A stretch of DNA of 64,000 nt, from assembly GCF_964355755.1 (NCBI RefSeq), contig NC_092673.1:17801001-17865000 (forward strand), in the 5' to 3' direction. The position numbers and the translations under genes were made by a program. The first letter of the stretch is position 1, and the number at the start of each line of letters is the position of its first letter. A model generated the notes under the pieces. The model had not been told where the DNA came from, made no database searches, and saw only the letters and a program-made list of their open reading frames with translations. Below, one piece after another: positions 1 through 64,000 of this stretch. This DNA comes from Antedon mediterranea. Its lineage: Eukaryota; Echinodermata; Crinoidea; Comatulida; Antedonidae.

Positions 1-1042
1 TGTACTGAACGGTACTACACAAATTTAGAGCAATGAATTTGTACGAATTCCGTTAAATAAACAACTCTATATATTTTATAAACATTTTTATTGATATTTC
101 CAATGTTAATATATAAAAGAAATTACTATAAAAACGTAATTATATGTAATTATTTCAGCGAAAAATGGCGCAATTTGTTTACAACGTTCGTGGCTATAAA
201 GCGTGGTTCCCACTAGCGACGCAACACACGGACGTAACGCAACGTAAGTGAATTGACCAATCACAAGCGATGGCTTATTCGCTTGTGATTGCTAACTGTA
301 TATAACTTTGCTTGTCATTGGTTAAAACGCTTGCGTTGCGTTTACGTCCTTGCGTTACGTTCTAGTGGGAACCAAGCTTTAATGATCATTTTCGGCAATG
401 TTTTAGACCCTATATTTCGAAAACTACAAGTCAGATTTTCGTAATTCTTTCTTTATTGGAATATTGAAACAAAATACCAACAGATAATGTTTAAATTGGT
501 TGAAAAATAACAACTTTTAATTTTGCATCGTTATCCCTGCTAATAAAGTGTTATTTCCGGCAAACTAGAAAGGTGCCATTTATCATGGATTTTGCGTGCG
601 AGAGTGCCATTTCCGGCCATCTAAGTGTGTCCTGTAACAAAATTCGCTTCGCCACAACCCCCACCATGGGGGGGGGGGGGGGGCTGTTGCTCAAATACTC
701 AATATCTGATGTGCCCTTTTTATTGCCGGACCCACCTCTCAAAAATGTCTGGATCCGCCCCAGAGTTGCAAAAGTTATGGTAACATTGCTAGATGATCAT
801 AACATTCTGTGGTTGTACAATTTTCTAATTCAATCCATAATCTCTTACTTGAGAGATAAGTGATATAATGCAATTTTTTTCCAAAGAATTAAATGTCTGA
901 GATGTTTATGTCTACATTTCTAAAAATTGAATTTTTTATCATCTCGGTGTTGGCACTATAGTTTAGCCACACACACTCTAAACATTTTAATGCTGATGTT
1001 TATTGATTTAATTTAAAATAATGTAAATCTGATTTTTATCAG
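1..1042. other. Intron of gene A with MITE and CAGGG-type element remnant
   Basis: No coding exon was seen here. 199-378 is an inverted-repeat element, and 550-765 resembles part of the CAGGG element at 53190-53335 and ends in ggatccgcccc, like the debris at 27320. A run of about 17 G lies at 668-683. Confidence 0.5.
199..378. mobile_element. MITE with TIR AAGCxTGGTTCCCACTAG
   Basis: The two ends are inverted copies (tggttcccactag and ctagtgggaacca), followed by paired acgcaac/gttgcg stretches. It is about 180 bp and non-coding. A related sequence (gcaacaca ... ttgaccaatgacaag) starts near 63905 and runs off the window end. Confidence 0.75.
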
Positions 1043-1211
1043 TGCAAAAGAATATTCCATCGGCTATTGCTGCTCAGAGTCCAGAAATCATATTAGAGTA
1101 TTTTAAAGCCTTGAAAGAGGGATATGTCCCTGTCAATCTTGGAATGCTTAAAGTGATTGGGCAAGAAGGAGTGGGCAAAACGTGCCTAGTCAATGCATTA
1201 CTAGGAAAGAA
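1043..1211 (+). CDS. Gene A exon: P-loop (G1) of Roc domain
   Basis: The acceptor is at 1041-1042 and the donor gtaagt follows 1211. The exon starts in phase 1 and ends in phase 2. It encodes a short helical lead-in and then NLGMLKVIGQEGVGKTCL, a textbook Walker A GxxGxGKT motif. The same stretch in gene B (49310-49478) is nearly identical at the P-loop and shares exon length (169 nt) and both phases, which confirms the boundaries. Confidence 0.88.
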
Positions 1212-4200
1212 GTAAGTACTAGTTATTAGTCAACAAACATTACGACAACCAAACTAATGCATAGAAGATAGATTGACATCTGTTAAGTGATTGCCTTATT
1301 TAATATAATATATTTAATAATATTATTGATTTACGTCAGATTTCAGAAAAACCATTCTGTAACAAATGGCATAGCACTGACTACAACTGTTCGCTCAAAA
1401 TGGGAAGAAGATAATGCTGATAGTGGTAAACATGATGAATTATTATACAAATAATGAATGTTTATGAGTTGGATGGTGAGAATATTTCATGAGTTAAAAG
1501 ATCGACTGCTCTATTTTTAATGAGGCAGAGCCGACTCATGAAAAATTCTCTCCATTCAATGAATACAAAATAGTCATTATTTGTTTTATAACACACCTAC
1601 TTTTATTCGATGTATCTATCATAAATCATTGATGAATGCTAGGCCAGGAAGATAGGCCATTCAAAAAGACAGTGCTCCAACTTTGGATGTGGAGTAGAAC
1701 AGTTATGATGGCATGCACAACAAGTTGATTTTTGAACGCAATCAGCCAACAACATCGTGTGGCAAACATTTTCAAATTGTTTACAAAAAGCCTAACATGC
1801 TTTCAATCAATCTGGCAACTGTGGCATGGTGTCAGCAGTTTAAGTTTTATATAATTTACATTATACAATTGTTATTTACAAGCAAGCTATGTTACCGTGT
1901 TTTAATGCTAAACTGTATTTTTTAATGAAATTGAATTACATTAATCAATGAGTTTGACAGTGGTAAAACGTCCAGATTATAGTCACATATCAATGTATTC
2001 ACTTAAATCAAACATACTGTACGATCTACACAAATATGTAAACTTTGGTTTTATCCCAACAGGTGATCCTTTAAAACAGTTTGGAAAATTGGTTGCTGAC
2101 AAACTGAGGAGAGCATGGTTAAATAGAAATGTATGTCAACAATAATGTAATACAAATAAATATTACTGACATTTCCGCTATCAAACCAACCATAATAAGT
2201 GAATGTTTTTGTTATGAATTTTGAAAGTTTTCTCAAAGTTAAGTTAAGTTGGAAAGTAAATGCTATTTTATTTACACTATTAAAGCTAGACAATATTATT
2301 ATGTCAGGTTGAAATATCAGCTATAGATGATGACGACCGTGTTGATATTGTTGATGAAAATAGTATTGATAACAATGGTGACAATAATGATCATGGCAAT
2401 GATGTAAATGATGACAACCACGACAATAATGATGACCATGGCAATGGTGTTAATGATAACAACCACAACAAAGATAATGATGACAATGGCACTGATGTTA
2501 ATAATCACAACCACAACAATGATGATGAACATGGTTTGTAACTTCTCCTTAATTTATTCTTCCAGTCAATAACACTGATAAAAAGAATATTATTAAGAAT
2601 TGAGTATTATTGATATTAAGAGCGGTTGACTACAAATATCAACCTATTGTGGCCAAATGTAAACAAAATGGATTTTCTTCATACTTTGATAATTAATCAC
2701 ACTTTATGTAAATATAACAAAACTGAAATATTTTTGGAACAAAATTAATTGTTGCAATGGTAACAATTAACGCCAATTTTACCAATTTGGCATGTGAATT
2801 TTGCCCTTAATTAGATATAGGCACCTCCAAAAAAAAAGAATTTGTGAATTGTTTTTGTGAAATCTTGCTCTTATGTAAACTTGCATAAAGAAAGTAAGGG
2901 ACTGCCAATTTTAAACGTAATATCCTTTATAGATTAGATCATAGTTCAAGAGTTATTTAGATTTTCCCTCCAATGAAGTACATGGAGACCCAAGTTGTTC
3001 AATCCACTACCCAATATATTTATAGAAAACACAACTTCACCTAGAAGGGACACAGGCCCTACACAGACTGATGAAAGTGCGCGTAACTTACTCTGAAACA
3101 CGCCGTTTTTACTCCACAGAAATGAATTAATTTACTTTTGGTTTTTATGCTATGATCAATCATTGAAATTCATAAATCGTAATTCATAAGTCTGACTTCA
3201 TTAAAAAATAGGAGGTGTACAACTTGTGAAAGTCGATATGTTGACAAAGTTAAAAAATATTATGTTTACACGTTTTTGAGAAACGCATGCACAAAAATAG
3301 GGTGGAAAGAAAGAAGAATAATACAGAAAAAAAAAGATGATCTCATACAATTTCAATAATGATAACAAGGACCATTATGATGCAACAATGTTATGAAATA
3401 ATATTTGTTTTACCTACAGATACTGAAACTCTATTGAATACAGATAAAAATGTACTTCAGAATTTTGAACTAAATGAGAGAGAAACCTATGATACCTTCA
3501 ACATCTGGGATCATGGGGGACAAATGATGTACCATGGTATACATCGTGTAAGTTATAATTGTATTTGTATGTAAGTACTTTATATAGTATATAGATATAC
3601 TTTGGTATTATATTAACATTGATATTTTATCCATATTTCTATAATTACTACACAATCTGTAAACTCTACATAAAGTTGTATTAGTTAATCTTGTTTCCAC
3701 CTAAAGTAACCTATTTAAATGTAGAAATACATATTTTAGTACAAAAGATTACAATGTCTTTCCATGGTACTAATTTATTTTTTTGAAATGCACTACTATT
3801 ACCTTACCTACAGTAAAGCCTGATTTTTGTATAATTTTGTCCACATGTCAATACAAACCCTTGGTAAATGTCTCATTTAACGTCGACTAACGTCGACAGG
3901 AAAACAGGCTTTTAAACAGTCTACCAAGTGCTATATTTTCAGTAACTCTTAATTTATGGTTTTTGTTTTCAATTTTTACTGGTTCAGGGTATTCATGAAT
4001 TTGTACTACAAAAAAATTGCTTTATTGGAATGAGTATGAGTCGCATCTAGCTTGGCTAGTTAGTTAAGCCTGATCTGTTTGTCTGGCTGACAACAGGAGC
4101 ACATATTGCAAAAAAACTTTTTTCCACCTGCTCCTCCCAAAACAAATTTAGAACTTGACAGCAAACAAACAATTTTTTTTAGGCCTAATTAGTAAAATTT

Positions 4201-7200
4201 TTTATATACATTATTTTTCTAAATGTTCATGACATCAGAAGCACTCTACATTGTAGTGTTTGATCTCAGTAGACCCCTTAATACTTGTGCTACTGTCATT
4301 GATTCTACTAGAGTAAGTATTTCAAGATATTGTGATAATAATGTATTTTCCCCCAAAAACATGAAAAATGAAGATTAATAAAATCAGACTTTAAATAGCC
4401 CATTTTGCAGTTTTAATAAAGTTATTTACTTCTGTGAAAAAAAATAAATAAATAAGTATTTCACTTATAAAAATACAAAATAAGTGGTTAATTTTAAACA
4501 AAAACTACTGACAGAAAACTAATGTGCAAACATATTGCAGTTATTATGTAAAAACGATTAGTTTTGACGTTAAATGTGCAAAAAGAATTCCTACAAATGT
4601 ACAAAAAGAATTTCTACAAATGTGCAAAAAGAATTCCTACAAATGTGCAAATTATTTTCTCTTGACAACAGTTATAAACCATGTGTTGTTATGCGCACAT
4701 CAAATTATTCAACACAGGGGATGTATAAAAAACACACTACCTATACCTAATTACTACAATCATGAGTGACTCTTGAATTAATTTATAATCATCATAATTC
4801 TTGAGATTTTTAGTACGTTTAGTATATTTAAAGATGTATTGTCGCACTGAAAAAATAATTCTCACCACAATTTTTGTTGAATATGCCATTTTAATGTAAC
4901 ATAATAGTTATCCACTTTGACCAAAAATTGGACGGAAAAATGTATTTACCTGAAAAAACTGTAATTGATTGAATTTAACCATTTATTAGGTTATATGCAA
5001 TATCATGCATGTATATTGATTCTGTCAAAATCTTTATTTATTTATTCTTTCCTTAGCACTATTTCCTTAGTCAATTTTTCACAGTAAATTCCTTATGGCC
5101 AGGAATCGATGTGGTTATGTTTCACGATGGGCAATCAAAAATTTAACGAAATCATGTTTGTTTCATATATCAAGCATGAATCACAATTAAACAAAATTTG
5201 GTATTTCAGGTCATATTTCATCATGTGGCAATACAATTACGTGCGTAGCGCATAATGCATGCGTACGCTCGCTTAACATTTTTTAAATAGTTTTTTTTAG
5301 TTAGAGTATGTTTCAGGCAACTTTAAGCGTTTAAAAAATTGCAATGAGTGCGTAGATTTTTTAACCGGCACTGCACGTTAAACGTTGATATGCACTCATT
5401 TTGCCCGATTTCTGTTTTACAACTTTTCTTTAATAATATCATCATGATTCACTTTTCTAATTGAAATTGCGTTATACGAGCACGTCAAAAGTGACAGGCT
5501 ATGCACATGTAAGTTAACAAAATAGTGAAAATATGCTAAATTTTAAAATTATTATAGATCGTCAGAATGCTCGGGAACACCTATTTTTCATTTCATTTTC
5601 TTGAAGTGTATGTATCATATGTATGATTTACTATGAAATTAAGAGAACAAAAGTTGATTAAGTCATCATCAATTGCATATTAAATTTTTTTTTTAAATTA
5701 ATTTTGACAATCCAACAAATTATGACATTTTCTTAGGCCGAAATAATAAACTTAACATTAACTTTCTTCCTTAAAATGTTCATATATGAAAAGTTAATAG
5801 TATATAGTTTGACATAGTTTTGTCATTGTTTATAATTTTTAAAGATGCCATCATAGTAACAAATTATAATTCATTGCAGTATGTAATAATCTATTTGCAC
5901 CAAAGTGGTTTACTGCATAGTAAATACATGGAGGAATCTTTCTACAACTGTAAGTCAGTTGTGTATGGCTCAGTGGTCTGTGCTCGTGTCTATGGCATTC
6001 AAGGTACCGAGATCGAGTCTCACCTTGGGAAACGAAACAAAATCAGATTTTTTTTTAATATCCGTATTGTTTGTTCAATTTTATTTCTTATAGTGTATAG
6101 ATTATACACATGATTTATAATGAAATCTCGATAAAAAGTAACTTATGTCTTTATTATTACTGTATGTAACAAATGTGGTTTATGACATTATACGCAGAGG
6201 GATCTTTGATCGGATTGTGATACCGGCTATTGTATTTGCGTTAGGTCCTATCATATATTATAAATAATTAAAGATTCTGGGAAAATCAATCAATCAATAT
6301 ATTATTTAAAAATTTAATATCTTTATTTAAATCAATGCATATAACCTATAATTTGTCATAGTGACGAATTAAATCTACCGGTAGTAAATATTTGTAATTT
6401 TATAAGTGAAAACATAATTTTTTTTTTCTATGGAAGTGATTAACTTTATTAAAACTACAAAATGATTCATATTCTGATTTAATTAATCTTCATTTTTCAT
6501 GTTTTTGGAACATCATTAATAGAATTTAGGAGTTTATTTTAATAATTTTATAATTGAGCTTATTCCAAATAATTTAGTCCTTAAATAAATATAGATCTAT
6601 TACTGGATGTAAATTTTGAGAAGGCCATACACATTTTCATGCAATTTCTAAGAGTTTTTGTCACTCTAAACTCTAAACTGAAATGTCATTTTAATTGAAC
6701 ATTATTTTGCAGAAAAAGCGTAAACATCATTGGTCCAATCTTCAGTTCATATTATCTTTCATCCAGACGGTTTATTCTCATAGTTGTAAGGAAGTGAAAA
6801 AAGACACTGAGAATGAAGTGAAAAAAGACACTGAGAATGAAGTTCACAAACCAACTATCCTTATTGTAGGTACACATAAGGGTAAGCTTGGTTGTACTAA
6901 AAAAAAACAAAATGATGAGGTAATACTATTTCTGTTTATATATTAGGGAGTTTTCGCAGGAGCACGTAAACGTTAACTTTATTTCCCAACGTGCAACATG
7001 CAAGCTCCACTCCCTTTGTAAACAAATCGATCTGCGAGAGATCACTTATTTTTATTAATTAGGCGGTAAAGTGCAGGGAAACAAGAATTTCTGTATATTT
7101 TCGTTCTGCAGAAAAACTCGCTGAGATTTTCACTGTTTCTAAGGACCCTTCCACATGTGTCTGCTCTACTTTTGGTTAATGCATTGAGCAAAATGTTGTC

Positions 7201-10200
7201 AATACCTTTGGCAAATTCAAGTAACAATGATTCCCGTCTAACTTTCAGATGAGGTAGACTAAGCAGTTCAAGTGCTTAGCCATACGATTCAAATTGCTGG
7301 CCAAGGATAATTCTGCAAGCACCTTTCTGTAATACTCTCTAATTCTTTAGTCTGTGCATCAGTTAATCCAAAATGCCAGACAGGACAAGCATATTCTAAA
7401 ATAATTAAGAAAACAAAAATGGGAAATTTAAATTTATGTTTTAATTAAGCCAAACAATAAGAATTGTGCATCACAATATCCTATTTATCATATGCATGAT
7501 TAAACAAGCCTAGCTAGGTGTAGTATCTAAGGCGCCAAGGTATTCCATTATTTGTTTTAAAACGAGCAGAGTATGTTGTGTGCGCGACACATGCGTTTCG
7601 TTCTACACTTCCCGTCGAAATCAAAAAAGAGTATGTTGCGCAACTGTTGGCTGAACTACGCTGTTATGCAAATAGTAGAATGTTGACATCATCCGTTAAA
7701 GTTTACGTGCTCCTCTGAAAACTCCCTGTTATTAAAAATTGAGAATTAATACATTGTTGCTTTAAAAGCTACTGGTGTATGTATTCAATACTTTATTTTT
7801 TCAATTAAAATATTATTGTCCTTGCAATATATATAGACAAATTTGAATTGTTTATTATAACCAGGTAAATAAGCTGTTTGATGAGATTGATAAGGCACTT
7901 GAAGACAAACCATATGAAGAACATGTACATCGACCATATTTTGCCATCGAAAACAGCAATGCTGCAGATGAGAGCTTTATTGAACTCAAACAAGTTATTG
8001 ATGACCTTATGACAAAACTAAAAAAGGATGTTCCTTTAAAGTGGATGCGTTTTCGATGTAATCTACATGATCTAAGGAAGCCTTTTCCTTTGTATCCTTT
8101 AAAAGAGGTAAATGTTGTTTCTTTATTGAATGCCACACTTATATAAGTTGGCTATGCAGATTTTTTTCATGTTTTGAGTTGCAAAAATGTGGTAATGTAA
8201 TGAACCTATCACAACAATAATGCTTGCTATAGCTTTTGTACGATGTCTTTGTTGTGTAATGTTTCAAGAATTTTTCAAACATGCTCCTTTATGTTACACT
8301 ATATTATACTACACTAATTTACAAAAAACTTTTTTAATGACATTTGGATGTAAAAAATGAATAGAATTTCATAGTGGAATAATACATGACATTTGTTATT
8401 TCTTTAGATCAAAACACTGGCTTCTAAGAATGGCATTGTTGGCGAAAGGGAACAATCAATGGTGCTTAACTTCTTGTACGATATTGATGAAATTATTTAC
8501 ATGGCTGACAGGACATTATTAAGAGATCAAGTGGTGGTAAATCCAAATAGCTTGGTTAACATTGTCACCCAATTTGTAACTGTGGTTCCACCAAAAGTAA
8601 GTAGGCTCATATCAAATTACAAACAAGTGCTCAATATCATTTCTTTTTCCTTTTGGAAAAACAGTATTTTCTAAATTTTAGAGGCAAGATAATTTTGAAC
8701 AGTAATGGAACTACTGTATAGAACTATAGAATACCCATCTATGTTTCCTTTGGTAAAAATGATGTTTTCACACGTCAAATCAAATGACATCATGATTAGT
8801 AAAAGCAATAATATCGTGACAATACAATGATTTTATTGTTTTTATTTATCATGACATCATTTGATTTGAATTTTAAAAATATTATTTTTATCAAAAACAG
8901 CATAATAATTATCTTATAGCTCTAGAACAAAAACCATTCTAATTTCTTTTGTTTTATGTAAAAAAATGCATACTTATCTATTTATCATCGATCGTGGTGG
9001 TATAATGTATAAGATTATATGTGATCCTTAAAACTTGTTATTGTGTCTATTTAAAGCAATGATGCGTTGTCATTCTCCTTCAGTTTCTGAATATTCTGTC
9101 ACTGAACACACAATCACATTTGTGGCTAATTATTGGTGCTTTCTTTTAGCCGACCGAGTTTATAAAGGCTTATCGTAAGCTTGGCGAGGGCATACTAGAG
9201 GAAGTCTTGTTGCAAAAATTTTGTAAAGAGTGTAAAGTAGATGTATGCAATGTAGAGAATTTTGAGTTCCTTGTAGAACTGATGATTCAATTAGGTTTCA
9301 TTTGTGAGAGGGAGACAACCAGCAGCCAAGATGTGGCAAGTACATCTACAGTAGGTTTTGTTTCTTTTTATTGTTTATGTAAACCATTTTAAAGGGCCAA
9401 CTGAGACAAGTTTACATTTTTATGCTCTTTACTTTGTATGGCATTTGATGAAATAAATGTTTGTTGAACTTGTTGATAAATTAATAATTTCTAATGTGTG
9501 TAATATGATTTGTCTGTGATTTTACTGAATAGTTGATACACAATTTTAGCCTTGTTGATACACAATATTTCTACTAAAAGATATTTTTAACATATAAATT
9601 AACTGATCTTTGGTTCTTTTAAATGACATTACACAAATTTATCAATTTCAGGAATCAGATGTAAAGCGATCATTCTTTGTGCCACTACGCTTTGCTTTCA
9701 AGACAACACGTAAAGTGAAACCAAAACCTGATGATTCACAATCTATCAGTATCTATTACGACTTTGAGGGATATCTGCCAGACGTATTGTTTCCATATGT
9801 AGTTAATGAATTCCTTTCCAAATTTCAATCTGATGGATTTAAGACAGAACTATCGTGTAATTATGCAGAACTTTACCTCAACGAAATTCATCATGTGACT
9901 TTATCTCTTGTTAATTTTGAAACTAAGAAGAATGACTCATCTTTTGAGCAAAAGTTCTTGTTAAAGGTATTGTACAAACTCTAGTGAATATTTAATAAAT
10001 ATCACAAATATATTTTAATTTGATAGAAGTTAAATAAAAAGCAAAACAATTTATATATTATTTATTTGCTTATAGTATATATTATTTATTTTATTAAGGT
10101 CTTTATGCCAATTTATTGTCAATTTCATAAATCTGTTAAATATCAATTAAAGAATTTACTTTTCATACATATCAACTCAAATTCTAATATCAATTATTTT

Positions 10201-13200
10201 GGTTATTTTTTTACAGATGACTATTAAACAAAACAAGAAATGTGACCTATGTCCACAAGCATGTCAAAAGGTATGTTATGATTGTGTTTTTGAGATATTA
10301 AGAGTAGTGTTTATACATTTTACATCCATTTGTCTATTGCATACAAAAAGTGTTGTATATTAACACTTAATAGAGTATTAAAAATATGTAATTCTGTAAA
10401 AATAATCATCATTGAATAGTGGCTGGGGTTCAGGAATTGTTTAAAAAAAATGCTTGAGGTTATCTGGAGACAACTGTTGCTGATACACGGTATAGTATAG
10501 TCTCTAGATCACCTCATAGCAATAAAGTAGCAATGATTTGAAGAAAATGTATAGCAGTAGCCTACCTTTTGCATATATTTTAATAAATTTATAAAAATGT
10601 TTCTTTTATTTAAAATACATATGTTATTTATTTAGTTTTAGTTTAGTTTTCATTTCTTTTTACAATTGTATTGTAAATAATTAAATTCAACATTTTTCAA
10701 CGCTTCTGTTCAATAAAGTAGCTGTTATTTTATTTTGTTTTGTAAATTGTCTGTTACAGATATCTCTAAATTTGTATTTAATTTATATCTTTAGGCTTTG
10801 TCAACGGTTGAGAAGACATTTGAACAATCTAAAGATGGCGGTAGAAGGGGGATTCCATTCAAGAGATGCATTCTATGTAGTTGTAGTGATAAGAAAAAGA
10901 AGCACATTCGAAAACTAGATACATCCAAGGACGAGTTACATTGCAACATAACTGGCAAGGATTTTTGGACTGATGTTACATGTTACAAGCAGCTATTTGG
11001 AGGTAAAGTAGTAACAGACTACAACTTACAAGTTTAATTATATTTCATTTATTTCAACAATATAGTAACAATGCTATAGGCTGATGCAAAAATGTTGTTG
11101 TCTTCATCAATTTGGCAAATGTATTTCTCCTCCACTCCACACCAAAAAAAGACCTCAGTTAATAACTAGCACATGGTGGTGAAATCACTCACGGAATCAC
11201 AGAATATACAATTGTCAATTTAAGCGTGTAACTAAATAACTGAATAAACAGTGGTCGAGGTTCTTAAATAGTGGACATCCCGATCAATAATGAAATCTAA
11301 ACATTGTTAGTCACATGATTACAGAACACACAGTTGGATGTAAATAAATGAGCAAGCTTTTTGACTAAAACAGTTGTAATCCACAACCCTGTAAAATACT
11401 GTGTGTTGTCACAGCTCTCCAATATTGATACTATAAAACAGGATACAAAATAAAGAATAATAATGTACTGTGCTATGACAAACAAACGATTTTTGTCCTG
11501 TAATTGAATTATATATACACTTATTTCACCTTTTACAGAGATATCTCCTGTTACAGTTCCAGATCAAACATGTATTCAAGGTAATCACAAACTTGACTAG
11601 GTTTCTCTTTCTGTTCTAAATTAATGTAGCTAATGATTATTTATAAATCAAAGAGCTGCATAGGCAGGGTAGATGGAAGAAAATCAAAATCAAACAAGTT
11701 AAAACTTCTTCAATATAAATTTATTAATATGACATGTTTCGGGGATAGCCCAACATCAGGTCATAATCATCACCTGATGATGGGCTATGCCCGAAACATA
11801 TATTAAGGATCATATTTAGGTTTTTGTGTCTCCAGGACATAAATATGGGTGTTTGATTTTTTTTACCACATTTTGCAAAGCCATGTCCTGGTTGCCAAGA
11901 AATCAGAAAATTTAACCAATTTTAAGCTGTGAGAATTTACACTTTTTTTCAATATTAATTAGTTATAATGAATTTAAGGGAAATTAAAGTGTTATAAAAC
12001 TCAAATCAATTGTTTTCTGTACTTTCCAGTGACTCTGAATTTAAATTCAGATTCAATTTGTACTCTCCAAGTAATGTCTTCTTTACTTATAAGACTCTTC
12101 CCCCACAAACACCTGAACGTTTAGTTTGTGTAACAGTTGATTTTGTAATATTACTGTGGTTTATTGTATTACACACAACGTGAAATTGAGAAAGCCATTT
12201 TACATTCCATTGGTTGCTCTTATAATTATTATTATAGTGTTCTACTATGTTATGTTATCTACATATATAAGAGTTATTTTCCTGGTGATTAGTGTATGTG
12301 TAGTTAATTGCACTAAACTTATAATATAGATAATAAAGAAAATATAAAATACAGATCATATATTGAACACTTTACTTTTCACAGATGTGCCAAGTAATTC
12401 TCCAGCTGATCCATTACTTGCATCAGGTGACCAAGCCAATGGTAAGATCTATTTTTTGGCCATACATACATTTTGTATAAATTACAAAATTTAAATACAG
12501 TGTTTAATAAAGACAGCATAGCTTTTAAATGCTTGAAGGAGAATAGAATTAAATAAATACATTAAACCATCATACACCATATTAAACAACTCCACTTCCA
12601 AAGACTTGTTTAAGACCTTTGACAATGATAGTAAATTAATTCACTCATGCTTATTTTTGGCACTTCTTTTCCTTTAAAAAACTAGTTTTTAATAAACAGA
12701 CTAACGTAGCTTTCAACACAGGCAATGTGTATTATTAAATTCTAGCAATACTATCAGGTTTATCTGGTATCAACTTCTTTGAGAACAAATTTTAAATTGC
12801 TGATTATTTGCACTTGTTCAATCATGAAGCATGTGTGGTCTAATGGTTAAGATGCTTGTCCTGGTTTGTATTCATATCCAAGCATTTGAAAGACACAATT
12901 TTTTTTTTTTAAAGTGGAAATATTTTGTGTTTTAGTCAAGTCAATAAAACGAAAGTTTGTACAATACCATAAACACTAAAATGTACTTGTATACAGTATT
13001 TACAATGTTAAAAAGTATACAAATAATGAATGTTTATGAGTTGGATGGTGGAGAATATTTCATGAGTTGACAGAGGCTATATATTTGCTATATATTTAAG
13101 TCGGCGATCCACCATCAACAAATACAAACATTCATTATTTGTTTTATAGCACACATACCTATTATTCCTAGTTTAAAAAGTAAAAAGACGATATGAAAAA

Positions 13201-15602
13201 TTAACAGGCAATTGAAACTGATCAACTGTAGGCTAATTCTGTGTTTTTTCCACTTCTTGTATAATTAATTAAAATCATACAAATGATCTGAAGCTAATCT
13301 TTTTTGGGTCTAAATTAATACAAAATCAAAAACTGGTCTCTCTCTCATGGCTTTGTTTTGCAAAAATTCTATGGACATCCATGTGTACTGCATGCAGTGG
13401 ATATTTACATTAGAACAAATTTGAAAATGGACCAAACATGCATTGTCATTGATTGAAAACAACACATTATTTACTTGAAATTTAATTTAATTCATTTATT
13501 TATTGTCTTTTCAGGTCAACTAGACAATCCAATGTAAGTAGTTTATGGGTTATCTAACTTTAATTTAACAACACTCACATTAACTCAGCAACACCAATTG
13601 TTATTGTTTTCGTTGCTGTTGATAGGTGTCAATTGGGGTCATACTAATCTATGCCCTGTATCGCCCGGTAGGGTTTATATAAAATGTTATCAAGTACACA
13701 GTAACATTATATTTAATGTTATTGTGATATGGAATTGTACAGTTTATACATTTTTAATGTAAATAACTGTCAAAATTCGAAAAGAAAAGTACAACAATAT
13801 TTTAGTTGATAAAAACTTGTGTCTGGAAAGAAAATATATTTAAATATATAAATAGTATAAGTTAAATTTACCATTAGAGAATGTTAATAACGTGTACTTG
13901 ATATCATTTTACACCATAAAATTTGTGCCATCAAACTCTACTGGCCGTAGATTAGTATGACAAGTCAATTGACAACAAGAGAAGAATTTTTACCATGCTA
14001 TTTTTTTTTTTACAGTTTTATTCTGAAAATGTTTCAAATACAGTAGTTATATTTGACCATTGATACAAAGTTATGACATACAGACATGTATAGCAAAATT
14101 AGTATTTACAATGATTATGTAAAATATTTATAGATAAGACAAACAAGAATGCATTGAGGTTTTTCTTGTAACATGCTCTCATGATTTTTGTATGGAGCAT
14201 CATCAAATATAATACTCATCCTGTTAGCAAGAAGCCACAAAGTATGATTTGAAAAACAAAGAATTTTAACTTTCATTACTGAATCAATACAATTTTAACA
14301 TTTTGTTAATGAATGATCACTTGTTTATAAGTAATTGTATCAATTAGGTAATGTTAAACAACAAGAAACTATTGTAATATATTAATACTTGTGTTTCTGT
14401 TTTTCATTTCTAGTCTGAACCAAATGAGGTCTTTTTGGAAGTTTTTAAAAGGTATTTCTTTTTTTATTATTTTTCTATTTCTTGTTAGTTCAGATTCTAA
14501 AAAAAGTTTAGTTTGTTGTTACATTGTTTTTCTATTAGAAGATTGGATGAAATTTGTAAGATTTTTTTCTTCCTTAAATAGTAATTACCTCCTCCAAGAC
14601 GGTTATATTTTCACCCCTGTATGTTTGTGTGTGTGTGTGTGTGTCTGTGAACAGCCTGGAGGCCACAGTTTCATCCGAATCTGGCCAAATTTGGCCACAA
14701 TGATCTATGCCCAATTTTGAGGGGAAAAAGTCATAGGCCAAGGTCACAACTACTGGAACAAAAAACTATTTTACTGCCTAGAGACCACAGTTTTTATCCG
14801 ATTCTCACCAAACTTAGCCACAATGATCAATGACTCATCATATAATTGTGGTTAAATTTTGAAGGGTCAGGGTCAAAGATCAAGGTCCACAAAAAAAAAA
14901 GAAATAAAAAAAAAAAAAAAAAAACCTCAGCGAGAATTAAACCAGCGATCTTAACTGTGAGAGGCTAGATACATAACCATTACACCAAACTCTCATCCAC
15001 AACTTTGTAGTGTGCAGTTAGCCTATTTACACTTAGAACTAATAACAAAAAATTTTTTTTAAATATATATATTTTCCACGGATATTTTATGTAGGGGAAT
15101 TTTACAGTAGGCGGAGGTTTGTACTCTCGGAGTACCCTCTAGTTATAAATTGTATTTTAGCTAATATTATATATATCCCAGTAGGATGGTCCGGTAGAGT
15201 TTTATGGTATTAATATTGTATGTGTTTTTAAGCATCAAGGAAAACCAATTTCATGTTCGCCTTGTTGTGTTCATGACAATAAAGATTTATCTTATCTTAT
15301 CTTATCTTATTAGTTATAAATATTGATAATCTTATAAACTCAAGCAAAAGTATTTTTGTTCTACTTTGATTTCAGAACACTGGTGTATAGTCACTTCTGT
15401 AGTCACTGTATTCTTGTTTTGTCTACTTGTAATCACTGTAATCCTGCTGCTATGCTTTCCTGAAGCACAAGCAAGAATTGGCTTAGGTGCAACTTTTATG
15501 CTTGGTAGTGGTGTTCCATTAATCTGGTATATGCATAAAAAAATGACTCGTGCTCAGCAGTCAGAAAACACAACGGCAGGCACACAGACAACAACAGTCT
15601 AA
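1043..15602 (+). CDS. Gene A: ROCO-like GTPase with C-terminal membrane hairpin (5' end outside window)
   Basis: Eighteen exons can be joined by GT..AG signals and matching phases: 1043-1211, 1340-1425, 2063-2130, 2308-2533, 3420-3547, 4223-4312, 6713-6919, 7865-8107, 8408-8596, 9150-9350, 9652-9966, 10217-10270, 10795-11002, 11539-11580, 12385-12441, 13515-13533, 14414-14451 and 15376-15602. They give about 854 residues. Order: P-loop GQEGVGKT, switch region, Asp/Asn-rich insert, WDHGGQ (G3), THKG at the G4 place, FAIENS, COR-like region, Cys-rich segment, linker, two hydrophobic segments. The family assignment to Roc-COR GTPases rests on the order and spacing of these motifs. The first exon starts in phase 1, like the P-loop exon of gene B that follows DED exons, so DED exons may lie left of the window. 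One exon (4223-4312) has AA instead of AG as acceptor, so the gene may be damaged or alternatively spliced. Function in death-fold signalling is inference. Confidence 0.8.
1340..2130 (+). CDS. Gene A exons: switch I region (1340-1425, 2063-2130)
   Basis: Exon 1340-1425 (86 nt) encodes a segment with SVTNGIALTT and a following Trp, corresponding to the STDGI...W switch I region of ROCO GTPases. Gene B has TDGI at the same place, in an exon of the same length. Exon 2063-2130 encodes a Lys/Arg-rich helix (KLVADKLRRAW). The intron between them holds a MITE at 1441-1593. Both exons keep the frame and match gene B exons 55228-55313 and 55680-55738. Confidence 0.8.
1441..1593. mobile_element. MITE copy 1, TIR ACAAATAATGAATG
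   Basis: The ends are acaaataatgaatgttta and its partial inverse near 1576-1590. It shares both ends and the gagttggatggtg segment with 13014-13165. It lies in a gene A intron. Confidence 0.75.
2308..2533 (+). CDS. Gene A exon: Asp/Asn-rich low-complexity insert in the GTPase domain
   Basis: Acceptor at 2306-2307, donor gtttgt after 2533. The 75 residues are almost all Asp and Asn with some His and Gly, built from imperfect GAT/AAT-rich repeats. The exon lies between switch I and the G3 motif, where Roc domains normally have a short loop. Gene B has a shorter D/N-rich exon at the same place (55964-56048, 28 residues), which argues that this one is a true exon, expanded by replication slippage. 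The role is unknown; it could be a flexible or metal-binding acidic loop. Confidence 0.7.
3110..3345 (-). repeat. Dispersed repeat shared with 28468-28720 (opposite strand)
   Basis: Gene A intron sequence around ggaggtgtacaacttg, tgttgacaaagtta and gaaacgcatgcacaaaaata recurs inverted at 28468-28720. No coding capacity was seen, and the family is not recognised. Confidence 0.6.
3420..3547 (+). CDS. Gene A exon: G3 motif WDHGGQ
   Basis: The exon starts in phase 1, ends in phase 0 and encodes an acidic lead followed by FNIWDHGGQMMYHGIHR. WDxxGQ is the switch II (G3) signature of Ras-like and Roc GTPases. Donor gtaagt follows 3547. The gene B counterpart is 56660-56817, where the motif is the same and the acidic lead is longer. 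Confidence 0.88.
4223..4312 (+). CDS. Gene A exon after G3, with a non-AG acceptor
   Basis: The 90 nt align codon for codon with gene B exon 57287-57376 (TSEALYIVVFDLS, the beta strand after switch II). Gene B has ttccag before the exon; gene A has ttctaa at 4217-4222, so the acceptor dinucleotide is AA. The next AG downstream (4236-4237) would shift the frame and hit a stop after about five codons. Donor gtaagt after 4312 is intact. Skipping the exon would keep the frame (90 nt, phase 0-0) but remove a core strand of the GTPase fold. Confidence 0.6.
5212..6227 (+). repeat. 1-kb dispersed repeat with tRNA-like tail, copy 1
   Basis: It is homologous to 62026-62772 in the same orientation. It includes a tRNA-like segment (about 5965-6033) with ggctcagtggtc and ggtaccgagatcgagtctc, resembling A and B boxes, so the element may be a SINE-containing composite. 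It lies in the gene A intron 4313-6712. Copy 1 has about 170 bp not present in copy 2. Confidence 0.7.
6713..6919 (+). CDS. Gene A exon: G4 region with THKG
   Basis: Phase 0-0, 69 codons. It ends a helix (WSNLQFILSFI), carries a charged stretch, then PTILIVGTHKGKLG, the strand and loop where G4 normally reads THxD or NKxD. A 24-bp unit coding for an eight-residue Lys/Glu/Asp block occurs twice in tandem (about 6794-6841), and gene B has one diverged copy. The exon matches gene B 57476-57655. Confidence 0.85.
6945..7727. mobile_element. 783-bp element with TIR AGGGAGTTTTC..AGGAGCACGTAAAC
   Basis: About 30 bp of inverted ends enclose a decayed LINE fragment. It sits in the gene A intron 6920-7864. 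No clear target duplication was found. Confidence 0.75.
7035..7405 (-). mobile_element. LINE reverse-transcriptase C-terminal fragment
   Basis: On the minus strand, with stops and a frameshift, one reads ACPVWHFGLTDAQT and further on SRADTCGRVLRNSENLSEFF, the usual conserved tail of CR1/jockey-type LINE proteins. It is a dead fragment. Confidence 0.6.
7865..8107 (+). CDS. Gene A exon: end of Roc domain, start of COR-like region
   Basis: Phase 0-0, 81 codons. It contains PYFAIENS, the strand typical of the end of Roc domains, a helix, and VPLKWMRFR, which matches the VPxxWxxF start of COR regions. Gene B exon 57868-58116 is closely similar. The intron before it holds a 783-bp inverted-repeat element (6945-7727). 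Confidence 0.85.
8408..9350 (+). CDS. Gene A exons: COR-like region, first half (8408-8596, 9150-9350)
   Basis: Exon 8408-8596 (63 codons) has VLNFLYDIDEIIYM followed by a VNPNSLVNIV segment, corresponding to the FLHDLGxI..L.P.WL..V pattern of COR domains. Exon 9150-9350 (67 codons) continues with a helix and FEFLVELMIQLGFICE, a winged-helix-like element of COR, then a Ser/Thr-rich tail. Both are phase 0-0, with acceptors ttag and donors gtaagt and gtaggt. Gene B has matching exons at 59280-59468 and 59605-59787. Confidence 0.85.
8745..8905. repeat. Imperfect inverted repeat (MITE-like)
   Basis: The arms tcaaatcaaatgacatcatga and tcatgacatcatttgatttga pair around an AT-rich centre. It is intronic in gene A. 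Confidence 0.6.
9652..9966 (+). CDS. Gene A exon: COR-like region, second half
   Basis: One 105-codon exon encodes RSFFVPLRF, then SIYYDFEGYLPDVLFPYVV and further strands. FVPxLL followed by ..F.F.G.LP.GLF is the usual second half of COR. It is well conserved with gene B exon 60043-60351. Acceptor tttcag at 9646-9651, donor gtattg after 9966. Confidence 0.85.
10217..11002 (+). CDS. Gene A exons: Cys-rich segment (10217-10270, 10795-11002)
   Basis: The small exon (18 codons) has CDLCPQAC. The next exon has RCILCSCSDKKKKHI and further Cys residues before LFGG. The clustered Cys and His residues suggest a metal-binding fold, though I do not recognise a named zinc-finger family. In gene B the small exon has lost the first CxxC, while the second keeps CILCDVC...HI. 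The second exon ends in phase 1 at donor gtaaag. Confidence 0.78.
11539..14451 (+). CDS. Gene A small linker exons (11539-11580, 12385-12441, 13515-13533, 14414-14451)
   Basis: Four short exons are inferred from acceptor and donor signals and from phase continuity between the Cys-rich exon and the membrane exon. They encode a Ser/Pro/Asp-rich linker ending in a basic-aromatic piece (MRSFWKFLK) just before the membrane. Phases run 1-1, 1-1, 1-2, 2-1, so each join stays open. No counterparts were found in gene B within the window, so these calls rest on splice logic alone. The introns hold a hairpin (11733-11799) and a MITE (13014-13165). Confidence 0.55.
11733..11799. repeat. Near-perfect hairpin
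   Basis: atgtttcggggatagccca and its partner tgggctatgcccgaaacat, with catcaggt/acctgatg inside, form a stem of about 28 bp with a short loop. It is intronic in gene A and probably a MITE core. Confidence 0.8.
13014..13165. mobile_element. MITE copy 2, TIR ACAAATAATGAATG
   Basis: Second copy of the element at 1441-1593, with a diverged centre and a well preserved inverted end (aacattcattatttgt). It lies in another gene A intron. Confidence 0.75.
14584..15145. mobile_element. Composite repeat with tRNA-like SINE part (minus strand)
   Basis: It starts at tacctcctccaag and ends at ggcggaggtttgtactctcggagt. In the middle are a (GT)n run, duplicated ggccacagttt..ccgaatctggcca modules, and a minus-strand tRNA-like unit near 14925-15002 (tggtgtaatggttat ... 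ggtttaattctc). It lies in the gene A intron before the last exon. A related end in opposite orientation occurs at 61800-61925. Confidence 0.6.
15190..15312 (+). mobile_element. Retroposon 3' tail with (CTTAT)n
   Basis: The tail ends gacaataaagatttatc followed by cttat repeats, typical of LINE/SINE 3' ends. No coding part is seen. Confidence 0.5.
15376..15602 (+). CDS. Gene A last exon: two transmembrane segments and stop
   Basis: Acceptor tttcag at 15370-15375. The exon encodes a very hydrophobic run (VTSVVTVFLFCLLVITVILL), a short loop with acidic and basic residues, then a second hydrophobic run (GLGATFMLGSGVPLIWYM), a basic stop-transfer MHKKM and a polar Thr-rich tail ending in TAA. This predicts a membrane hairpin, with both the GTPase domain and the tail on the same side, presumably cytosolic. 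The last 60 nt of the exon are repeated downstream in the 128-bp array. Confidence 0.8.
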
Positions 15603-16048
15603 AACAAGAACAATAGATATGACATAATCAATTAACTGTATGTTTAAATACATCATGTCATATTAAAAAAATGACTCGTGCTCAGCAGTCAGAAAACACA
15701 ACGGCAGGCACACAGACAACAACAGTCTAAAACAAGAACAATAGATATGACATAATCAATTAACTGTATGTTTAAATACATCATGTCATATTAAAAAAAT
15801 GACTCGTGCTCAGCAGTCAGAAAACACAACGGCAGGCACACAGACAACAACAGTCTAAAACAAGAACAATAGATGTGACATAATCAATTAACTGTATGTG
15901 CAAATACATCATGTCATATTAAAAAAATGACTCGTGCTCAGCAGTCAGAAAACACAACGGCAGGCACACAGACAACAACAGTCTAAAACAAGAACAATAG
16001 ATGTGACATAATCAATTAACTGTATGTGCAAATACATCATGTCATATT
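15537..16048 (+). repeat. 128-bp tandem repeat, 4 copies, of the last coding bases plus 3' UTR
   Basis: The segment beginning with the last basic/polar codons of gene A, its stop codon and the following 3' UTR is repeated four times with a constant 128-bp period (ATG of the unit at 15543, 15671, 15799, 15927). Units 1 and 2 share one set of variants (gatatgac, gtttaaat) and units 3 and 4 another (gatgtgac, gtgcaaat), so the array probably arose by two rounds of duplication. Only the first unit is in frame with the protein. Confidence 0.93.
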
Positions 16049-18803
16049 ACAAATTTTAAATGCAAAGAAAGAACTTGTAAGAGTGCTGAAGATAGATGTG
16101 GAATGATTCAGCACAATTGATTGCAAGAACAAAAATAACAAAATGAAGGGGAAAGGTGTTGTGTCATGAAAGAAAACATTCCAAAATTGTATATATTTAT
16201 AAGTAGAATAATTAGTAGTATAGCTTTTATAACTTTGTAATATGAAACACCATAAAAAGAACAAAAAATACTATACAAAAATTACAAGGTCAATATCATG
16301 TGTATGGATGACAGGATTACATCACAAAAGAAGACATGAATACAAATGAAACATTAAAATATTATAAACAGGATAATACTGACAGTAGCAAAGTAATTGT
16401 GAAGCTTGTCACAATGATGAATGGCTGAGCTCTAGAGGGGTTTAATTTTGAAAGCAAAACAACCGATTATTAATGGTGTGAATAAAGTAACTCCAATTTC
16501 TTGACAAAAGAAACATGACAAATTTTCAAAAACCAGTTAAATGGCAGCCATAAAATAACGGTTAAAAACACCTAATCGATTTTAGTGTTAGAATGTTCTG
16601 GTTATCGCTCTGTACAATTTTTAGCTGCAAAAACAGTTATTTGATTGACATCCGTTGACCTGGAGTCAACTACACTTTAGTAACGTTTAAAATGACTGTC
16701 TGAGTACATTGCATTTTGGGTACTGCTAATGATCACCCACTGGTTTAAACGGTTATTTGGGAGTCCAAATTTAGCAGAAATGCAGTTAAATATAAACTTT
16801 TTAATATATTTTGAAATAAACGATTTATTTTGCGTTATGCAGAAGAAAGAGACCATAAGGAAACCAGAGAGTTTTTACTCCTTGCTGGTACATTGATTTC
16901 AAGTTCTAAATTGGACAAACAGACATGCTTGCTATTTTGTCTAGGTATCATACCTTGTACAGTACATATAAATCAGTACTAAGTATTTAGTAACAATAGA
17001 AGCCCATACAATGTGTTCTTCATACATTTTGTCTGTATTTCAACTATAACATGTAAAGTAATGTCCGGTATTAAAAGTTTGTCATTTGTTGTGTCGGTTG
17101 GTGCCGTTGGAATGTAGACCTAATTTACATTCTATGAGTCACTCCCTTTATAATGATTGTGTAGCAGAGAGAAAACATTTTATTACTCTTTTTTTTTTTG
17201 TATATAATATTAATATGGTTGCTCACGTTTAAAGTAGATTTTTAATTATAATACTAAACTGTATAAAAACTCTACCTTGATGTTTGGTACTTAGACTTGC
17301 CACAAGTCTGTATGTATTGTCTTTTTTATTTATTTTTTTTATTTCGATTTTTGTCTGAAGCTCAAGTAGTATACGTATGAAACGCCATATGTGCCAAAAT
17401 ATATATTTGTTTACTAATTAGTAATATTAAGTCAAAACTCCGTCTGGAACCCAGACTAGGGTGTACTGTTTGATCTCACTCTGTTAGCTGTATTGACTAT
17501 GTTATATTTTATCCATAGTTGATTGACTTAATGATAGTTTTCAGTGACATTGATTATAACATTCACATTAATAATTTATGATTATTTAGATTGTGGTTAC
17601 CAAAGTGGTATTAATGACATCATTGATAATTATCGTACCATGCTATGTAATTTTGATGTGTAAATGTACTGATATCTTATATTACTGTAATTTTCATATC
17701 TATGAAACAAACCCAAATAAATACAGATTGTTGAATATACCACGACAGTAATAAAGATTTCTTAAATAAAAATTGGTGGGAGAACAGAGCAGCCGACTAA
17801 GTTTTTATTGTGATCAGAAATGATACCATTATTGAAAAAAATGTTATTGAACTGAAATACTATAGTAACAATTTTTCGACAATTTATTGTGGATAATATT
17901 AATATTCACAATCTGTAGTTGTTGACAGGTGATAATGATAACTATTAATATACCAATCTGTGTGAACTGTCATCTTAAAATGTCTGTTTAATTCATATTT
18001 TGCAATTTCAATGTTTTTATTCTTAATGCTGCATTTTGGGTAAAGTTTGACCTACTGTAATTAATATAATAATTCAATCCACAATAACATATTTGTCTTT
18101 CTTTTCTAAATACAGTAAATGAACAGAGTTTGAATAGTAAAAATAAAGAGGCAAAATACCCTGGAACTGGAAGTACTTTGGAAAGTCTTACAATTTTATT
18201 TTACTTGAGAGAACCAGTTAATTATATAGTTTGTTAATTAATTAATGATATTGATGTGCAGAATTACAAAAACTAAACACATGGAAATGAGACCAGGTAA
18301 ACGAAAGCAAATAATTAAATCCTTGCACCCTCTAATCCTTACCATACTAGACATAGACACAACTTTTGTTGAATCCCATTGTGCTACTAAACACCACTTC
18401 TCTAGCCCTGTTCCATATTTGATCCGATTATTAAACAAACAATGATTAAATCTAAATTAATGTTTGATGAATTGTTTATACAGTAGTGTTCAGTTTTTGT
18501 ACAGTACTAAATTATATTTTTTATGAATACATTTTATGATGTCTGTTTGTTGAAATGATTTGAAATGTTTTTTTCACTTTTAATAAAAATTTTGTAAATT
18601 AAAACTCAATTCAGTGTTTATGCTGCTATTTAATGTTTATATATTTTTTATAAATACTAATGAATGAAAAACTCATTTGTTTATTTTTAAGGATAGTGTT
18701 TTTTGAAGGTGTAGATTTTAACATCGAGGAGATCATTATATCAAAATGTACGTGCTTAGCTATTGTTAAAAATTCATTGTAGTACAGGAAAACTATGAAA
18801 TAT
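16049..18803. other. Gene A 3' UTR and intergenic DNA
   Basis: Candidate polyadenylation signals (aataaa) follow at about 16484, 16815, 17718 and 17751; which one is used cannot be told. A 66-codon frame at 18245-18445 with an open antisense frame is unrecognised and may be transposon debris. Nothing else was seen. Confidence 0.4.
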
Positions 18804-21800
18804 GGTTGAAAAAATTGCAAAAGAATTTATTTCACCACAACGCATTTCTATAAGGTCCCTATATGAACATATTAAAAGTCTAGAAAAATCCAGGTAGGGG
18901 AAATAGGTTTTTTTAAACAAAATGTCCGCCAATGGCGAAAATGCCTAAAAAAGGACAAAAAAACAGTAGATCTAATTACCACTTTATAGCGGTTTTTACA
19001 ATGATTTTTATATTTCTTTACAGTTTCGAAGATCTGAACTACAAAACACATTATTTTAAGTGCTGTTAATTAGAAAATGGCCGCAAAACAAATGTTTAAG
19101 TATCTAGATATTCCTATTGTTATAATATATAAAACGCAGTCCTTCCTATGCTTAATACATAGGATTACGGTGTCTAAAAATAAATCAGTTCATTCACATT
19201 TTGTACTGTTATAATATATTACAACATTGGTGGTGCCAGTGGGGAGGGGTATAGGGATGGGAGATCATATGGGAAGGGTGAGGGAGTCTGTCCGACCCCC
19301 CATCCCCTCTCCCCAATTGGCTATTTTCGGGAGTATATGTAGACAATATGATGATATTTCCTAATATAAAACAATACCCCATTGAGTGCTGTTTCAAGGA
19401 TTTACATTTTTAAAAGTGACTAAAACTACCCTTTACCGGTATAATATTGTCTGAACATCTGGGTGCGCTCCCATTGATGGCCCAGCCAATTGATGCTAGC
19501 TACGCTCTCTCCCCATCCCCCCCCCCCCCACCCCTCATCGGGAAAATCCTTGCGCCATCACTGGACTACAATCTATTACTGTATTTATTCGGATAAACGC
19601 TACATTTAGAAAATTCGAATAAAGCCCCATAGGACATTGTTTTGAATAACCTACACCACCGCACCCCTCCCCCGCCCCCATCGGACATCATTTTGAATTT
19701 ATTTCCACGAATGTACGCCCCGCCACATGCATATTATACACAATATTGTATTTTAACACATTTCTATTTGTAATAGAATTCACTGAATGGCATGATGGTG
19801 TTGTATTTGTTCACATTACACACCCACAAAAATAAACGCCGCTCCGAATAAACTCCTCACGACGATTACACGCCCCACTACCCTCCTTAAAAATCAACCA
19901 CCAAGGGCATTTATTCAAATAAATGCGGTAATTTCACTTTCATCTTATCAGTATCTCATCCTCCATCTATTGGTGGGGAATTGAGCATGTGCTGTGCCGT
20001 AACATTCTTAAAAAATAGTGGAACAGCAGTCCAAACCATATTTTCTGCAACTGCAATTCATTTTACTACAACCTTTCAGGTACATCTAATCAACTTTAAT
20101 AGTTTCTCTGGTACTGGTAGTAAATTGGGCATCAATACTTTCCATCCCTCATGATAGTCTGTGGGTTGAAGAATATTTCCTATCCACTGCTATACCTGGT
20201 AATACAGTTTTTTGCAGCAAGGGAATAGATTTGCTTTTTGCAACTTTCTCAAAGAAAAGTAGGCTGTTTAAATTCTCCATTGACTTCCCTCCATATATAG
20301 CTACCAATGCCAAATTCCTGATGCAATGTTTTCTTCTTTTTTTTGGAAACTGTTTGGTTTACAGAATTTGACATACAACTCCAACTGTGATGTGATGATT
20401 TTTAAGACCAAAAAACCTTTTCCTAAACCAAATTTACCTACGGCCCATAATTATAACCATTAAACACAAGAGTTTACTTTGCCTTCACATAACGTAACAA
20501 ACATACATGGTACATAATAAATGTCTTGAAATGTTGCTGTTTCGGGCCAAGAGGTTTGATGTAGCAGTGTATGATAACATACAGTGGGCAGTGAGATGAA
20601 GGTTTCTGAGTAGTCTAGCAGTGTGTATGGAGTCAATGGAGTAAAAGAGGGCTGCAGGAAAAGTACAAGGTTCTTTTTTAACAAATGATGTATTGTGTAT
20701 GACTGTATCACATAGCCATCAATGATGAAATAGTATATGTAAGGGAATGTGCACTGCTTCTCTACTGATGAATATGGTTGATTTTGACCCATGTGTAATA
20801 ATATGTTCTTTCCTCTTAAATTAATATTCTGTCACGGTTGCTTCATTCATTGATTTATTACCGTATGTTCTCGATGGGGGAGCACTGTGAATGCATGTAA
20901 AGTCTTTTCTTGGTGTGAAGCTCTGTAAAAATTAATTTGCTTTTTATACATGAAATCCAGGGATGTGATACTACAACCCATCTATTTGGTATAGGAAAAG
21001 GTGTTAGTCTTAAAAAGTCATAACACCTGGGCAGTAGTATGCTTACAAACTCTGTAAAACCAAACATCTCCAAAAAAAAGAAAAGAAACCATCGCATCAG
21101 AGGAATTGGCATTGGTAGCTATATACTGTATGGAGGAATATGTTCTGGGAGAAAGTAGCAAAAAGCAAAACAGCACTTGAAATAAAGTCTATTCCCCCAA
21201 CAACAAATGCTGCAAAATGTCATTCCCTGCATGTCTATTACCATGGTACAGCAGTGGATAGAAAGTACTCTTCAACCCACAGACTGGGCCGGGATGGAAA
21301 GTTACAAATGGCGTGATGTGTCCATCAAATTTACCACCAATACCACGGCATCAGCACATGCTTAATTCCTACCTATAGACAGAGGATGATAACTGGACAA
21401 GGAAAATGAATGGATTAATAGATTGTAAGATTGTATAATTCTATTGTTGTGACAGTACAAATGTAGTCCTGCATTATAATGCAGGACTACGGTGTCTATT
21501 ATTATAATCGTGGTGATATCTTGATACTTAAATGTGTGTTTTTGCTGCTAAATAGCACTTAAATTAATATGTATATTGCAGTTTAAATGTTTGACACTAA
21601 AGAAATATGAAAATCATTATAAAAACTGCTATCAAGTGGTAATAGATATACAATATATGTTTTTTGTTCATTTTTAGACATTTTTCGCCATTGGCGGCCA
21701 TTTTGTTAAAAAAAAACCCTATTTCCCCTACCTAGATTTTTCTAGACTTTTAGTATGTTCATATAGGGACCTTATAGAAATTCATTGTGGTGAAAAAAAT

Positions 21801-21821
21801 TCTGTTGCAATTTTTTCAACC
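18804..21821. mobile_element. 3-kb foldback element with long inverted arms
   Basis: Outer ends ggttgaaaaaattgcaa (18804) and its inverse (to 21821) extend inward over about 280 bp including aggtccctatatgaaca. Pairing then resumes: 19955-20000 with 21345-21400, 20100-20240 with 21230-21350, 20290-20440 with 20990-21130. The arms therefore total about 1 kb and the loop is about 20450-20900. The left arm is longer because of a MITE at 19576-19931. The right arm read on the plus strand gives TTNAAKCHSLHVYYHG and nearby short frames, suggesting decayed protein coding sequence of an unidentified transposon-associated protein. Confidence 0.8.
19576..19931. mobile_element. MITE with TIR TTACxGxATTTATTCGxATAAA
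   Basis: The ends ttactgtatttattcggata and the inverse of ttcaaataaatgcggtaa flank C-rich sequence. It is nested in the left arm of the foldback at 18804-21821. Confidence 0.7.
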
Positions 21822-22377
21822 TTTTACTGATTCTGAGCATATCTTTCCTGTATATTATAGGAATAATATCCATTTACACAGCTATAATGTGTTACGTACA
21901 CAAATGGTGATTGCGCCCTCTATAAAAAATAAAATGTATTCACTCCAACAAACCACTGTACTCTCGCAACATGTTATTCTAAGAATGTCAACACACAAGA
22001 AGTAAGTTTTTGTTTCATTTTTGGCATACCATATCATATACGGAATTCTTTATACTGCATTATTTTAATGGCAGATCTTTCTTCTTTTAATTTTTTGGAT
22101 CTTATATTCGTATCCTAGGCTAGGCCTAGCCTAATACTACTCTAGGCTAGCCTATATTGCAATGCTAGGCTAGCTAGGCCTACTACTTCTAGCCATGCTC
22201 TAGCTAACAAAGGCCTACTACTACTAGCCTAGGCTTTTAACCCTAGCTAGGCCTACTACTTGATAGTACTATAGTAGGCATAGTAGAGTAGAGTAGGCAT
22301 GGAGGAAGTCTCCACAACTTGTTAGTTAAGAGATAACAGATGTCAACTGCATTGGATTGGATTGGTCCTCAGACGAG
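21822..22377. other. Spacer with ctaggcctag-rich tract
   Basis: No gene was seen. 22100-22290 is a low-complexity stretch of taggcctag/ctactact motifs. The rest is AT-rich and unremarkable. Confidence 0.4.
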
Positions 22378-23118
22378 GCAGGTCAAGTCGGCCCTAAACC
22401 GTCTCGGCCAAGGCCCAAAGTCAAGTCGGCCCCACGTCAAGTCGGCCTCAAGTCAACTCGGCCTCAAGTCAACTCGGCCTCAAGTCAACTCGGCCTCACG
22501 TCAACTCGGCCAAAAACTAATTGGTCAACTCGGCCACAATAAAGTATGGAACGCAAAAAGTGCTTAATATTATTATGATTCTTACTAGCCTAAGTATCCA
22601 CGCTTTAAAAAAAATGAAGAAATAAAAAAAATAATATAATTAAATAATATCATATAAAAAAATGAACTCATTGCCGATATGAATATAAGTACCCGCGTGT
22701 TACAAAAACACATGCAGGTACCGCATTTTAGTAAATCGAAGACGGAGGCCTACGTTTCACCATTTGGCCATAGAAAAAATAATCTTACATATCGTTTTTG
22801 TCCATGATGATTTGCTTTTTAAAAAAAGGGAATCCCCCGGTCAGTGAAAACACGTAGGTAGCAGTTGTAGATATCGAAAAAGCTGCCAAAGGCGCAGGGA
22901 GGCGCAGCTATGAATTGTTTTCAATTGTGCAATTTGAAATTTTATTAAACGTAAATAAAGGAAAGTTGGTGAAATCATTCCTATTTTGTTTGACCGATTA
23001 TTTTTTGGCCGAGTTGACGTGAGGCCGAGTTGACTTGAGGCCGACTTGACTTGGGGCCGACTTGACTTGGGGCCGACTTGACTTTGGCCGAGACGGTTTA
23101 GGGCCGACTTGGATCGAA
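22378..23118. mobile_element. Foldback element 1 with 16-bp subrepeat inverted ends
   Basis: The left end (22378-22535) has a tandem array of 16-bp units of the type GGCCTCAAGTCAACTC, preceded by ccctaaaccgtctcggcca. The right end (22998-23118) carries the same in inverse orientation. The interior shows no gene. Inverted repeats built of short tandem units are the hallmark of foldback transposons, of which the sea urchin TU elements are an example. Confidence 0.85.
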
Positions 23119-23719
23119 ATCACGTAAACACATGGATGAGAATGTTTTAGCGTTCATGTTCGACTCATTGAGGAGATCAGGGTTAACATTTTTTTTAAAA
23201 GCCACAAAAAAAATAGAACAAAAGCAGAGAGTCGACCCTGCAACCCCTGCCTCTGGGGCTATACCCTTATCAATACACCAAGCCATCCATCTCGTTGGTC
23301 GAATCGGGTTTTACTTTGTATATGAATGGAGAAAAAATATATTATATGTAAGCTTTTTAACCAACCAATCAGAACTTAGTTGACGTCGTTTCTATACTTG
23401 TATAACCACATAACAAACAGGCCTTCCATTGGGTTTCCCTGATCTCACAACAAGCATTCAAACACAGCGTTGTGGTCTTTCATTTTAAAAAAAACATAGT
23501 GTGGTGGTCTTTTGTGTTCATGATGCATCAAACAACTACAATGCACTGTAAAGTTTGACGTGATGCGTAAAAAACTACTGAACTTTTCTATTTAATACTG
23601 AAATTTACTTTAACAATTTGAGAACTTGCAATGCACATAGAATATGATCATGGACCCATCTAATTTATAGGTCCATGGTATCAGATTTGTGATTTGTGAT
23701 AGTATGTGTACTGACGAAT
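23119..23719. other. Spacer between the two foldback units, with a tRNA-like remnant
   Basis: It is bounded by ggatcg and cgatcc, themselves inverted. A minus-strand tRNA-like piece lies near 23215-23300 (ggcttggtgtattgataag ... gttgcagggtcgactc). No gene was seen. Confidence 0.45.
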
Positions 23720-25887
23720 TCGATCCAACTCGGCCCTAAACCGTCTCGGCCAAAGTCATGTCGGCCCCACGTCAAGTCGGCCCCAAGTCAACTCGGCCCC
23801 ACGTCAACACGGCCCCACGTCAACTCGGCCTCAAGTCAACTCGGCCAAAAACTAATCCGTCAACTCGGCCTCCAGAAACTATGGAACGCAAAAAGTGCTA
23901 ATATAGTAGTTAATCACAGACGGTTGGACTAGGGCCTACATAATAGACGAAATAAAATGGAAAATTCAATATAAATTATAACACACTGGGCCTGATCGTT
24001 TTTCGTTTAATCGATAGGTAGTATTTATTTATATTGTTTGAAATAAATAAATATTTCTTCACATTTTGTATACAGGAATAACTGTCGAAGAAGACATTTT
24101 AATAAATAATATTTACACAATATACTTCGGTCTACAACTGTATACATCAATATAAAAAGAATAAAATGATATTAAAATCATAACAAATCAAGAGGCAAGA
24201 AAACAAATTGCATAAGCATTATGGGTAGGCTATAGGTTACATACACACCCAGACATGAATGTGCATTTTTTTCAAATAGGCCTTACGGTTTTTTTTGTAT
24301 GACATTTTTATGTTCATTTCGTTTCTATTTCATAATTATTCATAATTAATACAGTACACCATGGGAAGAGAGAAATTTGCTTCCATAACAGTCCATAGGG
24401 ATGTGATTATGATTTTATTGTATTAAATTATGGATTCATGGAATTTGTCATGGTGTGTGTTGTTACTATCATCGGGAATCTTGTGTCCCGTTTTGTAATA
24501 TTATATTTAATTAAACTAAAAAGAATAATTTCTTCCTCACTATCATCCGATGATCATCCAGAAACGGCTGCCATTTTAACGTCACGTCACAAAACGGAAC
24601 AGGTGTGAATGTTTAAAACGGAACGGTGAGCGGGCGCGCGTCACGTTGAAAAAAACGGCGTCGTCTTCCGTTCCGCGAAACGGAACAGGTACGGACGGTG
24701 GGAATGCCCTTTTAGGTGATCAATTTTATTGAACAATACAGGGCGCGGTGGGTGTTAAAAAACAGATGAGAATGCTAAGACAATGTTGTTTAGGAATTCC
24801 GTTGTTTAGGACTCAAACAATATGTTTTAGTTTTTGCTTGACAAAATAAAAAAACGCCATTTTTTTCATGATGATTTCTTCAGTAGTGTGTTTTAGATTC
24901 ATTGGATTCTCCATTATTTATTTATTTATTTATTTGTTTATTTACCAGATTTCTATAGCGCCCTTTTCATGAAAACTCATGCTCAAAGGCGCTTCACATC
25001 ATAAAGACAAACATCATAAGCAATACTGTAATTACAAAAATAACCTCAAATTATACGAAATAAGATTTCTTAAACTAAGTTATAAATATTCTTACTGTAC
25101 ATTAATTAAAATCGCATAAAATAGAAAAATAAAATGAACGATATACAAAATACAATTTATTTACATATTAATTATAATCAAATCACAAAAGTAATAAAAA
25201 CAATTTGAATAGCGCACAATTGCAATAGAACTTTAACATGACAGAACATTCCGAATTTGTTTCCATAATCTCTTCGTTAGTTTGATTGACATCGTCAATA
25301 AATGTGTGAAAGATCTTGTTACTGTAATACCATTTTAATGTCACATATAGTTATTCACTTTGACCGTAACATATTGCTAATAATTTGAGAGAGAATAAAT
25401 ACACAAAAAAAACATTTTTATTTTACTGTATTAATCTAATAATATCTATATAATATATAGGCCTTCTAAGAATATTTCGATTATTTCTGGGAACATCCTT
25501 GTATAAAAAAAAAATGGCCGAGTTGACTTGAGGCCGAGTTGACTTGAGGCCGAGTTGACGTGAGGCCGAGTTGACGTGAGGCCGACTTGACTTGAGGCCG
25601 ACTTGACTTGAGGCCGACTTGACTTGGGGCCGACTTCAGGGAACATTTTCGCCAGTGTAGCATAGCAAAAAGCTATACAAAACAACCTTATTGCTACACA
25701 TTTTGAAAATTGTGTAGCAAAAAATACTATACAAAACTATGTTTCTCGACTTAAAAATCAGTTTGATTAGCAATATTGCTAAACAAAATTTTTAAATGAA
25801 AATTTTCCCTGGACTTGACTTGGGGCCGACTTGACGTGGGGCCGACTTGACTTTGGCCGAGACGGTTTAGGGCCGAGTTGACCTGCA
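23720..25887. mobile_element. Foldback element 2 with 16-bp subrepeat inverted ends
   Basis: The left end is 23720-23872 and the inverse right end is 25515-25887, interrupted by a CAGGG MITE (25637-25811). Next to the left array it shares aactatggaacgcaaaaagtgct with element 1. The 1.6-kb interior has no clear gene; it contains a retroposon tail near 24910-25010 (minus strand, ggcgctatagaaatctg) and an aacggaac-rich stretch near 24590-24700. Confidence 0.82.
25637..25811. mobile_element. CAGGG MITE copy 1 with 5-bp target duplication
   Basis: The ends are CAGGGAAcATTTTC and the inverse of gaaaattttccctg. GACTT flanks both sides (25632-25636 and 25812-25816). It is 175 bp long. Copies at 34717-34891 and 62944-63089. 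Confidence 0.88.
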
Positions 25888-26221
25888 CCCGTACTGACAA
25901 GTATCTGTCATCTATTATCAGATATCAATTGTGTGGTAAAATTGTCAACTACTGTAGATGTTGTCTTATGATTACCTCATCCTTTGGAAGGAACATAAAG
26001 TTGTGAACAACCTAAATACACATTTTAATTTATATGTCAAGTAGGATAATTGTAGGTGCTGTACTATGGCTACTGTAAATCTGAATTCAGTTTCCAGTTA
26101 CAGCATCGAAAATACTTAAATACTTAATTTATTGTGCCTTAAAAGTTTAATTTGTTTATTAAAAGAATATTAGTATTTCTAATCTAGAGTATATTACAAA
26201 GGATTGTGTTGTTTTTTTTGT

Positions 26222-26531
26222 GTGTTAGATTGTGCACATAAGGCATGTGTATTGTTAGATTGTGCACATAAGGCATGTGTATTGTTAGATTGTACACATA
26301 AGGCATGTGCATTGTTAGATTGTGCACATAAGGCATGTGTATTGTTAGATTGTGCACATAAGGCATGTGTATTGTTAGATTGTGCACATAAGGCATGTGC
26401 ATTGTTAGATTGTACACATAAGGCATGTGCATTGTTAGATTGTGCACATAAGGCATGTGTATTGTTAGATTGTGCACATAAGGCATGTGCATTGTTAGAT
26501 TGTACACATAAGGCATGTGCATTGTTACCTC
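26222..26531. repeat. 30-bp minisatellite, about 10 copies
   Basis: Unit attgttagattgtgcacata plus aggcatgtgt. Two variable sites (g/a in gcac/acac and t/c at the end) combine into a few unit types in a non-random order. The period is a multiple of three and the unit lacks stops in some frames, which makes artificial open frames on both strands. Confidence 0.95.
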
Positions 26532-27369
26532 ACAAAATAAAACTGATAGGAAATTTAATTTCATTATGCAATTATTTTATCTTAATTCAAGGGCAGCTTT
26601 TGTAATATATATATATAGATATATATATTATGCACCCATTTACATGCGATTTTACATGAAAAGAGGGTACAAATCAACATTAAAAATGGTTAAAATCGGC
26701 AATTTTTTTTAAGTTGAACCGAGTTTAACTTCAACGTTACGATCGGTAAAACTGACTGACCAATCAAATACTGTAGTTCATAAATTACGTCATCATAGTT
26801 TGTGAAAAAATACGTACGCGTTGACAATTCTTGATTTTTTAGAACGTGACGATGTTTGTTGTACTCTTTTAAAGTCTGATATTTCAAAATAACAAGTGTA
26901 AGTAAAACTAAATTTTAATATACAAACAATTTAATTTAATGTTTGTCTTTAGTATAAAGCCTAGATTAAGATATCAGCGAAAACATGTCCTAGACCGGCC
27001 TTGGCTTTGCAAAACTTTACGTACATGTGTCCCAGCAACGTCGAAAGAAACCATTAACGATCGCGTAACAAATGTGTAAAAATTTGCGACGGGAAAACAG
27101 GCTTTAGGCTATTGGTGCATCAAAAAAAACAGTTCCGTATATTAAATATGGTCTACAAAACCCACTATATTCAGATAATTATATGACAAGAATCGACTGG
27201 CCAAAAGTCTCAGATGCTATCTCGGGGCGTCTAGAAAAAAATTGTTTCCGGGGAACATGCCCCCCGACCCCGTAAACGATTATTTTCCCATATCGGCCCC
27301 CTCTTTATCAAAATCCTAGATCCGCCCCTGTAATTAGTCAGTAAAACATATTTTCGTGGCTTAGACTTA
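26532..27369. other. Intergenic DNA with remnant of a CAGGGGCGG-ended element
   Basis: 27230-27331 ends in tcctagatccgcccctg, the inverse of a CAGGGGCGGATC terminus, but a matching left end was not found. No gene was seen. Confidence 0.45.
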
Positions 27370-27528
27370 AGCCGATTTTCCACTAGGCGAATTTGTTCGC
27401 GCGAATCGAAAGCGCCAGCTTGTACGCATGTGTATTCATGTTTACATCTTCCACATCCTTCTCTACGCATGCGTATTAGCTGACGCCTTCGATTCGCGCG
27501 AACAAATTCGCCTAGTGGAAAATCGGCT
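27370..27528. mobile_element. 159-bp MITE with TTA target duplication
   Basis: The TIR AGCCGATTTTCCACTAGGCG continues with matching gaatttgttcgcgcgaatcg for about 40 bp. TTA flanks both sides (27367-27369, 27529-27531). A 3-bp TWA duplication points to the PIF/Harbinger group. Confidence 0.88.
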
Positions 27529-30096
27529 TTAGAGCACTCTTTATACTAATGGAGATTTGGATGTATAAGTTTCATCCGATTAACAAATGGTAACATGCAT
27601 TGACAGTTGACAAACATTTTGTGGTTTTAATAAATAAAATAATTAATTATATAATATAGGGTAAATTACACAGAAAAAAGTAATGTGATGATGTGCGTTT
27701 GCCTAGCCTTTGTTTAAGGTGCACTTTCACCTTGGCTGGAAAACCCCAGGGCAATTTACAGTCATTTTTGTCTTTTCAGGTTTAGACATGCAAGTGATTA
27801 TTAATTTCCAATAGACCATATCATAAAAACCTATCAAAAACTGCGTTTGTGAGTTTGTTCTCTGTTGATATAAAATCTTTTATTTTCCATTGAATAGGTT
27901 GACATGCAAGACTGATTAGGAAGTCATATGACAACAGATATCCAACAGATATGTTGTGTGAGAATAAATGCTGTTTTAAATGTCGTATTAATTCTTTTTA
28001 ATTGTGGTTTGCTGTCTTTAAATTAGCTTTTGATTGTCATGTTGATACTGAGACTATCTTACCTATTGAACAAACAATATTATTTATGTAATTATTAGAA
28101 TCAGGGACATTTCGGATCAGTCATGGAGGAAACAATTAAATAGTTTTTTCCTCCATAGACCAAGATCTGGTTGGTAGTTTGCAATAGTTATACAATTTTA
28201 AAAGAATGATTTTTTAAACTGAATAATCAACTATTTTACTATATGGTTTACAATTTTTATAAAAATTTTGATTTTCTCTTTGTGAAAAAAATTGGTCATA
28301 CTTAAAATTGCAGTGTAAGGCAATAATTGTCCCTTTTAAGTGCTTATAACATCATGTAATTGTGCGTTATTTTTTTATGCTTACTATGGAATGACATATA
28401 ATGCCTGCGTGTTAATAATTAGTTATCCGCTTAGTAGCAGATAACTCCTTGTGATTGTATTGGATCAATTTTTTTTTTCTGTATATGTTCTTCTTTCTTT
28501 CTCGCTATTTTTGTGCATCGCGTTTCTCTAAAATGTGTAAGCATAACATTTCATAACTTTGACAACATGTGGACATTTACCTGAAGTTGTGCACCTCCTA
28601 TTTTTGAATGACGTCATAGTTGCGCAGCGTGACTTGCGCGCAATTTTATGAATTTCAATGATTGATCATAGATTAAAAACCAAAAGTCATTTAGTATTGG
28701 CACTTTGACAAAATTTAAGTCATATCAAGGGCAAACTTTCTACGGATTAAAAATGGCATGTTTCACAAGAAGTTACGCGTGCACGCGCATTTAAAATTTC
28801 AAAATGCGCAAAATGAATTTCTAATCAACTTTTTACACGTTTCTTGTCATTTTGAGCATGTCAAAAATTCCCACGGGCGCGCCATTATTTACGCGCGCGG
28901 TGCGCACGTAGCGTTGAAAACATATTTTTTTCTTTCCTTTCCTAGTAATTTTGGAAACAATTTAGACCTTTTGCACTTAAAATAACACCATACGAACACG
29001 TTAAATTAGATTAAATTATCGGATCATGCATCAATAAGGCTAAACAAACATTGTGATGTCATCGTATGGCCACAGGAATGTAAAATATAGGATTTTTATC
29101 TTTTTCGTTATTGCTCATCACATTCAATGGAGCGCATCACGCTTATCCGTATTCCATTTTCTCCAACATTTTAAAATTGTTTAGGTCAATCAACTATCTT
29201 TCGCATGAGTTAAAAATATTTTTATTTTTATGACGTCATCATGTCTAAAAATGTAAATAACGTGGGTCACTTATTTTCATCTTTACAGTAAATTTTAATC
29301 TGTTATAGCTCGTAAGAATAAAAAGTGATAACCATGATTAAAACGTTTTCTGGAAGCTATTGGATTGTAGATACGAAATCATGAGAACATTTTGCCAATT
29401 GGATATTGTGACATCATCATATGACCAGTTAAATAAAAAAAGTTGTGTTTTCGTCTTTTGCGTCATAGCTCACTACATTTCAAAGAGTGCGTATCAATAT
29501 TTCACGTATTCAAATTTCTTCTACACTTTAATATGTTGTTGCTAAGATAATTTCCTTCCGAAATTGCTACCTTCGTGTTTCATTTTGAAACCGTCAACAT
29601 GTTAAAAATTTGAATAAATAGCGGGTCCCGTAATTTCACCTATTCTACACTGTATGTGATATGTATACAGATTATACTGTGTATAATATGACACAAAATA
29701 ACAGAATTCAGCAATAAAAACATATCATATTCTTCAGTTCAGGTCATAATAATTTTGATATTGAAAATGTGTGTAGTTGGTCGCTTTCTTGTCGATGCTT
29801 TTATTGTAGAACGTAATTTATTTATTTTTCTCTGTTCTGGGTTGACCAACTAGCATTGGTCTTTCCATGCCTCCTTTTATTGTTTTGTCTTCTTTGTTAT
29901 GTATATGGCTGAAATTGAATAAATAAAAAAATTAAAAAATAAATAATGCCATAATCTTTTTCTGTGTGCAATATTCCAACATATGACGTGCACGTGGCGT
30001 TTGTCGTGCGGATAACTAACTCTTCAAAGTGACGAGTTTCATGTCTAGTTTTTTTATTCATATTCATTAAATCAGCCATCATAAATAGGCTAAGTG
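27529..30096. other. Intergenic, repeat-derived, no gene seen
   Basis: 28468-28720 is the inverted partner of 3110-3345. 28740-28930 is unusually rich in CpG (acgcgcgcggtgcgcacg). 29760-29940 looks like a LINE 3' tail ending in gaataaataaa. The open frames in this stretch look spurious. Confidence 0.45.
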
Positions 30097-31804
30097 CAGG
30101 GCTCGCAGAATCGCTTGCCCGACGTCCCGCGGCAACCAAATAAATACGTCGGGCAACTAAAATTTAACATGTCATGTCCCGACGGGCAACCTCTTAAAAT
30201 CACCGAAAATGTCCACGATGTTTTACAGGGGTTGTGAAATACTGTAACAATGAAAATAATAGTCGCGCACGAACGAATTCTCTTGACGTCGAGACCAGTT
30301 TAGTGTTTGTTAAGTAAATGTATGGATCGGAATTCGGTGGTATGGAACGTTATCTTCAGGAGCCAAAACATGTGTTTCTATGCAGTCGGGCGTATCAAGT
30401 CGTTGCGTATGGAGTTTCCAGGTCTGTCATATAGCACGCGGTCTCTTGCGGCATCCATTGATCGCGAAATAGGAAGCGTTGTCAACTCCCTGGTTGAACT
30501 CTCGACTTTTAACTTATTTGAAGTTATTATACCAGGGAGTTTCTAATTAACAACTCCCTAGTTATACTATAAACCAAATAAAATAGGAGCTAGTATGTTT
30601 TTGTTTTTCTCAATTATTGCCATCATTTTACGGTGGTAATAAAATCTGAATCTACTACTTATAAGTATTAATTATGTGACCTACAGCGACAGCCTAGATA
30701 GTAGATTAGGCCTATGTTTAATTACATTCATGTTATGTATTTTGTGTGTAATAAATAATTTGCTGAATTACTGTAATTATTGTTCAAATGTACAGTTGCA
30801 TTGAAAATACAGTATATTATTAAATTATAATAAATACGTAATTTTAATTGTCTGTGCCAAATAGGCACCGGGAGTTGGATTCGGCGGCCGATGTTTTTAA
30901 CACAGGCAAGTAGGCCTACCATTTTTTTTATAAATATTACAGAATATAAATTTAATAGGCCTAATAATTTATTTAATAAATACATTGAATACTTAAATAG
31001 TTACAGTATATTTTTTATTATCAACATTGAAAATAATACACTTCTTCGGGTATCGCCGAGAGTTGAACTTTCAAAAACTCCAACTTGGCGGAGCACGTGG
31101 TTTTCACCACAATTCGGCACAGTTCCCTTGTGTTGTTTTCAATCACCAACTTGTGCGAGCAGATGGTTGTTTTTATCCAACCTGTGCGAGCTTCTACTGA
31201 AACAACAAGTAAACTTCCACAAGCCCGCACTCTCCACACACCGTACCCATGTGCTCCTACTACGTACGGCAGCTGCTGTGAGGTTTTAACATCATTTTGA
31301 ATATCGCAAAATAGCTTGATTTCGGAATTTCATTGCACAATAGAAGGTAAAAGTTTTTTTGCTCCCAAAGTAAACCCACGTGAATACGCCTTTTTCATTC
31401 ACGAAACGGAACACATCTTCGATCGATGACAAACAATGCCGTGCAACGGAGCGTAACCAACAGAAATAACATAGCGTTTTCAAGGGATTTCAGGACACCA
31501 TGTTTATTAAACAATCGCAACTCTTGCACGGAGGATCGTATGAGAAAATAAATTACTGTAAAATGTTCTTAAAAGATTGGCCTACATCACTGTGTAATTG
31601 AAAAAATTTGAAAAATTGTTTTCACTACTTAAAATCCATCGAAAAAAACACCACAGTGTATTAGCATAGGCGTTTTTCACCGACGTTTTTCGCGGTGCAG
31701 TCGCGGTATAAAACGTTAAAATTAAGTTAAAATAGTGGGCAAGTAAAAAATGATGAGGGCAACTAAAATCTAAAACCAAATATTTTAGGATTCTGCGAGC
31801 CCTG
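30097..31804. mobile_element. 1.7-kb DNA element, TIR CAGGGCTCGCAGAATC, 5-bp target duplication
   Basis: The 16-bp inverted ends are perfect. AAGTG flanks both sides (30092-30096 and 31805-31809). The sub-terminal gggcaactaaaat motif occurs near both ends. The interior has GC-richer sequence with overlapping open frames at 31021-31300 on both strands and a 63-codon minus frame at 31292-31483; none is recognised as a transposase, so the element is probably non-autonomous. CAGGG ends suggest the hAT group, though hAT usually makes 8-bp duplications. Confidence 0.85.
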
Positions 31805-32129
31805 AAGTGTAGTTTCATTTACAACATAATAATGATATTTAAACCTATTTTAATGAAATATCCACTTTGGTAATATTTATTATTTTTCAAAAAATCTTAG
31901 ATATCAAAAATATCCTATAATTTGTTTTATTACATATAGTCTATGTAAATACATGAACGTGATTGGTTGAAACTGCATCACATGACTACCGCTGCGTGGA
32001 TCGTAAATCGTATATATCCTCGAGTACGATGATATTGACTGAGTAATTTTCCCGTAATTATCGTGTCCCTGTCATTAAACATATAAAACCCAGCAAATTC
32101 TCGAGTGCGATGATATTGACTGTAATTTT

Positions 32130-32235
32130 CGTGTGGCAACACTCGCGTCATCTACTGGGTCTTGAACTCGCGATGAAATTGTCATTCCATTGCAAGACAA
32201 CGCCTCATGTACTGCGCCACGGAACTTGCTTGAAG
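32130..32235 (-). mobile_element. tRNA-derived SINE head
   Basis: On the minus strand the A-box-like tggcgcagtacatgagg and B-box-like gagttcaagaccc have tRNA spacing. The acceptor stem does not pair, so it is not called a tRNA gene. Confidence 0.5.
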
Positions 32236-32710
32236 AAATTAATCAACTAAACTATTTAAACTATGCATACATACCGCCTTCATTTGTTATTAGTCCTCCC
32301 TAGATGTGATGAAAGACCGTTTGTGATTGGTTAATACTCACAGTAGTAACTCAGTATGCGCGCGACGCGGTGAACATCCGATGATTCGGCACGAAGAAGA
32401 CAAATTATTATTTATTCGGCCTACCTGATTATAATATTAATGTATAGGCTTATTGGTGGAAATTCTTCTGTTATTATTTAAACGATCTAGGCTAGTGATT
32501 ATTTTATTGCCAAGGAATCAGTAATTAGTAATTACTGTATCTGTATATTATTCTTCGCAAGGTAAGGTGTCTAGGCAGCTTGTTTACATACAATAAAAAA
32601 AGGAGGCCTAGCCTAGCTACCAGACCCAGCAGATATTCTACTTGTTGTTGGCTATGTAATATAACAGATATCGCCTTTTATATCGGTAAAATATAAGATT
32701 TGACATCCAT

Positions 32711-32806
32711 CGGGAATGATATTATGTTCTCGGGGAATTATATATTTCCCTCAGCTGGTGCTTCGGGAAATATATATTCCCTCGAACATAATATCATTCC
32801 CTCTTA
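32711..32806. repeat. Inverted repeat (hairpin)
   Basis: The arms gggaatgatattatgttc and gaacataatatcattccc, with paired aaatatata stretches inside, surround a short loop near cagctggtgctt. Confidence 0.8.
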
Positions 32807-34716
32807 TATGTTACCTCTAAGCAGGCAATAGCTGTATAATAATGAGTTAAAAATTATATTATTATTATTGCTTTTAACTTTGATGAAACTGAAAAAAAAA
32901 TGAAAATATTATGAGGATAATTACAGCATAATTGACAAAGCTAATATGCACACGCACTTTTATCAATCATACTTTGACTTTTGACAAGATTGCCTACATT
33001 TTTAGTATTACTTTACAATACTTGGTGTTGTATATTCTGCAACAGCCGCTCCATAATCTTTTCTTCCTTATATCTTTACTCTTATTTTAAAAGTTAATAC
33101 TAACAAATTTAATTAAATGAATGTATCTAATGATCAAATAACTGTTTTCTCATCGTAATTTATTTACAAAATGTAAAAAACCATCAACAATTTTTAATAA
33201 ACATAATGTACTGTACATTATACATCGTACATTCCTATCATAACAAACTATTCAAAACTTTCTATTATTTAAAAATCGAAGAAAATCTGGTCTCAGATCC
33301 ATCCTATATGTGTTTCTCGGAGACTTGGTTATCGGAGGGAAAGTCGGATTGAACGTTTTGAGATTTGTGGTTTCCAGTTATTTCGAGGAATTCCCTGCTA
33401 CAATTGTAAATAATAAGTGCAATGATTTTGCACAATAATAAAGTTAAACAGCCTAATTAAATTGCACAAGAGAAGCTGTTGCACAATTTGATACCACAAA
33501 AACCTAATGAGGAACATACATAGCCAATCCCATCACTCACTGCACAGCCGACCACTTTTCTTTCCAAAATTCTCCTCCACAATATTAGTTTGTGTGTGAT
33601 TTGTATTTATTTCTTCTAGGTTGCATTTGCTATGTATTATTTGTATGGCATTTGATGGAATAAATGTTTGTTGAATTGAATTGAAGTCCTGGGTGGGCTA
33701 TTGCACCATTGGTGACCTCTTAAGATCTAAAACTTTGGCATTTCTACTATACTAGTAGTACAATAACTCACTGACACTGACAGACTATAGTAATCTACAG
33801 TTTAAATTCTGCAGACACAAGTTGGGACTGAAATATTGGAATCTAACAATGAGTAATCTAACCAGGCAGTTTTCATGGGTGGTTTATAAGTTGTATTAAA
33901 GTCCAGTAATTGTTGTTACAAATAACTACATATCAATATCAATCCATGTGTCAAATAACAATTTTTACCCTGGATTTCTGTATAAATGTTATAATGAACT
34001 TTGACTTGTATTAATTGAGAATACCTGTTTTTAATCCCACTATCAGAAAGGATTACATAATCGCAGCCAATAAAAATGTAATTCAAACCAAATTAATAAT
34101 ATGTCTGAGAACTTACTTACAGTAGACAGATTAATTAACAATTGCAAAATGATTTTTTAAGCATTTTATAGCAATTATTTATAATAAAAACTAGATTTGA
34201 ACTTGTCATGGTAATGAGTTAGGCTATTGCACAACGCATTGTAACACACACATACTATTATATTAAGCTTTGTCTATAGTAGGCTGCACTACGACAATTG
34301 TACGAACAGCATAGCAGTAGGCCTAATCCATTTCAGTCGATCAAAGGGGTATTTCTACCGTTCAACAGGCGTCAACATTTGACCGTATTAGCATTGTAAA
34401 CAGTTTAGTTGATGGTTTAGTTTTTATTTTACGCAACTCGCGTTTATTTAAACATTTGAATATGATGACTTTTTCAAAATGAAAAATAAATTCATATGTC
34501 TGAAAGATACTTGTTTGAGTAAATTGGAAGAAAACTGATAAAAATTAAGTAAGGAAATAAGATGTTGTAGCTGCTCACAATTAAAATAGTGAGATAGATA
34601 GTAGTTTTTGTTTCATTATGCAATGATAAATAAAAAAATAAAATTAATGTGATGTGAAGTAAGATTGATGCCCTCCCCATGGATATATTTTTCCCTTCTT
34701 GATATACCTTACTAAG

Positions 34717-34891
34717 CAAGGAATAATTTCGCCAGTGTAGCATAGCAAAAAGCTATACAAAACATCCTTATTGCTACACATTTCTGATATTGTGTAGCAA
34801 AAAATACAATACAAAACTATGTTTCTCGACTAAAAAATCAGTTTGATTAGCAATATTGCCAAAGAAAATGTTGAAATGAAATTTTTCCCTG
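34717..34891. mobile_element. CAGGG MITE copy 2 (diverged)
   Basis: Same body as 25637-25811 (gccagtgtagcatagc, tatgtttctcgac, tcagtttgattagc) with a decayed left end (caagga). No target duplication remains. Confidence 0.8.
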
Positions 34892-35321
34892 AGACTTACC
34901 AATAATTAACCAGTATATAGGCCAATAAATAATATTATAAATACTATTATTACAACATAAAATGGCATAGTAGCCTCAACTAAACAACCAGAGCCCCAAT
35001 TAGCCTTTAGTGAAAATTGTTTTTTATACCTAAACAATTCCTTCAAAATACACATTATTATCCTAAAGCCCAAAATATTATTAATTTGCACCCTTTTTTT
35101 TATAAAGCTAACATTGTATTATTATTGATAATTGATATTGATATTGATAATTTGTGAATCTTTATTTTACAGTTGTAATTCTACATGTTATCCTATTTCT
35201 TATAGAATTACTTTACATTTACTTTACCTACTCAATGTGCAAGGCGTCCTTTAAATTGAGTAAATGGCTCAGCCCAGAGATATATAAAGAGTTACAACAT
35301 TGAATGATTACATTTACCTAC
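34892..35321. other. Short intergenic stretch with an 84-bp segment repeated beyond the LTR element
   Basis: 35227-35310 (tactcaatgtgcaaggcg ... gaatgatta) recurs at 38645-38727. Related sequence (cgacgtgcgaggcgcc) is at 52400 and inverted near 50950. No gene was seen. Confidence 0.5.
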
Positions 35322-35908
35322 TGTAATATAATGTTGGGTTGTTGAGGTACCAATGAAAGACTCTGACTCGCTTGACTGTCGTAACACATATATTATTTAT
35401 TCAGTATAATACTTCAGTACAATATACAACTATAAGTATAGATAAGGAACGCGGAGGATCAATGATGCTGTCGGTGAGGTGTGGTGTGTGTAGGTCTGCT
35501 TCTGGAGAAGTGGTTGTAAGGTGTGTCTGGGCCCTTCTGAAACTTGGGAGTATATTGGCTCAGTTCATTTGCATAATGTCATTACATCATCTGTGAGGGT
35601 AACGATTGGTCCTAAGTTGATCCAGGGGTGTTTAAGTGGGAGTGATTAACGGTGTCATAAGGTATTTCTGTGATGGATGACACTGTCAAATCTGTACTTA
35701 AATAGTGTCGATCACTCCTAGTTTTAACGATGGGAAAGTCACAAAATTAAGCTAAGTGTTTTCTTTAGGGACTCTATTATAAACTAAATGGTCATTAAAA
35801 CATCTGGACAAACTCTCCTTTGGACTTTCTGGGTCAAGTTTGTGAACCTATCTGAATTCCGATACAAAGGTCAATTTCTTAAATATAAAAGTATATCCTT
35901 ATATTACA
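35322..35908 (-). repeat. LTR (downstream LTR in element orientation)
   Basis: 587 bp. It differs from the other LTR at five positions, all within its first 37 bp on the plus strand. The remaining 550 bp look identical by eye. Confidence 0.9.
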
Positions 35909-36815
35909 TCCCTCTGTTTCCCTTTTTTTTTTTCTAATCTATTTAACATATAAAAATGGTTATAATAGTAAGTGGCATGCAAAATTAAAGTTATATAAAA
36001 GAAAAAAACATTATTATACATATATGCAAAATTGAGTTAGCCAAAACCATTGACTCTGAAGTGTAACCTTATCACTTTCACTCTCTCTCTTCTCTCTCTT
36101 AAAAAAATGTAATTAAAAATGAATTTGGTATAAAATTCGCGTAAATCAAACATAAATCAGTTGAAAATAAAAATACAAAACTTATAAATAGTATGTTACA
36201 TTGAACATACATCAAATTGTGCGACAACTCATCGCGTTCTAATGGTCTTCAAATATAAATCAATCAAATCAAAACGTAAAATTCAAGAAACTGTGGCTGA
36301 TTAGCCTAAAATCAAATATCAAACTTAATCACTTAAAACTTTAAAAGAAACAAATGTGTGTGTCCCGTTGACACAAACTTATCCACAATATATCATTATC
36401 GTCACAACTTTATCGATTTAAGCATTTATATTTACAGGTAATTACGATTTCAATCAATCGACAAATTCGACTTTTGTACTCAATGTCAAAAAAATTACGA
36501 TTAAAAGTACTAAGAAAATCTCCTGTTATTGTATATCAATTAATTAATGCTTGAGATTAACGACTCAAAGGTTAAACAAAATATTTGTTACAAAATGATT
36601 GTCGTTCTTTTTAATATCTCAATATATCGATCATTCAAAATTCAAAATTAATCATTATCAAAAAACTCGTTACAAAATCAATACTTAATCATAAATTCAA
36701 TTCTCTTTTAACTGAAATCACATCATTACTAAACAAATCTCATCAAATACGTAGACTATGCTATCATTTAGCAAATGTCGTAATTTAAAAATAATCTTGC
36801 AAAAAAAATTTTAAA

Positions 36816-37235
36816 TCAGTAATTTGTTGCATTATACAAACGTTTTATGAATCGTTTTGGCGATCCACTTATCGGTATCTGTTTATCTTTAATGATCTCT
36901 TTAATCAATTTATCTGTATCGTTATATCTGTCAATATTCCACCAAAATTTGCGATCATTAGATTCGTGTTTTGTTTCATCAGTGTTACGTTTGGCTGAAG
37001 TCGGTTTAGAATATGAAACTAAAACTTGGAAATGTCCTGCTTTAAATCTACCTCGGTTTAATGTCATACTTGAATCATTAGGTGCTGTCATAATTAAATT
37101 AGTTTGTTCCTTAATTTGTTCTTCTTTCATTTGGAATGGGGCTGCTAATCCCATGTTGTTCTCTACACAGTCAATGTAAGGTTGCAAGTTAAGGGGTTCA
37201 AATTTAGTTGGATGTGTAAGGGTATCTGATTGCAA
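36816..37235 (-). CDS. Unrecognised LTR-element frame (139 codons)
   Basis: The frame lies inside the LTR element in its own orientation. The product is polar, rich in Asn, Lys and Asp, with a short motif FKAGHFQVLVSY. No zinc knuckle or catalytic motif is visible. It could be a gag remnant or a unique accessory protein; a second frame (37790-38125, overlapping the upstream LTR, Lys/Glu/Asp-rich) is less convincing. Confidence 0.4.
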   Translation of the reverse strand: MQSDTLTHPTKFEPLNLQPYIDCVENNMGLAAPFQMKEEQIKEQTNLIMTAPNDSSMTLNRGRFKAGHFQVLVSYSKPTSAKRNTDETKHESNDRKFWWNIDRYNDTDKLIKEIIKDKQIPISGSPKRFIKRLYNATNY

Positions 37236-38057
37236 TTGGGTTGGTGTCCTATCATGTTCGTTGACAAATTAAACATTGTTTTCGTTATTTACTACGTTAA
37301 CGGTGTTCTGAATTTTCTCATTATTATCGGCGGGTTTATTCAACAATTATTTTAACAATTAAAAAAACAATTTTAGTGTGTATATATGTAAACTCTCACT
37401 ATTTCAATCAAGGTTACAAATCAAAATCAAAATGGTTTTGACTTACCCCAAATGCTTCGGATCCAATTAAAAATGAATTAAAGGAATGCAAAAGTGTTCA
37501 AAAATGTCTAAATGTTCAAACAACGAATTAAAAAAATGTTAAAAGTGCTCATCAATGTTCAAATTTTCAAACAACGAATTAAAAAAAAGTGCGAAAGGTG
37601 TTCATCAATGTTCAAAAAAGTAAATGTTAAAAAAAACGATTGAAAAAAACGGCGTGAAGTTGAAAGTCTCTAAACGAAACAGTTCTTGTCCGCTTGCTTC
37701 TGTTTTGATTCTTCTTGGGTCTTCCTCGATTATCTTCTTTGTCTTTATCCAATGGTTATAATTTCATAAAATTTCTGCTTGTCTCGATTTCATTCAAATA
37801 TAATTTCAGCTTGTCTTATGTGTCTTCCTCGATTATCTTTTTTGTCTTCATCCAATGGTAATAATTTGATCAAATTTCTGCTTGTCTCGATCTCATTCAA
37901 ATATAATTTCAGCTTGTCTTTTGATTGAGTCAAAGTAAATTTCTCTCCTTTCAAACAAATATGGTTATTTTTGTCTTCGTCTTCGTCTTCGTGTCTTGTT
38001 AAGTGTTTATTTCTTGTTTTCTCACTCCGTTCCTTATGAAATTTGGGTCTTCCACCA

Positions 38058-38644
38058 TGTAATATAGTGCTGCGTTGTTGAGGTACTAATGAAGGACTCT
38101 GACTCGCTTGACTGTCGTAACACATATATTATTTATTCAGTATAATACTTCAGTACAATATACAACTATAAGTATAGATAAGGAACGCGGAGGATCAATG
38201 ATGCTGTCGGTGAGGTGTGGTGTGTGTAGGTCTGCTTCTGGAGAAGTGGTTGTAAGGTGTGTCTGGGCCCTTCTGAAACTTGGGAGTATATTGGCTCAGT
38301 TCATTTGCATAATGTCATTACATCATCTGTGAGGGTAACGATTGGTCCTAAGTTGATCCAGGGGTGTTTAAGTGGGAGTGATTAACGGTGTCATAAGGTA
38401 TTTCTGTGATGGATGACACTGTCAAATCTGTACTTAAATAGTGTCGATCACTCCTAGTTTTAACGATGGGAAAGTCACAAAATTAAGCTAAGTGTTTTCT
38501 TTAGGGACTCTATTATAAACTAAATGGTCATTAAAACATCTGGACAAACTCTCCTTTGGACTTTCTGGGTCAAGTTTGTGAACCTATCTGAATTCCGATA
38601 CAAAGGTCAATTTCTTAAATATAAAAGTATATCCTTATATTACA
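38058..38644 (-). repeat. LTR (upstream LTR in element orientation)
   Basis: 587 bp, followed on the minus strand by the primer-binding-like sequence. See the other LTR for the differences. Confidence 0.9.
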
Positions 38645-39449
38645 CTACTCAACGTGCAAGGTGTCCTTTAAATTGAGTAAATGGCTCTGCTCAGAGATAT
38701 AAAGAGTTACAACATTGAATGATTAGAAGCCATTTTTGTGTCTAAGAACTTGCAAGCTGCATGCATGCTCGTTTATTTTGTACAGTGTTTTCCTGTAGTT
38801 CATCCATTATTTTTAGATCTATGAAACAATGCTTAGATGCCGTATTTTAGTAATTTATTTTATTAATGGTCTTGATTCGGTAGCCTACAGTATATATATT
38901 TTTTTTTATAATAAAAAAATAAACGCTACATGCAAGTTCAATCAAAGCATGATCCAATATAACACGTCATATAACACACAATTCACCTCTCTTTATATAT
39001 GGCTCTGCGTTTTTGACACAAGCTGCGCCGACAACTTTATTAAATTTTAGAGACTCATTTATCATTTCATTTGTAATAATTTGCCTTTATTATTTTAATA
39101 TTGTTCATACCCTTTTCAGTATATTAACAAATATATCCACAACACTTATTTTATTTAGTCAGCAAAGCATGCATTATATATTTAAAAATATTACATAGTT
39201 ATACTGTATATATATTCTGTTGATACAAAATAAAAGGTACGTCTAGTACCGCGAATAATTAAAAATCAATCAATCTTATAATGTACTACTAGCACAAGCG
39301 CAAATACTTCTGTACACTTTTCACTATTTGCATACTTTACATGATAAATATAGTTCCTATCAAATCAGAGGATGATATTTTATTAACAATTTTTTTCACA
39401 GAATAAATACGATTGATAATAAGGAAGTTAGTGGTGAAGTTTAACATCT
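38645..39449. other. Upstream region of gene B
   Basis: 38645-38727 is the second copy of the repeat at 35227-35310. The rest is AT-rich. A tttcacag at about 39394-39401 could precede a 5' UTR exon of gene B. No clear TATA/initiator arrangement can be singled out. Confidence 0.4.
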
Positions 39450-39474
39450 ATGAACAACATGGCATCTACTAAAG
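39450..39474 (+). CDS. Gene B first coding exon
   Basis: Two in-frame ATGs occur, at 39450 and 39459. The second has the stronger context (aacaacATGG). An in-frame TGA at 39435 blocks extension upstream. The exon ends in phase 1 before gtatta and joins exactly to the phase-1 acceptor at 41043-41044. A tttcacag before 39402 could be the acceptor of a 5' UTR exon. Confidence 0.7.
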
Positions 39475-41966
39475 GTATTATTATCATTATTATTACATTT
39501 CTTTACCCAGGGTAGCCCAAACAGTTTAAACTTGTTTTCATTGGTGCCCAGTATGCAACATTATACATTTTTACAAACTCAGCAGATACTTAGTTATTAA
39601 ATACAGCAAACAATACACTTACAGAAGTCTCAAATCAACTGGCAAATTGTTCCATATATTTGTTCCACTAACACAAAAACTTGTGAGGTAACTCTCCTTT
39701 TTAGTAAAAGGGACCTTACGTTTCATAACAGTGGACTGTCTTATTTTACTAGTTGTTTAAAGTGCCGTGAATAGGTTTGTCATGCCTATGGGTGTCAAAT
39801 TGTTGAGACATTTGAAAACGAGAGTGGCTTTTTGTAATACCACTCTTTTGGGAAAAAGGAAGCCATTTCACTTTTAAAAACATTTCTGATGATGGGATAA
39901 GAAAATCGCAGTTTGGAATTAGTCTAGCTGCTCTTTTCATACACTTGTTAAAGACACCTTCCCTACGTTTTTTAGATCTATTTTAAGATCACAAACTATA
40001 TTTAATGTAAAAATAATACTATATATGGTCCTATTGCGATAACTTTTTCGTCTTTAAATGGTTAAAAATGTGAAAAATAAGTCGATTCTAATAATTATAG
40101 CGGCCCGCTATAAATCCCAAAATGCATTGCGCACGGATTGATATTTCTGTTTTTCTTCTGTAATTCACCCACTTTTCGATTGATCGTGAGCCAAAATAAA
40201 TGGAAGACTCCTAACTTTTCAGCGAAAATACCGGGTTTTCCCCAATTTGTATTAACGGAGTCTGGCAAAAATAGAAAGACAATTAATGCAGCAACTATAC
40301 AACATCAGGCTAGGTATGTAGCTAGCGTACGATGTTCGTACGTTACCGGTGTTTACCAGCTAGGCCTACAAAACTAAGCCTAGGCCTAAAGACCGTCCAC
40401 GAGAGGTCAGTCGCCGCGAGCTACTTGAGTAGTGCATTGTTTCTCATCATAAATCATAATTTACCATAAAACGTACATTTAAGACAAGGAATGACCTGGT
40501 TTAATGTTTTTAAAGTAATATATATGTATTATTTTTACAAAACGTCACAAATTGTAGGGAAGGTGTCTTTAAGCAAAGTATTATATGTGATATATATCGC
40601 CCTCCCCATACTGTACAGCAGTAGTCCAGCGATGGTCTAACTGAGCTTACATAGAGTATGCGTGGAGGGGGGGGGGGGGGGTGCGGGCACAATACCGTAC
40701 TCTGCTTAACATACCAAGTTTATATGTAACTGTTTTCATCAATTATTACCCCTAGGCATTTACAACGTATTTCTCTAACAAGTACAGTATCAATATTAAT
40801 ATTACAATCTACATTGGAAATTTTTTTTTTGGATCTGATGAGAGCATAGATTTAGTCTTTTTAGCATTTATTTTGACATACAGTATAAAATTACCAAACA
40901 AATAACAAAAAATAGAATCTCTTGGCAACTGAATTCAAAGTAAAGTTGTGCATTTGGTCAATTCTTTAGTTACTACCAGATAAACTTTACTTATATGCAG
41001 ATGAAACCACAATATACATCTTGCATCTCATTTTTATATTATAGAAATCTCGGAGGCTGATTTCAGGCAACTGGTGGCTGAAATAGAAAATTGGTATGAT
41101 CGGAATGGATATCTCACAAGACTGAAACTTTTATACAAAGACCATCTGCAGTTCGGTAGAGCTAAAACTGTTTGGGATCTACTGAATGATTTATCAGCCT
41201 CTGGAAGTTTGAGTTCATCAAACCTTACTATTCTATATGACACAATAACGGTAACCAAGCAATTTGGCTTCCAGTCAAATGTTGAGAATCAACCTCCAGA
41301 AGATATTAAGGATCATGTAGTATCAATGTTGACACCTTTCAGACAGAAAGTTTATCAGTTAGGACTACAACTGAAAGAGAGTGATGTATACAAACTAGAT
41401 GCTTTATATAACACTCCACTGAAGAAATATCAAGACAGCTGGAGTATGATAATGGACTTTGAACATAGAGGGATCATTGATGAGGATTCCACAAAGATGG
41501 TTCAATTTCTTAGATTTTCAGAAAAAATTGGAATGACAAAGGCTAGAAGGATTTTTGTTGGTTGGTTTATTTGTTTTTTATTTTGTTTCTTTCAAATCAT
41601 TGTTCACTGCTTAATAATATTTGCTACATACAGCACAATCAAGTGAGCGTACTGAACCAATCAAATATTTTAGGCAGATTCAAATTTGTTCATTGGTTTG
41701 TTTGGGTTTTTTTGCCAATTTATTGTAACTTAAAAGCACTCCATTGTCATTCAATCAAATAATTTATTAGTAATTAATTAATACATAATGTATAGGTATT
41801 CTATTGACAATTTATTATTACTTTAACATTTATAATGCTTGCTGAAATCAATCTGAAGTCATTGTATTGCTTTTAATTCTAATATAGTTTTGATATTGAA
41901 ACAAGTAATTTCTGTCCAAAATACTGAGACGATGAATGGAGGTTATAGCTGTAGATGTACTGTATG

Positions 41967-41998
<32 letters not shown>

Positions 41999-44900
41999 GA
42001 ACTTAATTTACTCAAAGCAAAATTAAACTCATAAAGTCAGTTAATTATAGAATAGAAATATATCATTGGGATTAGAATTCCTTTTACCCTTAGCATTATT
42101 TTTTAAATATTTTTTATTTCAACAATATTTTACAAGGGTGGTCCATCCAGCCGAAGCTGATCACTAAGGACCCTCACATAATTGCGTTGCAGAATTTTCT
42201 GGGATTTTTTTTTTTTATATAACCTATTCGAAGTGGTGTACTTTTTATTAGCAACATTATTAAGTGACGAACTACAAACGAGTCTGTAGTGTTTTTTGGC
42301 AAGTTTATAACATAAAAATATTTGGCGGACCTAGGCACAGTCTTTCCATATACCAAACCAAAAACGTTGTCTAGCAATTGTGCTGTTGCTATACCACCAG
42401 TTTACTGCCTTTCTTGACCTAGTACTATTTTTAGTGGTACCGGTATCGCAAGAATCATGAATAGCAGCAGAAATTTGTTTTCATAAGTTGTCAATAGAGG
42501 ACTTTTTTTAATACTGAAAACCCGTAAGGGTCTCATAAGGAATTTGGCCTGTCCCCTTGTTAAAGCAACGGTTGCAAATAATAGCAGCCTGTTTCACTGC
42601 ATATGTCCAAAAAGTTTGGAGGAGTCCAGAATCAAGTAATATGCATCTTCCTATCTCAAAAAAGGTTCTTCCAGCAGTGCCGTTCTGGTGCAAAGAATAC
42701 CTGCCTTGATGTTGCCATCTTGGTCCCAAAGTGTAACAGTTTTATCCCCATGCATTAGCACAACACTCCGTTGATGCATGAAACATCAGCAAGTTACATG
42801 TAGTTGTTTTTATTCGCTCTTCACTCTTTGTCATCATGGGTGGCACTATGATAATAATTACACCATTTGAACAGTTGTGTGTTTTGCTCAGAAATGCATT
42901 CACTTTATGTCCACTGCCTCCGCAGTTTGGTTTTGCTCTTGTCAGCATCATAATGTTATCAGACAATACATTTTCCTTACTAAATCTTTTTGTTGCGGTT
43001 CTTCAATTCTTCTTCGATTTAGTGTGAATGTCATTACTCCTGTACTATTCGGTGAGGTTGAATATTTTAAAGCATGAACTTATTCCATACATATGAGCCT
43101 ATTCACAGACTTAAACCTATTCATAAGTATGAATTCATTCACACAATCATGATGAACTTATTTATAAATATAATCTTTTTTTAAATATAAAAACCACTTT
43201 ATAAGAACACGGATTACATTTTCGATTCATCAAAGGAACATGTATACCAGTAAATCTTATTACAAAACATCTTGGATAAATCTCGATGCTCAAAAATAAG
43301 TTTCTAAATTTGAAAATAGTGTATGTTACAGTTGCAACAACTAAGAGAAAACTAAACATATCTATTTTCTTTGGATTCCTATACAATACAAGTACAGTGA
43401 GCTTAATGATATTTCTTTATAAATATTTTTACATTTAGTCTAACCGTTTTAAACATCTTTACAATGTAAAGATATTTTCATACTCATCTTCAATATTACA
43501 TCGTTCAAAATGATAATTTTCCATTTATACATTTTTTCGTATACAAGAAATTAAATAATGCAGGAGTTAGCTAATTTCCAAATTTCATTCCAACTCAATT
43601 CATACATATCTTTTCCATTTTTCTTAATTTTATGATATACATAATTGTTTTCATGATCAGTTCTCAATTAATATGTTAGACATCAATACAAATAAATTTT
43701 GTTATATATCAGAATATCATAGACATTTGAGAGGCGTTCATTTTCACAAGTGGTTGAAAATTTTAGATAGGCCGTGAAAACGAACCCTTCTCCCCTCTAA
43801 TTTCTACGACATTCTAGCAAAGAATGACAATTTTAGATAGGCCCTAAAAAACGAACCCCCTCTAATTACTATGATATTCTGATATACTGTATAACTATTT
43901 TTTTTTATTAATGTCTAACATAGAGTTGAGAACTGATCGATTATGAAAAATATTTATGAATTTGAATTGAATTGAAATATATATATACTGGGTAACCTCT
44001 TCAGTCAAAGACTGGTCTCCCAGAGGGCCCAGTTGGTGATCAGTGGCTGTGATGTACTAATACACCGGGGTAACCCCCTACTCGTCTCGAAAGATGTACT
44101 AAGTTCTTTAAAGTGCACACGAGCTAGATGTGTACACTGGACCTACGGTTTATAGTCCTTATCCGAGAAGACTCGTTCTACCACCAGAACCATGGAGTGA
44201 GTGAGCCTCGAACCCCTGCCGATGTTATGGCTACGTAATTACGGTTCCACTGTCTTAACCGCTCGGCCACTCACTCACTCGAATATCACTATAGAACTTT
44301 AAAAAAACAGAGGGGACATTCTAGCAAAGGGGGGTTGAAAATTGTTGATAGGCCGCATAAAAATGACTGTTAAAGAGAAGATATTAGTAAGCTGTCTCCT
44401 AAGGCGTTGTAGTGCTGTTGCATATCGTTCCGCTCTTAAACTATATTCTGTAATTGATTCATCATACACTTAAGTATTTCCCATGCCTCTTTACCTTTAT
44501 CTGGAGTGTCACGCATGACAAGCTCCAGGCTCTGATCATCAATGTGGAGTACAAATTTCTGAGTTCCCTTTCGAATTGGGCGCATCGTCTGTTGGTGTTG
44601 CTTTGCCAGTTATTGTGTCTGTTAATTTCATTCCGGCCAGATGGGCTAGTAGAAATGAGTAGACCATAATTCATAATGTTCTGCTTCTCCGTCAAAATAA
44701 AGTTGCTTAGAGCTTGTGATGCTGGGCCCATAACCTGTTGTATCCAGCTCAGCCATTTTAGGTTAGGTCCTAAGGACACCAACACTCAATCGAAATTAAT
44801 TGCAAAAATAGTATTTCTATGCTATGTACGCTATGTGCACAAAAGTGTGTGCGCAGTGCAAACAATTTTGTTATGCTCAAAATGCGAAATTGATTTTGAG

Positions 44901-47900
44901 TATTTTAAACACACCATTTTTATTTTATAAAAAGGGCATTCCACAGTATTGTGACATAAGTTGACAATTTTAAAATTGTGTATTGTACTGTACATAAATT
45001 AGAACATATTCAGATTTGATTTATTAAGTTATTCATCATCATACATAGTACAATGATAATTGTTTTCTTGGCAGAAAAACACAAGCAAAACAATACACAC
45101 ATAATATTTACATTCATGATCAACATGGAAATTAGCAACTGATAAAGCAATATAAAATACAAATGACTTCATCTTACAAAATTTGCATCTTAATTTATAC
45201 TAAGAAACATTCACTGGTCTAATGTTAGACACCAGTGTACTGATATACTGTAGGCCTATGAAATATTTTTGTCAAATACTAGTTTCTCATCATTACCATT
45301 CCAAATTATTCGCATTATTGCCTTTTAATTTAGAGTTAAATTTTGTTGTATCCTAATTCGAGTAACATTTTATGTAAGTTTTTTATTTTTTATTATTACA
45401 AAATATGTTTTTGTATTATACTCTATACTGTATATACAGTAAGAATGAAGAAGGTAGATTGATTAATTAATTTGTCAGATGTATTTTATATTCTACATAA
45501 TTTACTACGATAAGCCTATTATTACTTTTGTAATTATTCATTTAGTATTGATATTTTGTCTATATACAGAATCATCTGAAGATTTTCGGACAAAACCAAC
45601 ATCTTGGGAAATGTCGGACTTACAAACCAAGTTCAACCACCTCAAATGTGATCTTGGCAAACACTATGATGGGGAAAGATACCTTTGGCTAAAATGTTGC
45701 TTATTTGATGTTATTCCTAGAGCAGACCTCACACGTACTGATTTCATAGCAACTGATCTGTTCAATGCGCTCCATGACAACAGTAAAATCAAACCGGATG
45801 ATGTCACCATCCTTTTTGAGGTTGCCGAATTATCAGGTTTGCAGCTTGCTGTAGATCTTGTAAAGCAGTATATGGAAGATAACAACGTCAAAGGTACTGG
45901 TGACAAGTTATCCTCTTACCGGAAACGGTTATTTAGGGCTCTGAAAGAAGTTGGACCAGACAAGTTACAAGATGTCGTTGCTTATTATGGCATTCGAAGA
46001 TTTGGTTTTCAAAACATGTGGGACGTAGTGTTTTACTTGGAAAGCGTTTTACAGCTTGAGGATGAACCATCAAAATTAAATGTGTTTGCTGCACATATTG
46101 GAATGCGAGCAAGAAATATTTTATGTAAGTATTTAATTTTCTATTATAATATTTTATTTCTGTTCCATGTGGAAGAAAGAAAGTTATGGATAGGTATCGT
46201 TAGACTGTTATGCTTTATCATCATCATTACTTCATCATAATTATATCTCAGTCGTTGTCATCACTATTCATCATTATCAATCAAAATAAAAACTATACTA
46301 ATGCTATTATTATTGTTTTATTACATTATATAGGCCTTCTTAAAAAAACAGTACCCGAGTCAGTGTCAGGGAGGATATTTGGAGGTAGTGATTATTCTAT
46401 TAAAATTCAGACAATGTTGGTACAAGTATCGTATTGGTATGACGAGCATGATTCACTTGATATGCTGAAGGTGTTGTGCAAAGATCTGATAACGCCTAAC
46501 AATGCTCTACAAAATGCTGACACCACCATGGAGTTGTTTGATTTATTGCAACAGGCTGGGTGTCTTTCCACTACCAACTTTAAAGTTCTTATCGATATCA
46601 TCAATATCACCGGTACCAAAGGTGCTCTTGAGGCTAACAAATATCTGAAGAACATGTTTGATGAATCTGATCATCATGTTACATCTTTTACAACGTATCG
46701 ACAGAAACTGATAGATTTCGGCAAAACACTTTCCCAAGACAATTTAAGAATGCTGATCAGTCTAAACGATGTTTCTAGGAGACAATGTGTCAACCAGTGG
46801 ACTGTGATACTAGATCTTGAACAAAGGGGCATCCTGAGGGAAGATACATTGCAATCATTTATCAAACATTTAAAGGAAAATAAGATGACTGTTGCTGCTG
46901 AAACGTTAGAAGGTTAAGTTAATTCTCAGTATTATGTACTAAATAACTGATAAGTTTGTCTGTGTACTGCAAGTATAGATCATGAAATGGTTTAATTTCT
47001 ACTTTTTAAAATTAACTCTATATTATAATTAAAATAAGAGGAGAAAAACAGCTTTTTTTCAGAACTCAATATTTATTTTTTACTTAAACTATGACACACA
47101 CCTACAGTATTCTATTTTTTGGTCTGAAATGCTTTGTGTTCTTCTCCTTATTTCTCCAGTTTTTGTGTTGTGTTAATATTTTTATAATATGTTACTATTA
47201 CTGTATTTATTACAATAGCATTTTAATTAATACTTTTTTTCTTGTTTATTGGAGTCTATAGTTAACATTTTAAATTCTTTTTTTTAATCTCATAATGTAA
47301 TTTTATTTATTATATAATAATGTAGTATTTATATAGTTTGTAGATTTATTTTGTCAGATGTATTTTATATTCTACATAATTTACTACGATAAGCCTATTA
47401 TTACTTTTGTAATTATTCATTTAGTATTGATATTTTGTCTATATACAGAATCATCTGAAGATTTTCGGACAAAACCAACATCTTGGGAAATGTCGGACTT
47501 ACAAACCAAGTTCAACCACCTCAAATGTGATCTTGGCAAACACTATGATGGGGAAAGATACCTTTGGCTAAAATGTTGCTTATTTGATGTTATTCCTAGA
47601 GCAGACCTCACACGTACTGATTTCATAGCAACTGATCTGTTCAATGCGCTCCATGACAACAGTAAAATCAAACCGGATGATGTCACCATCCTTTTTGAGG
47701 TTGCCGAATTATCAGGTTTGCAGCTTGCTGTAGATCTTGTAAAGCAGTATATGGAAGATAACAACGTCAAAGGTACTGGTGACAAGTTATCCTCTTACCG
47801 GAAACGGTTATTTAGGGCTCTGAAAGAAGTTGGACCAGACAAGTTACAAGATGTCGTTGCTTATTATGGCATTCGAAGATTTGGTTTTCAAAACATGTGG

Positions 47901-50900
47901 GACGTAGTGTTTTACTTGGAAAGCGTTTTACAGCTTGAGGATGAACCATCAAAATTAAATGTGTTTGCTGCACATATTGGAATGCGAGCAAGAAATATTT
48001 TATGTAAGTATTTAATTTTCTATTATAATATTTTATTTCTGTTCCATGTGGAAGAAAGAAAGTTATGGATAGGTATCGTTAGACTGTTATGCTTTATCAT
48101 CATCATTACTTCATCATAATTATATCTCAGTCGTTGTCATCACTATTCATCATTATCAATCAAAATAAAAACTATACTAATGCTATTATTATTGTTTTAT
48201 TACATTATATAGGCCTTCTTAAAAAAACAGTACCCGAGTCAGTGTCAGGGAGGATATTTGGAGGTAGTGATTATTCTATTAAAATTCAGACAATGTTGGT
48301 ACAAGTATCGTATTGGTATGACGAGCATGATTCACTTGATATGCTGAAGGTGTTGTGCAAAGATCTGATAACGCCTAACAATGCTCTACAAAATGCTGAC
48401 ACCACCATGGAGTTGTTTGATTTATTGCAACAGGCTGGGTGTCTTTCCACTACCAACTTTAAAGTTCTTATCGATATCATCAATATCACCGGTACCAAAG
48501 GTGCTCTTGAGGCTAACAAATATCTGAAGAACATGTTTGATGAATCTGATCATCATGTTACATCTTTTACAACGTATCGACAGAAACTGATAGATTTCGG
48601 CAAAACACTTTCCCAAGACAATTTAAGAATGCTGATCAGTCTAAACGATGTTTCTAGGAGACAATGTGACAACCAGTGGACTGTGATACTAGATCTTGAA
48701 CAAAGGGGCATCCTGAGGGAAGATACATTGCAATCATTTATCAAACATTTAAAGGAAAATAAGATGACTGTTGCTGCTGAAACGTTAGAAGGTTAAGTTA
48801 ATTCTCAGTATTATGTACTAAATAACTGATAAGTTTGTCTGTGTACTGCAAGTATAGATCATGAAATGGTTTAATTTCTACTTTTTAAAATTAACTCTAT
48901 ATTATAATTAAAATAAGAGGAGAAAAACAGCTTTTTTTCAGAACTCAATATTTATTTTTTACTTAAACTATGACACACACCTACAGTATTCTATTTTTTG
49001 GTCTGAAATGCTTTGTGTTCTTCTCCTTATTTCTCCAGTTTTTGTGTTGTGTTAATATTTTTATAATATGTTACTATTACTGTATTTATTACAATAGCAT
49101 TTTAATTAATACTTTTTTTCTTGTTGATTGGAGTCTATAGTTAACATTTTAAATTCTTTTTTTTAATCTCATAATGTAATTTTATTTATTATATAATAAT
49201 GTAGTATTTATATAGTTTGTAGATTTATTTCGCATGCTATTGTTCATTTTTGCTTGATTGTTGAACTTAATTTACTCAAAGCTATTTTAAAATCTTATTA
49301 TATTTTTAGATAATTTTCCAACATTTCAATATCCCAATATTGCTGCTCGTGATTATCAAGATGCATACAATGAAGCCTTGAAAGGAGGGTCTGTCAAAGT
49401 GAATCTTGGAATGCTTAAAGTAATTGGACAGGAAGGAGTGGGTAAAACATGCCTCATTAATGCATGTCTTGGAAAAGAGTAAGTAGTAGGACAGTGAAAT
49501 TGACATTACAAACTAATTGTGAGCAAACTAAGAATTACAAACCAGCCAACTTTTATTGATTTGTTTTTGATAAACTACTACTTTCTAAATATTGCAGTAT
49601 AATAGATCTAACAATAGTTGAATAAAAACTTTTAGAAATATATAAATCAGTTACTACCTAATCATAAAACCATCAAATTTTCTATAGATTATAGAATTTA
49701 ATTTTAATCTTGTATTCTTTCTAGGAAAAAAAATCATACGAATTGTTGAGTAACTTGACTTCCTAAATGTATAATTTGCTTCCAATATTCTTAAAGTCAT
49801 GTAAGGCACAATTGGCTAGTTTTATGTACATTCTTTAATTTAACTGTACAAAAAGGTATTTTACCAAAACAATTGAAGGATGCAAATGTTGTACCTATTT
49901 TCAAAAGAAATGGAAAACCCAAAGACGAAATGAAAAGCTATCGTCCAGTGTCTTTAACTCCCATAATTTGTAAGATTATTGAGAAATTGCTTTGCTATCA
50001 TTTAAGGGAATATCTAGAATATAATAATATCCTTTCAGAAAATCAGTTTGGGTTTAGACAAATGTATAGTACTGAACTTTTACTTTCAAAGGTTTTTCAT
50101 TCATGGGCACAGAGCTTAGAACTTAAAGGCTGTAAAAATATTGATATTATTTTTCTTGATTTTTCGTCTGCATTTGATAAGGTGTCTCATAAAAGATTAA
50201 TTAAGAAACTTAATAACTGTGGCATTGGTGGAAACACTAATGCATGGCAGGGCCGTAGCCAGGATCTGTCAAGGGAGGTTCGGACAATAAGTATTTTATT
50301 CCACCCAATCATTCACACATGAATTAAAAAATTCATCGACAAACGAAATATAGCCTATATTCATTCCTTTTAAATATTAGGCATATTGCCAAGGCTAATA
50401 ATCGATTTGTCCATAATTATTGCGTTTTGCCGGGGGTTTTCCATAATCTAAGGCCAATTTTTAGGCCAAATCATAATTGTGCGTAATACGTCATAACACA
50501 TGTGGTTTTTTTCTTGAGGAAACCGGGGTGGCGACCTCGTGGGTTGATGCATGGAGAAATCAGTTTTCTGAAACCATGATTTCTCCATGGTTGATGTCAG
50601 TAATTACCACGTTGTTTGATTTTACGACGCGAGATCGTGTTTTCCCCCGGAAGGCCTACAGTACAGTGTTAACTGTTTGGCTTAGCATCAACCTTATTAT
50701 TCGATGTTTTCCTTTACTAAACACTGGGAAATATCACTGTGTTTTATTTGGTAACTGTCCGTTCAATACTTAAAAATATATTTAAGCTTCATATATATTT
50801 TATTTATATTAAAATATCTGGTAGTGACTGCCGCTATTTTGCCTGTTGTTGTTACTGATCGTTCAGGCGTGCAATCGGCCAGTCTAGTCAAAGATAGTGT

Positions 50901-53900
50901 AGTAGGAAGATGTTACACTTCGCTCAAAAATTAGAGAACCGCTCGAGATAGGGCGCCTCTCACGACGAGTAGGGATAGACGAATCTGAAACATGAGGAGC
51001 GCAATGGCAAAGCCCAATGAAAATGGTGTTTTCGGCAATAAATTGAAAAAATAAGCCACAAAAAACAAACAAAAACTTCTTTTTTGTCTTTATTATACAA
51101 AGTTAAAAATTAATATGATGTTTTCATACTGTTTTTGGATCTTTTTAATTGTTAATACATTTATTTGGAGTGAGTTTTGTCATGACATGACTGTAAACAC
51201 TGAGCTAGGATCAGGAGGAGGCTTACGCGCGCCTGTAGACGCATTCATGAATGGATGGTGGTCATCTCGTACCCAAACCAACCCGTACCCAAACCAACCC
51301 GTACCCATAAAAACTCTTACCTATCTTGGTAAACCCCAGTTAAGTCTGAAGTCATAATGCTAATTTTACAGTATACAGTATTGTTGTTGACAAACAATAT
51401 ATGATTTATGAATAAATTATAGCAATTCTTCTGCAATTTCTATAAAACTCTAGGGGTAGAATCTTCGTTTCTATAGAAATTATCTGTTTCTATAGATTAA
51501 CATAGAATTCTAAAACTTCTATAGATAGAATATTTTGTGTAAGGGTAGTATAATGAAAGGGGGTAAAGTAGGCCTCCCCGCGGATATTTTTTCCTTGATA
51601 TAACCTTACCAATAATGAACTCATCATTGGCTTATAATTAATATTATCAATAATGTTAGGCATTACATAATCAGGGCATATACAATTACGATGAATGCAC
51701 GAACGTTCGGAGTGTTACAAGCATAATATAATAATTAGTTACAGTATTATTAAATTATTAAAATTAATAGATAATTAACAATAATTGTTTTTTTTTTCAG
51801 TAAAAAAACATACTCGTAGTCCTAAATTCCTATAATGTTCAAGCCTACTGGTACCGTATTCAGTTTATGCAGATCGACTATTTGTATAATATTATTGATT
51901 ATAATAAATATTGATTGATTGATTGATTATTGATTACATGCCATACTACCTATTCTCTTTTATTACCCTTAGAAATAAACCATACGTAATGGATTATTAT
52001 ATAGGCATACACAGTGTAGGCCTATTTACCACTATAGGCTCCTAATATATTTATTCACTCTGATGAAGAAGTGTTTCTAAAGCTAGGTATTACATTTTCT
52101 ATCTATGTCCAATGATAAACAATTAAATGTAAATAATTTTAAAAAGTTCAATTGATTTGCAAATAAAAAAATTAAAATAAAAGAAATAAAATACGAGTAG
52201 ATAAATTCCAGGTACCTAAACAATTCCAGGTAATTGAAACACAAATTTGTATTCCAAAACATATAAATATGATTCATTTGCACTTTCTATAAAGATAACA
52301 TTACATTTTATATGTTAATTCTTATTAAATCTTAATTTTACAGTCATATTATTCTTCTGTTATATAGCCTATTTCCTATACAATAACTTTCCGTATCCCT
52401 ACTCGACGTGCGAGGCGCCCTTTAAATTTTAGCTCCATGTTGTCTCGCTTTTATTTGCATTGAACGAATAGGAAGTGTAACATCTTCCTACTACACTATA
52501 TCTTTGGTCTAGTGTAGCAGCACCTAGCGTTGAAATAACTCATTGTTTACTTGACAATGACATGCTGATAATGACTTTCGTTGAATAAACAACTATACGT
52601 TGAAAGCCGTTCAACACAACGCAAACACAACGCAACGACAACGTGTTGAATGCGTTGTGATTTTTGCAATTAATTCTGTCCTGTACTGTAGTTCTGTATT
52701 TCCGATGCGTGTAGTAGTACCCTATTTATCTTCATTTCCGTACGTTCGTAAATATTAGGCCGAATTTCCGTAGTAATTTATAGACGTTCCGAAATTTGAA
52801 CCGTGTTATGCGGGTAGTAGAGCAAAGTTTTCTTCTTTCTGCAAATGTCCTATCATTATTTTCTTTGTTTTATTTGGAGTGTGGTTTAAAACAACACTTT
52901 TGTAAAGTTTATAGTGGATAAATAGAAATGAATTTTTGGAAATTGTGGTTTTAACATCTGACTTTATTTAGCATTTTTAAATGAATTAAAATTCCAAATT
53001 ATACAATTTAACCTTTTGCTCAATATATTTATAGCAACAGCTTCATATTTTTTGTATAACTTTTTAAAATTATTAATTGATAATTAATTTACATTAATTG
53101 AGTACAGTTATTAGAATGTATTACCGTACCAAAAGTACTATCATTGGGGACTTACCCGTGACGTTCGCATTGAACGAAAAAAAAATTTATCATGAATTTT
53201 ACGTGCGAGAGTACCATTTGCGGCCATATAGGGGTGTCATTTAACAATTTGCTTGCTCAAATACTCAGTGTCTACAGCCCTGGAGTCTTTGGGCAACCCT
53301 CTTAAAATAGTCCTGCGACCGCCCCTGATAGCTCTATCTATATTTATTTACAGCAATTTGTTGAGGAAACTAAATATATCAATGTAAATAGGTGGTATTG
53401 CTACAGTTGAGTAGGCCTACGTATCGGCTGGTGGTCTAGAACAAAATAATCGAATGCTATAATGTAAACTACAGTACATGATACCATAGACATTATAGTG
53501 TAATATATTAATATTCACTATAATCCTCTATGATGATGATACACTATACTTCATAGCCACACATACATATTGTAGGTAACCACAGCGTTCCATTTTTTTA
53601 TGTACGTCGGAAGGCTATATACTTTATGCATGCTGACTGCCAGTGATCGAAACAATAGGTACGCGGTTGTCTAGCTGTGTCCTTTGTACGATTCGTTGTG
53701 CCCAAGCTCGCGCCAATATCATGTTACATCCTGGGACCAAAAATTTGTATTATTTTTCAGGCGAAAATCGGCAACCAATTCATTTGTATTCACGAACGAG
53801 TTTACAAATTTTTAAATTTACAAATAACCTTTTGTATTGTGGGGCACGTATTTGGAGGATTTTCAGAGATGAGAGTGGTGAGGTATTGGGGATGTTGTGG

Positions 53901-56900
53901 ATGGGGTTTCGCAGTGGGTTAGGGGGGGGGGGGGTTCGCTGTAAAGGGGGTTCGCCCGAACCATAAAAACCCCCCCTGGCTACAGGCCTGCATGGATTAC
54001 AGATTTTCTTTCAAATCGACGCCAAAGGGTTATTTACGGAGGAGAAGGTCAGAGTGGGTAAATGTTACTTCAGGGGTACCACAAGGGTCAGTTTTGGGCC
54101 CTTTTTTATTTTTGATTTACGTAAGTGATATTGTAAATAATATTTCTTCTTCACTTTTTCAATTTGCTGTTGATCACACATTATCACGTCCTATTTATAA
54201 CAATAATGATTGTAAATTGCTTCAAAAGGATTTAAATTTAATTGCTAAATGGGCAAATGTAAACAAACTTCCCTTAAATCCTGTCAAGTGCACCGTAATG
54301 CGCATGTTACAAGATGTAAAGAGATCGTTAACTGGGATTATACCATAGAATCAGACAATATTCCTAAAGTTACAGAATTCAAATTTCTAGGTGTGTATGT
54401 AAATAGTTCGTTGTCTTATCATACACAAGTTATATGTTGTAAAGCAAGCAGATTGCTTGGTTTCATTTCAAAATGTAGTAAAAATATGTCCTGGTTAGCT
54501 ATGTTGAACTTATACAAAGCTCTATTACTTCCAGTGGTTACCTACTGTTGTTCAATGTGGGCACCATTTGAGAAATCATATATTAATAGAATAGAAAGTA
54601 TACAAAGGAAAGCAACAAGGATAATAATGTTTAGAAAGGAAGGTTCCTGGGACACATCTTATTTTCATAGGTTGAAAGTGCTTGAATTATTATCTATTGA
54701 TTGTTTAAATTACATAGACTTTCATTAGGATTTAAGGTGTTGAAAGGTTACTGTCCCCATTCTTTCAATGAGTATAATATTAAGACTAGTGAAAGATGTC
54801 CGGGTAGGCTTTTACGTTGGAATTCGAAAGGCAATATTTTTCATAATTCTGTATTTGTTTCCTTTCCTAGACTATGGGAGCAAATACCAAATGACATAAA
54901 AGATTCACAAACAATTTCAATATTTAAGGCTGCTTTAACAAAACACTATATTTCATGTTATGTATAGTTTATTTGTATTTTTCTTGTTTATGGTTTTATC
55001 TTAACTGTTTGTATTGTATGGAGTGAGTGCAGAATCTGTTTGGGCTTTAGCCTATTCTCATTTCTGGTTATTTTTACATTGATGACCGAATAAATATTAT
55101 TATTATTATTATTATAATTAATGAATATATAAAATGGTTTTGAAGTAAAAGGAGAAAAGTGCATGTTTTACAGTACCTGTACTTAAAATGACTGAAGTTC
55201 ATAGTTGGTTTCAAATATTTTTGCCAGATTTGAGGAAAAGCATGTAGTTACAGATGGCATAGCCGTGATAAGAACAGCAAGCACAACATGGAAAGAGGCT
55301 AATGCTGATAGTGGTAAACATGAATACAAATTAGCATATTACTCTTCCCATCATAACTGGCTATGTAACATTATTTATTATTTATCATTAATCTCATTAT
55401 CATAGACACAAACAGGCCCACAATGAAACGGAGGTGTAGAATGGAATTCAATAAATGTATACAACCGTAGTACTGTATGGTGTGAACGGTCTTATTTTCA
55501 CATACATTATACTAATACAATTGTTATGATCTCTTAGCACGCAAGCTATGTTACAGTGTTTGATGATGTATTGTAATTTTACATTAATTAATCAATAAGT
55601 TTGACAGTTGTCCAAAGTATACTTACGTATTAATGTATCTGCTAAAATAATATGTGCACACTGTCTTTTTTTCCCACAGGTAATCCTTCAAATCAGTATA
55701 CAAAAATGGTCACTGACAAACTGAGAGCAAGGAAAACTGTAAGCATAATGTCAATAATAGTGTAATAAAACATAAAATAAATAAAATATAAGTACCTACA
55801 GCACATTCCTACTATTGCAAACCAGTCACTTACAGAATGCAATGAGACATTATGAGCAGCTATTTTAATGTTTTAAATTTCTAATTATTGTTTTGAGAAT
55901 AAATATTACTTTTTATTTCTATTAAAGGTAGACAGTATTCAATATTTGATGAATATGTGTCAGGTTAACATGAAACCATCTACAGAAGATGATGATGGTA
56001 TTGTTAACTACAATATTGATGACAACAATGATGATTACAAAAATGATGGTATGTAACTTTTCCGTAAATTCTTATCTATTACATTTTGTAGTAAAAACAC
56101 TAATAAATAAGTCTTATATTATGAGTTGGCAATTTTTCATAGTTATTTGAAATAATTAAGATAATATTATAAGATTTTCTAATTTAAAGTAACTAAATAA
56201 CTATAACATTATTAAAATTATGTGCTCAGATTTAGAGGCAACCTATCTGTGTAAAAATTATGGTCACATAATTTTCTACTATGATAATGACAACTATAAT
56301 TAACTATAACTTGGAGACGAAATATCATCTGTGTAACAATTATGATTGACAGTCATACATTTCTAGACAGTGAAAACAAAAGTTATAATGATGACATTAA
56401 AAATGAAAAACAAGGATGAAAATAATAATGATAATGATGACGTGTTAGATATTAATAATGGTGAAGCCTGCATCTATGTGGTAGTGGGTGGTGACTTTAG
56501 CAATGATGATGATAATGAAAATTACAACAAAGAGGACAACTAAAACAATACTCATAATATATATATTAATATACTGGGACTTAAATTTGTCATTAAAAAT
56601 GAAATCATTTGCATATTTTTTATATTACTTGTATGTAAAAAAGCTTGTTTCCACTACAGGTACTGATACAGCTACTAAAGCTGTTCCATTTGATACAGAA
56701 CAGCAGTTTGATAAGAATGTAATCAAGAAAGTTGAGAAAAATAAAGAAGAGACTTTGGAAGAAACATTCAACATCTGGGATCATGGAGGTCAAATGATAT
56801 ACCATGGTATACATCGGGTAAGTTATAATATATGTTATTGCCTTGTAAGTTGATATTTTATTGTTTAAATACTTTCTACACATTTCTATAATAAACAGCC

Positions 56901-59900
56901 AGTTAAAAAGATAACATAATTGGTTTCATTCTAAGAGCGCTATATCAAATTTGTAATGTAATGTAATAATAACATAATTGTATGGCCAAGGTATAGTTTG
57001 CCTTTTTCTCCATTCAGTAATTGTAATCCAATGGTTAGTGCTTATATAAAATGTTGATATATTACAAATTTTCTATAAAAACAAGGCAAGTATTTTTATT
57101 AATTAAATTATTTTCTTCAGTTTTCAATCATAATTGATTTTAGCCACATTGTTTATGAATTTGTACCAGAGAAATAATTTATATACTTTATATATTAGAG
57201 ACCACTACAGAATAAATTGTACTTGTTCATAGGCCTTTAAGAATATTAATCGAATATTTGAATAACAAGCACATTATTTTTTCCAGATCTTCGTAACATC
57301 AGAAGCACTTTACATCGTAGTGTTTGATCTCAGTGTGAACCTCGAAGATCGTGCTATCGTCATTGATCCTAATGGCGTAAGTATTGTAAGACTAATTAAG
57401 GTATTGTAGTTGAAAAAGCACTTACTTTTTTTTAAAGTAATTTTGTTTTGATTTTGTTTTTTTTGTTTTTTTCAGAAAAAGCATCAACATCATTGGACCA
57501 ATCTCCAGTTCATATTATCTTACATCCTGTCAGTTTATTCTCATAGTCGTATTGTGAAAGAAGATGCAAAGAATGAAGTTAACAAACCAACTATCCTTAT
57601 TGTGGGTACACATAAGGGTAAGCTTGGCGAGACTGAAAAAGAACAAAATGATGAGGTAATATCTATTTCTAGCCACAATCAGGTATTACTGCTCCATAAA
57701 TTTAAAGAAACTGAACTAGAATACTTTATTAAACAACTTTATCAGGCATATAATATAAACGGTTTTTAAATGATAAAAATATTATTTTAAATATATGACA
57801 GTATATGACTAATGTGCTCATTACATAATATATATTTTCTACATTTTTATAAACTTTTTACAACCAGGCAAATATAATTTTTGAGAAGGTTCAAGATGTT
57901 CTTAGAGGGAAACTGTATGAAGAACATATATATCAATATTTTGCCATTGAAAACAGCCGAGAAACAACAGATAAAAGCTTTAGTGATCTCAAAGAGGTTA
58001 TTGAGAAACTTATGAAAGCTTTAGAAAAAGATATTCCTTTAAAGTGGATGCGTTTTCGATGTGATCTTCATGACCTCAGAAGGAAAAGACATTTTTCTTT
58101 GTGTCCTTTAGAAGAGGTAAACTTTATTTTGTAACCACATTAATAATCTTACTTTAAGCATTAGAACTTAATTAATACTTTCATTAACCATGTTCTGCCA
58201 CAGTGTATTAATCAGAGGAACTCCACACCCAAATGTATAGAAACTCAGATTTCAAGATCTGAGTTTTCTAGTTTCATTCTGACCACTGAAATGGACCGAT
58301 CCATTATTAATCAGAGGGATTGTAAAAATACTTTATACCTTTTTATAAATATTTAATTGCAGTATTACCGTTATATGATTTGCAACATTTTATTAATTTA
58401 ATAATTTTTATCTGATCATAAAGTAATAATATTTCAAATAACTTATCCTCTGATTAATAATGGATTGGTCCATTTAAGTGGTTTGAGTTTTCTTACAGCA
58501 GAATGAAACTAGAAAACTCAGATGTTGAAATCAGAGTTTTCTATACATTCATCTCAAAAGTACAACAATAAAATAGACATGAGAAACAAACATTACCACA
58601 TGGTGACCTGTAATGTTACTCTTTCATATTGAAATATGGTATATAGTACTGATTAATCTAAATTGAATATATGATGATGTAAGTAAAAATGAATATAAGG
58701 AATATGAATATGTGGAAAAGAAAGTAATCTAATAACCTTGCAATATAGATAGATAGATAGAAATCTTTCTTTATTCTGGATATTCATTCAATATTTGTAC
58801 ATTGTTCTTCCTTGAAGTCCAGTTAACACTTACAAATTACAAATATAAACAAGAAAAAATGGAAAATTATGAAAACGTTTTTAAAGACTACAATATCACA
58901 AGAGGCAAGAGAAAAAAACCAGTTAGATCAAATTTTTAAACGATTGCAAAGTTAATGAATTTATAGAGCTGCGAATATCTGGTGAAAGATATTCCAGAGT
59001 TTGACTGAGCGGTATTGAAATGTTCTTTTACCAGAATCATTATGCCATTTTGGTAAGACTAAAGTGTTTTTCGATTTGCTTCTTGTATTTAAATTATGAT
59101 AATTATCATATTTCAGCTCTACACTGAAATACCAAAAAATGTTGTCCATGTAACATTTCATGCTAAAAATACAAAATTAACGTTGTTAATAAATGTATCT
59201 CTACCATGTTATAAAAACTGAATATCATTTCCTATTTAACTATTTTTTAAAAATCTAATATTATAACCATTATTTCTAGCTCAAAATGCTGGCAACTAAG
59301 AATGGTATTGAAAAAGAACAATCGGTACTGCTGAACTTCCTGTATGATCTTGGTGAAATTGTTTACATGCCTGACAACAAATTATTAAAAGATAAAGCAG
59401 TGTTAGATCCGATGCAGCTGGTTGAAATTGTTACTGCTTTTGTAACGGTCATTCCACCAAAGTTTCCAGTAAGTACAGTAGGCCATGTAATATTTCAAAT
59501 GGTAAATATGTGTTTGTGGTGTCACTCCTATGCAAGTTCGGTGCAGTTCCTTGTGAAAACATTATTTTTGATCATAGTACTTAAGAATTCTTTTTTTGGT
59601 ATAGAAGCCTGCATTTAGGAGACTTGACAAGGGCATATTGGAAGAAAAGTTGTTGCGAAAATTATGGAAAGAGCGTAAAGTTGACGAAGGAAAGAATTTT
59701 GAGTTCCTTGTGGCACTGATGATTCAATTAGGTTTCATTTGTGAAAAGACGACGACCAGCAGCCAAGATGTGGCAAGTACATCTACAGTAGGTTTTATTC
59801 AGTTATCTTTTTTAACATGTTATATTTTGTATGCAAGATTGTGTAAAAAATAATTTTTTTGGGATGATACATACTTTTTAATTAATTAATTAAATTTTAC

Positions 59901-61366
59901 ATAAAATTTCAAAATATTTGTAGAGGTATGACATATTCTGGTTAAACTTTCTGCTGAAGATGTTTTTAACATGTACAGGAAATGATTTTCGTTTTCTTAT
60001 TAAAAGAAATTTAAATGGCATTTTACAAATCAACAATTTCAGGAATGTGTTGGAAAGCGATCATTCTTTGTGCCATTACGCCTTGCTTTCAAGACATCAA
60101 CTGAAGTGGAACCAATGCCTGATGAATTTCCAGCTATCAGTATCTATTACGACTTTAAGGGATATCTGCCAGATGTATTGTTTCCATATATGATTATTGA
60201 TTTCCTCAACAAATTTCAAAAGAAAGGCGATGACCCAATACTCTTGTATAATCATGCTGAACTTTACTTCGACCAAGATCATCATGTGACCTTATCTCTT
60301 GTCAAATTTGTGACTACGGACGAGGAGGATGAAAGAAAGTTCTTGTTAAAGGTACTGTATCATATAATTTCTTGTGATTTAGTCATTTAATCTAAACATA
60401 AACTTAAATTCAGATACCAAAACATTACTTTTCTTCTTTTTTAGGTGACTATTAAAAGAACAAATGCTCCTAATGAAGCAAGTAATTTAGAACCCTCTTC
60501 TGAAGCATGTAAAGAAGTATGTTATTTCAGTTTATATCAGTTTTTAAAACTATATGATTTTTTATAGATATTTTTGTTGATTTGATTTTTTTGTAATTAT
60601 GACATAGTTTAAAATAACTTAAATATTTAAAATCACGTTTGTGTAGTTTACTTGATGTGTAATATAATTTGTAATTTTTATTGATATACATTATTAATTG
60701 AATATTAAATTGATTATTGACAATTGATAAAAACATTACATCTTTAACAAATAAATGATATAATCTTAATATTATATAAATTTAAAATACAAACAACTTA
60801 AAGTACAGTTATCAAAGCTAGTTTATAAGTGATTTTCACTGAAATGAAATTTTTATATGGTCATGAATCTTGGCCTCAATGCCTGCAATTAAAACTTTAT
60901 AAACAATAATGAGGTTTATTGTATGGTGACAAGATTTTGTTACATTTGTGACAAACTAGGTAAAATGTCGATAGTAGTGATAATTCACCTTATATTTGTA
61001 TTTTAGGAATTTATTTCAATTATTATTGTTTTACTTTTTCCTTTATAACTATTTTGTATTGTAAATGTTTAGTGAACATTTTAAAAATGTGTGCTACATT
61101 GTTTAAGTGTTAATTGCATGTTTTTGGATATTTACCTTTATATCTTTAGGTTTTGTTAACGATCCAGAAGTCATTTGCACCTACTAAAGATGGTGGTAGA
61201 AGAGGGATTCAATTCGAGAGATGCATACTTTGTGATGTATGTAGTGATACATCAGAAAAGAAACACATTCAAAATCTTGATGATTTCCAGGACGAGAAGT
61301 TGCCATGCTCCAAAACTGGCACGTATATGAGTATGGATGTTACACGTTACAAGCGGCTATTTGGAG
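39450..61366 (+). CDS. Gene B: ten DED-like domains fused to a ROCO-like GTPase (3' end not seen)
   Basis: Nineteen exons join in frame: 39450-39474, 41045-41560, 45570-46124, 46334-46912, 47449-48003, 48213-48791, 49310-49478, 55228-55313, 55680-55738, 55964-56048, 56660-56817, 57287-57376, 57476-57655, 57868-58116, 59280-59468, 59605-59787, 60043-60351, 60445-60516 and 61150-61366. They give about 1,618 residues. Residues 9-936 hold five exon-sized units with two DED-like folds each. The P-loop is near residue 976, followed by TDGI, WDHGGQ, THKG, FAIENS, the COR-like region and a Cys-rich segment. Exon lengths and phases after the P-loop match gene A, so the two are tandem paralogues. DEDs usually bind other DEDs to nucleate caspase or adaptor filaments; a nucleotide-controlled DED scaffold is the inferred role. 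The C-terminal linker and membrane exons seen in gene A are not visible before the window ends. Confidence 0.85.
39480..40720 (-). mobile_element. LINE C-terminal fragment (minus), split by a TTAA element
   Basis: The minus strand at 40600-40690 reads VSSVRPSLDYCCTVWG and at 39750-39945 KRAARLIPNCDFLIPSSEMF, consecutive parts of CR1/L2-type LINE proteins. The 617-bp element between them (39952-40568) interrupts the reading. The remnant lies in gene B intron 1. Confidence 0.65.
39952..40568. mobile_element. 617-bp element with TTAA target duplication
   Basis: TIR AGACACCTTCCCTAC is perfect over 15 bp. TTAA flanks both sides (39948-39951, 40569-40572). TTAA targets fit piggyBac or Kolobok groups. 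The interior has no clear gene. Confidence 0.85.
41045..41560 (+). CDS. Gene B exon 2: first DED-like pair
   Basis: 172 codons, phase 1-1. The first half has RLKLLYKDHL, WDLLNDLSASGSLSSSNLT and a further helix, matching the L..LC.D.I....D.L..L...G.LS..NL pattern of death effector domains. The second half (FRQKVYQLGLQL ... FEHRGIIDED) repeats the same pattern. The RxDL motif of classical DEDs is not evident in either. The donor gttggt is weak, and reading on hits a stop soon after. The unit is clearly diverged from the later four. Confidence 0.78.
42480..42729 (-). mobile_element. Ty1/copia integrase fragment
   Basis: The minus strand reads HQNGTAGRTFFEIGRCILLD, then FWTYAVKQAAIICNRC and TGQIPYETLTG. 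This is the well known region of copia integrases in which QNGxAER precedes the helix with the FW..AV motif. The flanking sequence to about 42130 continues with stops. It is a dead fragment. Confidence 0.75.
43655..43938. mobile_element. 284-bp inverted-repeat element
   Basis: The ends gatcagttctcaattaatatg and the inverse of taacatagagttgagaactg pair. Inside, a ttttagataggcc..aaaacgaaccc module occurs twice. A scrap of the same module is at 44310-44360. Confidence 0.75.
43979..44281 (-). mobile_element. tRNA-derived SINE, minus strand
   Basis: On the minus strand it begins gtggccgagcggttaagaca (A box) and continues to aggggttcgaggctcac (B box), as in Leu/Ser-type tRNAs. It then has a conserved-looking body with gtcttctcggataagg and cactttaaagaac, and an AT-rich end. 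The tRNA part lacks a proper acceptor stem. Confidence 0.75.
45570..46124 (+). CDS. Gene B exon 3 (X1): DED-like pair
   Basis: 185 codons, phase 1-1, acceptor tacag and donor gtaagt. The first fold has WLKCCLFDVIPRADL and ATDLFNALHDNSKIKPDDV, very close to the DED core (helix 2, the IPR turn, helix 5). The second has YRKRLFRALKEVG, then a helix with WDVVFYLESVLQLED. It is duplicated almost exactly at 47449-48003. Confidence 0.82.
46334..46912 (+). CDS. Gene B exon 4 (Y1): DED-like pair
   Basis: 193 codons, phase 1-1, acceptor tatag, donor gttaag. First fold: DMLKVLCKDLITPNNAL, MELFDLLQQAGCLSTTNF. Second fold: YRQKLIDFGKTLS, WTVILDLEQRGILREDT. Both follow the DED pattern and are most like exon 2. 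Residue RRQCVNQW here reads RRQCDNQW in the duplicate (48213-48791). Confidence 0.82.
47449..48003 (+). CDS. Gene B exon 5 (X2): duplicate of exon 3
   Basis: No difference from 45570-46124 was seen by eye over the 555 nt, including the intron borders. It joins in frame to exon 4 (G|AA) and to exon 6. It is part of the 1,879-bp tandem duplication. Confidence 0.82.
48213..48791 (+). CDS. Gene B exon 6 (Y2): duplicate of exon 4
   Basis: This is the copy of 46334-46912 with one visible coding change, GTC to GAC (Val to Asp) in the second fold. It ends in phase 1 at gttaag and joins to the P-loop exon at 49310 in frame. Confidence 0.82.
49310..49478 (+). CDS. Gene B exon 7: P-loop of Roc domain
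   Basis: Phase 1-2, 169 nt. It encodes a lead-in helix and VNLGMLKVIGQEGVGKTCLI (Walker A). It joins the DED array to the GTPase and matches gene A 1043-1211. The following intron is about 5.7 kb because of a LINE with nested insertions. Confidence 0.88.
50248..53990. mobile_element. 3.7-kb CAGGG element inserted in the LINE, 5-bp target duplication
   Basis: The ends CAGGGcCGTAGCCAGG and the inverse of cctggctacaggcctg match. CATGG is repeated at 50243-50247 and 53991-53995, and the LINE reading resumes exactly there. Sub-terminal sequence includes a G run (53922-53935) and gttcg. No transposase was recognised. 53190-53335 resembles 560-765. Confidence 0.88.
50888..52508. mobile_element. 1.6-kb element nested in the CAGGG element
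   Basis: The inverted ends caaagatagtgtagtagga and its inverse (52474-52506) pair over about 35 bp. gtctag flanks both sides. It contains cgacgtgcgaggcgccctt near the right end and a similar inverse piece near the left, a family also represented at 35227 and 38645. No gene was recognised. Confidence 0.75.
55228..56048 (+). CDS. Gene B exons 8-10: switch I and short D/N-rich insert
   Basis: Exon 55228-55313 encodes VVTDGIAVIRTASTTW, the switch I region. Exon 55680-55738 is a short basic helix. Exon 55964-56048 is a 28-residue Asp/Asn-rich insert, much shorter than in gene A. Acceptors are gccag, cacag and gtcag, and phases match gene A at every join. Confidence 0.8.
56660..57376 (+). CDS. Gene B exons 11-12: G3 motif and following strand
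   Basis: Exon 56660-56817 has a charged coiled lead and FNIWDHGGQMIYHGIHR (G3). Exon 57287-57376 has IFVTSEALYIVVFDLS behind a normal ttccag acceptor, the site that is ttctaa in gene A. Donors are gtaagt in both. Confidence 0.86.
57476..57655 (+). CDS. Gene B exon 13: G4 region with THKG
   Basis: 60 codons, phase 0-0. It has HHWTNLQFILSYI, then PTILIVGTHKGKLGETEKE. As in gene A, the expected Asp of THxD/NKxD is Gly. The charged block before it occurs once here and twice in gene A. Confidence 0.85.
57868..58116 (+). CDS. Gene B exon 14: end of Roc, start of COR-like region
   Basis: 83 codons, phase 0-0, with QYFAIENS, an amphipathic helix and IPLKWMRFRCDLHDL. It is the close paralogue of gene A 7865-8107. 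Confidence 0.85.
58228..58556. mobile_element. Palindromic MITE in gene B intron 14
   Basis: The two arms of about 100 bp (tgtatagaaactcagattt ... ggaccgatccattattaatc and its inverse) pair around an AT-rich centre. Ends: tgtatagaaa and ttttctatac. Confidence 0.85.
58746..59165 (-). mobile_element. LINE 3' end, minus strand
   Basis: The minus strand reads NTRSKSKNTLVLPKWHNDSG, then a short Lys-Arg stretch, FQYRSVKLWN and a stop, the usual C-terminus of CR1/L2-type proteins. An aataaag signal and an (ATCT)n tail at 58746-58760 follow. It lies in gene B intron 14. Confidence 0.75.
59280..60351 (+). CDS. Gene B exons 15-17: COR-like region (59280-59468, 59605-59787, 60043-60351)
   Basis: The three exons encode LLNFLYDLGEIVYMPD (a better match to FLHDLG than gene A), FEFLVALMIQLGFICE and RSFFVPLRLAFK with IYYDFKGYLPDVLFPY. 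All are phase 0-0. Intron 14 before them holds a palindromic MITE and a LINE tail. Confidence 0.85.
60445..61366 (+). CDS. Gene B exons 18-19: Cys-containing segment (60445-60516, 61150-61366)
   Basis: The first exon (24 codons) has a single Cys, where gene A has CDLCPQAC. The second has RCILCDVCSDTSEKKHI and LFGG, ending in phase 1 at gtaaga. Reading through that donor gives about 45 more codons to a stop at 61501-61503, so an alternative soluble end is possible. No counterparts of the gene A linker or membrane exons were found before 64000. Confidence 0.78.
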
Positions 61367-62025
61367 GTAAGAATAAAAACAAAGACAGACAAGTTCGATT
61401 TTATTTCACTGATATATTTACTACTAGTACTACAACCATGTGTATGCGAATTAGGTGTAATGGTTATGTAATCAGCCTTTCAACTAACAATAGTTTCAGT
61501 TGACTAATAATAGAACAGCAACGCCAAAAACAAACGGGTGAATTTGAAAATAATCATCAACAAACTTGTACATTAAATCTAATTATGTTTTAAAATTACA
61601 AATCACATATTATAACTGTTGCCTCTTGTACAAAAGAAAGTTTTTTGGACAAGTAGTTCTCGAGAAAATGCAATTTCAGTTTACTCAATACTTTAAGACT
61701 GTTCGCTGGCTTTTGAAAACACTAGCAGGTCTGAAAATAATTTTAAAAAGTTGTCCAGAATTGGGACCGTGGTCCGGATTGCCTCCAAAATTTAATGGAA
61801 AGATTTTGGGAAAGATCTTGTAATTACTTTTTGAGTAATCCTGCTAACAAACAAACAAACAAACAGACAGACAGACACACGCGATTGACTACATATACCT
61901 CCTTGGCGGAGGTAAATAATAAAATTTATGTAAACCGATAAAATGTGGGGAAAAACCTAAATATACTAGTACTAGTACTATGATAAGAGGAATTAATATA
62001 TCACAGTTAACAGCAGCATTTCACC

Positions 62026-62772
62026 TAACTCATATTTCATCATATGGCAATACAATTACGTAATGCATATAGCGCTTAACATTTTCAAAATTGATTTTGG
62101 ATGAAATTGGAGTACGTTTCAGGCAATTTTAAGCGTTTAAAAAATTGCCATTAGTGCGCAGATTTTTCACAAGCCTTTATTTTAATAATTTCATCATATT
62201 TTATTCAACTCGAAATTGCGTAATACAAGCACCTCAAAAAGGACAGGCTAGGCACGTGTAAGTTAACAAAATGGTGCAAATATGCCAAGCTTTATAATTA
62301 ATATAGGTCGTTTGAATTCTCGGGAACACCCATTTTGCATTTCATTTTCTTAAAGTGTATGTATCATATGTATGATTTATTATGAAATTAAGTCATCACT
62401 ATATTGCATATTAAATTTAAAAAAATTAATTTTGACAATCAAACAAATTATGACATTTTCTTGGGCCGAAATAACAAACTAAACATTAACTTTCTTCCGT
62501 AAATATACTTTTAGTCAGTTGCATGGCTCGGTGGTCTGTGCTCGTGTCTATGACATTCAAGGTACCGAGATCGAGTTTCACCTTGGGGACGAAACGAAAT
62601 AAGACTTTTTTTATATCCGTATTGTTTGTTCAATTTTATTTCTTAGTGTATAGATTATACACATGATTTATAATGAAATCTAGATAAAAAGTAACTTGTA
62701 TCTTTATTATTATGTAACAAATGTGGTCTATGACATTATACGCAGAGGGATATTGATTGGATTGTGATATTG
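62026..62772 (+). repeat. Dispersed repeat with tRNA-like tail, copy 2
   Basis: Homologous to 5212-6227, same orientation, with the tRNA-like part at about 62521-62590 (ggctcggtggtc ... gatcgagtttcacc). Confidence 0.7.
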
Positions 62773-63742
62773 TACTATCAGAATCATTATTGATAATCTA
62801 TACATTGTTACAACATGCTGCTATTAGCTGTGATATCTTCATTCCTCTTACCAGTAGTAGTACTATCAGAATCATTATTGATAATCTATACATTGTTACA
62901 ACATGCTGCTATTAGCTGTGATATCTTCATTCCTCTTACCTTAAAAAAAGCTATACAAAACAACCTTATTGCTACACATTTTGAAAATTGTGTAGCAAAA
63001 AATACAATACAAAACTATGTTTCTCGACTTAAAAATCAGTTTGATTAGCAATATTGCTAAACAAAATTGTTAAATGAAAATTTTCCCTGTCAGTAGTAGT
63101 ACTATCAGAATCATTATTGATAATCTATACATTGTTACAACATGCTGCTATTAGCTGTAATATCTTCATTCCTCTTACCAGTAGTAGTACTATCAGAATC
63201 ATTATTGATAATCTATACATTGTTACAACATGCTGCTATTAGCTGTGATATCTTCATTCCTCTTACCAGTAGTAGTACTATCAGAATCATTATTGATAAT
63301 CTATACATTGTTATAACATGCTGATATTAGCTGTGATATCTTCATTCCTCTTACCAGTAGTAGTACTATCAGAATCATTATTGATAATCTATACATTGTT
63401 ACAACATGCTGCTATTAGCTGTGATATCTTCATTCCTCTAATACCAGTAGTAGTACTATCAGAATCATTATTGATAATCTATACATTGTTACAACATGCT
63501 GCTATTTAGCTGTGATATCTTCATTCAGTAGTAGTAGTAGTAGTAGAATCATTATTGATAATCTATATATTGTTACAACATGCTGCTATTAGCTGTGATA
63601 TCTTCACTCCTCTTACCTGTAGTAGTACTATCAGAATCATTATTGATAATCTACACATTGTTACAACATGCTGCTATTAGCTGTGATATCTTTATTCCTC
63701 TTACCAGTAGTAGTACTAGTAGAATCATTATTGATAATCTCT
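62771..63742. repeat. 88-bp tandem array, about 10 copies, with a MITE insertion
   Basis: The gaatcattattgataatct motif recurs at 62781, 62869, 63108, 63196, 63284, 63372, 63462, 63546, 63634 and 63722, mostly 88 bp apart. Copy 3 is displaced by the inserted CAGGG MITE remnant. Some copies have 84- or 90-bp spacing from agt-repeat length changes. Open frames here are by-products of the array. Confidence 0.95.
62944..63089. mobile_element. CAGGG MITE copy 3, left end missing
   Basis: Same body as 25637-25811 and very similar to it, ending in ttttccctg, but lacking the first 30 or so bases. It is inserted in the 88-bp array. Confidence 0.85.
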
Positions 63743-64000
63743 ACTTAGTTAAAATATTAAAATATTAACAATCTATTGTTAATGTCAAGATAGTTAAAAT
63801 TAAAAAATGTGAATGTTGGAGGTTCAATATTATAAAACTATTTATTTTTTTTATTTGACAAGAGTTTAATATGTTGGCTATTAAGTTTGAATCTAACTAG
63901 GATGCAACACAAAAATGTAGGCACAACAAGTAATTTGACCAATGACAAGTGAATAAGCTCAGATGAGCTGTGCATTGCATCTTGGTGTGCATCCATGAGA

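Follow-up and report, generated by a model that had tools for sequence, protein, structure and literature searches.

In a 64,000-nucleotide stretch of the Antedon mediterranea genome (the window; contig NC_092673.1, positions 17,801,001 to 17,865,000), we found tandem-DED exons directly upstream of a Roc-COR GTPase. On balance, sequence comparisons suggest that the DED exons probably make up a DED-only gene, or a set of alternative DED 3' ends, and that the ROCO gene next to them belongs to an expanded crinoid DED-ROCO family. The locus spans positions 39450-61366 of the forward strand, on which all its exons lie. Here, 19 exon stretches separated by 18 GT-AG introns, consistent in phase, yield a single open reading of 1630 amino acids; an earlier sequence-only reading of this DNA had claimed one continuous reading consistent in phase.

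Tandem-DED exons

The locus begins with a short exon 1 (39450-39474, MNNMASTK), the probable start of the gene that carries unit A: the junction between the two, MASTK/EISEADF, resembles the N-terminus MASSKEISEDDF of the predicted A. mediterranea protein P0015 (P numbers denote proteins retrieved by our searches). Five tandem-DED exons follow, namely units A (41045-41560), B (45570-46124), C (46334-46912), B' (47449-48003, a copy of B) and C' (48213-48791, a copy of C). Pfam recognized DED in two stretches of unit A (E = 4.5e-7, 30.5 bits), below the gathering cut-off of 35.9 bits; C (3.6e-9, 37.2 bits) and C' (37.3 bits) exceeded this cut-off, and the match to B was very weak (E only 0.1, 13.3 bits). 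The AlphaFold model of unit B is nonetheless a tandem DED, and structure prediction of B and C gave death folds, two six-helix folds in tandem. The double DED folds proposed from the sequence are thus upheld for the two modeled units and suggested for A by its Pfam match. Of the other domains that had been proposed for profile searches, Roc and COR-A exceeded their cut-offs (see below), and none of the five DED exons matched CARD in Pfam with E up to 1.

The DED units of P0001, P0015 and P0049 are 64-65% identical to unit A, and the closest relatives of B and C, at 75-84%, are P0009, P0011, P0012 and P0050. Chance open reading frames as the origin of the units were ruled out by the Pfam matches, the folds and the relatives at 59-84% identity. 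Identity to the tandem DEDs of caspase-8 and cFLIP is about 20%, and Pfam found no caspase match in the DED exons. Tandem DEDs of the caspase-8/FLIP type assemble through DED-DED contacts, with RxDL and its partners as filament-forming contacts.

Near-identical copies of units B and C

The block 45471-47351, which carries B and C, recurs at 47350-49230 (offset 1879) with two mismatches in 1881 positions (46790 and 47247), introns included. Given this near-identity, either the array has only very recently grown from three units (six DEDs), or the copy is an assembly error. The proposal of ten DEDs in five units stands as to the five double-DED exons, but B'C' is a near-identical tandem copy of BC. 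One coding difference separates the copies, a V in C against a D in C', at a position where P0012-P0014, P0051 and P0052 have E, D or N. Both this valine and the near-identity down to the introns would be expected if B'C', or the whole BC block, were an assembly artifact or a very recent non-functional duplicate, leaving at most six DEDs; the block edges are clean, however, and the frames are open in both copies, and we consider this explanation very improbable.

Roc-COR GTPase and its G4 motif

The Roc-COR-like GTPase that had been predicted downstream of the DED units was confirmed by Pfam: the spliced part at 49310-61366 matches Roc (4.5e-15, 56.4 bits; cut-off 27) and then COR-A (5.8e-13, 49.4 bits; cut-off 35.3), the order found in ROCO proteins, and profiles of its relatives match Roc of LRRK2 as well as both Roc and COR of bacterial Roco. 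The first Roc exon (49310-49478) holds the P-loop GQEGVGKT (G1) and is 82-86% identical to P0001, P0004, P0005 and P0006; the next (55228-55313) reaches 93% identity to P0005 and P0006. Two short exons form an insert in Roc, one (55680-55738) matching P0004-P0006 at 67-71% and the other (55928-56048) without a tblastn match to the retrieved proteins. G3 (DHGGQ) and G4 (THKG) lie in exons 56660-56817, 57287-57376 and 57476-57655, where motif search placed G4 in the last, and the open reading frame holding 56660-56817 gave a Pfam Roc match of its own (8e-4). The end of Roc and COR, seen as COR-A on the spliced reading, occupy exons 57868-58116, 59280-59468, 59605-59787, 60043-60351, 60445-60516 and 61150-61366, with per-exon identity to P0002 of up to 98%. 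The reading meets no stop up to 61366, and the retrieved proteins, searched by tblastn, had no match past 61400. On the 5' side, a gap of 518 bp lies between C' and the first Roc exon; the locus showed no separate ROCO start exon, and the annotated starts of P0019 and P0023 are the methionine of MLKVIGQE, inside that first Roc exon.

The canonical G4 motif is N/T-K/H-x-D, its aspartate confers guanine specificity, and an intact motif is not required for ROCO membership. In the present Roc this aspartate is missing, and the guanine specificity of a THKG Roc may be weakened. A "nucleotide-gated" platform, as first envisaged, is consistent with the presence of G1 and G3, but appears less secure than assumed with THKG at G4. 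The motif search matched G4 in 37 of the 53 retrieved proteins: THKG or THKA in 22 (one from a soft coral and 21 from Antedon, among them the second ROCO half of P0003), THRD in all six Anneissia proteins (three being isoforms of one locus), and THMD in eight proteins of a second Antedon Roc-COR type. A single loss of the aspartate in Antedon seems less secure because the soft coral protein also lacks it.

Crinoid relatives and mosaic origin of the locus

The first protein search returned 18 matches, 15 of them from A. mediterranea; the Roc-COR search returned 38 (31 A. mediterranea, six Anneissia japonica and one soft coral), and the DED search nine (eight A. mediterranea and one Anneissia). 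Together the searches found 53 different proteins, of which 49 are crinoid by name and two (P0018 and P0048) come from other organisms; the set includes finds of the DED query, isoforms and partial models, and its counts are not genome frequencies. In the first and third protein searches, scoring covered the candidates with the most words in common with the query (7974 and 7995), and candidates were 0.55-1.75 times the query in length; relatives that are longer or diverged may have escaped.

The predicted A. mediterranea Roc-COR-DED proteins (P0019, P0002, P0001 and others) reach 87% identity over 95% of the Roc-COR query, the best match among the candidates scored, and carry the same A, B and C types of tandem DED as the locus. 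Their DED pair lies mostly after COR: a DED segment stands there in 29 of the 44 COR-bearing proteins among the 53, including P0032 and P0033 of Anneissia. DEDs precede Roc in two of 42 Roc-matching proteins (P0001 and P0034) and, by Pfam, in a third, P0042 (two DEDs, 4e-27). The P-loop was found by motif search in 18 of the 53; since only 15 have at least 60 residues before it, DEDs before Roc would have been missed in many. Five DED pairs in one protein occurred in none of the 53, retrieved by candidate-limited searches. The proposed link between DEDs and Roc-COR agrees with these relatives, in that DED-ROCO fusion is predicted repeatedly in crinoids.

The predicted relatives mix the same parts in several ways. 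P0042 has its two DEDs before Roc, P0015 and P0053 have A-type DEDs before NACHT, and P0010 reads kinase-Roc-COR-Death-Death. The B/C relatives P0009, P0011, P0012 and P0050 lie on a 22.27-Mb contig and have the second Roc-COR type, 24-28% identical to the present one, which is itself closest to proteins on a 36.19-Mb contig. With B/C, A and Roc-COR nearest to different relatives, the locus is a mosaic, consistent with the shuffling of symmetric-phase exons; it could also stem from a chimeric assembly.

One transcript or two

The phase agreement of the 1630-residue reading is little evidence for one protein, and as proof we rejected it: many exon orders would read through, given that all five DED exons are symmetric (1-1) and that the first Roc exon is entered, and the last COR exon left, in phase 1. 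We scored the 19 donors of the reading with a generic donor-frequency matrix. The four weakest were those of exon 1 (AAG/GTATTA), A (TTG/GTTGGT), C and C' (-1.25 to -1.90), and the other 15 scored at least 0.76; B, with GTAAGT, scored 1.93 versus -1.79 for C. Weak donors may still be real at this locus, since that of exon 1 is weak and this exon is supported by homology. Left unspliced, C and C' read LEG and then TAA (46915-46917 and 48794-48796), one codon past the unit, and six of the seven C-type relatives (59-81% identity) end 0-3 residues past theirs, these six being paralogues and not independent cases; the C unit of P0009 continues. The ends of the relatives and the stops in C and C' point to C as a putative terminal exon. 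The only poly(A) signal to follow is the weaker ATTAAA, which starts 111 bases after each TAA and, in AT-rich DNA, is weak support for these ends.

We favor a locus of an Antedon-like crinoid in which symmetric-phase tandem-DED exons shuffle directly upstream of a ROCO GTPase gene. The DED exons would belong to a transcript of their own (exon 1-A-B-C, with six DEDs) that ends with the TAA of unit C, or would provide alternative DED ends, and Roc-COR (49310-61366) would be a neighboring gene that probably gains a C-terminal DED pair beyond the window, as in its closest relatives. Both sets of exons are credible in their own right, as B and C fold as tandem DEDs and Roc and COR exceed their cut-offs. 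In the two closest proteins found, P0019 and P0002, a B-type DED follows COR, as a DED segment does in most COR-bearing relatives; P0049 is a predicted DED protein in which neither Roc nor NACHT was matched. The likeness of exon 1 to the P0015 N-terminus, the weak donors of A, C and C', the stop just past C and the C-type relatives ending there, and the nearest relatives of B/C and Roc-COR on different contigs all agree with this two-gene arrangement. However, the 518 bp between C' and Roc leave little room for a 3' UTR, a promoter and a 5' exon, and a separate ROCO start exon was not found. DEDs are predicted before Roc in P0001, P0034 and P0042, that is, in three of the 15 proteins with at least 60 residues before the P-loop, and many other relatives are partial models beginning within Roc, in which such DEDs would be missed. 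The weak donor of the homology-supported exon 1, the weaker poly(A) signal, the non-terminal C unit of P0009, the paralogy of the other six C relatives and the fact that all relatives are predicted proteins likewise count against it.

Some N-terminal DED-ROCO product is possible, although we would not expect one, and it could arise in two ways. A single mRNA, A-B-C-B'-C'-Roc-COR, would encode a ROCO protein with ten DEDs (ancestrally six) at its N-terminus, a nucleotide-controlled platform for DED filaments. All 18 introns being GT-AG and in phase over 1630 open residues agrees with this, as do the DED pair directly before Roc in P0001, the two DEDs before Roc in P0042, and a C'-Roc gap of intron size with no other ROCO start exon; the symmetric phases make the agreement uninformative, though, the linking donors are weak, the close C relatives mostly end at the unit, DEDs mostly follow COR and the G4 aspartate is missing, and we regard a single mRNA as rather unlikely. 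Slightly more doubtful still is a crinoid ROCO with three to five caspase-8-like tandem DEDs at its N-terminus, an array expanded by duplicating exons in tandem, as a built-in death-effector filament seed controlled by a Roc-COR dimer without the canonical guanine-specificity aspartate. Alternatively, the DED exons may serve as a cassette, in which the stronger donor of B or B' is spliced past C' onto the Roc acceptor at 49310 (phase 1); short DED-Roc-COR isoforms would then exist alongside DED-only isoforms that end at C. The much stronger donors of B than of C would suit such splicing, P0034 links a B-type DED to Roc via a linker, and brown algal ROCO genes, with LRR exons described as shuffled and alternatively spliced in an excerpt of PMC11378527, offer a likeness; but P0034 could be a gene-predictor merge of two tandem genes, and we think the cassette improbable.

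Roc-COR domains dimerize. In the favored arrangement, such dimerization would cluster the tandem DEDs, which would then recruit FADD/caspase-8-like partners by DED-DED contacts, and DED-only products might serve that pathway as adaptors or decoys. With DEDs joined to Roc-COR, a ROCO protein could seed or cap a death-effector assembly.

Relation to known systems

The ROCO groups given in an excerpt of PMC6337361 are LRR-Roc-COR, LRR-Roc-COR-kinase and DAPK1; these carry LRRs, kinases or a death domain. The locus resembles DAPK1 in its Roc-COR tandem, which DAPK1 joins to a death-fold domain (PMC6337361, in excerpt). It differs from DAPK1 and the other groups in that neither a kinase nor an LRR was matched by Pfam in the five DED exons and the spliced Roc-COR, past whose last exon the C-terminus lies, its death fold is a tandem DED and its G4 is THKG. 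Excerpts of PMC9334734 and PMC5094078 describe proteins of Aplysia and sea anemones that combine Roc-COR with TIR or death-type domains, and one of PMC2575513 describes DED-NACHT fusions in amphioxus and sea urchin; these receptors too fuse DEDs to a nucleotide-binding domain, but the neighbor here is Roc-COR, not NACHT. DED together with TRADD-N domains has expanded in marine invertebrates, including echinoderms (PMC8195603, in excerpt). Among the open-license PMC papers listed by our searches, none was seen to describe a DED-ROCO fusion or a ROCO protein of crinoids.

In crinoids, many ROCO genes appear to be linked to tandem DEDs of the caspase-8/FLIP type, placed before or after Roc-COR. 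A DED-ROCO protein would place a death-signaling adaptor directly on the ROCO switch, whereas the reported link between LRRK2 and FADD is in trans (PMC5823876, in excerpt). Such proteins would offer a natural test of how DED assembly is coupled to the state of the ROCO switch, and would show if specificity for the nucleotide still counts without the G4 aspartate.

Other genes and elements in the window

A second ROCO gene, a member of the same family, lies upstream on the forward strand (about 1036-11016, and 15336-15569). Its Roc-COR exons have best per-exon identities of about 50-70% to A. mediterranea proteins, and its probable C-terminal transmembrane exon (15336-15569) resembles P0007 (35%, E 2.4e-4). 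With tblastn, this gene and the 24-kb gap showed no DED match beyond chance, the one P0042 match (E 0.48) being on the other strand. We therefore rejected the DED units as the C-terminal end of this upstream gene, given its probable transmembrane end, the N-terminus-like exon 1 of unit A, the distance of about 24 kb and this tblastn result.

Mobile-element traces occur in two introns of the locus. The A-B intron has a short open stretch on the reverse strand (42508-42741) with likeness to a Copia-type integrase by eye and no Pfam match, and the first Roc intron contains a broken reverse transcriptase in two forward-strand parts (49795-50319 and 53923-54345, Pfam RVT_1), a LINE-like insertion.
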